Part shown: in pieces, positions 1 to 64,000 of the stretch
How the letters are laid out: each line of letters starts with the position of its first letter
Numbering within the stretch: the stretch's first letter is position 1
Assembly (NCBI RefSeq): GCF_000003815.2
Contig: NC_049993.1
Coordinates: 12,969,602-13,033,601, forward strand
DNA length: 64,000 nt
Source of the DNA: Branchiostoma floridae
Lineage: Eukaryota; Chordata; Leptocardii; Amphioxiformes; Branchiostomatidae
Direction of reading: 5' to 3'
Notes under the pieces: generated by a model
What the model was told of the DNA's origin: nothing
The model's input: only the letters and a program-made list of their open reading frames with translations
Databases searched by the model: none
Program-made: the position numbers and the translations under genes

Positions 1-311
1 GAGCCTAACCTCTGCTTTGGAGAGTATATTATATCCACCGAAGGAGGTGCAAGACTTTATATCAATAATAGAGATCTAGAGTAGGTTATCATAGAAATAG
101 TTTACATTGTTTGTGAGTGAGCCAAAATGTGTACATTTGGACGGTAGCGAAACACACTCCTCCTATAAGACGGTCCTATAAAAGCCGGCTTCTCTCCTCT
201 GCCAGGTATTATCTAAACTAGTATCTAGATCTTATGCTACCGTATATCTGCTTGGAGATAAATTAGTCGCCCGTTGAACCAGTTTGTGGCTGACATTTGA
301 CCCTTAGCAAG

Positions 312-3300
312 ATGTCTGCTTTTAAGAAACCATCAAGCCTAAATACAGGAGAGACAGACAAAAGAGGAGATAAGTGAGTACACGTATATGACGTATATGC
401 AACTCAAGTCAACCTCCTTGTTATGTGATCACGCAAGTTTAATACGTCACTCGAAAGTCTGCATGCCGTCGTCTGCGAGGGTTCGCTATGGTGGAACCCC
501 TATGGTGATCGCCCTATGTTCCGAAATCCCTATGTTCCGAAATCCCTATATTCCGAAATCCCTATATTCCGAAATCCCTATGTTCCGAAATCTCTATCGT
601 CTATGGAAGTGTTCCAACACACTAGTGTACCGACTGGCGTTGTACAGCGACCCGGGAGTGGACCAAAGCTACATAAGTCCAGGCTGCGGACACGCGGTCA
701 GCAAAATAGGAAGTTGCGGCCTATATATTATATCACGTTACCTTCTTTAATTATTCTCCTTTTTGTGTTATTTGGGATGTCTTGAAATCTGTTAAAACTA
801 TAATAATACCAACAGAGGACTAACGTTAGCTCCATTGCAGATTTTAGCCGCAAACTTTTGTTTAGGCAAACCTAAACGTGCACCATCGGCAAACATTTAA
901 ATGTATCATTTTTGTAACGCACCTTACCTCGTACCAGTTTGATAGCATCATAATTTCAATACAATTGACGAGGAAATGAAAAGATACACTAATGCATGAA
1001 AATGACATACGATATTTGCATGTATACTAAAAATTATTTTTAGATATCATAATTTCAATACAATTCTTGACGAGGAAATGAAAAGATACACTCATGCATG
1101 AAAATGACATACGATATTTGCATGTATACTATTTTTAGATATGTACGCGAGTATCTCGGTCACCCATAAGTCAATCAAAAACGAGACTAGGTAAATGGTT
1201 TACGTTAAATGTGATTAGCAAATGATAAAGTAAAGAAAATTTTCAGCATAAATTTGCGATTGAGTTTGGAGTCTTTGGACTTTGTTTCAGGTGCTAGAAA
1301 AAGGTTGAACTTTTATAAGTATTCTAGTTTATGTCTATAAATAAAAATAAACTAGAATTCGAATTTCAGGTGTTTTCAGCTCAGTGTGACCCATACGACC
1401 GTCGGAATCGGGTCGGCGTTCAGGCCAGTTATCATCGGGAAACTGCCTGGCTTCTTGGGTATTGGCTATCGACTTGTAAACGCCATCCATGTTACATGTA
1501 CATGATTATAGTTGTGTGTCACAATAGTTGTGTGTCAAAATTTCGGAACATAGAGATTTCGGAACATAGGGATTTCGGAACATAGGGATTTCGGAACATA
1601 GGGATTTCGGAACATAGGGCTTGAACCGGGTTGGCTATAGCTAGCCGCGGTACAATTCACCGATGTCGTTTGATCATACTGGCTGAAGCAACTTGCGTTT
1701 AACCTCCTTTGTTGCTGTCGACAAACTACCCACGAAGCGTAATTGTTTGCTTAAAATTCTAGTAATTTGCTATTCTCAGTGTTCTCGCCAGGATTTTTTC
1801 ACAGCGTCGGGCAGGGGTCCAGGACAAATCAGGCAATACAACCTCTTGTTTTGGCTTCTGTAAACTCTAAAATGACCATATCTGTGGGCTCGGGGGAGGG
1901 GGGGGGGGTTAAGTGATTGTTTGACATGGCTTAACCATGTAGGGAATGGGCAATTCGATTTAGCAGCCCCTCCCCTGAACTGAATGAAGTAAAATGTATA
2001 TATTAACCCATCCTCAACTTTTTTATTGTTAGATGTGGTAAATCATGTCTCAGCATTATCAAGAAGTATATATATTTTGACCCCATTTGGGGAAAAAGGA
2101 TTTGGTGTATGCATGAACTTCCCAGGTGTTTATTTTGGTCTTTTTGTATGTACATGTTGTGGTTTTGCTGGTAAGGTACCTGATATAAAAGATGTAAAAA
2201 CAAGAAAAATTTCTATTGCGAAGTTGAAATTTCACATCAAAGTAGTAGAACAGGATATGGTGAGTGCTAATTGACAGTTGTATTCAGACAAACAACATTG
2301 AAATTTGAGAAAAGTCATGTGATCTTAGCAGTGACTGCCCCAGTGACATACAAGTTATAGCATAGGGCCCATTGGCAGGGTATGGTTCTGGCTCTCAATT
2401 CCCAAGGGAACGATCAATGAACTTCATATTTTGGGAATATCATCACACCCCCTCAGTGTTTCAGCCAGGGGGGTAGAGATCTCTCAATCACCTTGCTGTG
2501 CTACCTGAAACGGGTGGGAAGAGCTTGATGCTTGGTTGGGTCAGTTATGTGTGTGGACATCATGATTATAACTTGACAAGTCGTGAATGAATCTTTATGG
2601 TATTTGGTTTGTGGTACTACACTGGAACTGTCGGCCTTTGTATGTTCTGGTCTGTGGGAGTAGTGGTATGTGTTTGTGTCTTGCCAACTTAGAGACGAGG
2701 CACCCCACACTGGGCATGACGATGTGCATATTCTGCAGTCTCCGGCTAATTCGCACCCTTGACACTATTTCTCCTTCACCAGGAAGGGGTGGGGTGGAGG
2801 TGGAGGTGTAGTCGGGGGACTCATCAGAATCTTTAGTCTTTTAGAAGACGTCCTAAGCATATTAAAGAGGACCAGAGTGTGCAAGAAAAGACAGACTGGA
2901 AAATAGAGAGGAGGTGATAGGCACACGTAACTTTAGAAAATGATGTCTTTCATCGGCCAAGCCGAAATCTTGGTGAATATATCTGTCTTCACTTTCCACC
3001 GACGATATTCCATCAAATATTTTTGTTTGTATTTTTCTTTTGCACAGTTTGGTCGGAAGATCTAGAAGGTCTCGTCTTGCCAGTCATACGCGGCAGACCA
3101 TCAATAGTGAACTCAACCTGAGCTTTCTCCTGCCAATTCATGCAACAGCTTCTTCTGCTGCGAAGGACGTCTTTCAACAAGATGCCCCCAAAGGTAGTCT
3201 CCCAGCCCGACACGTCACTGTTTCCTTCTTAGGAGATGCCAGAGCTGGAAAAACAAGTCTGGAAAAACACCTGCTCGATAAGTCCTTTGATTCTGTTGAA

Positions 3301-6300
3301 GAAGCGACGAAAGGACTTGAGTTTGATGTGGTACAGACAGATGTAACGGAGGTCAATGGAGGTTGGCAAACAGTACCTGAAAGGCCTTACAGTAGATATG
3401 ACACTGGCCGAGCCCAGTATGTTGGCAAAGAAATTTTGGAAGAAGCTGTACCCCTGGCCAATCAGCCGCTATTTAGACGACCAGTCGTGACTACGCTGTC
3501 CAACTTCGCAATGACCTGTTTTGTCATATTCATGCTTACGGCGCCAGTCGGTTTTCAACTGGGATTTGGTGTTGTCTTTTTATTAACGATGGGGATTTTC
3601 AAAATGTTAGGTCAGAGCTACAACGCTGCCATGAATAGTCTCATCATAACTGTTGCACACGTCTTTGGAAACTTTTTGATAAGAGATAGAGGGTTACTGA
3701 ATATCTTCTCGGCATTTGGTAACGAACAGTCGACCGCATATCCTTACCTTCAGTACGTTATGTTTGTTCTGACTATGATCCTGATCGCGTTTGTTGTGGT
3801 GTTGCCAAGCCATCCGGGTGGAACGACGGGCGCGACCCTGGCCTTCTGCTTAATGTGCTCACCTGCTCAGCTACATTCTGACAACTTCCCTTCAACTCTT
3901 CACTTGGCTCTAACTGGACCTATATGTCTTATGGCTGTCGCTACTTATTGTGGCACCGTGGCGTCATTTCTTAGCTGTTTGGCACCTACATCACTAATGC
4001 TGCTACTTACAACTTGGTATCTAACAGAATTTGCTGTCAGTTCCAAAGAAACGTTAGAGTACGTGCTGAGTTTGATTGCTGGATTTCTTATAGGAGCAAT
4101 GTTTGAAGTGACCGGCCGTACCATGGTAAGACTATGCAGTTCTTCTCGACGTGTTCTTCAATTGCAGATTTTTATGGGCCCGATAGGTTTTGTTTATGGT
4201 ATTGGATTGTGCTGGTTATTCGGCTGGCAGATGGTTTTGCCATCGACATGGAAAGATGCTTATTATATAGTGCCGAACATCATCGCCATATTCCTTATTG
4301 TACAGGTAGAAAGGCAAAGAGTGTATTGGGCGTCTCTAGAACTGCAAGGCTACCCCACCCTTCTTGTTAGAAGGAGCATCAAAACCTTAAAGGAAGGAAA
4401 GGATTTGCCTCTTAGGTTTACCCTGATTGACTTTGCCGGAGATGCTGTCTATCACTGCACACACCATCTGTTTCTATCCAGTCTCGCAATTCACCTGATT
4501 GTTTTCAACATGGAAAGATTAGAAAAGGAGCCCGAATATATAAGGCGCATTTGCTACTGGGTTCAGTCTGTAGTAGTTCACTTGAAAAACCCCAATCCTC
4601 ACATCTTCATTGTTGGAACACACTCAAAAAGCTTGCCTGAAGATAGGGTTAATTTCTTATCGCAGACTGTTAGCAAGGCATTGCTTAGCAATGAGAAATT
4701 TACTCAGTTCATTGTGGAAAAACCAGGTAGCCAAAACGATGTTGTGTTCTGCGTGGAAAACTCCATACCCATTCGAAAAGATGCACAGGCCCTCCTCCTT
4801 CGAAAAACCATTATGGAAGTCACTTCTTCGTCATTCCAAGCAAAGAGACAAGTTCCTATCAAGTGGCTCAAAGTCAGTGATTTCGTCAGTAAGTACAAAT
4901 CCAGTTCTACAGACACGTGTCTCCTGGACAAACGTACCTTGTTTGAAAAGCTGAGACAGGAAGGTGTTGTGGAGGCAGAAGATGTATGTGAGGCAGAAGA
5001 GTTCGAGGAGATGCTGAAGTTCTACGACGAAATCGGAGAGATTAAATCAATGGATGATGTTGTAGTCTTGAATCTGAAAGCTTTGGTTCAGCTTGTTGTA
5101 AAGCTTGTGGAGCTTGATTGTGATGATCATGAGCTTGGAATCGTTCATGTCAGTTCTTTGCGTAGAGTATGGAAATCTTTGACTGTAGAAAATTTCCTTT
5201 CCACCGTTGCGTTGTTCGAGAGATATGACATTCTCTGTCCGATCTCACAAGAGCAGTATCTCGTGCCCTTGCTCATTGAGACAGTAACTAAGAAAGGCAA
5301 GCAAGAGGCCGAGGAGACAGATCATGGTGCTTCAGCATTCTGGGACCCAGCAGATTCAGACACGGTGCTCTACTTCAAGTTCTACAGGTTCTACCCCGAA
5401 GCCATTTTCCTCCGTCTGCTTGCCCGATGTCTGTCAATATCACAGAAAACTCACGACCTTGGTCGTGGTGCTGACCGAGATGTCTACAGAAACATGGGAA
5501 GATTCTACCAGGGACATGATTTCTACTACAAAGTGGAGCTCGTGTGTCTATCTGTGGAGCAGAACATGATCCGGGTCACTGTCAAGTGTGCTCCAGACAG
5601 AGGTCCTCATTCTCTACTGTCCAGACTTCACAAGGACTTGCAGCAGATCCGAGACAGGCACTTCCCTTACCTGAACTACACAGTGGGGCTTCCATGCCCA
5701 TTGTGCCGTAGCAACTTGAAGGTAGAGAGAGACGGTCCTCCTCCACACATCCTGAGGATAGCAGGATATGACGAAGAGCTTCCACTACCTGGAAAGAAAG
5801 TAACTCTGATGTGTCGAGGAAAGGCCTTTGAGGTGGACTTGGGAAAACAAGTAAGTACCCAGTGTATTCCTCCGTATTTTAGTTTGCCCATTCTGTTGCC
5901 GAAATGTCAATGCATGTAAACGATTGTTGTAGGACTTACCAGCGGAGAATGTCTTGCCATTGGTTACCATGCAACTCCTATTTCCAACTCCTTTGTACGA
6001 TAATGAAAATCTTACCCAAAGCAACCCTTTATTCTAACATACAGCAACCGTCGTTGGACGTTGCCCAACCGGCGAAGATTGAAGAGGGCAGCAAAACATC
6101 TGCACAAGAAGGCAAGTTGGTATTTTGTACTTCAGCGTTTTTGTGCTATCATCAAACAACCTAATATGGTATATAGTGCATTACAAGAAACTACATGTAA
6201 ACTAAAGATAAAGAAATTGTCGTCCTTCTAAACAGGTGTTAGAGCTCTGTTGGACCCCAGCACCACCCAGCACCTGTCCATCCTCCTGGACCCTCCCGCA

Positions 6301-6519
6301 CCCATCTTTGGGAACAACTGGAGGGCGCTGGCTGACGAACTGGGGCTGTGCTTCCAGGACATCTGCTACATCGAGACCAAGCACAACCCAACAGAGATGG
6401 TGCTAGAAATGTATAGTAAGAATACACCAACAGCTAACACAGACCAAATCCACAGGGCTTTGTTAGACATAGACAGACCAGATGCTGCTGAACTGTTCCG
6501 GCCTACTTGTGCCACTTGA
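312..6519 (+). CDS. TRD1: transmembrane Roc-COR-Death protein, array copy 1
   Basis: Coding exons 312-373, 3048-5850, 6045-6111 and 6236-6519 join in frame to 1071 aa. All introns are GT-AG except intron 3, whose donor is GC at 6112. Seen: P-loop GDARAGKT at residues 83-90; G2-like TKG near 108; 8-10 hydrophobic segments over about 172-442; switch II DFAGD at 482-486; GTHSK at 544-548; a COR-like region about 625-815 (EMLKFYDEIGEI, VVVLNLKALVQLVV); CPLC at 904-907 with a further Cys at 943; Death domain about 990-1068 (NNWRALADELGL). Known: Roc-COR modules are GTPase/dimerisation units (LRRK, DAPK1, MFHAS1), and Death domains form homotypic signalling contacts. Inferred: a membrane-embedded GTPase adaptor. 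The GTH motif lacks the usual following Asp (THxD), so GTP specificity is uncertain. The start was chosen because it follows a conserved leader (AGCAAGATG) and its phase-2 donor fits exon 2. Confidence 0.85.
511..1620. mobile_element. Foldback-type element with inverted 16-bp tandem arrays
   Basis: About five copies of a 16-bp unit (CCCTATGTTCCGAAAT) at 511-597 face about five inverted copies at 1539-1620. Both arrays begin with GCCCTATG and end with a CTCTAT variant when read in the same sense, so they form a long inverted repeat around about 940 bp of non-coding DNA. It lies in intron 1 of TRD1 and is not apparent in intron 1 of TRD2 or TRD4. This looks like a non-autonomous foldback element. 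Target-site duplications were not identified. Confidence 0.55.
947..1140. repeat. Two-copy tandem repeat, about 99 bp
   Basis: Two head-to-tail copies (947-1045 and 1046-1140) share ATCATAATTTCAATACAATT and the motif CATGCATGAAAATGACATAC, with small indels between them. The repeat is AT-rich and non-coding, inside the putative foldback element of TRD1 intron 1. Confidence 0.75.
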
Positions 6520-8440
6520 ATCATAGGAAGTAATGAAGTGAATAGATTGTTAATCAGAAGATCGTAACGTAGCTGTGTTAGACGGTTTCTTTATCCACAT
6601 TTTATAATGAATAAATCCTATCAGCTTGAACAATATTTAAGGGATGAATTGTTACTGTAGATACAGGGGAGTAGAACTCATATTTCAAGATCGTTAAATG
6701 CCCCTAATCACGATTTAGTTATAGGCACTTGTAGGAAAAGAATTTCTTTTATGCTTTATCCATGTAAATAAAAGTAATTGAACATTATCCTTTTGTCTCT
6801 ACAAAGATAAAACATATAGCAAAAACATTGTAGTCTGTAGTACTTTGTCACTACGGAATTCTGTTCTAAGTGTTCTGTCAAACATTTAATTCCAATACAA
6901 TCTTTGAATATATAAGTTATGCTATCCAGTAAAGTGGTGATATTGTGCAGTGAAGAATTCAGTGTGCGTGTCAGTGAGTGTGTGTATGTTCATATAATAC
7001 TTTTAAAGATGCAGGAAAATATTGCTGGCCCCCTCATTTACGTAAGTTATGGTGGAGATCTATATTAGCATTAGATACATAAACATCAAAGTGGCAACAT
7101 TAGATCATCTGTCTATATGAGAAGATCTATTGATCTTCCCTTGATGATTGGGGGACATGTTAGTTCCTATTGCATTGCTTTTTAGTAATAGAAATTATTG
7201 CATACAACCGGATACTCGCCTCCCCTTCCTTATCGTTGAGAATGAGAAGGATCGCTACAACCTTGTCACGACTTTGAAGAAAAAGCAAACAGTTCCACAC
7301 CCCCTGGAATGTAGAAACATCCTGTTGACGTTTGTTCCTTTGTTTCCTGTAAACAATATATTCACCTTCTTTGACGCGTTATGCAAATGATATTCAAAAA
7401 TTATGGAACGACCGTGGCCTCTGAGTGGTTTAGTACGAGCACATATAATTATATGTGTTGTTGAGACGAGTTTCAAATCCGACTGATATGAGTGAAGAGC
7501 TATGATGGATCTGTGCACAGATTGTCACGCTGATAGATACCAAGCACAACCCAACAGAGCTGGTTGTGGCAATGTTTCGTCGGAATACGCCAAAGGCTAA
7601 CACTGACAAACTCCACGTGGGCTTTGTCAGCAACGCAATGAACTGTAAATGATTGTGAACGAAATGATCGTTGTGTAGCTGTCAGTAAAATGGTCCCTAT
7701 ATCCACATTTTGTAATGGATAAATCTTATTAGCTAAAAAGACATTAGAGTAAATTGTTACTGTGCATACAGAGAAGTAAAGTTCCGGCTCAACTAATCTT
7801 GGATGAGTATTAAGATAATACGTAAAGTCCCTTTGCGATTGCGCTGTATGCATAAGCACTTGTAGGCAAAGAATGTCTGAATATTATAGGCATGTAATCA
7901 ATGATTAAACAACATCCTTTGAAAATGTATACACAGATCACACCTATAGCAAAACATTGCTCCTTTATACTTTGTATTATAGGAGTTTGGGAGAGTTCTG
8001 TCAAACATCTCATTCCATTATCATTTTTGAATGACATTTCTAAGTAGGAAAATAACGTTGATCCCCTCGTTGAATACAGCACACACACACCCCGCTCCAT
8101 GGGTGAGAGGGATTGTTCAGAAACATGTGTAGGTTGTGACCTTGAAGAAAGGTAAACAATACCGCAGGATATAGAAAGTAGAACCAGCCAATGACGTTAT
8201 TTGTTCCTGTCGCGACAATATGGCTACATTCTTGGACGCGGTATGCAGACGACCAAAAGGAACAGTGGTTTCCAGTCGATATCTATAATTCTATTTTGGA
8301 ATTAAGACGAGGTCCAAATCCAACTGACATGAGTGATGTGATCAGTGGATCTGTGCACATGTTGCCACGCGGATAGATACCTAATGATAACACCAGACAG
8401 CTACTACGAGTCAGTGGGTGACACTTGACCTTTGAGCAAG
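6520..8440. other. TRD1-TRD2 spacer with TRD1 3' UTR
   Basis: Poly(A) signals AATAAA at 6610-6615 and 6767-6772 probably end TRD1. The spacer is an internal tandem duplication. The block starting in exon 4 at about 6376 and running to 7538 is repeated, diverged and shorter, from 7539 to about 8385. It includes a Death-exon relic and repeats of the later motif around 7400-7535 at 8240-8380. Most of the spacer is nearly identical to 19364-21225. I see no intact gene in it. Confidence 0.7.
7539..7645 (+). pseudogene. Relic of a TRD Death-domain exon
   Basis: This stretch matches the second half of TRD exon 4 (ACCAAGCACAACCCAACAGA, then diverged equivalents of the LEMYSKNTP, NTDQIHRALLD coding region) and is followed by a decayed copy of the TRD1 3' UTR (GTAGCTGT..., TATCCACATTTT). 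It lacks the first half of the exon, an acceptor and a usable frame. It arose by local tandem duplication of the TRD1 tail. Confidence 0.75.
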
Positions 8441-11400
8441 ATGGCTGCTACAAGGAATTCGGCAGGTGACAAGGCTCGCAAGACCTACGAAACAACAGAT
8501 AAGTGAGTAAACTACCACGTTCTTACCGTACAGGACAACGAGAGCAATCGATTAACAGTTGGTCACAAGTATGTTCTATCATAATCAATGATATCCTGGG
8601 TACCAACCTAGTGACTGAACCGTGGCTTCCATACGGTAATACAACACCTTACTTTACTAGATAGTAAGGGGAGGCGGGGTGTATATTAACAGCACCGTAA
8701 ATCAAAGATGGACGACTTCTGGCTAAATCTACGCCTCGGTGTCGAAGTTGGAATTCTGTTCTCATCTTCCTACTTCCCTGATTTCTTATAGAATGAAATC
8801 AAGTTCAACACAAAGGATGAATCAAATCCGAAGGTGCTGGTATATTATTAAATAAGGGTGTGACATGATTTAGGTCTGCCTAATTTAAATTGATCCCTAC
8901 CATCTCCAAGAAGAGAAGGGCTCCGATCAACGCACCATGAAACGAGTGGGAAGAGCTTGTTGCTTGGTTGGGTTTATGTGTGTACGTAGACATCATGATT
9001 ATAACTTGACAAGTCGTGGATGGATCTTTATGGTATTTGGTTTGTGGTTCTACACTGGAACTGTCGGCTTTTGTATGTTCTGGTCTGGGGGAGTAGTGGT
9101 ATGTGTTTGTGTCCTGTCAACTCCATGTGAACTTAGAGACGAGGTACCCCACACTGGGCATGACGATGTGCATGACTAAGCTTGTACAATTCTGCAGTCT
9201 TCGGCTAATCCGTACCCTTGACACTATTTCTCCTTCACCAGGAAGGTGTGGGGTGGGGTTGGGTGGTGTGGGGTTGGGTGGGGTGGAGGTGTAGTCGGGG
9301 GACTCATCAGAATCTTTAGTCTTTTAGAAGACGTCCTAAGGATATTAAAGAGGACCAGAGTGTGCAAGACAAGACAGACTGGAAAATAGAGAGGAGGTGA
9401 ATAGGCACACGTAACTTTGGAAAATGATGTCTTTTATCGGCCAAGCCGAAATCTTGGTGAATATATCTGTGTTCACTTTCCACCGACGATATTCCATCAA
9501 ATATTTTTGTTTGTATTTTTCTTTTCCACAGTTTGGTCGGAAGAAGGTCTCGTCTTGCCAGTCATACGCGGCAGACCATCAATAGTGAATTCAACCTGAG
9601 CTTCCTGCTGCCAATTCATGCAACAGCTTCCTCTGCTGCGAGGGACGTCTTTCAACAAGATGCCCCCAAAGGTAGTCTCCCAGCCCGACAAGTCACTGTT
9701 TCTTTCTTAGGAGATGCCAGAGCCGGTAAGACAAGTCTGGAAAAACACCTGCTCGATAAGTCCTTTGATTCCGTTGAAGAAGCGACTAAAGGACTAGAGT
9801 TTGATGTGGTACAGACAGATGTAACGGAGATCAATGAAGCTTGGCAAACAGTACCTGAAAGGCCTTACAGTAGATATGACACTGGCCGAGCCCAGTATGT
9901 TGTCAAAGAAATTTTGGAAGAAGCTGTACCCCTGGCCAATCAGCCGCTATTTAGACGACCCGTCTTGACTACGCTGTCCAACTTCGCACTGACGTTTGCG
10001 GTGATTTTCATGATTCTGTCGGGGCCAGTCGGTTTTCAACTGGGACTTGGTGTTTTCTTTTTACTAACGATGGGGATTTTCAAAATGTTCGGTCAGAGCT
10101 ACAACGCTGCCATGTATAGTCTCATCATGACTGCTGGACACGTCGTTCTAAACTACTTGATAAGAGATATAGGGTTACTAAATATCTTCTCGGCATTTGG
10201 TAACGAACAGTCGACTGCGTATCCTTACCTTCAGTACGTTATGTTTGTTCTGACTATGATCCTGATCGCGTTTGTTGTGGTCTTGCCAAGCCATCCGAGT
10301 GGACTGCCGTGTATGGCCCTGGCCTTCTGCTTAATGTGTTCACCTGCTCAGCTACATTCTGAGAACTTCCCTTCAACTCTTCACTTGGCTCTAACTGGTC
10401 CTATATGTCTTGGGGCTGCCGCTACTTATTGTGGCGTCGTGGCGTCATTTCTTAGGTGTTTGGCACCGACATCACTAATGCTGCTACTTACAGCTTGGTA
10501 TCTAACAGAATTTGCTGTCAGTTCCAAAGAAACGTTAGAGTACGTGCTGAGTTTGATTGCTGGATTTATTTTAGGAGCAATGTTTGAAGTGACAGGCCGT
10601 ACCATGGTAAGACTATGCAGTTCTTCTCGACGTGGTCTTCAATTGCAGATTTTTATGGGCCCGATAGGTTTTGTCTATGGTATTGGATTGGGCTGGTTAT
10701 TCGGCTGGCAGATGGTTTTGCCATCGACATGGAAAGATGCTTATTACATTGTGCCAAACATAGTCGCCATATGCCTTATTGTACAGGTAGAAAGGCAAAG
10801 ACTGTATTGGGCGTCTCTAGAACTACAAGGCTACCCCGCCCTCCTTGTTAGTAGGAGCATCAAAACCTTAAAGGAAGAAATGGATTTGCCTCTTAGGTTT
10901 ACCCTGATTGACTATGCCGGAGATACTGTCTATCACTGTACACACCATCTGTTTTTATCCAGTCTCGCAATTCACCTGATTGTCTTCAACATGGAAAGAC
11001 TAGAAAAGGAGCCCGAATATATAAGGCGCATTTGCTACTGGGTTCAGTCTGTAGTAGTTCACTTGAAAAACCCCAATCCTCACATCTTCATTGTTGGAAC
11101 ACACTCAAAAAGTTTGCCTGAAAATAGGGTTAATTTCCTATCGCAGACTGTTAGCAAGGCATTGCTTAGCAATGAGAAATTTACTCAGTTCATTGTGGAA
11201 AAACCAGGTAGCCAAAACGATGTTGTGTTCTGCGTGGAAAACTCCATACCCATTCGAAAAGATGCACAGGCCCTTCTCCTTCGAAAAACCATTATGGAAG
11301 TCGCTTCTTCGTCATTCCAAGCAAAGAGACAAGTTCCTATCAAGTGGCTCAAAGTCAGTGATTTCGTTAGTAAGTACAAATCCAGTTCTACAGATACGTG

Positions 11401-12990
11401 TCTACTGGACAAACGTACCTTGTTTGAAAAGCTGAGACAGGAAGGTGTTATTGAGGCAGAAGATGTATGTGAGGCAGAAGAGTTCGAGGAGATGCTGAAG
11501 TTCTACGACGAAATCGGAGAGATTAAATCAATGGATGATGTTGTAGTCTTGAATCTGAAAGCTTTGGTTCAGCTTGTTGTAACGCTTGTGGAGCTTGATT
11601 GTGATGATCATGAGCTTGGAATCGTTCATGTCAGTTCTTTGCGTAGAGTATGGAAATCTTTGACTGTAGAAAATTTCCTTTCCATCATTGCGTTGTTCGA
11701 GAGATATGACATTCTCTGTCCGATCTCACAAGAGCAGTATCTCGTGCCCTTGCTCATTGAGACAGTAACTAAGAAAGGCAAGCAAGAGGCCGAGGAGACA
11801 GACCATGGTGTTTCAGCATTCTGGGACCCAGCAGATTCAGACACGGTGTTCTACTTCAAGTTCTACAGGTTCTACCCCGAAGCCATTTTCCTCCGTCTGC
11901 TTGCCCGATGTCTGTCAATATCACAGAAAACTCACGACCTTGGTCGTGGTGCTGACCGAGATGTCTACAGGAACATGGGCAGATTCTACCAGGGACATGA
12001 TTTCTACTACAAAGTGGAGCTTGTGTGTCAATCTGTCGATCAGAACATGATCCGGGTAACTCTCAAGTGCGCTCCAGGCAGAGGTCCTCATTCTCTACTT
12101 TCCAGACTTCACAAGGACTTACAGCAGATCCGAGATAGGGACTTCCCTTACCTGAACTACACAGTGGGGCTTCCATGCTCAGTGTGCCATTCACTTAACA
12201 ACGAGGGAGAGAGGGACCGGCCTACTTCACATATCCTGAGGATAGCAGGACATGGCGAAGAGCTCCCACTACCTGGAGAGAAAGTGACTCTGATGTGCCG
12301 AGGAAAAGCCTTTGAGGTGGATTTTGGAAAAGGAGTGAGTACCTGGTATCTTGTTTGTCCTTTGTTAGAATCAAAGAATACGTTAGGTTGATTTTTTGCA
12401 AACACAAATTGCAATTCAAAATTTAAGAGAAAAGTCACAAAAAGACCATTTATATATTTCAAAATCTGAATGAGGTAAAATAACCTGCAACGCACCTTCT
12501 CCTTCCCATAGCAACCGACACTGGATGCTGCCCAGCCGACGAAGACTGGAGAAAGTAGCAATACCTCTGAACAGAAAAGTAAATATGTTGCCATTTTCAA
12601 TCTCAATTTTTGTTAGTTTTCTACCACTACGTTAAAACTATCTAGAGCGTTGTCAGAATAGAAAGCAAGTTCCCTTTTCTCCAAACAGGTGTTAGTGCTC
12701 TGTTGGACCCCAGCACCATCCAGCACCTGTCCATCCTCCTGGACCCTCCCGCACCCATCTTTGGGAACAACTGGAGGGCGCTGGCTGACGAACTGGGGCT
12801 GTGCTTCCAGGACATCTGCTACATCGAGACCAAGCCCAACCCGACAGAGATGGCACTAGAAATGTATCGTAAGAATACACCAACAGCTAACACAGAACAA
12901 GTCCACAGGGCTTTGTTAGACATAGACAGGCCGGATGCCGCTGAACTGTTTCAACCTACTAGTGTCGAATCACAAGGAACAACTCAATGA
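8441..12990 (+). CDS. TRD2: transmembrane Roc-COR-Death protein, array copy 2
   Basis: Exons 8441-8502, 9532-12334, 12512-12578 and 12689-12990 join in frame to 1077 aa. Exon 2 is exactly as long as in TRD1 (2803 nt). All donors are GT, including intron 3, unlike TRD1, TRD3 and TRD4. Domain order matches TRD1: P-loop GDARAGKT, multi-pass hydrophobic block, DYAGD switch II (Phe to Tyr), GTHSK, COR-like region, CSVC zinc-type pair, Death domain. The C-terminus (ending ESQGTTQ) differs from TRD1 and TRD3 and resembles TRD4. The head is of the TRD1/TRD4 type, while introns 2-3 and exon 3 are of the TRD5 type, so this copy is mosaic. The reading frame is intact and the gene is probably functional. 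Confidence 0.85.
9241..9292. repeat. G-rich minisatellite in TRD2 intron 1
   Basis: The stretch has repeated GGGGTTGGGTGG-type units. The homologous place in TRD1 intron 1 (about 2781-2808) has a shorter GGGGTGGAGGTG tract, and TRD4 lacks it. It could form G-quadruplex structures, but a length polymorphism is the simplest reading. Confidence 0.6.
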
Positions 12991-13575
12991 ACAGATCAAA
13001 TTGAAAATCAAAAGATAGTTGGTTACCTGGTCTGTACATCCAATTGCTCTTATTTCCTATGTACATTCTGTAATACTAATGATTATAAGTACTATAATTT
13101 CGTCCTTCAGGATAAGGAAGAGCTAACTGTACTACATTAAAGTACTCGAGTGTTGTTGAGATGATTTTTTAAAACAAATGGTTTGCACTGGCTTAGCTAC
13201 GCGCTACGAAGTCAAGCTTACTATGTAATGTTGGCAAAATACGGAATGTAACTGAACATTCTGTGTGGAAAAAATATACGTACTTACGAGGAGTGAAGTT
13301 CCTACCGCTCAACTAATACGTGGAGAAGTACTAGTGTTGACACCATACATGCCCTTACATTTATGCTATATACATAGGCACCTGTAAGCAAATCATTTAT
13401 GTACTCGATCTGTATTCGTATTCATGTAAATAGTACATAACTGGTATATTAAACGGAACGCTCTGTATATATATTAAATGAAACATGGAAAAAAGGAGCT
13501 CCTTTATAGTTTGCATTATAAAAGTGTTATGACATCTCATTGCATTATCATATTTAAAGGTATATATGCTATTAT

Positions 13576-13705
13576 CCCGGAGAGGAAAAAGGCGCCGCCA
13601 GGGGACTAAAAGCCTGTTGAGTCAGCATGGCAGTTGTTGTTGTGCTGCCCCTACGGCTGATTAATCAGCCTAAGGCTAATTAAAAAGCTATGGGACTGAC
13701 CTGAC
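13576..13705. mobile_element. 130-bp insertion with 8-bp target duplication
   Basis: GCTATTAT at 13568-13575 and 13706-13713 flanks 130 bp that is missing from the homologous spacer after TRD4 (near 27418-27436, one site only). The insert is GC-richer than its surroundings and has no ORF. The size and target duplication suggest a SINE or other short non-autonomous element. The family is not recognised. Confidence 0.65.
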
Positions 13706-14090
13706 GCTATTATGCCGTAAAGAATGGTAACATTGTTTATTCACGCGTTTGATACATATTGGTATACACACGCTTTTATACTGACACTTCTTGTTATAGT
13801 GTAGGGACCAACAATCATTTGCGAATATATAATCATGATATTTACAAGAGGAAGTGTTCTTCGTAGCATAAAGACGCTGAAAAATAAAATTGTCCTCCTC
13901 ATATAGGGAATTTTAGTTATCAGGTCCGGGCATCATTTTAGTTATATAACGTTAGAGAATTCAGTAAGTACAAATAAGATACCCCCCCCCCTTATTGCTG
14001 AGGTAGATCGGTCTGTTGTAGTATCAGTAAATACAGTCAGCGCAGCACCCCTACATTCCCCTGTAGTAGTTTAGTTATATTTGCATAATA

Positions 14091-14612
14091 GTATACAAAG
14101 AAAGACAAAGATAAACTTGAAAGGGTACAGAACCAAGCTGCCAGATTCTGTACAAACAACTACAACAGCGATGCTAGTGTTACCAAAATGAAAACAGAGT
14201 TGCAGTGGATGTCACTTGAAGATAGAAGGAAAATGTCCAGACTTTCCATGATGTACAAAATGACCAATAAACTGGTGGACGTACCAACTGATAAGTATCT
14301 TATACCAGCTCAAAAAAGAACAAGAAACAGTCATGCCTTCAAGTACCAGAGTTACCAACCTAGGATTGATGTGTTCAAAAATTCGTACTTTCCCAGAACT
14401 ATCGTAGAGTGGAATTTGTTATCACCAAGTACAGTAGGGGCATCTTCTCTGGGTAGTTTTAAAGAACGCTTGCAGATAGATGTGCAAAAGTTAGGTGTAA
14501 TGAGTCGTTCGGTGTAATATAACCAGCTGCTGCCGCGCCGCGTGCCTGCGAAGCTGGTCTGTTACGTCGAAGGGCGGTTATACGTACCGGCTATATAGAT
14601 ACAGATACAGAT
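14091..14612 (+). mobile_element. 5'-truncated non-LTR retrotransposon fragment
   Basis: An open frame from 14101 to 14517 encodes a peptide with the features of the C-terminal end of CR1/Jockey-like reverse transcriptases: DKLERVQNQAARF, LQWMSLEDRRK, MMYKMTNKLVD, and FFPRT-like YFPRTIVEWN. A short 3' UTR ends in ATAGATACAGATACAGAT, the simple-repeat tail usual for such elements. The paralogous spacer after TRD4 lacks it (TTTGCATAAT joins directly to the GTACCAG region near 27815), so the element inserted after the duplication. It lacks the catalytic domain and is dead. Confidence 0.75.
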
Positions 14613-14740
14613 GCCTCGGCGTACCAGCCGACAAAGTAACATTAAACCCTACAGCTGGCTCCACCTCTTTGCGAACCGCGCCTGCAGTTAAAAAAAAGCC
14701 GTTAGGGGGTCCAAACTCACAGCACTTACTCTCTGCCCCA

Positions 14741-14960
14741 AGGGCTATATCGACCACTCAGAAATCACGACCACAGCGTGTCCAGAACACGAGATATCAA
14801 AAATGGAGGTTTCGCTGCAGTACCTTAGCAAGCCACTAGGGGGCCCATTATCGAAGTTGACCTTCGTTGTTCCGACCCCTACCCACGTACGAAATATCAT
14901 CAGGATCCATTCAAGGATACTCGAGTTATGCTGTTCACACAGACACAGACGTACAGGCTC
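14741..14960. repeat. Dispersed repeat fragment
   Basis: The stretch is similar to the 3' part of the elements at 22440-22680 and 30800-31000. Shared features are CTGCAGTACC, CTAGGGGGCCCA, then a stretch ending near ACACAGACACA. The right terminal motif (TTTCATGGAGG) is missing, so this is an older, truncated copy. Confidence 0.55.
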
Positions 14961-15099
14961 AAAACATAACCTTCCGCCATTTTGGAGAAGGTAATCAAGG
15001 TCACAACTCAGTCCAAAACAGGTCGTCACGCTAAAGAACAAAGCAAACAGTACGACGCCCCTAAAAGTGCCAGTCGACGCTTGTTCCATTCCGGACAAG

Positions 15100-18000
15100 A
15101 TGGCCATGGTTGCAGCCCAAGGAAGAACTGGAAAGACGCATGAGACTCTGGTCAAAGAAGACAAGTGAGTTTGCTATCATTGGGCGTTGCGCCACTAAAA
15201 TACAATCTAGCTGCGGCTGGTAAACTGATTGAATCAAGCCTCGTTCAAGTGACATGTCTTCCAGAGCCGACGACAGGTTCACACAGTATCGATATTTATG
15301 TTACGAGGGGTGTTTAAACAATTGGTGGAGCCAAAATATCCCAGCATTATTTTGTAGTTGTATTGGTATTTTGGATTTGATGTACGTTGCTTTTCTCAAT
15401 GAAACAGTTACATGCACCGCTATACCGAACGTCAGTTCCACCTTTGAGTTAGGCATTCTTGTTTTAATGCTACTAGCTAGCTAACATTGACCCGTCATTG
15501 GCAAGATCATAAAAATCCTAATGCGTTAACAAATTTTAATTTTTGGGGGGGGGGGGGGGGGCAAATACGGATCCAAATTTGATGAAGAATTTCAACCATC
15601 ACGAAAAATGTTTGAGGAAGTTTGTGCTCTCTTGGTTAGCAGTAGTTCCTCATGATTGCGTCTCATGCGGACTAGTGTTTGCGCAACGTCACACATGTGA
15701 TCGCACTTGCCAATATCAGGTGTCTCCCTAGTTTTGTAGGTTAGAACTGTGTGTTGGTACTTACATTTGTAACTGATCTTACCACCAGCCGCACACCTTT
15801 TGTCGTTAGTACGTTATTCTGGTTACATCTGGACATATATTTACTAATCTATACAGTAACTATACCCTTCACTGTACCACTTAAATGTCCATAATTTTCT
15901 TTCTCCATGCAGTTCAGCCGAGAAACGGCCACTCGTAGCCAGTCAAGCTTGGCAGACCGTCAATAGTGAACTGAATCTGAACTTCCTGCTGCCACACAGC
16001 CTGGCCAGTACCTCTGCTGCCAGGGACGCGTTTCAACAAGACGCCACCGGAGGCAGCTTACCAGCCCGACACAGCACCGTTTCGTTCCTCGGAGATGCCA
16101 GAGCTGGTAAGACAAGTCTGGAAAAACACCTGCTCGATAAGTCGTTTGATCCCGCTGAAGAACCGACGAAAGGGCTTGAGTTTGATTTAGTACAAACAGA
16201 TGTCACGGAGGTCAATGAAGGCTGGCAAACAGTACACGAAGAGCCCTACAGTAGATATAATACCGGCCGCGCCCAGTATGTAGCCCAAGAAATTTTAAAA
16301 CAGGCTGAGTCCGTTGTCAATCGCCCACTATTTCCACGACCAGCCGTGACTGCGTTGTTGAACTACGCGCTAACTATTGCGGTGATTGTCATTGTTCCCG
16401 GGTCAGTCGGTTTTCAACTGGGATTCGGTGTTGTGTTTTTGCTTGTAGCGGGGATTGTGAAAATGTTCGGCCAAAGAAACAATGATGGAATTTACATAAG
16501 TATATTATTCGTCATCGGCGATTGTTATGTAAGAAGAAATGGCTTCCTCAATATCTTCCTCTTATTCGGGAATAACCAGTCAGTGGGGTATCCACATCTT
16601 CAGTACTTTCTGTTTGCCATTGCCGCAGTGGTACTTTCGTTTCTCCTTGTAATGCTGTGGCCGATGGGAGTAAAACCTGGCATAGCCCTGGCCTTCTGCC
16701 TCATGTGCTCGCCTTCACAACTACATCTGGACGAAGTACCTTCACAGCTTCACTTGATTGTAGATGGGCCGACAAATATTTTCGCTGCCGCTGATCTTTT
16801 GAGTGTCATCTCATGTAGTAGATGCTTTACTTCGGCATTACTTGCGCTGGTACCAGCAGTTTGGGGGATCGCGAATGTTGCGATCGACGCCAGTGAACAT
16901 ATAAACTACATACTCAGTTTCGTTGGTGGGTTTGTAATTGGTGCAACTGATACCGCGTGTTATCATATCATTCCGAAACTGTGCAATTCCTATCGAGATG
17001 TGCTTCAATTACAAATCTTCATGGGTCCAATAGGTTTTGTCTACGGCCTTGTCATGGGCTGGTTCTTTGGCTGGCGGATGGTTCAGCCATCCACATGGCA
17101 AGATGCTTATTATATGGTGCCAAATATGGTAGCCTTGCTTATTCTTGTACAAGTAGAAAGGCAAAGGGCGTATTTGGCATATCAAGAAATGGGAAGCTAT
17201 CCTTCATTTCTAATCAGTAGGAGCATCCAAACCATGAAACAAGTGAATGATTTGCCTCTTAAATCTACCCTGATTGACTTTGCAGGAGATACTGTCTATC
17301 ACTGTACACATCATCTTTTTCTATCAAATTTCACAATTCACCTGATTGTCTTCAACATGGAAAGATTAGACCAGGAGCCAGACTATATAAGACGTATTTG
17401 CTACTGGGTCCAGTCGGTAATTGTTCACGTGCAAAACCCCAATCCTCACATTTTCATTGTTGGAACACACAAGAACAGTTTGACTAAAGATAGGAGTAAT
17501 TTCTTATCGCAAAAGGTAAGCAAGACATTGCTTAGCAATGAGACATTTACTCAGTTCATTGTGGGAAAACCAGGTAGCCAAAATGATGTTGTGTTCTGCG
17601 TGGAAAACTCCATACCCCTTCGTAAGGATGCGCAGGCCCGTCTCCTTCGTAAAACCGTTATGGATGTGGCCCATTCGTCCTTCCAATCCAAGAAACACGT
17701 CCCTATCAAGTGGCTCAAAGTCAGTGACTTAATCAGCAAGTACAAATCTAGTTCTACAGACACGTGTCTCCTGGACAAACGTACCTTGTTTGAAAAGATG
17801 AGGCAGGAAGGTGTTGTTGAGGATGAAGAGTTGGGAGAAGAGTTTGAAGAGATGCTGACGTTTTATGACGAAATCGGAGAGATCAAGGTCATGGATGATG
17901 TTGTAGTCTTGAACCTGAAAGCCTTGGTTCAGCTTGTTGTAAAGCTTGTGGAGATTGATTGTGACGATCATGAGCTCGGAATAGTTCACGTCAGTTCTTT

Positions 18001-19363
18001 GCGCAGAGTATGGACATTTTTGACAGCGGAGAATTTCCTGTCCACCATTGCACTCCTCGAGAAATATGACATCTTCTGTCCGATCTCACAAGAGCAGTTT
18101 CTCGTGCCCTTGCTTCTCGAAACAATTGACTTGACTATGGCAAAGAAAGACAAACAAGACACCAAGGTGACTAATCATGGTGCCTCGGCATTTTGGGACC
18201 CAACAGATTCGGACACGATTCTCTACTTCAAGTTTTACAAGTTCTACCCCGAAGCCATTTTCCTCCGTCTGCTTGCCCGATGTCTGTCAATATCACAGAA
18301 GACTCACGACCTTGGCCGTGGTGCTGACCGAGATGTCTACAGAAACATGGGCAGATTCTACCAGGGACATGATTTCTACTACAAAGTGGAGCTCGTGTGT
18401 CAGTCTGTGGAACAGAACATGATCCAGGTCACTGTCAAGTGTGCTCCAGACAGAGGTCCTCATTTTCTACTGTCCAGACTTCACAAGGACTTGCAGCAGA
18501 TCCGAGACAGGGACTTCCCTTACCTGAACTACACGGTGGGCCTTCCATGCCCAGCGTGTAGTTCATTTAACAACCGTAAAGGAGAGCACGAGTTTGCTCC
18601 CCCACACATCCTGGGGATAGCAGGACATGACGAAGAGCTCCCACAACCCGGAGAGAAAGCAACTCTGCTGTGCCGAGGTAAAGCCTTTGAGGTGGACCTG
18701 GGAAAACAAGTGAGTACCTAGTGCAGTCCTCCGTATTTTAGCTAGGTTGCCCATGTTGTTGTGAAATGTCGATGCATGTAAATCATTGCTGCAGGACCTA
18801 CCGGCGGAGAATGTCTTGTTATTTGTTACCAACTCCTATTTCCAACTCCTTTGTGCTATAAAGAATAACTTACCAAGCAACCCTTTATTTCAACAGCAAC
18901 CGTCTTTGGACGTTGCCCAACCGGTGAAGATTAAAGAAGGCAGCAAAACATCTGCACAAGAAGGCAAGTTGGTATTTTGTACTTCAGCGTTTTTGTGCTA
19001 TCATCAAACAACCCATATAGTGCATTGCAAGAAACGACATATAAACTCAACATAAAGATATTGTCGTCCTTGTAAACAGGTGTTAGAGCTCTGTTGGACC
19101 CCAGTACCACCCAGCACCTGTCCATCCTCCTGGACCCTCCCGCACCCATCTTTGGGAACAACTGGAGGGCGCTGGCTGACGAACTGGGGCTGTGCTTCCA
19201 GGACATCTGTTACATCGAGACCAAGCCCAGCCCAACAGAGATGGTGCTAGAAATGTACCGTAAGAATACACCAACAGCTAACACAGATCAAATCCACAGG
19301 GCTTTGTTAGACATAGACAGACCAGATGCTGCTGAACTGTTCCGGCCTACTTGTGCCACTTAA
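15100..19363 (+). CDS. TRD3: transmembrane Roc-COR-Death protein, hybrid copy 3
   Basis: Exons 15100-15164, 15913-18709, 18897-18963 and 19080-19363 join in frame to 1070 aa. Exon 2 is open throughout, although no in-frame ATG is present near its start, so the exon-1 ATG is needed. P-loop GDARAGKT, hydrophobic block, DFAGD, GTHKN (no Asp), COR-like region, CPAC pair and Death domain are present. Exon 1 and most of exon 2 are closest to TRD5 (same MA-rich first exon and the same VINRPLFPRPAVT-type stretch). Intron 2, exon 3 with its GC donor (18964), exon 4 and the 3' flank match TRD1. This is the structure expected of a fusion made by unequal crossing-over between a TRD5-like and a TRD1-like gene. 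The frame is intact. Confidence 0.85.
15545..15561. repeat. 17-base G homopolymer in TRD3 intron 1
   Basis: A run of 17 G replaces the three G of the homologous intron of TRD5 (about 29822). It could be a real mononucleotide expansion or sequencing noise. Confidence 0.8.
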
Positions 19364-21283
19364 ATCACAGGAAGTAATGGAGTGAATAGATTGTTAATCA
19401 GAAGATCGTAACGTAGCTGTGTTAGATGGTTTCTTTATCCACATTTTATAATGAATAAATCCTATCAGCTTGAACAATATTTAAGGGATGAATTGTTACT
19501 GTAGATACAGGGGAGTAGAACTCATATTTCAAGATCGTTAAATGCCCCTAATCACGATTTAGTTATAGGCACTTGTTGGAAAAGAATTTCTTTATGCTTT
19601 ATCCATGTAAATAAAAGTAATTGAACATTATCCTTTTGTCTCTACAAAGATAAAACATATAGCAAAAACATTGTAGTCTGTAGTACTTTGTCACTACGGA
19701 ATTCTGTTCTAAGTGTTCTGTCAAACATTTAATTCCAATACAATCTTTGAATATATAAGTTATGCTATCCAGTAAAGTGGTGATATTGTGCAGTGAAGAA
19801 TTCAGTGTGCGTGTCAGTGAGTGTGTGTATGTTCATATAATACTTTTAAAGATGCAGGAAAATATTGCTGGCCCCCTCATTTACGTAAGTTATGGTGGAG
19901 ATCTATATTAGCATTAGATACATAAACATCAAAGTGGCAACATTAGATCATCTGTCTATATGAGAAGATCTATTGATCTTCCCTTGATGATTGGGGGACA
20001 TGTTAGTTCCTATTGCATTGCTTTTTAGTAATAGAAATTATTGCATACAACCGGATACTCGCCTCCCCTTCCTTATCGTTGAGAATGAGAAGGATCGCTA
20101 CAACCTTGTCACGACTTTGAAGAAAAAGCAAACAGTTCCACACCCCCTGGAATGTAGAAACATCCTGTTGACGTTTGTTCCTTTGTTTCCTGTAAACAAT
20201 ATATTCACCTTCTTTGACGCGTTATGCAAATGATATTCAAAAATTATGGAACGACCGTGGCCTCTGAGTGGTTTAGTACGAGCACATATAATTATATGTG
20301 TTGTTGAGACGAGTTTCAAATCCGACTGATAAGAGTGAAGAGCTATGATGGATCTGTGCACAGATTGTCACGCTGATAGATACCAAGCACAACCCAACAG
20401 AGCTGGTTGTGGCAATGTTTCGTCGGAATACGCCAAAGGCTAACACTGACAAACTCCACGTGGGCTTTGTCAGCAACGCAATGAACTGTAAATGATTGTG
20501 AACGAAATGATCGTTGTGTAGCTGTCAGTAAAATGGTCCCTATATCCACATTTTGTAATGGATAAATCTTATTAGCTAAAAAGACATTAGAGTAAATTGT
20601 TACTGTGCATACAGAGAAGTAAAGTTGCGGCTCAACTAATCTTGGATGAGTATTAAGATAATACGTAAAGTCCCTTTGCGATTGCGCTGTATGCATAAGC
20701 ACTTGTAGGCAAAGAATGTCTGAATATTATAGGCATGTAATCAATGATTAAACAACATCCTTTGAAAATGTATACACAGATCACACCTATAGCAAAACAT
20801 TGCTCCTTTATACTTTGTATTATAGGAGTTTGGGAGAGTTCTGTCAAACATCTCATTCCATTATCATTTTTGAATGACATTTCTAAGTAGGAAAATAACG
20901 TTGATCCCCTCGTTGAATACAGCACACACACACCCCGCTCCATGGGTGAGAGGGATTGTTCAGAAACATGTGTAGGTTGTGACCTTGAAGAAAGGTAAAC
21001 AATACCGCAGGATATAGAAAGTAGAACCAGCCAATGACGTTATTTGTTCCTGTCGCGACAATATGGCTACATTCTTGGACGCGGTATGCAGACGACCAAA
21101 AGGAACAGTGGTTTCCAGTCGATATCTATAATTCTATTTTGGAATTAAGACGAGGTCCTAATCCAACTGACATGAGTGATGTGATCAGTGGATCTGTGCA
21201 CATGTTGCCACGCGGATAGATACCTAATGATAACACCAGCCAGCTACTATGAGTCAGTGGGTGACACTTGACCTTTTAGTAAG
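19364..21283. other. TRD3-TRD4 spacer, near-identical to TRD1-TRD2 spacer
   Basis: The spacer matches 6520-8440 at a constant offset of 12,843 bases with only scattered single-base changes until about 21225, including poly(A) signals and the internal tandem duplication. Divergence rises around the next first exon. It holds no intact gene. Confidence 0.8.
20382..20488 (+). pseudogene. Relic of a TRD Death-domain exon, second instance
   Basis: Same relic as at 7539-7645, carried along with the duplicated spacer: second half of exon 4 followed by decayed 3' UTR, with no acceptor and no usable frame. Its presence in both spacers shows the local tail duplication is older than the sequence copying between the two spacers. 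Confidence 0.75.
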
Positions 21284-24200
21284 ATGGCTGCTACAAGGAA
21301 TTCGGCAGGTGACAAGGCTCGCAAGACCTACGAACCAACAGATAAGTGAGTAAACGACTACGTTCTTACCCTACAGGACAACGAGAGCGATCGATAAACA
21401 GTTGGTAACAAGTATGTCCTATCATTATCAATGATAACATGGGTACCAACCTAGTGACTGAACCGTGGCTTCCATACGGTAATACCACACCTTACTTTAC
21501 TAGATAGTAAGGGGAGGCGGGGTGTATACTAACAGCCCCGTAAATCAAAAAGTTGGACGACTTCTGGCTAAATCCACGCCTCGGTGTCGAAGTTGGAAAT
21601 ACCTGTACTCATCTTGTTACTTCCCTGTCTCATAAAATGAAATCAAATTCAATACTAGAGTTCGGCGACGTCATACCTCCATGAAAATTTAGAGCTTTCG
21701 TAAATTTCATGCAATTGACTAAGACATTAACATAATTCATGCATGGTGTTGTTCATCATTGACAAACGTACACATGTCACAATTATAAAATTCCCATTAT
21801 TAAGCATTAAGCGGTTTTGCAATTTTTACATAAATTATGCAAATAAGTTCCTCATTACCATATTTGGTATCTGCTTATATTCCACCTGTCATAATTAACA
21901 TGTGTTACATTTATTGAAGTCCAGTTATTGAAAACAATGGAATTATACAATTTCCTGATTAATTATGCAAATTAAGTCCTTATTTGCATAACATGTATAT
22001 CATTATGAACATCTTTGCTTAAGGTACCCGCATGCCTAATATGATGCCAATCCGTCAATCCTTTCTGCAGTTATCCTCTTTGGAATGTCTCGAAAAAAAC
22101 GCCCCTGCAGTTCCAAAATTAAATGTTAGGGGGCTGAAGCTTGCCCCACTTTGTCATGACACTGAAAGCTATCTACCACCCAAGTTTCAAGACCATATCA
22201 CGTCCAAGACAAGAGATACATAGGAAAAACTGCTATGATTGAATGTTGTCATTAATTATGCAAATTTTCTCCTATTTTGCATAATTAGTATCTTATCTTG
22301 TAAAACATTGTCTGAGGTACCTACATACCGAAAATCATGAAAATCCGTTGTTCCCTTCTTGAGTTATCCTCTTCAGAAGTTTTTGACAAAAATGCCCCTG
22401 CTATCCCAAAACTAGACGCTAGGGAGCCCAAACTTATGTCATTTCTTCCTGAGCACAAGAGCTATCTAATACTCAAAAATCGTGACCATAGCATGTTCAG
22501 AACACCAAGATAGCAAAACCGGAAGTTGCGCTGCAGTACCAAGGGGAGCTGCTAGGGGGCCCAAAATCTAATCATTTCCAGCTTTCATCACACCCTACTA
22601 ACACACCAAGTATCAAACCAATCCACCCAGCCGTTCTTGAGTTATCTTGTTTACACACACAGACACACAGGCAAACGCGGGGTAAAATATAACCTCCATG
22701 ACATTTCATGGAGGTAAATATAACCTCCATGACATTTCATGGAGGTAACAAGTGATAACTCAAATAAGGGTGTGACATGATTTAGGTTTGATCCTAATTT
22801 AAATGGATCGCTACCCTCTCCAAGAAGAGAAGGGCTCCGCTCGACGCACCATGAAACGGGTGGGAAGAGCTTGTCACGTTGGTTGGGTTGATGTGTGTAC
22901 GTGGACATCATGATTATAACTTGACAAGTCGTGAATGGATCTTTGGTTTGAGGTACTGCACTGAAACTGTCGGCCTTTGTCATGTTCTGGATATGCTATG
23001 TCATGGGTTTCGGATGGCAGCTAGTTTGGGTCTCGGGGAGAAGTGGTATGTGTTTGTGTCCTGTCAACTCCATGTGTATTTAGAGGTACCCCAGAAATGC
23101 ACACTGTTCATGACGATGTGCATGACTAAGCTTATACAATTCTGCATTCTGATCCGTACCATTGACACTGAAGACGTCCTAAGCATATAAAACAGGACCA
23201 GAGTGTGCAAGACAAGACAGACTGGAAAATAGAGAGGAGGTGATAGGCACACATAACTTTGGATTATCATGTCTTTCATCGGCCAAGCCGAAATCTTGGC
23301 AAATATCTGTCTTCACTTTCCACCGACGATATTCCATCAAATATTCTTGTTTGTATTTTTCTTTTCCACAGTTTGGTTGGAAGAAGGTCTCTTCTTGCCA
23401 GTCATACGCGGCAGACCATCAATAGTGAACTCTACCTGAGCTTCCTGCTGCCAATTCATCCAACAGCTTCCTCTGCTGCCAGGGACGTCTTTCAACAAGA
23501 TGCCCCCAAAGGTAGTCTCCCAGCCCGACACGTCACTGTTTCCTTCTTAGGAGATGCCAGAGCCGGTAAGACAAGTCTGGAAAAACACCTGCTTGATAAG
23601 TCCTTTGATTCCGTTGAAGAACCGACTAAAGGACTAGAATTTGATGTGGTACAGACAGATGTAACGGAGATCAACGAAGCTTGGCAAACAGTACCTGAAA
23701 GGCCTTACAGTACATATGACACTGGGCGAGCCCAGTATGTTGGCAAAGAAATTTTGGAAGAAGCTGTACCCCTGGCCAATCAGCTGTCCAACTTAGCACT
23801 GACCTTAGTGGTCATAACCATGCTTACGGTGCCAGTCGGTTTTCAACTGGGATTTGGTGTTGTCCTTTTATTAACGATGGGGATTTTCAAAATGTTCTGT
23901 CAGAGCTACAACGCTGCCATGTATAGTCTCATCATAACTGTCGGACACGCCTTTGTAAACTTCTTGATAAGAGATGGAGGGTTACTGAATATCTTCTCGG
24001 CATTTGGTAACGAACAGTCGACAGCGTATCCTCACCTTCAGTACGTTATGTTTGTTCTGACTATGATCCTGATCGCATTTGGTGTTTGGTGTTTAGTGTT
24101 GCCAAACCATCCGGGTGGAATGCCGTGTTTGGCCCTGGCCTTCTCCTTAATGAGCTCACCTGCTCAGCTACATTCTGACAACTTCCCTTCAACTCTAATC

Positions 24201-26810
24201 TTGGCTCAAACTGGACCTATATGTCTTCTGGTTGCCGCTGCTTTTTGTGGCGCCGTGGCGTCATTTCTTAGGTCTTTGGCACCGACATCACTAATACTAC
24301 TACTTACAGCTTGGTATCTAACAGAATTTGCTGTCAGTTCCAAAGAAACGTTAGAGTACGAGCTGAGTCTGATTACTGGATTTATTTTAGGAGCAATGCT
24401 TGAAGTGACAGGCCGTACCATGATAAGACTATGCAGCTCTTCTCGACGTGTTCTTCAATTGCAGATTTTTATGGGCCCGATAGGTTTTCTCTATGGTATT
24501 GGATTGTGCTGGTTATTCGGCTGGCAAATGGTTTTGCCATCGACATGGAAAGATGCTTATCATATAGTGCCGAACATTATCGCCATATTCATTATTGTAC
24601 AGGTAGAAAGGCAAAGAGTGTATTGGGCGTCTCTAGAACTACAAGGCTACCCCGCCCTTCTTGTTAGTAGGAGCATCAAAACCTTAAAGGAAGAAAAGGA
24701 TTTTCCTCTTAGGTTTACCCTGATTGACTTTGCCGGAGATGCTGTCTATCACTGCACACACCATCTGTTTCTATCCAGTCTCGCAATTCACCTGATTGCT
24801 TTCAACATGGAAAGACTAGAAAAGGAGCCCGAATATATAAGGCGCATTTGCTACTGGGTTCAGTCTGTAGTAGTTCACTTGAAAAACCCCGATCCCCACA
24901 TCTTCATTGTTGGAACACACTCAAAATGTTTGCCTGCAGATAGGGTTAATTTCCTATCGCAGACTGTTAGCAAGGCGTTGCTTAGCAATGAGAAATTTAC
25001 TCAGTTCATTGTGGGAAAACCAGGTAGCCAAAACGATGTTGTGTTCTGTGTGGAAAACTCCATACCCATTCGAAAAGATGCACAGGCCCTTCTCCTTCGA
25101 AAAACCATTATGGAAGTCGCTTCTTCGTCATTCCAAGCAAAGAGACAAGTTCCTATCAAGTGGCTCAAAGTCAGTGATTTCGTTAGTAAGTTCAAATCCA
25201 GTTCTATAGACACGTGTCTCCTGGACAAACGTACCTTGCTTGAAAAGCTGAGACAGGAAGGTATTATTGAGGCTGAAGATGTATATGAAGCAGAAGAGTT
25301 TGAGGAGATGATTAGGTTCTACGACGAAATCGGAGAGATCAAGGTCATGGATGATGTTGTAGTCTTGAATCTGCAAGCTTTGGTACAGCTTGTTGTAGAG
25401 CTTGTGGAGCTTAATTGTGATGGTCATGAGCTTGGAATCGTTCATGTCAGTTCTTTGCGCAGAGTATGGAAGCACTTAACAGCAGAGAGTTTCCTTTCCA
25501 CCATTACGTTATTCGAGAGATATGACATTCTCTGTCCGATCTCACAAGAGCAGTATCTCGTGCCCTTGCTCATTGAGACGGTAACTAAGAAAGGCAAGCA
25601 AGAGGTCGAGGAGACAGATCATGGTGCTTCAGCATTCTGGGACCCAGCAGATTCAGACACGGTGCTCTACTTCAAGTTCTACAGGTTCTACCCCGAAGCC
25701 ATTTTCCTCCGTCTGCTTGCCCGATGTCTGTCAATATCACAGAAAACTCACGACCTTGGTCGCGATGCTGACCGCGATGTCTACAGAAACATGGGCAGAT
25801 TCTACCAGGGACATGATTTCTACTACAAAGTAGAGCTTTTGTGTCAATCTGTCGATCAGAACAGATCCGGGACACTGTCAAGTGCGCTCCAGGGCAGAGG
25901 TCCTCATTCTCTACTTCCCAGACTTCACAAGGACTTACAGCAGATCCGAGACAGGGACTTCCCTTACCTGAACTACACAGTGGGGCTTCCATGCTCAGTG
26001 TGCCGTACAACCACGAGGGAGAGAGAGACCGTCCTCCTCCACACATCCTGAGGATAGCAGGACATGACGAAGAGCTCCCACTACCCGGAGAGAAAGTTAC
26101 TCTGATGTGCCGAGGAAAAGCCTTTGAGTTAGACCTGGGAAAACAAGTGAGTACCCGTATTCCTCCATATTTTAGGTTGTCCATTCTGTTGCCGAAATGT
26201 TGATGCACGTAAAAAAATTCTGTAGGACTTACCAGTGGATAATTTCTTGCCATTGGTTACCTTGCAACTCCTATTTCCAACTCCTTTGTACGATAACTTA
26301 CCAAGCAACCCTTTATTCTAACATACAGCACCCGTCTTTGGACGTTGCCCAACCGGCGAAGATTGAAGAGGGCAGCAAAACATTTGCACAAGAAGGCAAG
26401 TTGGTATTTTGTACTTCAGCGTTTTTGTGCTGTCATGAAACAACCCATATAGTGCATTACAAGAAACTACATGTAAACTCAAGATAAAGAAATTGTCCTT
26501 CTAAACAGGCGTTAGAGCTCTGTTGGACCCCAGCACCACCCAGCAACTGTCCATCCTCCTGGACCCTCCCGCACCCATCTTTGGGAACAACTGGAGGGCG
26601 CTGGCTGACGAACTGGGGCTGTGCTTCCAGGACATCTGCTACATCGAGACCAAGCGCAACCCGACAGAGATGGTTCTAGAAATGTATGGTAAGAATACAC
26701 CAACAGCTAACACAGACCACGTCCACAGGGCTTTGTTAGACATAGACAGACTGGATGCCGCTGAACTGTTTCAAACTACTAGTGTCGAATCGCAAGAAAC
26801 AGCTCAATGA
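21284..26810 (+). pseudogene. TRD4: frameshifted Roc-COR-Death copy 4
   Basis: Exons by homology: 21284-21345, 23372-26146, 26329-26395 and 26509-26810; the intron 3 donor is GC (26396). Against TRD1 and TRD2, exon 2 has lost one base near 25864 and gained one near 25892, scrambling about ten residues and then restoring frame. It shifts again near 26005, giving a stop at 26049-26051 before the zinc-type stretch is finished. The Death exon is therefore out of frame. There is also an in-frame loss of ten codons before the first hydrophobic segment (about 23783) and a short insertion near 24080. P-loop, DFAGD and GTHSK are intact. It is either a recent pseudogene, a truncated protein without Death domain, or a locally poor consensus. 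Confidence 0.75.
21673..22748. mobile_element. Insertion with ATACCTCCATGAAA ends, TRD4 intron 1
   Basis: Starts with ATACCTCCATGAAA and ends with two copies of AACCTCCATGACATTTCATGG followed by GAGGTAA. The ends are inverted repeats. TRD2 intron 1 lacks it at the matching place (near 8815-8850). It has repeated TTATGCAAAT motifs, is AT-rich and encodes nothing. Another member sits in TRD5 intron 1. It is a non-autonomous element of unrecognised family. Confidence 0.65.
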
Positions 26811-29371
26811 ACAGATCAAATTGAAAATCAAAAGATAGTTGGTTAACTGGACTGCATGTCCAATTGCTCTTATTTCCTGTGTACATTCTGTAATACTATT
26901 ACGTACTATAGTTTCGTCTTTCAGGACAAGGAAGAGCAAACTGTACCACAATTAAGTACGCGAGCGTTGATGACATGATTCTTAATACAAATGGTTTGCG
27001 TTAATTGGCTTTGTTACGCGCTACGAAGTCAAGCGTCTCATGCACGCGTAATATAGGCGAAATACGGAATATAACTGTACATATACATAGGCACTTGTGA
27101 GCAAAACATTTACGTACTCGACTTGTAGTCTGAACATTCTGGGTGGACAAATATACTGTACTTACGAGGAGTGGAGTTCCTATCGCTCAACTAAAACGTG
27201 GAGAAGTATTAGTGTTGACACCATAAATGTCATTACAATTGTCACATATACATAGGCACTTGTAAGCAAGACATTATGTACTCGATCTGTATTCGTGTTA
27301 ATGTAAATAGCACATAACTGGTATGTTGAACGAAACCCTCTCTATATATTCTAGATAAAACATATAGTTTGCATTATGAAAGTATTATCTTATTGCATTA
27401 TCACATTTAAAGGTAAATATGAAATTATGCCATAAAGTAGGGTAACATTGGTTAGTGACGCGTTTGATGTATATGTGTATAGCAACGCTTTTATACTGAT
27501 CTTTCTTGTTATAGCATAGGGACCAACAATCAATCATTTGCGAATATACAATCGTGACATGTACAAGAGGAAGAGTTCTTGATAGCATAAAGTCGCTGGA
27601 AAAATAACATTGTCCTTCTTATATAGGCAATTTCAGTTATACGGTCCCAGCATTATTTTAGTTAAAGAATTCAAGAAGTACAAACAAGATATTTCCCCTT
27701 ATTGCTTAGATAGATAAGGCTGTTGTAGTACATGTATCAGTAAATACCGTCAGCGCAGCACCCCTACATTCCCTTGAAGTAGTTTAGTCCTATTTGCATA
27801 ATAAGTTCATCGGTGTACCAGTCGGCAAAGCAACGTAAAGGCCCCCTCTCACTAGACGTGGGGCACGCTTGCAGCATTGCTGCGTTCGAAAACGCAGATG
27901 TACCCCCACGGAACCTAGAGGTGCCCCCACGAAACCTAGAGGTGCCGCAAGCAAACCTAGAGGTGCCGCAAGCAAGCGCGACGTTTTTTAAAAAGTTTAA
28001 AAATAACGCAATTGGCAAGATGCCGCAACAGTGCCGCAACAGTGCCCCAACGGTGCCCAACAGTGCCCCAACAATGCCCCCACAGTACCGCCACCACGCC
28101 CTAAACAGTATCAAGAATATATTTTGCCTATTTAACACCAAGAATCAAAAGTAAACATCCTTTTATCACCGAAAAGCTATTTTAGATACATTTCTAATAA
28201 TTTTACAGCGGTTTTCGATCCAGTTACAGCATTGAGAATTCCACAAAACTTACCTTGTATCCGTATTCAGAGTAAACTTAAAAGAACATATTTTGATTTA
28301 TTTAATGGAAAGTAGGTCAGTATTTTATACTTGAAAACAAAAAAATAAGTAACTGGTTTATCGATTAATCTACGGATGTAGAGAAAAAGATTATCGTACA
28401 ACGTTCAAAAAGAAATTATTTATGTGATATGATAACGTTTGCTTTGGAGTTTGCGTTATAACGTTACAAGCAGTGTAATCATTGCTGGTAGGCTGCCGCC
28501 GATAAAATACAAAATTGCAGTTATTCAAACCCATGGGCCATTTTTTTCTCACTTTTTACAAATATGATAGACTTAGACATCATCAATAGGCTGGCAAGCC
28601 ATCCGACGACAATGAAAATACTCCGCGTCTTACAAAAAAGTATGAAATATCAAATATTTTCATTTTAAAAATTTGCAAAATTGGTGAATAAACATCAAGG
28701 AGCTTGGTAAACATATAAACATACATCATTATACATAACGTTACATGGTGCAAAACGTACACATGGAGTCAAATCTGGTATATGGTTCGTGTCTGTTCAT
28801 TCGGGTCATTTCCTTTACCGTAAAAGTCTTTCAAGGTTATCTATAGCATATGCATCATATAATTCATTATCATAAGGGAAATCTTTTCATTATAAATCTC
28901 ATCTTTGGGCATTCTCGTCATTTTTGAGCGATTTTTTTATGAATTGACAACGCTGCAATTGTCAATAACATGTTCATTTAGTCTAGAAACGCAAAAGTGC
29001 CACACGTCAGTGTGAGTGCAAGACAAAATCGGCGAAATTAACACAACAGTGCCGCAGTGAACGAACGCAGCAATGCCGCAAGCGTGCCCCACGTCAAGTG
29101 AGAGGGGACCTTAAATCCCTGGTTCCACCTCTTTGTTCGTGAATCTGAGAAGTGAGCTCGAGCACACAGCGTTGTATTCCGTCCACTAACAATCCCAGAT
29201 TGAAGTAGTAGAAGCAGAAGTTCGAGTCTCTGACCTAGTTCATCATCAAGGCATGCACAAGGTCACAAGTCAGTCCAAAACAGATCGTGACGCTAATTAT
29301 ATATAAGGAACAAAGCAAACAGTACGACGCCCCGAAAAGTGTCAGTTGACGCTTGTTCCATTCCTGACAAG
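26811..29371. other. TRD4-TRD5 spacer
   Basis: Homologous to the TRD2-TRD3 spacer at both ends (26811-27835 and 29113-29371) and split by a 1.3-kb inverted-repeat element. I see no intact gene. A block around 27060-27110 repeats at 27240-27290 (CATAGGCACTTGT and following bases). Confidence 0.65.
27838..29113. mobile_element. 1.3-kb DNA element with 50-bp terminal inverted repeats
   Basis: Left end 27839-27888 (AGGCCCCCTCTCACTAGACG and on) and right end 29062-29112 are inverted copies about 90% identical by eye. Flanks read TAA on both sides. The homologous TRD2-TRD3 spacer has a single uninterrupted TTAAACCC site (near 14642), so this is a true insertion with a TAA target duplication. The inside holds subterminal repeats of AACCTAGAGGTGCC (27910-27970) and GCCGCAACAGT (28020-28090) and no transposase. 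A 3-bp TWA target is typical of PIF/Harbinger, but the family is inferred only. Confidence 0.75.
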
Positions 29372-31008
29372 ATGGCAATGGCTGCAGCCCAAGGAAGAAC
29401 TGGAAAGACGCACGAGACTCAGGTGAAAGGAGACAAGTGAGTTTGTTATCATTGGGCGTTACGTCACAAAAATACAATATGGCTGTGGTTGATAAACTGA
29501 TTGAATCAAGCCTCTTTCAAGTTACATGTCTTCGACAGCTGACGACAGGTTCAAACAGTATCGGTTACATACCGTATGTATGTTATGAGGGGTGTCTAAA
29601 CAATCGGTGGAGCCAAAATATTCCCGCATTATTTTGAAGTTGTATTTGGTATTTTGAATTACATGTTGCTTTTCTCAATGAATCAGTTACATGCACCGCT
29701 ATACCGAACGTCGGTACCACCTTTGAGTTAGGCATTCTTGTTTTAATGCTAATAGCTAGCTAACATTGCCCCGTCATTTACATGATCATGAAAAATCCTA
29801 ATGCGTTAAGTTAACAAATTTTGGGACAAATACGGTCCCAAACTTGATGAAGAATTTCAACCACCACGAGAAATGTTTGAGGAGGAAGTTTGTGCTCTCT
29901 TGGTTAGCAGTAGTTCCTCATGTTTTCTCAAGACTAGTGTTTGCGCAACGTCACACGTCACGTGTGATCGCTCTTGTATGGCCAATATCAGGTGTCTCAT
30001 TGGTTTTGTAGATTAGAACTGTCCCGACTTCGCGTGTTCATTGTAACCAAGTCATTACCTTCGCCAAGAAGGTTATATTTTGGGTAGCGTTTGTGTGTGT
30101 GTGTGTATGTGTGTGTGTTTGTAGAAGACCACCATAACTCAAGAACGCCTGGATGGATTGTATTGATATTTGGTATGTTGGTAGGTATTGATGAGACCTA
30201 GTTGCTACTATTTCATGTTGGTGGTGGACATTTGTAACTGATCTTACCACCAGCCGCACACCTTTTGTCGTTAGTAGGTTATTCTGGTTACATCTGGACA
30301 TATATTTACTAATCTATACTATGCCCTTCAATGTACTAACAAGAGTTTGGAGACCTCATACCTCCATGAAATATTCCGATTATGCAAATGACTTTTACAT
30401 CGGCATAATTTATGCTTGGTTGTGTACACCTTTAACTAACACAGGTCACAATGTTGATAATCCAATCATTTACTACATGTAGTTAGATGAATTAGGACAC
30501 TTTCACATTAATTTTATGCAATATTATGCAAATTAGGGACTTATTTGCATAATCAGTATCTGAATCTTCTACCGTGAATATAGATTTTTCTCATGAAGTA
30601 TGCAAATTAAGTCCACATTTGCATAATTTGCACCTCATTATGTACATCTCTGCCAAAGATACCTGCATGATAAATATTATGGAAACCCATCATTCATATA
30701 CTCCGTTATGCTCCTTGGAAGATTTTGACAAAATTGCCCCTACAATTCCAGAGCTAGGGTGCCAAAACATACATCACTTCTTTTCTTACATCACAAGCTA
30801 TCTGCCACCAAAAAATCAAGACCATAGCATGTCCAGGTCAAAAGACACAAAAAATCGAAGTTCTGCTGCAGTACCAAGGTCACTCACCAGTAGACCCAAA
30901 ATCAACCCTGACCTTCATCTTTGCAACACCTACCCACATGTCAGATATCATTACAATCCATCCATCTAGAGTTTCTAGAGTTATGGTGACCACAAATATC
31001 CGGAAACA

Positions 31009-31073
<65 letters not shown>

Positions 31074-34000
31074 ACAGACACACCATAAACTATACCTCCA
31101 TTTTTCATGGAGGTAATTACCAACTTAAATTTCCATCGTTTTCTTTCTCCATGCAGTTCAGCCGAGAAACGGTCACTCGTAGGCAGTCAAGCGTGGCAGA
31201 CCGTCATTAGTGAACTCAATCTGAACTTCCTCCTGCCTCATAGCCTGGTTAGTACCTCTGCTGCCAGGGATACCTTTCAACAAGATGCACCCAAAGGTAG
31301 TTTACCGACACGACACAGCACCGTTTCGTTCCTGGGAGATGCCAGAGCTGGTAAGACAAGTCTGGAAAAACACCTGCTCGATAAGTCTTTTGATCCCACT
31401 GAAGAACCGACGAAAGGACTTGAGTTTGATTTGGTACAAACAGATGTAACGGAGGTGAATGAAGGTTGGCAAACAGTACACGAAGGGCCCTACAGTAGAT
31501 ATAACACCGGCCGCGCTCAGTATGTAGCCCAAGAAATTCTAAAACAGGCTGAGTCCGTTGTCAATCGCCCACTATTTCCACGACCAGCCGTGACTGCGTT
31601 GTTGAACTACGCGCTAACTATTGCGGTAGTTGCCATTGTTCCCGGGTCAGTCGGTTTTCAACTGGGATTCGGTGTTGTGTTTTTACTTGTAACGGGCACT
31701 GTGAAAATGTTCGGCCAAAGAAACAATGATGGAATTTACTTAAGTATATATTTCGTCATTGGCGATTGTTACGTAAGAAGGAATGGCTTCCTCAATATCT
31801 TCCTGTTATTCGGGAATAACCAGTCAGTGAGGTATCCACATCTTCAGTTCTTTCTGTTTGCCATTGCCGCAGTGGTACTTTCGTTTCTCCTTGTGATGCC
31901 GTGGCCAATGGGAGTAAAACCTGGCATTGCCATGGCCTTCTGCCTCATATGCCCGCCTTCACAACTACATTTGAACGATGTGCCTTCACAGCTTAACTTG
32001 ATTGTAGATGGGCCAACATATATTTTCGCTGTCGCTAGTCTTTTGAGTGTCCTCTCATGTAGTGGATGCTTAACTTCGGCATTACTTGCGCTGCTACCAG
32101 CAGCTTGGGGTATCACAAATGTTGCGATCGACGCCAGTGAACACATAAACTACTTACTCAGTTTCGTTGGTGGGTTTGTAATTGGTGCAACTGATACTGC
32201 GTGTTATCATATCATTTCACAACTATGCAATTCCTTTCGACGAATTCTTCAATTACAAATCTTCATGGGTCCAATAGGTTTTGTCTACGGTCTTGCCATG
32301 GGTTGGCTCCTTGGCTGGCGGATTGTTTTACCATCCACATGGAAAGATGCTTATTATATGGTGCCAAATATGGTCGCCTTGCTTATTCTTGTACAAGTAG
32401 AAAGGCAAAGGATATATTTGGCATCTCAAGAAATGGGAAGCTATCCATCATTTCTAATCAGTAGGAGCATCAAAACCATGAAACAAATGAAGGACTTGCC
32501 TCTTAAGTTTACCCTGATTGACTTTGCTGGAGATGCTGTCTATCACTGCACACACCATCTGTTTCTATCCAATCTATCAATTCACCTGATTGTCTTCAAC
32601 ATGGAAAGATTAGAACAGGAGCCAGGCTACATCAGGCGTATTTGCTACTGGGTCCAGTCTGTGATAGTCCATATGCAAAACCCCCATCCACACATCTTTA
32701 TTGTTGGAACACACACGGACAGCTTGCCTAAAGATAGGAGTATATTCTTATCGCAGAAGGTAAGCATCGCATTGCTAAGCAATGAAAAATTTACCGAATT
32801 CATTGTGGGAAAACCGGGTAGCCAAAACAATGTTGTGTTCTGCGTGGAAAATTCCACCCAAATTCGAAAAGATGAACAGGCCCTTCTCCTTCGAAAAACC
32901 ATCATAGAAGTTGCATCTTCATCCTTCCAGTCCAGAAAACAAGTTCCTATCAAGTGGCTCAAAGTCAGTGACTTCGTCAGTAAGTACAAATCCAGTTCTA
33001 CAGACACGTGTCTCATGGACAAACATACCTTGTTTGACAAGCTGAGACAGGAAGGTGTTCTTGAGGCTGAAGATCAGGCAGAAGAGTTCGAGGAGATTCT
33101 GAAGTTTTCTAATGAAATTGGGGAGATCAAGGTTATGAATGATGTTGTAGTCTTGAATCTGAAAGCATTGGTTCAACTTGTTGTAAAGCTTGTGGAGCTG
33201 AATTGTGATGATCATGAGCTTGGAATTGTTCACGTCAGTACTTTACGCAGAGTATGGAAATTTTTGACGGCGGAGAATTTCCTGTGCACCATCGCACTGT
33301 TCGAGAGATATGACATTCTCTGTCCGATCTCACAAGAGCAGTTTCTCGTGCCCTTGCTTCTCGAAACAATTGACTTGACTGTGGCAAAGAGAGACAAGCA
33401 AGACACCAAGGAGACTAATCGTGGTGCTTTGGCATTTTGGGACCCAGTAGATTCGGACACGATTCTCTACTTCAAGTTCTACAGGTTTTACCCCGAGGTC
33501 ATCTTTCTGCGTCTGCTTGCCCGATGTCTGTCAATATCACAGAAAACCCACGACATTGGCCGTGATGCTTACCGAGATGTGTACAGAAACGTGGGCAGAT
33601 TCTACCAGGGACATGATTTCTACTACAAAGTAGAGCTCGTGTGCCAGTCCTTGGAACAGAACATGATTCAGGTCACAGTCAAGTGTGCTCCAAACAGAGG
33701 TCCTCATTCTCTACTGTCCAGGCTTCACAAGGACCTACAGCAGATCCGAGACAGGGACTTCCCTTACCTGAACTACACAGTTGGGCTTCCATGCCCAGCG
33801 TGCGGTTCATGTAAGCACGAAGGAGAGAGAGACAGCCTTCCACACATCCTGAGGATAGCAGGACATGACGAAGAGCTCCCACGACCTGGAGAGAAAGTGA
33901 CGCTGATGTGCCGAGGAAAAGCCTTTGGGGTGGATTTTGGAAAAGGAGTGAGTACCAGGCATCTTGTTTGTCCATTAGTTAGAATCAAAGAATGAATTAG

Positions 34001-34632
34001 TTCAATTTTCGCCAACACAAATTGTAATGCAACCTTTGGGATAAAAGTCACAAAAAGACCATTTATATATTTCAAAACCGGAATGAGGTAGAATAACTTG
34101 CAACGCACCTTTTCCTTTCCATAGCAACCGACACTGGATGCTGCTCAGCAGATGAAGACTGGAGAAAGTAGCAAAACTTCTGAACAGAAAAGTGAGTATG
34201 TTGCTATTTTTCATCTCATATTTTGTTAGTTTGTTACCACCACATTAAAACCATCTAGAGCTTTGACTTCTTGGTATGCCGTCTTAGATGCATGTCAGAA
34301 AACAAAACAAGTTCTCGTTCCCCCAAGCAGGTGCTAGTGCCCTCTTGGATCACAGCACCACCCAACACCTGTCCATCCTCCTGGACCCTCCCTCGCCCAT
34401 CTTTGGGAACAACTGGAGGGCACTGGCTGACGAACTGGGGCTGTGCTTCCAGGACATCTGCTACATCGAGACCAAGCACAACCCGACAGAGATGGTTCTA
34501 GAAATGTATAGTAAGAATACACCAACAGCTAATACAGACCAAATCCACAGGGCTTTGATAGACATAGACAGGCCGGATGCTGCTGAATTAATGCAGCCTG
34601 CTAGCGTTGGAGCAAAAGTAACAACACAATGA
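29372..34632 (+). CDS. TRD5: transmembrane Roc-COR-Death protein, array copy 5
   Basis: Exons 29372-29436, 31157-33947, 34125-34191 and 34331-34632 join in frame to 1074 aa. All donors are GT. Domain order: P-loop GDARAGKT, hydrophobic block (longest runs LFAIAAVVLSFLLV and VALLILV), DFAGD, GTHTD, COR-like region, CPAC pair, Death domain. This is the only copy whose G4 motif keeps the Asp (T-H-x-D) usual in Roc domains, so it is the best candidate for a normal GTP-binding member. The head is shared with TRD3; introns 2-3 and exon 3 are shared with TRD2. Intron 1 carries a mobile element with a CA microsatellite. The frame is intact. Confidence 0.87.
30358..31115. mobile_element. Insertion with ATACCTCCATGAAA ends, TRD5 intron 1
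   Basis: Same family as 21673-22748: left end ATACCTCCATGAAA, TTATGCAAAT-type motifs inside, and right end TACCTCCATTTTTCATGG then AGG. TRD3 intron 1 lacks it at the matching place (near 15882). It includes a CA dinucleotide microsatellite at 31012-31070. The right end is only about 40 bases before the exon 2 acceptor, so it may affect the branch-point region. Confidence 0.65.
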
Positions 34633-35661
34633 TCAGATTTTGAATTAAGTCATTGTATGTTTCTATATTCATATTCCATAATACGTGGATCGAATCTTGG
34701 AGTTCGTATATATACTGGGGTGTAGAGTTCATGCCGCTTAACATGGATACGCATTATCATTATCGGAGAGCCCTTTGTACAGTTCTCTCATCTCTCAAGC
34801 TCTTGCAAAGAATGTTGACGCCTGTACATCGTAAGTAACACTTATATCAAAAGCAGGCCCTGTGTACAGATGAAAAATATAAGAATGGTGTAGCTCCTTT
34901 TAATTATGTCTTTTGTCATTAATCTGAGTGCATTTTTTACAATTATGTTATGATGTAAATATATATCATGTTAATTGCAAATTCATGCCCGAACATAAGT
35001 ATGCACAGGAATGCAATAAGGATAAAAACAATAATAGGGTATAAAATACAGTAATGAAACAAACGTAAAGCGAAATAAAAGTCATCATCTAGTGCTACTA
35101 CGTATACAAATCTAAAACGGTTGCTATTGGGTTTGCTTTCTTTTCTGTATTCTGTGAAAGATATGATGATGAAATTGCCGTTGGAGATATATGCATTAAG
35201 TGGTATTAGCAGGAAGACTGTTTTTTGTTTGGAGTTTGGTACGATGTGCAAAGCTGGGGAAAATTTTGTTGACTAGATTGGGTAGTTTATATCTTTCGGT
35301 ACTGTAATGTGGACAATGACAAATAAAGTGCATTTCATATTCAACTGCATTCCTTGTACAGTACTTACATATACCCTCCTTAACAGGTAATTGCTTGTAC
35401 CTTCCTCTTATATATCTAAACCTTAATACCGGGGCATTTAATATGGATGGATTGCTAGCGCACCTCCCTTGACGATTGAAGAAAAATTTAGTCATAAGAT
35501 CAAGGCAGTCCTTTCACTTAAGACGGTAATCAATGAGTACAGTAGAATGCCACCCCCTTATGTTTAAGATGGATCCGTCCCATAACAGGTTGTGACGTGG
35601 AGAAACGTAAACAGTACGGCGCCCCCTTGTAACACCTGTACACTCTTCAATTGTTGACAAG
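34633..35661. other. TRD5-TRD6 spacer
   Basis: Apart from a minus-strand retrotransposon fragment at 35196-35495, this is AT-rich sequence with no gene I can support. The stretch 34860-35190 may be the 3' UTR of that retroelement. Confidence 0.5.
35196..35495 (-). pseudogene. Retrotransposon C-terminal fragment with zf-RVT-like motif
   Basis: The minus-strand frame contains LRFRYIRGRYKQLPVKEG, then C-x2-C (ICKYC) ... H-x3-C (HFICHC) and CPHYSTER. This is the pattern of the zinc-binding tail that follows the reverse transcriptase of many non-LTR retrotransposons in invertebrates. No polymerase motifs precede it, so it is a truncated remnant. Confidence 0.65.
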
Positions 35662-38600
35662 ATGGCTGCCTCAATAAGAGCTACTGAAAGAGTTGAAAAG
35701 ACGCGCGAAAGTATGGAAAAAGCAGACAAGTGAGTATTAGATTATGCATGTATACGCCACGTCCTACGTCATATGTAACTGGATTACAGTGATTGATAAG
35801 TACGGGTACCAAGTTCGTGTCTCCCATCGACACAAACAATCATAGATCCTTCTGTCGTGATTTGTTTTCCTTCTTTAAGGTTTCTTAAAATCGACTTCCT
35901 CCCCATAACCTTCTCCAAGTTGACGTACGTCTTCAATGCAACGGAGCTTATTTGTTAGTGATAAAACTAGCTAACTAGCTAGCCAAGCTTTTGGTCGTCG
36001 GTCTATATTCCCGTATTTTGAGTGCTGCGGCCATGGCATGCTTGGATAACCTCGAAATTACGGGAGTTGGGTAAAGCCGCTAGGGCTATGTGTAGTTGCT
36101 TTAATAAGTAAGTTATTATTGGCGTTGTCACGCTGCACGATTTATGGCTGACACGTGATCCATTATAATTAGCAAGATGGCTACTGTAAGGAAATTGGCA
36201 GGTGTAAAATGGCGTGAGGCATACGATTGATTAAACGGTCACGTATGTTATGTTGCAAGAAATACAACGAGCTGAGAGCGATTGATAAACTAGCTACGTT
36301 GTTAACAAACGTTTTCTGTCTTAATCTACACCCCCAGCTCTGTCACGAAGTTGGAAATCTGTTCTGTTTGACCAAGTCCTTGGTTTGACTATTACCTCTT
36401 TAGTTCCTCTTCTTACTTCCGCGTTTCGCTCTGGATACAAAACGTTCGATACACACTTCCGTTTTTTCTGGGGCATTCGTAACGAGCTAATAAGTGCATT
36501 GTTTTCTGCTGATATAAGGTACCTGGAAATCAGATGCCTGCTCACATAGCTATCGAAGCCCATGAGTAGTGTGTTTCGACATCATGCTACAGTAATCAAG
36601 CGAACCTAAATGATTCGAGGCCGGTGAAAAATGAGAAAGTATTGTCGATCCGCAGTATTACATACGCAACGTATTACTAATACATGTATTAAGCGATTTA
36701 ATTTTTTCCGCAGTTTGGCCGAGAGAAGATCACTTCTCGCGAGTTATACATGGCAGACCATCAACAGTGAACTGAACCTCAACTTCATCCTACCACTTCA
36801 CCTGGCAGGTTCCTCTGCTGCCAGAGACGCGTTTCAACAAGATGCCCCCAGAGGCAGTTTACCAGCCCGACACAGCACCGTTTCGTTCCTCGGAGATGCT
36901 AGAGCCGGTAAGACAAGTCTGGAAAAACACCTGCTGAGAAGTCGTTTGATCCTGCCGAAGTACCNNNNNNNNNNNNNNNNNNNNNNNNNNNNNNNNNNNN
37001 NNNNNNNNNNNNNNNNNNNNNNNNNNNNNNNNNNNNNNNNNNNNNNNNNNNNNNNNNNNNNNNNNNNNNNNNNNNNNNNNNNNNNNNNNNNNNNNNNNNN
37101 NNNNNNNNNNNNNNNNNNNNNNNNNNNNNNNNNNNNNNNNNNNNNNNNNNNNNNNNNNNNNNNNNNNNNNNNNNNNNNNNNNNNNNNNNNNNNNNNNNNN
37201 NNNNNNNNNNNNNNNNNNNNNNNNNNNNNNNNNNNNNNNNNNNNNNNNNNNNNNNNNNNNNNNNNNNNNNNNNNNNNNNNNNNNNNNNNNNNNNNNNNNN
37301 NNNNNNNNNNNNNNNNNNNNNNNNNNNNNNNNNNNNNNNNNNNNNNNNNNNNNNNNNNNNNNNNNNNNNNNNNNNNNNNNNNNNNNNNNNGATACCTGAT
37401 CTCATTTATCGTTGCGATGCCATGCCCAGCGGGGGGAAGACCCGGCATGGCCCTCGCCTTCTGCCTCGTGTGCTCACCTTCTCAGCTACATTTTGACGAA
37501 TTGGCTTCAATTCTTCATTTAACCCTTGATGGATTGCATCGTCTCATAGTTGTCTTCGCTTTCGCTGGTGGCGGCCTAGCGGCATCAAGTGGGTGTTTGG
37601 TGCCGACTTCTCTGGTGCTGCTAGCAACAACTTGGCGTTCAGCAGACGTTGCTGACACCAACAGTGAAACTTTGGAGTATGTGCTGAATTTGGTTGGTGG
37701 ATTTGTATTCGGAGCAACAGGTTACCTGACCGTTCATACCATGCAAAAACTATGTAGTTCGCATCGACGTGGTCTTCAATTACAGGTTTTTATGGGTCCA
37801 ATAGGCTTTGTCTATGGTATTGGACTGTGTTGGCTGTTCGGCTGGCAGTTCGTTTTGCCATCGACATGGAAAGATGCTTATTACATTGTGCCAAACACAG
37901 TCGCCATATGCCTTCTTATACAAGCAGAAAAGTATAGAGCGTATTGGGCGTATCTAGAAACAGGAAGCTACCCGGGCCTTCTTGTTAGCAGGAGCGTCAA
38001 AAGCTTTAAAAAAGTCAAGGACTTGCCTCTTAAATTTACCTTGATGGATTTTGCAGGAGATACTGTCTATCACTGCACACATCATCTGTTTTTATCCAAT
38101 CTTTCAATTCACCTGATTGTCTTCAACATGGAAAGATTAGACCAGCAGCCAGACTATATCAGACGTATTTGCTACTGGATCCAGTCTGTGGTAGTTCACG
38201 TGCATAACCCCACTCCGCACATCTTCATTGTTGGAACACACTCAAGCAGCTTGCAGGTAGAAAGAATGAAGTTTCTATCCAGTAAAGTAAGCAAGGCATT
38301 GCTTAGTAATGAAAAATTTACGCAGTCCATAGTGGAGAAACCGGGCAGCAAAAATGATGTTGTGTTCTGCGTGGAAAACTCCATACCCCTTCGCAAGGAT
38401 ACACAGGCCCGTCTCCTTCGAAAAACCATCATGGACGTCGCCTCTTCAACCTTCCAATCGAAGAGACAAGTTCGTATCAAGTGGCTTAAAGTCAGTGACT
38501 TCGTCAGCAGGTACAAATCCAGTTGTACAGACACGTGTCTCGTAGACAAATGTACCTTGTTTGACAAGTTGAGACAGGAAGGTGTTATTGAGGCTGAAGA

Positions 38601-40177
38601 GATGGGAGAAGAATTTGAAGAGATGCTGAAGTTTTACGACGAAATCGGAGAGATCAAGGTCATGGATGATGTTGTAGTCTTGAATCTGCAAGCTTTGGTT
38701 CAGCTTGTGATAGAGCTCATGGAGCTTGATTGTGATAACCATGAGATTGGAATCGTCCATGTTAACTTTCTGCGCAGAGTATGGAAATTCATGACAGTGG
38801 AGAATTTCCTTTCCACGATCGCACTGTTCGAGAAATATGACATTATCTGCCCGATTTCACAAGAGCAGTTTCTCGTGCCCTTGCTTCTTGAGACTTGTGA
38901 TGAGACCACGGCGAAAAAAGACAAGCAAGAGGAATCAGATAATGGTACTCCCGCATTCTGGGACAGATCAGATTCGGACACGGTCGTATACTTCAAATTC
39001 TGCAAGTTCTACCCCGAGGCCATCTTTCTGCGTCTGCTTGCCCGATGTCTGTCAATATCACAGAAAACTCACGACCTTGGCCGTGGTGCTGACCGAGATG
39101 TCTACAGAAACGTGGGCAGATTCTACCAGGGACATGATTTCTACTACAAGATCGAGCTCGTGTGTGAACCCCTGGAGCAGAACATGATCCAGGTCACAGT
39201 CAAGTGTGCTCCAAACAGAGGTCCTCATTCTCTACTGTCCAGACTTCACAAGGACTTACAGCAGATCCGAGACAGGGACTTCCCTTACCTGAACTACACA
39301 GTGGGGCTTCCATGTCCAGCCTGCAGTACATCCAATGACAGGAAAGGAGAGAATCAGCTTGTTCCTCCACACATCCTAAGGATAGCAGGACATGACGAAG
39401 AGCTCCCATGCCCTGGACAGAAAGCATCTCTGCTTTGTCGAGGTAAAGCCTTTGAGGTCGACCTGGGAAAATCTGTAAGTACCTGGCGTTTTACTTCCTC
39501 AGTTAGGATACTTTAATATGAGTATCAGTTGTTTTTGCCAATGCAAATGACTTGAAAGAAGGCACATTATATTAAAACCCAAATGAGATAAAATAACCAG
39601 CATAACATTTGTTCATTCCAACAGCAAGCAACGCTGAATGCTGCCCCGCTGTCGAAGATTGGAGAAAGCAACAAAACGTCTGAGCAAAAAAGTATGTTGG
39701 TGTATTTTCTACCTCTATTTTTGTTAGTTTGCTACTGCCATTCCAATGTCAACACGACTATCTAATGCCTTAAGATCTGTAACTTGCCCAGCAAGAAGGA
39801 CTGACACGTACGTGACATACAGTCTTCTAACTAATTATAGATGAATGTCAGAAAACAACTTGTTGTTCTTTTACACAGGTGTTAGTGGTTTCCTGAACCA
39901 CAGCACCATCCAGCACCTGTCCATCCTCCTGGACCCTCCCGCACCCATCTTTGGGAACAACTGGAGGGCGCTGGCTGACGAACTGGGGCTGTGCTTCCAG
40001 GACATCTGCTACATCGAGACCAAGCACAACCCAACTGAGAAGGTTCTAGAAATGTATGCTACAAATACACCAACACCAAGTGTGCAACAAGTACACAAAG
40101 CCTTGATGGACATTGATAGGCTAGATGCTGCTGGACTTATTGACTCTGTTTCAGATCATAAACCTCCAACAAAATGA
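35662..40177 (+). CDS. TRD6: transmembrane Roc-COR-Death protein, copy 6, gapped
   Basis: Exons 35662-35729, 36714-39474, 39625-39691 and 39879-40177. All donors are GT. A 426-base run of N at 36965-37390 removes switch I and the first hydrophobic segments. Just before the gap, one base seems to be missing near 36930 (CTGCTGAGAAG where paralogues have CTGCTCGATAAG), probably poor sequence at the contig end. After the gap the frame is open: hydrophobic segments, DFAGD (about 38047), GTHSS (no Asp), COR-like region, CPAC pair and Death domain. It is the most diverged copy in exon 2, yet the first half of its Death exon is almost identical to the others. Poly(A) signals AATAAA lie at 40397 and 40401. 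It ends the array. Confidence 0.75.
36177..36230 (+). pseudogene. Relic of a TRD first exon in TRD6 intron 1
   Basis: AGCAAGATGGCTACT... aligns with the first exons of TRD2 and TRD4 (leader, ATGGCTGCTACAAGGAATTC region and about 100 bases of intron after it). It runs into TGA after 17 codons and has lost the donor. It is the remains of an additional or replaced gene head. Confidence 0.7.
36965..37390. other. Assembly gap (426 N)
   Basis: Run of N inside TRD6 exon 2. The length is a multiple of three and matches the amount of coding sequence missing against TRD1-TRD5, so it is probably an estimated gap. Confidence 0.95.
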
Positions 40178-41136
40178 GCAGAGGATGCCCCTGTCTGGAT
40201 GACCATATCTATATTGTAGATCTAACATACAGTATTCAAGTTTGTAATGGATTTGTGTTGTGCTATTAAAAAAAAAATGTTTGTGGGGTTGTTGTAACTA
40301 TGTACATGAAGAACACTACTTCTCAAATTTGTTGCACTGGGCATCTACTGTAATGGTGTTCTGTTATTAACATTGGTAAAGAGCTGGTATGATTTTAATA
40401 AATAAATGACTAAGCCAATCATTAAGTAAATTTGGTGACTTATTTATTTGACGTATTTATTTGACTCAAATATTGATCATTGCCCGTGTTCTATATATTA
40501 TACTCCAAACATTTCAACCTGAACAGTTCCTGAAGTTGCATTTTGTATAAAGATGTACAAAAACCATGTCTATTTTATTTCTAATAATAATAGTAGAGAT
40601 AAATAGGACCAGACTGAATTGGTACAGATGGTCCCATACAGGTGATAAACTAAAAAAACATAACGAAAATGACATTATAGTCTTATATGATGTCTTTATT
40701 TTAGCCAGACCGTACTCCTTTGCTTCCTACAACTCATCAATGGACAGCTTGTATCATGAAGATGAAACATTTCATCAAAAAGAAAAATGAAAAGCATTGA
40801 TTCACATTACCACTTATAGTATCTGAATATACAATGCCATTCTCATCTAAACCTTGATTATGTGAAAAAAGGTTTATCTTTGTACTTGTTTGTACTGACA
40901 CTGTTAAACATAAATTAGGCATCGGTCATTTTGAACTGGTTCTTAACAGTCATGATTGAGAAAATTTCTCCAAAGGGATACCAAATAATTCATCAACCAA
41001 GAATACAAAATAATGAAACTAACTTTGTACATTTCAAAAGTACGTTAGAAAATTATAACTTCAACAAACTGATACTGTTGGTGACATGTTTGCTACTGGT
41101 TATTTTATATTGGTAATAAACAAAAAGCTTTCATGA
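40178..41136. other. TRD6 / SNRPA1 convergent 3' flank
   Basis: The TRD6 3' UTR ends near the AATAAA pair at 40397-40406. On the other strand several TTTATT strings (for example 40696-40701) could be the SNRPA1 poly(A) signal. I see nothing coding. Confidence 0.5.
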
Positions 41137-44100
41137 CTACTTTCCATTCTGCATGTCCATTTCCATCTCTTCTTCTTCCTCCTCTACACCACCTGTAGTA
41201 GCAAAGTACAAGACTATCAGTATCAGTTTAACAGTGCATGGGCACAGAGAAAATGCATCTACTCTAGTTACAAAAGTGACCAAATTTCATTGAATGATAA
41301 CTCTATAAAGTGAATTTCTCCACACCAAATCAGGGAAAAGTTTAAGAGAGAAACACCGAATATAACCTGCCAAGCCACCATAAGCAAACCCCTTTTTCAG
41401 ATGATTCACAGGACATTTGGAGGGGGATAGAATACTGCCATCTACAAATAACAGCTGTCACTACAAGATAAGTTTGCCATCTTATGCTTTGGTTCAATGC
41501 AATTAGAAACTTTTGACCTGTTACTGAACTTTTGACCCATTGCTGCCATCACACTTTTGTTCTGGTCATATGAATAGACTTAGGGTCATTTCCACTTGAG
41601 ACCGACCAGAGGACTGATTGAAACCATGTTGGTAAGCACTGTTTGTATACAGAAATAGTGTGTTAAATTTTTTTCCAGTTATGTTGGGTACAGTCACAGA
41701 TCATGAGATTATTCTTCGTACAGTTGTAATCTGATTTCTACCCTCCACAAATTAATCTCACCATTAATCTGACAAAACTATGATCATAAAGACATTTGTG
41801 CCTGAAAATGTACTGTTTTGGAGAGAAATCAAAGAGGGTACCTTCTGCGCCTCGGGGATGTCTCTTGGAGTCCTTGCCTGGTACCTGTCCTGCCTGCAGT
41901 AATCTCTGCAGACGATCCACTTCCTCCAATGATGTGGCCTCTGTTATGGCTTTCTGTACAGACAATGCAATAGTTTCAGACTAATACAATGCTCTCAGTG
42001 CCAGGATTTGATAGTTGACCTCTGTAGTGAAACCCACAAAAAGGCTGGCAACCCTAACTTCCGGGTTTCACGTGCTACACGCTCTACAGTGTCGTTTTCT
42101 AACAGTGAATACCGTATCTCCGTTATAACCGGGTACATCACACAGGGCATGTACCCATATACCGGATACATGTGAACATATTAAATGTCAAAAAGAGTCA
42201 ATGCTGTCACTTTTCAAGCATGTTTGTGATGTCTTTGTAGAGTGAGACTACCATGTTATCTAAGCAATGGCACAAAGACAAAGAAGAATGGGAAGAAGGA
42301 AGTAATTGATATAATCTGTAACTGTGATTCACCTTGATAGCTTCCACGTCCTGTGGTGAGGGTCCTGTTCTCTTCACACCCGCAATGGGAGCTCCGGGGG
42401 TAAAGCTTCGTACAAATAAGGGACAATATTAACATCACTACCAACTATAAATTATATATACATTTACATCAAGCAGTACTAAAGCAATATTGAGTTGATT
42501 GTCAAACGACTACAAACATCAAAATACTACACATGTCAAACTACTACACACATGTCAAGCTACTACACACACTGCAAGCAATTCTTCATAGATAATACAG
42601 ATCAGTAGATAATTTGTATGATTCAACTGATCATTAGCCTGATTAAATCTCGCCCAACATCCTACCAGGGAGGGACCAGTTACAGCCCTGGACAGCAGAG
42701 TTTGTGTTACACAGACTAACAGATCATCAGAGACTTTTAAAACTTACGTTTTTGACTTCTTGCCTATTTCCCTGGCCAGCTTTTCTCCCTTCTTGCCCTT
42801 GAATGTTCTTTCGGCTGCCTCTCGCTCCTAGAAGAAAAATATCAAGCCAATTTAAATAGGACCCTTCTCAAACAAAATACATATTTGTACTTTTCTTCTA
42901 CAAGGCAGATCGCTTGGAGAAAATGGGACTTCTACTACTAAAAGGACTCCTTTTCAAAATGATTGTACTTAGTTGTACCATCTTGTTACATATAGTAATG
43001 CATGTCTTGACTATATTAGTGTTGGCAATGGTTAGGAAGTACCAATGTAAATATTTTACGATTTGTATAATAAAAAAATTATAATTAAGAACTCCAGGAG
43101 ACCTGCTTTTCAACACAAAATGTGCAATGTTCTCCGAGAGGTATTCCAGCTAATCACTGATTGATGTCTCCCCCAAAGTACAGAAAGACTACTAGTGACT
43201 TTTGTGAGCTCTCTTCAGCACTAACCCTGAGACGGATGCGTTGGAAGTCCAGCACTCTGAGTTGGGGAATCTTGTGGATGACATATAGCCTGTAGTGTTC
43301 CTTGGTGGTCACTGGGTTTCTCAGCAAACTGTGGCAGAAACAAATGGTCATCTCTTTGCAGCAAAGTACACACACATGTGGGATTTATTTTTCCATAAGA
43401 AACGCTTTGAAGCACCAAAGTTTCAAATGGCAGCGACACTTTATACCACATCCCCCCCAAAAAAACACTGGATGAATAAAGAGACCCTTTTTTCATGTTT
43501 CTGACCACATCTGTAAGCAGCAACACCACTAGCTGCAGTACTACAATGTAATTTAATTGTAAACAAGTCAGAATTGCTCTCAGGAAAGTGACCAAAATAT
43601 TGGTACACATAAAGCAAGGCTTGTGAAAAAAGAGGCTTTATTCAGTGACGTACCAATCTGATGAAACTTTTCATGGGAACACTGAACCCCCTATAAATGA
43701 TAACCAAGACTTACCTGAGGTGTGACAGGTTTTTGAATGCTGCAAGTGGATCCAGATCTCCCTAGAGTAGAAATGCAAGAAAGAACATGCAAGAAAGGGA
43801 AGGCAAATAGGCAACAAGAACTTAACTCTAGCTGAAAGAAAAAAAATTCAAGTGGTTACACTATAGCTTCATTAAGTTTTTGTTGTAAGGAATCTGACAA
43901 ATTATTTATTGGACAGTCCAAATGTCAAACTAGAATCAATTTTTTTCTCTTCACAAGAATGTATAGCACTGTAGATACTCAATTTCACAAGTGATGTTCA
44001 AGTATGATATATTCAAACTTGAAGGATATCGCTTCCGTGACCATAGGGCAGTGTATGAAGTATCAAGTGTAGTCTGTATCTGTTCTTGCCAGCTTACCAG

Positions 44101-46602
44101 TTCTTGTACATTATTATTGGTCAAAATCAATTCCTGTAAACGTGGCAGATTCTGTTCCAGACCCTCAGCAATACGGCTGTAGGAGATCAGCAACAGGAGG
44201 TAAACGTTAGTACGCAGGGGTTGGCTCGGTATTGCAGAATAGTATGTACATATACATGTAGGAATGTAGACATTAAGTACATCCCATTACACAATAGAAT
44301 GGTGTTTTGTAAGACAGCTTGGTACATGAAGTACTACACTACACAAAATACTGTAACTATGAAAAGTACTAATAGTGATACTAGTGAACAGTTTGAGATT
44401 GCAAGACAACGGAAAGTTGTAATGCCACTAACTAAATTTACATGTGTCACATCCTTTTTACAACACAGTAAAATGAAATGATGATCAAAAATCACAGAAG
44501 TTGAACATGCAGTTTTGGCATTGTGTAGTACATTGTATAAATGCGGACTGTTTCATGAAAAAAACACATGGCTACATTGACAAAAAAAATTCTTTTAAAG
44601 TTAAATGAAACAAAATTGGTAGTGGTGAGTTACTGGTGACTGAGAGACTTTAATTTGAAGGCAAAAACCTTAACATTTGCTCATGCTTTATTGTAAGTCA
44701 AACATATACAATACTTATTACTTGTGGGCCTGAGAAAGGACAACGTATATGTTAGGTCAGTTCTGAGTCCTACCAGATCCTGTTGTTGTTCATGAGCAGA
44801 GAGCGCAGCCTCTTCAGCAGGGGAAAACCTTCCAGCTTCCTGATCTCATTGTCCGAGAAGTCAATGGTGTCAAACTGGTCCTGAAAACGAGTTGTTTGTA
44901 AGTCAAGTTAGGATAGGTTACTGACACTCAAAAAATTATGTTAAAAATCAGGATGTCAGTGTGACTGGGACCATTGTCAAGTCAGATCATAGCTTATCAG
45001 GACCAAGGACCAACACCTTGTTTGGCTTCTAACCTTAACAACTTGTCAATGGAGTTCTTTGGTCCGACGAGACTTTTTTTAACAACCCTTGCATAACAAA
45101 ATTTCAGTAACACACAGTGGTCACCAAAACGTTGGTAGGGTTATGAAAAAAGAGTCGACGTACCAGTATGTCCGTGCGGTTTTCACGGTTCCGAGACGAC
45201 TCGGTACCTGAGACAACTCAGCCCTAGTCAGCACCATACTTACTCGGCACATAACTTTTATATTTTGCACTCGAAGAATGATAATTCTATCATTCCGGCA
45301 GCATAATAATGACATAAGAATGTAAAAATCAATCTCATTCCATGAGGTAACGTTTTGGATACAAATTTTTAGGATACAAGATCGTCCAATTCCAAAACAT
45401 GTTGCGGGCAGCGCCGACGACGCCATTTTTAGTTGTTATATCGGCGTTCTTTCACGATGTCACTCTACTTCTCTTCTACTATGACCGTGTTTGCAAGTTA
45501 GTACAAATGAAAATAGATGTAATAAGAAGTTCAATATATTTTGCTGGTCATAGATTTACTGTCTATGGGTTTCAAAAACACGTTGAGATGACCGATCTGA
45601 TATAGACAGAGCCTCGGCCGTTCAAAGTTACCTTGAAGTGACGTTCAGAGCCTCAAAATGTCCGTAAAATTGTGCCGACTGTATGACTTACAAGTTATTG
45701 CAGTGAGAGAAATGTTTTGCAGTTAAAATTGTGAAGGTTTGTGATAAACGCAATTCCCAATTGGCTAGGTGCCGAGTCGTCCCAGGTGCCGAGTTGTCCT
45801 GATACCGGTTTTCACCAGTGTCTTTATAAGTTTATGAGAAATTTACTGACACTCTGACATGAATCACTACAATGAATGAATGAATAGTATGAGTTAATCT
45901 ATGTTGTAGTAATTTGCATTAAGAGCAAATTCCCATTGGGGTCGGTCTGGCCATGCAACCTGATGAAACTATAGTATAAAGACTTAAATTTTTTTTAAAG
46001 AGTAAAATATATAAATTATATAAATTATATAACACTACTCCTGAAGAATTTCATTTCATTTCACTTTCATTTATTTATTTAACGGTAATTACACCAGATT
46101 ATTATTATTAACCAGGCATAATTACACTCAAGAATATGAATGAGGGCTTTGTGACTCACCAGAGTGGCTCCAAGATTCTCCAACACTGGGATCTTGTAAC
46201 CTAGAGTAGGAAATAGAAAACAGAATTTTTGGTCAGCGTTCACAGCACACCTCCACTTTCGTCTGAATAACGTTATTCATAATCTCCAAGCAGATGTTCG
46301 GGTTAGAACAACAGACTCGGGTACCCCTCCCCATAACACTATATGTGTTTTGTCCTTAGAACACTGTTCTTCGTCTATCATGGTAAGAGAAAACTGCTGA
46401 ATCACTGGAGGAGATCAAAGTTACAGATTTCACAATGGCTTGACCGTAACGGAGAGGAAGAAACCCTACAACTTATGTGGCATGCGCGCGAAAATAATTT
46501 TTTGACGTGCGCAGTCTTACCTCTGAGATCCAGCTCGTACTCTCGGACGGCGTTGACATACTGCGCTGACTGTGCGATTAGTTCTGGCGTAAGCTTGACC
46601 AT
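41137..46602 (-). CDS. SNRPA1: U2 small nuclear ribonucleoprotein A' (U2A')
   Basis: Ten exons, all with GT-AG borders and matching phases: 46521-46602, 46160-46200, 44774-44880, 44098-44176, 43715-43761, 43226-43328, 42748-42827, 42333-42405, 41842-41953, 41137-41192. They give 259 aa (human is 255). Seen: start MVKLTPELIAQSAQYVNAVR; leucine-rich repeats with LDLRG, NNNRI, ELILTNNN; the LRR-cap stretch RNPVTTKEHYRLYVIHKIPQ; then FKGKKG; an acidic tail EEEEEEMEMDMQ. Known: the LRR protein U2A' binds U2B'' and U2 snRNA stem-loop IV in the spliceosomal U2 snRNP in the nucleus. It is divergent from CFAP91 across a 476-bp promoter. The start is the conserved one. Confidence 0.96.
42637..42720. 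repeat. Short dispersed repeat, SNRPA1 intron
   Basis: TTAGCCTGAT ... GGACAGCAGAGTTTGTGTTA ... CAGACTAA. The ends are imperfect inverted repeats (TTAGCCTG / CAGACTAA). A sister copy lies in the CFAP91 intron at 48653-48762. It is a MITE-like element. Confidence 0.6.
45185..45815. repeat. Inverted-repeat element in SNRPA1 intron 2
   Basis: The left arm has CGAGACGACTCGGTACCTGA then GACAACTCAG. The right arm (about 45768-45812) has GTGCCGAGTCGTCCCAGGTG then CCGAGTTGTCC, which is its diverged reverse complement with the two units in swapped order. No coding sequence lies between. It is probably a non-autonomous DNA element. Confidence 0.5.
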
Positions 46603-47078
46603 GGTGTTTCCCTGTTCCTTCTACAAACCTTTTCGAGCTAAATTCGTTACGTTTTAGGGCGTAACGTGGCCCAAGAAACAACTTCAGTGCTTTCCAAAAT
46701 ATTTCTTGGTCCCCACGCGACTTTGTCTTGCTCACCTGGCCTATCCCGTACATCAGCGAAGTTCTCAAACGTGATTGGTCACAATCCCAAAATATAGACA
46801 GGTGATTGGTGATTTGTGGTAAACATTTTCCCCCCTATTGGCTTACAATTTCATCGTCAGGAAAAACTAGAACATTTGCACCAATCACACGGCAAAGATC
46901 ATATTACGTCAGAGCGTCCTGCGCATGCCCGGTCTCCATGGGAGCGAGGTTGCTGCAGGATAAATACGTCTTCTTCATGTTCCATTGAGAGGACGTTGTT
47001 TAGAAACATTACAGCAAAAAAGAGGACGAGTTTTGCGTTTTCTGGCGTTTAAACTGGATCGCTCAAGTCTACGACAAC
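46603..47078. promoter_or_regulatory. Bidirectional SNRPA1/CFAP91 promoter
   Basis: A 476-bp interval separates the two divergent start codons. CCAAT-type boxes (ATTGG or CCAAT) are seen at about 46774, 46805, 46838 and 46881, the pattern of an NF-Y dependent shared promoter. No strong TATA box is evident. Both 5' UTRs must lie here. Confidence 0.7.
46932..46945 (+). promoter_or_regulatory. X-box-like RFX motif upstream of CFAP91
   Basis: GTCTCCATGGGAGC fits the ciliary X-box pattern (RYYNYY, two-base spacer, RRNRAC) with one mismatch (G for A near the end). It lies about 135 bases before the CFAP91 start. RFX factors drive ciliary genes through such sites. This is motif match only. Confidence 0.45.
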
Positions 47079-50184
<3,106 letters not shown>

Positions 50185-50662
50185 TGTGTTTAACTATAAC
50201 ACTGTCTCTTACATGAACAATGTATTTTCCTAATGTTGATACATGTGCTATTAACAAATTGAAATAGAAGTTATGCTGTTGAGGATGTCATCTAAACTGA
50301 TGATCTTTTCATACTCAACATGTCATAGTTTCAGGTTCTGTAACACATTCTAGCCAATTTGTATATAGTGTCAATCTTTTTTGACCACTTTTCTTTGCAC
50401 CATTTGACAGCACATGCAACAGCATGATTGTCCATGAATTCTTGACTGTGTCATCAAGAGCATTTGTCACTGATTGTTTGAACAAGTTGTGTATATATGT
50501 CAAAGAAAAAAGAATTATAGCACTATCTGTATATACTTGTGAAGGTTCTCAATGGTTGTTTTAAGCATAACATATGGAGTAACGTTATATATATATAGTC
50601 TTCCGAGGAAACCTAAAAAGTTGTATAAAGTTGTGTGAGAAAATAGCAATATAAAAGACATC

Positions 50663-50668
50663 AATAAA
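50663..50668 (+). terminator. CFAP91 poly(A) signal
   Basis: AATAAA about 480 bases after the CFAP91 stop, followed by a GT-rich stretch (GATATTGTTGTGTTTTT) as expected downstream of a cleavage site. Confidence 0.65.
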
Positions 50669-50696
50669 TTGTCTATTTCAGTGATATTGTTGTGTT

Positions 50697-50702
50697 TTTA
50701 TT
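50697..50702 (-). terminator. ELOVL poly(A) signal
   Basis: TTTATT on the + strand (AATAAA on the - strand), about 945 bases after the ELOVL stop and only about 30 bases from the CFAP91 signal, so the two transcripts probably overlap slightly. Confidence 0.5.
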
Positions 50703-51645
50703 TCTTGATCAAATCAATTCAAAGCAAAGGGTTTAGGTAATAAATCCTGACTGATGACAAATACCTGAACATATCAACAACACACTGCAAGGATTCGAAA
50801 TCTATTTTTCAGTTTATGATTTATCTGTCCATTGTATGTGAAACAGTATCACAGTAGAATGACTGAGTAACCAATGCTGAACGTTGTACATGTAAACATC
50901 TTACACAAGGTTTGGCAAAATGCACCATCAATCGAGCAAGACATACTTTTCGTCATACAAAATATCCAAATTTTCAAGAGTCAAGTCAATTAGGAATTCT
51001 GATAAAATATCTTATTGGTACATGATGTATTGGAAAGGTCACTGACATTTGCCTAGTTTCTTTTGGTAACGATATTCATTTCAACCATGATCTTTTAAGC
51101 AAGCAATAAACAATCTCAAAATCATAAGACAACTTTACATTTGTACAATTACACTTAGACATGTTAAATCTATTACCTGCTTGGGAAAACTCAATGTGAC
51201 CTATGCAATCTTTACATCTGGCAAGAGGGCTGGCTTGAGCCACTCAGTAATTAAAAGAGAACCAAGAGGTCAATGAGACCATGTTGCTGGAAGAGAGCCC
51301 AAGTTCTTGAACCAAACAGTTAAAGCTAGGCCAAAGAGTTTACAGACATTTTCCTAATAAAAAAGTAATATTTCCTGAGTCTGTAATAATAGAAAGATTT
51401 CATACACAAAATAAAAGCTACTCAAGCAACTGGATACATTTTCAAAATCTGCAAGTTTGCTTGAGTAACTTTAGTATCGTGTGTGTGATTACCTGTATGT
51501 CTAACCTTCATTGAGGTACTACAGAAACATTATCTTGAGAAGTCATCAAACAACGATCAATGTCTATAGAATCAATTAAAAATATTACTTGACTGTTGTT
51601 GGGATGGAGGTTTAAATCAGGTCTATGTGTAGCTGTAACTGTAGC

Positions 51646-54600
51646 TCACTGCTTTTTCTTCTGACTGGCTCTTTTTACATATTCCTGAAATGAAAATTCA
51701 CACCATCAGTATCAAGTAGTGAAAATCAGACTGATAATGAGAGTGCTTCAAAAAGCCTATAAGGTGTCCTGTGCATGTAATGGTCTCCATGTAACCCTAA
51801 ACTTAAGTTGAAGGTGTAGTGCCTGGCATTTACTTACTGATTTAGTTTCCTTGATGGAAATGTGTCAATCTGATACATGATACTCGACTTGCATAGGAAA
51901 GAAAACAAGGGCACAGAGTATCTGAAAATTTCAGAAGTATTTTGGTATGTATGCAAACAGAAAGTATGAGTGAGAAATTTCCAAAATGTAGACTTAAATC
52001 ATGCAAAGAAACATAAACAGACAGAGACAGTATAGCAGACAGTTTGAAATTCCACAAGTCACTGATCCTAAGCTGTGAAGATGAAAAGTTCTCAAACATA
52101 ATTCTGTGAATGTTGTGGCTTTTACTTTTTTAGCCATTCCTAACTCACCTGGTAATAGAAGTTGCCAAAGAGAATGATGAGTGACACCATGTAGGCCATG
52201 ACGGCAATGTTGAACCCTTGTGGGAAATCACAGTCTGAGAAGAAGTTCACTGTTGTGTGGGTTAGGATGGCCACAAACTGCATCTGGGAAAAGAGAGAAG
52301 AAAACATTAACATCTGTCTGTATAAGTGACAGTAGTGAGTGTGAGTAGTCCAGTAGTTTGTGACCCTGACCCTGGACCAACAGGTTGTGAGTTTGTATCC
52401 CGGCTGATGTTACTCACACGACTTGCATGCTACTGAAAACTGTCACAGTCCACATAACATTTAACTGCAGTCCACTGTTAATTGTGCTTGCCTAATAGAG
52501 CTCGAGGAATTTTCTGGGCTACAATGAACTCACCTGGTATCCAGCAGTATTATAGCTCCCGACAGAAGAGACTCAGAAGATATAATACGGCTGGATACCA
52601 GGCTAACAATGAACCTGTAAATACTGTACATAGTGGCTGTCCTCTATACAAAGTCAGCAAAATAATAGCTCTTCTGAGAGCTTAACTAGATCACTTTAAA
52701 ATGAATGGATGAAAGGCCTCAGTTACTTTAAAACAAAATAATGCTGTATGATTCTATAGAACATACTGTAAATGCAGAAATGTTCGCGGTGGATTAATGT
52801 TCGTGGTTTTCGCGGCGGCCGCTTCACCGCGAATTTAAAACCTCCACGAAAATTTTTCCATAGCAGTAAGAGACTACAGTGCATGGTGCTACCGCGAAAT
52901 TAAAACCACAGCGAAAAGTCAATTTTCCTGCTACCGCGAAATTAAATCCCCGCGAACTTAAATGCATTTACAGTATATGACAGCTGTACTCACTAGCTGC
53001 ATGGAGGTAAGGTACCGCTTCCACCACAGGTACTTCTGCATGTGTGGTCCAATGGCAGCCATGCCATAGTACAGGTACATGACAGTGTGGATGAAAGAAT
53101 TCAACATGGCCAGGAAAAAGGCTGTTGGAAAAAACAGAGTTAAGTATGTTGCACATTTAGCAGAAATCAAAGTTTGGAAAGAGTCGTGATTTTTAAATGA
53201 TGCCGTATCGTCTTTTATTGTGGACATTTTAAGTTACAATGGTCTCTAGTACCTCTAAACTATGAGGTTTACTTCAAGGGCCAACAAGCTAATCAGAGAT
53301 GACAGACTTTATAATTACCCCCTATTCTTCCTGCGCTGTGATTGGCTTGTCCATGTGAGCTATCTATATAAGGCAAAAGCTGACTGATTACTGCGTAGTT
53401 AGACAGACTCATCCCCATAGACTGGTCGCCGGTGCTAGGTGCTCTGAGGGCCGGGCAGAACGTGCAAGGCAGGCCGCCAGAACTGGGTTTTGCCGACGGA
53501 ACCACCACAGGGCGCACGGGTGGGATCGTCGAGCGCCGTGGAGCCAAACGGCAGGAGCGAACAGTGGAGTGGGAGACCGAGGAAACATTTTCCGGCATGG
53601 GAGCAAGTGTCGTGGTATCTGTTACCGTTGAAGGGAAAGGTTGGGCGTTAATTTTTGTGGTCGGAAGAGGGTAAACCAGGTGTGGTGATTGTCTGTAGGT
53701 ATGCAAGAGGCACGTGCACGGCTTTATCTATGTAGGGCCCTTCTTCCTTCACGGATGGTCGTGGTGCTGCCTGGTGTGGCGTGAATGCAGGGACGAATTT
53801 AGTCGGAATCTCTCTTAATTTTATTGTTGTTTCTTAGATATTGCAAGTCCTAACTACGCCAGTGAGAGCCCCGGCACCAGCAATTTAGGGAAATCCAGCC
53901 GGGCAGGTCTGGGACACCAGGCGGCAGCAGGGCCGGGAAGCCAAGCGTCACGCGCAAGCCATGGGGGATTGACTCGGACCCGGGACGTAGATGGCTAATC
54001 CGTCGGGGCAGACAACGAAGAAATACTGAGAGAAAAACAATGGGGAAGTACGGTACTTGTATGTTACTGAGGTGACGAAGGTTGGGCCATTCACTGTTAT
54101 TTTCCTGTGTACTTTTCGCTTATTTTGGGTCAGAAGGTGGAAGCCAGGTGCGAGAGTTGTCTGTTGGTATGTGAGTTTGCACGTGCATGGCGTTTTCCGG
54201 CTGTGGGGCCCTTCTTCCTTCAGACCGAGCGTCGTGTGGCGGGCGTTGTGAATCAGAGTGCGACTGGAAACATATATTTTGTGAGTGACATGTTTAACTG
54301 GAATTGGTAGTCTCTCTGATGGTACAGGTCCGTTCGAAGCACCTGGGAACGCCGATGGAGCTTAGAACGACGGAGGGCCCGAACGCCATGCTAGGACACC
54401 GCCGCGGCCCAGAGAACAGCCGACGCAACAGGAAACAAGGGGATACGAGCGCCAGAGAACGCTGACGCTGGGTCGGAGATTTAGCACAGGCCATCGGGGT
54501 TTGCCGTGCCGAACAACCACTGGCACGGAGCTCGAGGGAATGGACAGTAGTGGAGGCAGGGTCAAGGCTGCAACAGCGGTCGGAAGGGAAGGCGATATCA

Positions 54601-57600
54601 ATGTGTGATTTCATGGTGTTATTTTCGTTTTGTGTTTGACATTAACTCTTACTGAAATTTCATTAAATTTGTTTTGCATCGTTTACATTGTGTAGCAACT
54701 GTAAGGTATGTTGATTCACGTGCGTGATTTTCCAGTGTCATAGTTATGGTAATTAGCGGTTTAGTTCCAGGCGTGGTACAAGCATTGTTCGCTACCAGCT
54801 GCAGGTAAGTATTGGCGTGTTCGTTCACGATGTGATTTGCTATCTTGGCTGGGCACATGATCATGCAATTTGTATTTTTTCACAGGTGGTGTTAGTTTTT
54901 ACTTGGGTTACATTATGGACTAGGCGGAGCCCGGCATTGTATTGTGAAATATGGGACAGGCCCATTGTCTTGTACATGTGCATGTGGTGGTTGCAATATG
55001 GGCTGGACCCATGGTCTGGTGTAATCTGTGTAATAGAAAATGGGACAGGCCCATCGTCTTGCGTAATTTGTGTAATAAATATGGGACAGGCCCATGGTCT
55101 TGTGTAATCTGTGTAATAGAATATGGGACAGGCCCATGGTCTTGTGTAATCTGTGTAATAAAATATGGGACAGGCCCATGGTCTTGTGTAATCTGTGTGA
55201 TAAAATATGGGACAGGCCCATCGTCTTGTGTAATCTGTGTAATAAATATGGGACAGGCCCATGGTCTTGTGTAATCTGTGTAATAAAATATGGGACAGGC
55301 CCATGGTCTTGTGTAATCTGTGTGATAAAATATGGGACAGGCCCATCGTCTTGTGTAATCTGTGTAATAAATATGGGACAGGCCCATGGTCTTGTGTAAT
55401 CGGTGTAATAAAATATGGGACAGGCCCATCGTCTGGTGTAATCTGTGTAACAGAATATGGGACAGGCCCATGGTCTTGTGTAATCTGTGTGATAAGATAT
55501 GGGACAGGCCCATCGTCTTGTGTAATTTGTGTAATAAATATGGACAGGCAATTTATGGACTGTGTAATAAATGGGATGGGACAGGNNNNNNNNNNNNNNN
55601 NNNNNNNNNNNNNNNNNNNNNNNNNNNNNNNNNNNNNNNNNNNNNNNNNNNNNNNNNNNNNNNNNNNNNNNNNNNNNNNNNNNNNACAGCAATATGGGCT
55701 GGACCCATGGTCTGGTGTAATCTGTGTAATAGAAAATGGGACAGGCCATTCGTCTTGCGTAATTTGTGTAATAAATATGGGACAGGCCCATGTTCTTGTG
55801 TAATCTGTGTAATAGAATATGGGACAGGCCCATGGTCTTGTGTAATCTGTGTAATAAAATATGGGACAGGCCCATGGTCTTGTGTAATCTGTGTGATAAA
55901 ATATGGGACAGGCCCATCGTCTTGTGTAATCTGTGTAATAAATATGGGACAGGCCCATGGTCTTGTGTAATCTGTGTAATAAAATATGGGACAGGCCCAT
56001 GGTCTTGTGTAATCTGTGTGATAAAATATGGGACAGGCCCATCGTCTTGTGTAATCTGTGTAATAAATATGGGACAGGCCCATGGTCTTGTGTAATCGGT
56101 GTAATAAAATATGGGACAGGCCCATCGTCTGGTGTAATCTGTGTAACAGAATATGGGACAGGCCCATGGTCTTGTGTAATCTGTGTGATAAGATATGGGA
56201 CAGGCCCATCGTCTTGTGTAATTTGTGTAATAAATATGGACAGGCAATTTATGGACTGTGTAATAAATGTGGAAACTATGGAAGATGGGTGTAGGAGGAA
56301 GGATGCTTGACAATATACACGAGTTTCTGAACAAACTGAACAGATTCTGTGTTAATGATCACACTACAGAATGGAAGGAAACGTATGTTGGCATACCACA
56401 GGGTGCTATACTGTCACCTACGTTGCAACGCTTACACATGTGATATGCTCAAAGATGTGAGTTCTGAACATGGAGAGTACGCTGATGACAATATGCTGTG
56501 GAAAAGGGGTAAGGATATAGATGCACTAGTGAGTACAGTTCAGGAAGACATTAACAGTACACTACAGTGGTGCAATAAATGGAATGCAAAGGTACAAGCT
56601 GCAAAAACTGAATACATGGTATTCCAGCCTCCTAACGAGCAGAGAAAGAAACTAGTACTACATATGGGAAACAGCACATTGACAGAAGCAGAAGAAAAAA
56701 AAAAAAAAGAAGATTAATGGGAATACACATGGACAGATATTTACATATGAGAGCACCAAACAAAGAAAGCATATAAGACTCTGAAAGCAGTAGCAAGTGT
56801 GATGGACCCAAGAACTGGCCTTGATCAAAATACAGCTACACATGTGTACAAGACACTTGTACGCCCACATGCAGAGTTTGGAGCAGCTTTGATGGTTAAT
56901 GCAACGGACACGGCAGTGAAGAAGTTGGAAGGGGTGCAGAGACAGGCGCTATTGAAAATCACTGGGTGCCTATCACACACTTCTACTGAGGCACTGGAGG
57001 TGCTAACAAACGTTATGCCCCTAGATATATACTTGAGAAGTATTCAAGCCATGGAGTATGCCAGACTCGTAATGAAGAACAACAATACCAGGATAGGTCA
57101 TATGATTAACAAGTGGCAAGCTACAGAACATGGAAGAACACCAACGACATTGACACTTTTACACAGCTGCTATAGACATAACATGAGTAAAAGGGCAGCG
57201 GATCCAGTTGAGGAAGAGTTTCAGTACAAAAGTGAAAATATCTCCTTCAAACCGGTACGAACTCGAAAAGTCTTCAACATAAGTGAGGTACTGAGCAAAA
57301 AGGAAGGAGCTGTCGAAATACAAAATATGCTTGGGAAGGTTACACACGAGGATGTCATCTGTTTCCAGGCTGAAGCGGTTAGAGACACAACAACAACAAC
57401 GACAGGCCCATGTGACCCTGTGTAATATGTGTTACCAGGTAATATGAACCCATGATCCTAAGCATTGTGTATCATGTGAGAGCCCGTTAGGAAAATAAGA
57501 TTGGGATAAGTTACAGGTAAAGAAAATATATGATAAGATTGGGGATATATGAGGATGAGATTGGGAAAAGGATTAATGGGGATATATGAGGATGAGATTG

Positions 57601-60600
57601 GGAAAAGGATTAATGGGGATATGTGAGAATGAGATTGGGAAAAGGATTAAGGAGAGATAAAAGATATATTGCATAGTTTAGTAATAGAAGGTTGCTGAGA
57701 GGCGCGACTTTAGATCGAGTAAGAATAGTGAGACAGGGGGAGGAAGGAAGGAATGGAAAGAAGGGAAATGGTATAAAGAATGAGATTGGGGAAGGAAGAG
57801 GGAAGGAGGAGGAAATGGGGAAGAATAAAGAGGGAAAGTGAATGCAAAGAAANNNNNNNNNNNNNNNNNNNNNNNNNNNNNNNNNNNNNNNNNNNNNNNN
57901 NNNNNNNNNNNNNNNNNNNNNNNNNNNNNNNNNNNNNNNNNNNNNNNNNNNNTAGTGAGACAGGGGGAGGAAGGAAGGAATGGAAAGAAGGGAAATGGTA
58001 TAAAGAATGAGATTGGGGAAGGAAGAGGGAAGGAGGAGGAAATGGGGAAGAATAAAGAGGGAAAGTGAATGGCAAAGAAAAGAAGGGGCGCGACTCCAGG
58101 CACTACCCCATAGCTTCATATGGATGAGCCAGTCACTGCGCAGGAAGAATAGGTAACTATTCTTCCTGCGCTGTGATTGGCTTGTCCATGTGAACTATCT
58201 ATATAAGGCAAAAGCTGACTGATTACTGCGTAGTTAGACAGACTCATCCGCATAGCCTGGTAGCTCGGCGAAAGGTAAACTATGAGTAGAGAAAGAGATG
58301 GGAGGGAGACACGAGAGGAGTGATGTTTGGAATTGGTACAATTCTGAAATGCTTGCAAATGTATTTGCGTTAAGTTTGTAAGATAACGAACGGATTTTAT
58401 TAAGGCTGGTTTTAATGTATAGAAATGTGAATGGCGGCGCAAGTTAGTACTGCTGCTATGCCGTGCATCTGTAATAAGAGTTGTCAAATTTGTCTAGACG
58501 AGGGTCGAACAATTTCAATCCTCCCTCCCCTCCCACCCAACATCCGTTTTAACAGAGGAAAATGGATTCGAATCATTTCGCCGCGCGACTCCAGGCACTA
58601 CCCCATAGCTTCATATGGATGAGCCAGTCACTGCGCAGGAAGAATAGGTAACTTTCCATACTGCTTTGAAAATTTTTAATACAGTCCACAGACAACTATA
58701 GCAGCACTGAGGATGTATAGCAATGCTGCATTGTGCATACAAATGTACTATAAATTGCAGAAAGATGCACAGGTTGAGACATACAGTGTTACTCCTTTGT
58801 GGGGAAGCAAACATCATTAAGAAGTAGTTTCACAGCAGTAAGTATCTCTGAAACATAAGTGAGCCACATTTGAGACAAAACATGCAAGCAATCAGAGCAG
58901 GCAATTAGATTGTTACGTTAACCAATTACAATGTTGAAGCACTCACGTTGTCCCCCAGCTACATATTTGACCCCGAGCCACCAGTTGATGATCATGGTGC
59001 AGTGGTGGTACACATGCAGGAATGTCACCTGGTTAGACTTCTTCCGCATAATGAAAAACACCTGAAACATACATGCACGTCTTATCTTAACTCTGCCAGA
59101 AAGTTAATACTTTCTAAACTGTGAAGCTAACTTGTCATACTAGAGTCAAAACACTGATACATGTATTTGGAATGATTGAAACATGCATAGGGTATAGTAC
59201 CTATAGGTTTGTTGTCTTGTGCACCAAGGCACCGACTTACGATCAAGACACCATGACATGACATAACGTTTCACATAGAAAGGTGTGTTTGACATATGGT
59301 GGGTATGACATATATAAAACACATCACCCTCAGTCCCAGCTCTTCTACTGGTTGGATCACGCTCTGGTCTCAGGCTGGTAACTCGGGTGATACCAAATAA
59401 ACCTGAGCGTTGTATTCTATGTACAACTTTACATACATGTATAACCTTTCAGGTGAACAGTATTCTGATCAACTTACTGTGTCCATCAACTCAATAACTT
59501 TGGAGAAGAAAAACCACCAGCATACTCTGGCCATCTGCAGACAGAAACAAAACTAGTATAACTTTTTGAATAATTCATAAAACATCGAATCAATATTGAT
59601 CAAACCAAACCTAGATAACAAAGATGAAAGTGTGTAATTGTATGAATGATGAAGTGGAGTAACGAAAAGATATTTTTTGCTGTACCCTCATAGGAAGATA
59701 GTTGGCGGAGTAGTCCACAGGCTGGCACTTCAAACTGTACCCAGACAACCAGGCTGTCACAAGGAACTATGAGGGAGGAAAAAGTTGATAAAATACTACT
59801 AGTATAAATAAAACTTCTAACATACTAGAACACAGCAATACTGTTATCATATTTTATATATTGAAAAATACAGCTTCAATGCATGAAAAACTAATGCATT
59901 GTTTTTACTAACCAGTATCTACCACCATGCTACCACTTATTGTTGAGGAAATTTGATAAGCGAGAACGCCTTTATAGTGCAACCTGTACCTGTATAAGTT
60001 AATACAAGTCATGAATCAAAACGTAGTTAGCCTTTTGTACATCTCCTTTGTCATTTCAAAACCCTTGAATAAAAAAAGATAAAGTGAATTTCCATTCAGT
60101 TAAGCTCACTCAAGAGCTACTTGTCCACTGGTCCTGGCAGAGAAGACAGATGCAATGTACAGTATTTTACATGTTCATTGTTCTGGGGGAATTCTCCCAA
60201 CTCTTTTCAACAAGCATAATGAACAGTGCACATGCAAGCCAGGTGAGCAACAACAGCTAGGATGACCTTTTGGTCAGTAACCTTATTAAAGTACTGGTAT
60301 GTATGCTATCTAAACGTGTAATAATCTGAAATTTCAGCAATAATATCATTATTGCTGTATATCTCAGACATAACACTTACCTCATAAAACATGTACGCAG
60401 ACAAACCCACCAGGGCAAAGTTGTATGGAATGATGATGGTTTTGAGGTTGAAGGGTTGTCTCTTTTCCATGATCCTTGGACCATAGACGCAGAGTAGTAC
60501 ATACAGGACAAACAGAACAACAATAGGGAGGGGGCTGTAGACCAGGAACCAGGGGTCTGTTCGTGGATCTGAAATAAAAAAATGAACAGGAAAAAGAATC

Positions 60601-61213
60601 AGTGGACCAGCATTTGAACTAATTAGAAAATGAAAAGTAATTATTTGAGTGATGTGATTGTCTTTTGGTGCAAATATCTAGCATAATTACTAGGTAGTAG
60701 CACTTATAAAAATTTACACTGAATGTAAAAAATAACAATATCATTCCAATAGACATTGTACAATTTGTAGCATTCACAGTCACAGAGACTTGTAGTTGTA
60801 GTAAGGTCTCGCTCTCCAAAAAACAATATGCTCTCTCACACAGATCAGAACGCATGTGCGGCAACCATGTTTCCAAAATTGTTTTTCATTTGCATAACGA
60901 CATCCAGATGGGTTTTGTGTTCTTTTTCTGGGAATTTAACTTTGACTTCCTAGAATTCCTGTCGCCGGACATGCGTTCTGATCTCTGCGGAAAGGGCTCA
61001 TCATATAGTTACCTTTAGTACTATTGTAGTATTGTAATCAGGTCCAGAAATCTAAAAATACTGTTCAGTTACTAACAGTCATAATTGAATATACAAATGT
61101 ATAATCTACTGGTTCTGGGAGCAATCATTATTATGACAGCAATGAGTTTACAGACCTCCATTTTCCACCATCCAGGTGTAGTATTCAGCAGCATCATGCA
61201 GGACGGTTGTCAT
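51646..61213 (-). CDS. Very-long-chain fatty acid elongase, ELOVL4-like
   Basis: Eight coding exons with matching phases: 61156-61213, 60381-60568, 59686-59766, 59478-59534, 58947-59061, 52994-53121, 52149-52283, 51646-51684, giving 266 aa. Seen: DPRTDPW near the N-terminus; multi-pass hydrophobic segments; [16 protein letters not shown]; histidine box [38 protein letters not shown]-terminal KKKQ, a KKXX-type ER retrieval signal. Known: ELOVL enzymes catalyse the condensation of malonyl-CoA with long acyl-CoA in the ER. The pattern is of the ELOVL4 (or ELOVL1/7) clade rather than ELOVL2/5 or 3/6; the exact orthologue is not settled. The first donor (GTCTGT) is weak. A 5.8-kb intron is packed with mobile DNA. 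Confidence 0.94.
52532..52605. mobile_element. Short hairpin MITE (CCTGGTATCCAGC ends)
   Basis: CCTGGTATCCAGC at the left and GCTGGATACCAGG at the right are inverted copies; inner arms also pair partly (GTATTATAG / TATAATAC). It is about 74 bp, in the ELOVL intron between exons 6 and 7. Confidence 0.65.
52764..52975. mobile_element. 212-bp MITE, TACTGTAAATGCA ends, TA target
   Basis: Perfect 13-bp terminal inverted repeats (TACTGTAAATGCA / TGCATTTACAGTA) enclose repeated CCGCGAA-type motifs. It stops 18 bases from the ELOVL exon 6 donor, so it sits just inside the intron. Non-autonomous. Confidence 0.75.
54945..56268. repeat. Minisatellite, 42-bp (and 39-bp) units
   Basis: About thirty units of the type ATGGGACAGGCCCATGGTCT followed by TGTGTAATCTGTGTAATAAA. 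The period is 42 with some 39-bp units. Multiples of three keep long frames open on both strands, so the long open frames here are not genes. The array is split by a 100-N gap (55586-55685), and the two halves are nearly identical. Confidence 0.9.
55586..55685. other. Assembly gap (100 N)
   Basis: Standard-length unknown gap inside the minisatellite. The roughly 590 bases on each side are near-copies, which suggests an unmerged overlap or a higher-order repeat. Confidence 0.9.
56320..57425 (+). pseudogene. Dead non-LTR reverse transcriptase fragment
   Basis: Reverse-transcriptase palm motifs are visible in different frames: [10 protein letters not shown] (about 56390-56420) and YADDNMLW (about 56480). 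After a poly(A)-rich break near 56700, the thumb and C-terminal part follows: [51 protein letters not shown]. At least two frameshifts and the missing N-terminus show it is inactive. The family is RTE/CR1-like, not settled. Its last codons (TGPCDPV, stop) read through a copy of the neighbouring minisatellite motif. Confidence 0.75.
57541..57650. repeat. Three-copy tandem repeat, 37 bp
   Basis: GGGGATATATGAGGATGAGA plus TTGGGAAAAGGATTAAT, repeated about three times with small changes, followed by a purine-rich tract. Confidence 0.75.
57853..57952. other. Assembly gap (100 N) with duplicated flanks
   Basis: The about 125 bases before the gap (from TAGTGAGACAGGGGGAGG at 57727) recur after it (57953-58080) with one extra base. 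This looks like contig ends that overlap but were not joined. Confidence 0.9.
58159..58645. mobile_element. 487-bp deletion derivative with 8-bp target duplication
   Basis: Same ends as the 4.8-kb element (first about 105 bases, including CTATATAAGG, and last about 60 bases nearly identical), with an unrelated short middle. AGGTAACT flanks it on both sides (58151-58158 and 58646-58653). An 8-bp duplication with inverted ends suggests a hAT- or P-like DNA transposon, but the terminal sequence is not one I recognise. Confidence 0.7.
60838..60990. repeat. Inverted repeat in ELOVL intron 1
   Basis: AGATCAGAACGCATGTGCGG near 60842 and its near-perfect reverse complement (CCGGACATGCGTTCTGATCT) near 60964 enclose about 100 bases. 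Probably a small foldback element. Confidence 0.55.
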
Positions 61214-63077
61214 TGTTACCTGTTATGGAGATGGCAACTTTATATAACTTATAAGAGCAATTGTGTTTGGAAGATAATGTGATGAATTAATAATTACTGC
61301 AATAATAATGACATTAATCAATCAGAGGACTCACAGCAAGTCTACATTCTAAAAATGGCAGTATATTGTTGAAGATATAATGTTAAGCGATATTGGGTAA
61401 TATTTGCGATAGAGTACTGCTGGGCAGTCGAAAAACACTACGATTTTCACCTCAACATCTGCTTGGAGATAACGGTCTGGCGGTCAAAGTTCGCCGGTTT
61501 TGTTGGCGGTAGCGGGTGCATCGTGGCGACTTTTCATGACGACCATGTGTTGCTGGTATCATATATAGTGTGAGGGCTGCCGTATACAATATATTTTACA
61601 AACAAATTTATATGCCCTAGGCCCTCCAAGAGTCGCAACGGCAGGATACAGTGCGTTTTACAAGCTTGCCACTGTCTGATGAGGACAGGCCCCCCCTTTG
61701 GATCGGGGGTAAAAGTTCAAAAAGCTGCAAGAAAAAAAATTATAGAAAACAAACTCTTACAGCTTCCAAACAATTATCTAGCTGCTTACCTGTGTAACCA
61801 CAGAACTGGGAACCCTTGGTCTAGACCTCTGCAAAAATTCGTCTGCTGATCGCGCCAGTACCAGTAGCTATGGATTATCTCATTTGAACCGGTAGGGGCG
61901 CCAAAGTAATATAGTCATTTCTTTATCGTACACAAAGTATAGCAACAATGATTATAATATGGGAGTATAAATCTAACATTTGTCTTACTTTAAGCATAAT
62001 ATGTGTTCTTTATAGATGAAAAAAGCCTTAACAATAATTCAGTACTACCCCTCGAGGCTAATGAATAGGTCCCAAGCAACCCTGGGGACGATTCCATTAT
62101 GAAATATATTGAGGGGTGCAACTGTATTGCTTTTGTGTGAACTTATATTTAACTAGAATGATGGAGTAAGTACTTTCATAAAGTTGGAATAATGGAAATC
62201 TTAATACATATCTTGAGGATAACTTCATCAACAACCCCCGAGCCGACACAAACCTGTCAGATGTGAAGGAAATCTAGTCCTTGATGAAAGATAGGGTGGA
62301 GTGGAGGCAACTTTCAAGCTTGGCTTGAAAATGCATTAAAGTAAGTTACTGGAAAATACTGACATCCAATTACCTTTGATACTTTCTTCACGTTTCTTCA
62401 AGATTTAATCGGAATGTCTTGGAATGTCCATGCATTTGAGCAAGGACATTATATAGAATCCTTGAATTTGAGCAAAATCTAACCAAGCAAATGTAATACT
62501 TTTGAGGGGAAGAGTTTGCATTTGCTTACCAATATTCATCATCATCTTGTCAAATTTTCATAAACCTTTTTCAACTTCAGTTATGTTTCAACTTGCTTTG
62601 TGCAGTCATTAAAATACACACCAAACTCAGTGACAACATCACACCCATTTCTATAGTGTTTTATTGTGTTTACTCCACACACCATACTTTGTACATGAAC
62701 AGGTAGGTAAATGAGCAATCAAAGCCAATGTCAATCACCTGTATATCGACAACTGAGGCACACAACTACTTTAGAACAATAGTTCAATGTGTCATACTCG
62801 GTAAACATAAAATACTTGTTGTTGTTGTTTTTTGAAGAGAGGTTTTCTCTCAGAGCGGGAATGAGTATATGTAAGAAATCGGTCTACACCTATCATCTGC
62901 TGTCAAATGATTTTTACTAGAAATTGGATAAGAGTATCTAGATGCATGTTGTGTATGGAAAATGGTGTTTCACACATTAGTAAATGCATAAACTTTTAGA
63001 TCTTCTGTATTGAATGATATATCATTATGGAAAGGGTGGGAGAGAGAGAGAAAATCTGAATCTAGCAGTTGTCTTCA
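61214..63077. other. ELOVL 5' side and NDUFB7 3' side
   Basis: The ELOVL start codon is preceded on its strand by an acceptor (ATAACAG then GTAACAATG), so a 5' UTR exon is expected upstream. A consensus donor on the - strand at about 61791 (GGTTACACAG then GTAAGCAG) is the best candidate for its end. AATAAA on the - strand at 62660-62665 is a possible NDUFB7 poly(A) signal. Nothing else coding is visible. Confidence 0.4.
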
Positions 63078-63677
63078 TTATTCCTCCTCTCCTTCCAGGC
63101 TTTTCTTCAGTTGCTTCCGCTTCAGTAGCCGACGTTCCCTCTCCCATTCCTTCATGCGATGGACCCAACTGAAAAACAGAAAAGAAACAAACAAATGTTA
63201 CTGTTTGGTCATTAGACATCAATACACACTAGCTAGTAGTTAACACTATCTAAAAAGTGTGTCTTTGGCCTAATGGTTATTATATTAGCGGTGCACCAGT
63301 GCTGGGTTTGTGAGCAAGGAAACTGTTTCTACTCCTTTCTTGACTTGTTGAAGTTGTTCCCATATTCCCAGGATTTTAACTCGCCCCAAACCTGGGCCGC
63401 CAGATCACAAAACCCAGCACCACTAACACCTATGCCAAAGGCTCAGAGTCATTGGCATGGTCAGTTTGGCGGCGCTTGAAACCCCTCTGTTATACACTTA
63501 TCACTTACTCGTCATATTCACACTGGTCCCACTCGTGCCTCTCATGTTTGCAGGCCCAAAGGTTGGGCATGTGGTCACGCCGACACATCATCCACGCCAT
63601 GTACTTGTGGGCGCAGTAGTCCCGTAGTTGCATTGGCACCCTCGCATCCGCCATTTCCTTCTGTGTAGCTACCATCA
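63078..63677 (-). CDS. NDUFB7: NADH dehydrogenase 1 beta subcomplex subunit 7, 3' part
   Basis: Two exons are visible: 63509-63677 and 63078-63168 (stop). Phases agree across the GT-AG intron (GA then T, giving Asp). Seen: MVATQKEMADARVPMQLRDYC; two C-x9-C motifs (C-AHKYMAWMM-C and C-KHERHEWDQ-C), the twin Cys pattern of CHCH proteins; RMKEWERERRLLKRKQ at the C-terminus. Known: NDUFB7 is an accessory subunit of mitochondrial complex I on the intermembrane-space side, with disulfides made by the MIA40 pathway. The first exon, with about 35-40 residues including the start, must lie beyond the window: the exon at 63677 begins with two bases of a split codon after an AG acceptor. Confidence 0.94.
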
Positions 63678-64000
63678 CTGTAAAGTAAAATGTATACAAA
63701 GCCAGTTATTGTTTTAGTCTATAGCTTAAAGGACTAGGGATCTATCTGTTTCTACATGATATCCAACAGAAAAGTCAATAGCTTATGTAACTTTCAAGTT
63801 GACTAGGCGTCAGAAGGATGGTGGCTGAGACACAACAATAAACAATAAAGTTATTTAGAGTTTTTATCTGACGAATTGTGATTGCCATGCCATACCTGTT
63901 TCAATCATTAAGAACACATATTACTTGTTCCACATATATATAACTTGCAAAAGAACATCTGACAACACACAGGAATTAAGAACAACGTGCATTCAAAAAC
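63678..64000. other. NDUFB7 intron 1 (to window end)
   Basis: Intronic sequence on the far side of the NDUFB7 acceptor (CTGTAAAG on the + strand). No first exon was recognised, so it is off the window. Confidence 0.6.

Follow-up and report, generated by a model that had tools for sequence, protein, structure and literature searches.

Organization of the locus

The window analyzed here is a stretch of 64,000 nucleotides of the Branchiostoma floridae genome (contig NC_049993.1), which carries six related gene copies, TRD1 to TRD6, with the following features:

312..373, + strand: TRD1 exon 1, ATG and 20 codons, donor AA/GTGAGT in phase 2
3048..5850, + strand: TRD1 exon 2, a single exon holding Roc N-half, membrane block, Roc C-half and COR
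3214..3339, + strand: TRD1 Roc N-half with beta1, P-loop GDARAGKTS (3232), alpha1, G2 Thr and beta2; PF08477 profile positions 2-45
3340..3483, + strand: TRD1 linker ahead of TM1, taken as cytosolic from family alignment and topology program
3484..4308, + strand: TRD1 hydrophobic membrane block, 6-10 TM segments depending on method and varying among copies
4309..4404, + strand: TRD1 linker past TM10, taken as cytosolic from family alignment and topology program
4405..4848, + strand: TRD1 Roc C-half with beta3, switch II DFAGD (4429-4443) and G4 GTHSKS (4615-4632), up to alpha5
4849..5850, + strand: TRD1 COR-A and COR-B with CxxC; PF16095 and PF25497 both below cut-off, LRRK2 match reaching residue 767
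6045..6111, + strand: TRD1 linker exon 3, GC donor
6236..6519, + strand: TRD1 Death domain exon 4 and stop codon (PF00531, 2.7e-12)
9532..12334, + strand: TRD2 exon 2, layout as TRD1; Death exon 12688-12960
15913..18709, + strand: TRD3 exon 2, layout as TRD1; Death exon 19079-19360
23372..26051, + strand: TRD4 exon 2 with split Roc; Death exon 26508-26780
31157..33947, + strand: TRD5 exon 2, layout as TRD1, THxD kept; Death exon 34330-34599
36714..39474, + strand: TRD6 exon 2; Death exon 39878-40141

The TRD gene model begins about 80 residues ahead of the P-loop. A start-codon exon ending in a donor at the matching position occurs in TRD1, TRD3, TRD4 and TRD5 and in C1 and C8, two TRD-type copies outside the window, while the comparison for TRD2 covers only the coding part of exon 1 and TRD6 exon 1 is without a normal donor. 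Exon 1 of TRD1 is short and charged, and by eye no signal peptide was seen in it. The borders of TRD1 exon 2 are the acceptor TTTTTCTTTTGCACAG/T and the donor CAA/GTAAGT. Linker exon 3 was matched in all six window copies, weakly in TRD6 (E 0.096), and the Death exon was found in all six. The frame of TRD4 exon 2 is disturbed close to the end of COR-B, where the exon end was set at the stop, and in TRD6 an assembly gap spans from just past the P-loop to TM4.

A Roc domain in two halves

The original prediction described a GTPase fold whose P-loop and G2 region lie some 365 residues ahead of switch II, followed by the rest of Roc, a COR-like region, a CxxC stretch and a Death domain, and this order was recovered. 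In TRD1 the P-loop begins at 3232 and DFAGD lies at 4429-4443, as predicted; TKGLEFD (exon-2 residues 87-93) and DFAGD (461-465) are 367 residues apart, and 399 residues of one open exon lead from P-loop to switch II. The split is fully visible in five window copies (TRD1-5), the sixth being gapped. The distance from G1 to G3 is 383-405 residues in all eight full-length family members vs 46-51 in 15 of 18 other Roco loci of the same genome (three not measurable), control loci that were chosen mostly for a contiguous Roc match, which 52 of 147 had among the matches listed.

Profile searches support the assignment of both halves. In each of the three TRD copies scanned, hmmscan gives two PF08477 stretches (E = 1.7e-11, 1.2e-11 and 3e-13), the best of which covers profile positions 2-45 in TRD1, 2-47 in TRD3 and 44-119 in TRD5. 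PF08477 is above cut-off in these three and in each main exon of the more distant family members C12, C17 and C18, and the match breaks at profile positions 44-53 in all four lineages (TRD, C12, C17, C18). The predicted Death domain was likewise recognized by its profile in TRD1, while COR fared less evenly: COR-A stays below the Pfam cut-off in 3/3 TRD copies scanned and COR-B is reported in two of the three, over cut-off only in TRD3. A MAFFT alignment places the block as one insertion relative to 64 prokaryotic Roc-COR rows, none of which occupies TRD1 residues 101-380. Against the PDB, the family profile matches LRRK2 (1.1e-21) and, in two stretches, 4wnr. The boundaries of the TRD1 C-half were drawn from the second PF08477 stretch, LRRK2 Roc-COR in the PDB and the strands and helices of a structure model. 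By profile, PDB and alignment comparison, the halves are complementary parts of one Roc domain. The contiguous Roc of Roco proteins is absent from these proteins, and the split architecture is very probably real.

The halves may also pack as one GTPase fold, as originally proposed, and structure prediction goes as far as being consistent with it. A model built with window-only rows failed to fold (pLDDT 32.8). When the alignment included prokaryotic Roc rows spanning both halves, with 4-9 residues of each row misplaced into the block, strands in Ras order were obtained around the block (beta1, beta2, helices, beta3-beta6; those of the TRD1 N-half at 55-62 and 90-97), which is consistent with one Ras-order sheet; the block itself (pLDDT 30-62) is not reliable in this model. 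At E<=1e-3 the model has 32 Foldseek matches, every one of them to an LRRK or Roco structure, in a table that is silent on whether the N-half falls inside the alignments. This silence and the unfolded window-only model would fit a reading in which the N-half is no more than a remnant P-loop fragment and the C-half belongs to COR only, but the halves complement each other almost without overlap, and both are constrained and occur in all four lineages, which makes this reading very improbable.

Conservation of the GTPase motifs

Across the four lineages, the motifs G1-G3 read GDxxxGKTS, T(K/V/E)G and D(F/Y)AGD, and no copy sequenced at these sites has lost the P-loop, the G2 threonine or D(F/Y)AGD. 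By contrast, seven of the eight TRD-type copies (TRD1-6, C1, C8) lack the aspartate of the G4 motif THxD: the position holds K in TRD1, TRD2 and TRD4 (as it also does in C2), N in TRD3 and in C8, and S in TRD6 and C1, whereas THxD is retained in TRD5, alone among the TRD-type copies, and in C12, C17 and C18. Because of this loss, nucleotide use is uncertain in most TRD-type copies, and the residue change counts against plain GTP switching in them.

One could regard Roc-COR in these copies as a pseudo-GTPase scaffold that no longer switches with nucleotide, a dimerizing frame that the block merely anchors while clustering of the entire proteins drives Death assembly. The G4 replacements would fit such a scaffold, as would the divergence of switch II, D(F/Y)AGD here vs DFGGQ in the prokaryotic rows. 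Against it stand the retention of the other three motifs in all sequenced copies and of THxD in the four members named, as well as the dN/dS of the Roc N-half, 0.04-0.28 in ten pairs. On balance the scaffold is unlikely, though it is the strongest of the rival readings.

The predicted membrane block

The sequence between the Roc halves is coding, conserved and hydrophobic, as first described. In 5/5 copies its frame holds no stops vs 17.6-18.0 expected in shuffles, and none of 500 shuffles stays open. Its dN/dS is at most 0.50 in eight of ten pairs, the remaining values (0.58 and 0.94) belonging to the two closest TRD1 comparisons, and from these ratios the block is under purifying selection in diverged copies.

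These data bear on the possibility that the block is a retained in-frame intron or a prediction artefact and that the mature Roc is ordinary and contiguous. The exon is long, the prediction is genomic and an intron at this point is common in Ras-family genes of the genome, all of which would suit this explanation. It is countered by the open frame and the substitution ratios, by the first part of the block, where no donor scores above 7/9 (four copies scored) compared with 8 for the real exon-2 donor, by C12, about 30% identical and split in the same way, and by C17, in which hydrophobic sequence adjoins the Roc N-half and C-half in separate exons. It was rejected on the grounds of the uninterrupted frame, the signs of selection, the missing strong donor and the recurrence of the split, and its probability is minimal. 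An assembly chimera was likewise rejected, as members on other contigs share the split.

How many times the chain would cross the membrane depends on the method. The predicted 8-10 hydrophobic segments were returned by a permissive topology program (ten in seven of eight full-length members, eight in TRD5), whereas a strict hydropathy cut-off (mean Kyte-Doolittle >=1.6 over 19 residues) yields six in the TRD1 block. The same program places two segments in the COR of every member, which are taken as false, and favors an inside C-terminus in 8/8 members; the even number of passes that had been proposed is favored by this one simple program only. Loops do not exceed 24 residues in the assignment used, and there is no ectodomain.

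In 200-base windows comparing TRD1 with TRD3, TRD5, C1 and C8, the block is mostly 54-74% identical, the stretch running from switch II over most of COR 76-96% and the Death core 91-96%, and by these values and the dN/dS ratios the block is the variable, fastest-changing part of the protein. TM2, TM9 and TM10 are the best conserved helices in the TRD-type copies. No convincing relative of the block was found in PDB, Pfam or NCBIfam, and no internal repeat was found within it (hhalign E 0.23). Candidate identities resting on TM7S3_TM198 (a single weak match, 0.78), FUN14 (a single weak match, 0.4), glpT (9.7e-5 in one of seven blocks) and XapX (0.017 in two of seven) were judged to reflect chance or hydrophobic bias. 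Across lineages, the blocks of C17 and C1 are detectably similar (E 3e-5), and similarity was not detected for C12 vs TRD3, C18 vs C17 or the second half of C17 vs TRD2.

Short loops without an ectodomain, the conservation of TM2, TM9 and TM10 and a weak match of one of seven blocks to a transporter model (21.6 bits vs a cut-off of 632.55) might indicate that causality runs in reverse, with the block being a transporter or channel gated by Roc-COR and the death-fold end recruiting regulators and sending no death signal. Yet PDB and Pfam gave no transporter match and NCBIfam only that weak one, the block changes fastest of all parts, and death-fold or caspase exons come next in all four lineages; such an arrangement is improbable, more so than the scaffold.

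A family with different C-terminal modules

Twelve split-Roc loci were found in the B. floridae genome. The tree, which took in nine of them, unites all nine in one clade with support 100/100 on the Roc C-half and COR alone, which shows common descent of the Roc-COR part. Three divergent lineages of the genome share the layout. For C17 and C18, the two Roc halves come from separate exons or frames, probably of one gene, C17 carrying hydrophobic sequence past the N-half in one exon and ahead of the C-half in another. COR-A is over cut-off in C17 and C18, and the COR of C12, which has no COR row, is taken from the family alignment. A search for plasmid relatives of the C17 Roc C-half and COR gave no match. 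The module after COR is Death in TRD and C17 (PF00531, 1.1e-8 in C17), CARD in C12 (PF00619, 1.5e-12) and caspase exons in C18 (PF00656, 9.5e-9 and 5.1e-19), and these exons presumably share transcripts with the Roc-COR exons.

A further candidate, C7:14105973, was set aside with only a Roc C-half, its frame consisting of LRR, an assembly gap and Roc-C. Six other loci with a Roc break near position 46 were also set aside, their readable frames being short Rab- or Ras-like exons without TM segments. At those six loci, two TM segments occur only in unrelated short frames of the C7 stretch. Ordinary Ras-family genes of B. floridae often have an intron at this point.

Comparison with known systems

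Few folds have been studied as well as that of Ras-like G domains, and mutations of LRRK2 in Parkinson disease affect its Roc-COR unit. We know of no Ras-like G domain interrupted by a multipass membrane domain, and a search of a limited literature collection found no Roco layout in which a membrane block divides Roc. Roc is followed by COR in LRRK2, C. tepidum Roco and M. barkeri Roco2 as it is here, but the Roc of these Roco proteins is contiguous, whereas a hydrophobic block separates G2 from G3 in the proteins described here; unlike LRRK2-type proteins, the exons found here contain no LRR or kinase. DAPK1 is a Roco protein combined with a death-fold module, and the DAPK family has a Ca/calmodulin kinase and ankyrin repeats before Roc, neither of which was matched in the exons scanned here. 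Heterotrimeric G-alpha has a whole helical domain inserted in the Ras fold that matters for nucleotide release, but this insert is soluble, lies before beta2 and works with a separate receptor, whereas the insert here is a predicted membrane bundle. FeoB and other membrane GTPases hold a G domain and a polytopic membrane domain in one chain; in these the membrane part follows the G domain, while here it interrupts it.

Trichoplax ROCOs combine Roc-COR with death-fold modules, and the parts of that account consulted mention no membrane segment in Roc, unlike here (PMC4104024). Brown algal ROCOs are candidate immune receptors with diversity in their LRR exons (PMC11378527; for Ectocarpus, PMC4104024). 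Non-conserved insertions in ROC and C-terminal parts resembling transmembrane proteins are mentioned for them, but the membrane-like part is C-terminal and, in the portions consulted, no polytopic block inside ROC is described, unlike here (PMC11378527, PMC4104024). Amphioxus also has shortcut receptors such as TNFR-caspase, in which a membrane receptor is joined directly to death output, an account that in the part consulted mentions no GTPase or Roc (PMC2575513). TNFR-type death receptors have a signal peptide, a cysteine-rich ectodomain and a single TM; the proteins described here instead have a short charged exon 1, loops of at most 24 residues and several TM segments.

Proposed mechanism and significance

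The reading we favor, by a modest degree, is a multipass membrane Roco receptor whose sensor block sits in the Roc beta2-beta3 hairpin and drives death-fold assembly. A domain of about ten helices would be inserted in that hairpin, with the G2 threonine on one side and switch II on the other, which would tether the bundle at its two ends to the two nucleotide-sensing switches; insertion in the membrane, its topology and the packing of the halves into one domain are predicted. The variable bundle would respond to a ligand or to the state of the membrane; by rearranging, it would open or close the Roc switch, alter Roc-COR pairing and gather the C-terminal Death, CARD or caspase modules, depending on lineage, for death or inflammatory signaling. 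Sensing, allosteric coupling, dimerization and signaling output are likewise predicted, and we give this in-membrane mechanism slightly less than even chances.

Because Roc is cut by a membrane block and then followed by varied death modules, the architecture points to a new type of sensor in the membrane, one that could drive death or immune signaling from inside the switch. More tentatively still, these proteins may form an undescribed receptor class of the lancelet innate-immune repertoire, in which a polytopic sensor of ligands or membrane state, placed in the beta2-beta3 hairpin of Roc and diversifying rapidly, acts as an intramolecular exchange factor with exchangeable Death, CARD or caspase outputs, and which may have been born when membrane-coding sequence entered the point where Ras-family genes often have an intron.

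Should the halves fold together as a single domain, movement in the membrane would be passed straight to switches I and II, with no need for a separate receptor or exchange factor, and a direct test of how membranes could drive Roc-COR becomes possible. If true, this would enlarge the known immune repertoire of lancelets by a diverse set of receptors whose death outputs are interchangeable.

The gene array and its exons

Six tandem copies of a single gene, TRD1–TRD6, lie within the window, with main exons that are open frames of 934–980 codons from stop to stop. In TRD1 the acceptor, donors and phases of the exons are mutually compatible. Death exons were located in all six copies and so were linker exons, the TRD6 linker match being weak.

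TRD1 exons in the window
312-373: short first coding exon
3048-5850: exon 2
6045-6111: linker exon
6236-6519: Death exon

The frame of TRD4 (window 23247-26051) is disturbed close to the end of COR-B. Isolated, decayed Death-like pieces (window 7488-7628 and 20352-20471) sit in a 2 kb segment that occurs downstream of both TRD1 and TRD3, its two copies being 98% identical. A CFAP91-like exon of a cilia gene adjoins the array (window 47004-48566; PF14738, 6.3e-63), and a long repetitive region at 54861-56358 is open in several frames.

A Roc domain divided by a coding hydrophobic block

The original prediction placed the P-loop (G1) and the Thr motif (G2) far apart from switch II (G3, DFAGD), and this layout was confirmed: the distance from G1 to G3 is 383-405 residues in all eight full-length members (TRD1-5 and the members on contigs C1, C8 and C12). 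An HMM search likewise bore it out: hmmscan recovered Roc as two stretches in each of the three TRD copies scanned, the better one covering profile positions 2-45 in TRD1, 2-47 in TRD3 and 44-119 in TRD5, and the Death exon matched PF00531 (2.7e-12 in TRD1, 1.1e-8 in the C17 member). The C12 member also has two Roc stretches (better, 48-119), while positions 2-46 and 47-119 fall on one exon each of two in C17, and positions 1-46 and 53-119 in two different frames in C18. Searched against the PDB, the family profile matched LRRK2 (1.1e-21) and, in two separate stretches, the archaeal Roc structure 4wnr. No description of a polytopic block inside Roc was found in the open-access papers searched, including PMC8195603, PMC11378527, PMC2575513, PMC12373286, PMC8075586 and PMC4104024.

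The block is coding. Its frame has no stops in five of five copies, against about 18 expected, and dN/dS is 0.24-0.50 in eight of ten pairs, the exceptions being TRD1-TRD2 (0.58) and TRD1-TRD4 (0.94; TRD4 is disturbed downstream). Donors early in the block score at most 7 of 9 in the four copies scored, against 8 for the true exon-2 donor. In eight of ten pairs the block also exceeds COR in synonymous divergence, which fits an exchange of flanks among copies.

Comparison with other Roc and GTPase genes

Over the genome (513,431,437 bases searched) the Roc model found at least 147 places, and at least 52 of those listed are contiguous, with 117 or more of the 119 positions covered in a single frame. 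Eighteen other Roc loci served as control, nearly all picked for a contiguous match and hence not a random sample; G1 and G3 are 46-51 residues apart in 15 of these picked loci, the remaining three being one with an assembly gap, one 39-residue fragment and one without a frame. This picked set shows what an ordinary Roco looks like. Among the matches listed, ordinary Roco genes with an unbroken Roc form clusters on contigs C3, C14 and C191. The 64 prokaryotic Roc-COR proteins (from 80 loci, 10 dropped for length and 6 as near-copies) leave TRD1 residues 101-380 unoccupied in every aligned row, and stray into 381-420 by 4 residues each, or by 5-9 in three of the rows.

Six listed places where the Roc match is broken near position 46 were also compared. 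They look Rab- or Ras-type, with DTAGQE motifs in three; an intron separates beta2 from beta3, and their GTPase frames show no TM segments. Introns are thus common at the point where the block is inserted, which may have been the route by which the block arose. In this genome, a beta2-beta3 intron at the exact block position is frequent in Ras- and Rab-type genes (stretches L117-L122; contigs C5, C6, C18, C2, C7 and C15).

Structure prediction and membrane topology

The proposed single GTPase fold is compatible with the AlphaFold model: strands in Ras order surround the block, but the run with the six window rows failed (pLDDT 32.8) and the prokaryotic rows of the successful run span both halves. 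With five window and 64 prokaryotic rows (pLDDT 58.3, pTM 0.55), strands 55-62 and 90-97 are followed by a helix run and then by strands 456-462, 481-487, 518-524 and 565-568. Averaged over ten residues, pLDDT is 63-84 for most of Roc but drops to 50 where beta2 ends and to 39-46 at 551-580; in the membrane block it is 30-62. Foldseek gave 32 matches at E<=0.001, every one of them an LRRK1, LRRK2 or Roco entry. Because the prokaryotic rows cover both halves, the model speaks for compatibility of the two with a single Ras-order domain and is no independent proof of it.

The 8-10 hydrophobic segments originally predicted were recovered by a simple hydropathy and positive-inside program at a loose setting (10 in seven of eight full-length members, 8 in TRD5) but not at a strict cut-off, which left 6 in the block of TRD1 and one more elsewhere in the exon. 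The loose program also counted 9 segments across the pair of C17 pieces and 8 across the C18 pair, where there is an assembly gap, and favoured an inside C-terminus in all eight full-length members. Two COR segments that it called in each full-length member are regarded as false. Inner loops hold more K+R than outer loops in seven of eight members and equal numbers in TRD5, a weak charge bias. With loops of at most 24 residues in the assignment used here, the block is without an ectodomain.

Family members and downstream exons

The family comprises twelve loci, six in the window and one each on C1, C2, C8, C12, C17 and C18. The C2 copy (L013 2454-5311) occupies two frames, with the break inside the membrane block. 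In a tree of Roc-C and COR only, built without TRD4, TRD6 and C2 and with a program warning of long branches, the nine members form one clade (100/100) to the exclusion of 15 other Roco genes and 11 from prokaryotes. A query of the C17 N-half (Roc-N and first helices) matched 11 places at E<=0.1, all of them family members. Block-to-block comparison shows C17 to be related to C1 (E 3e-5), and three other cross-lineage comparisons gave no similarity, so that a common origin of the block leans also on position and hydrophobicity. COR-only matches to the C17 member (contigs C10, C18, C19, C6, C176 and others; matches starting near query position 231, in open frames 388-511 residues long) are possibly a further Roco group.

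Death-fold and caspase exons downstream of members outside the window
L009:6127-6444: CARD exon (PF00619, 1.5e-12) that follows the split-Roc exon of C12
L012:6567-6806 and 7287-7571, same strand: caspase exons downstream of the C18 COR exon (PF00656, 9.5e-9 and 5.1e-19; SHGGDEG, QACRG)

Judging from order and strand, and for TRD1 also from splice phases, the death-fold and caspase exons would share transcripts with the split-Roc exons, and the C18 member could be a Roc[TM]-COR-caspase fusion. PMC12373286 reports that, of all domains, Death shows the strongest over-representation in the dispensable genes of B. floridae and B. belcheri.

Variation among copies and a possible mechanism

DNA identity between TRD1 and TRD3 is 58-59% in mid-block and 83-96% from switch II through COR. 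Between TRD1 and the C8 member, which lie on different chromosomes, identity is 54-61% across most of the block, rises to 76-93% between switch II and residue 867, falls to 62-74% near the end of exon 2 and the introns, and reaches 94% in the core of Death. TRD3 has its block in common with TRD5 and its tail with TRD1, and the TRD2 tail is in common with TRD5; as blocks and tails are shared between different partners, the TRD copies are mosaics. Linker and Death tails have been exchanged between copies (window 12512-12960, 18897-19360 and 34125-34599), which suggests that gene conversion or unequal crossing over took place. Among the TRD-type copies, conservation of the helices is highest in TM2, TM9 and TM10, and TM3, TM6, TM7 and outer loop 4 vary most. 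The overall distribution of variation is what a variable sensor atop a constant output would look like.

The main doubt about a switch mechanism concerns G4 (THxD), whose aspartate is kept only in TRD5 among the eight TRD-type copies (TRD1-6, C1 and C8) and is K, N or S in the rest; the copies other than TRD5 may have altered nucleotide switching or may have lost it. The insertion is flanked by G2 (residue 87) and switch II (461), and movement of the membrane bundle could therefore affect both switches. In the most likely reading the block would be a sensor that sets the state of Roc and Roc-COR pairing, which in turn would cluster the death-fold ends.
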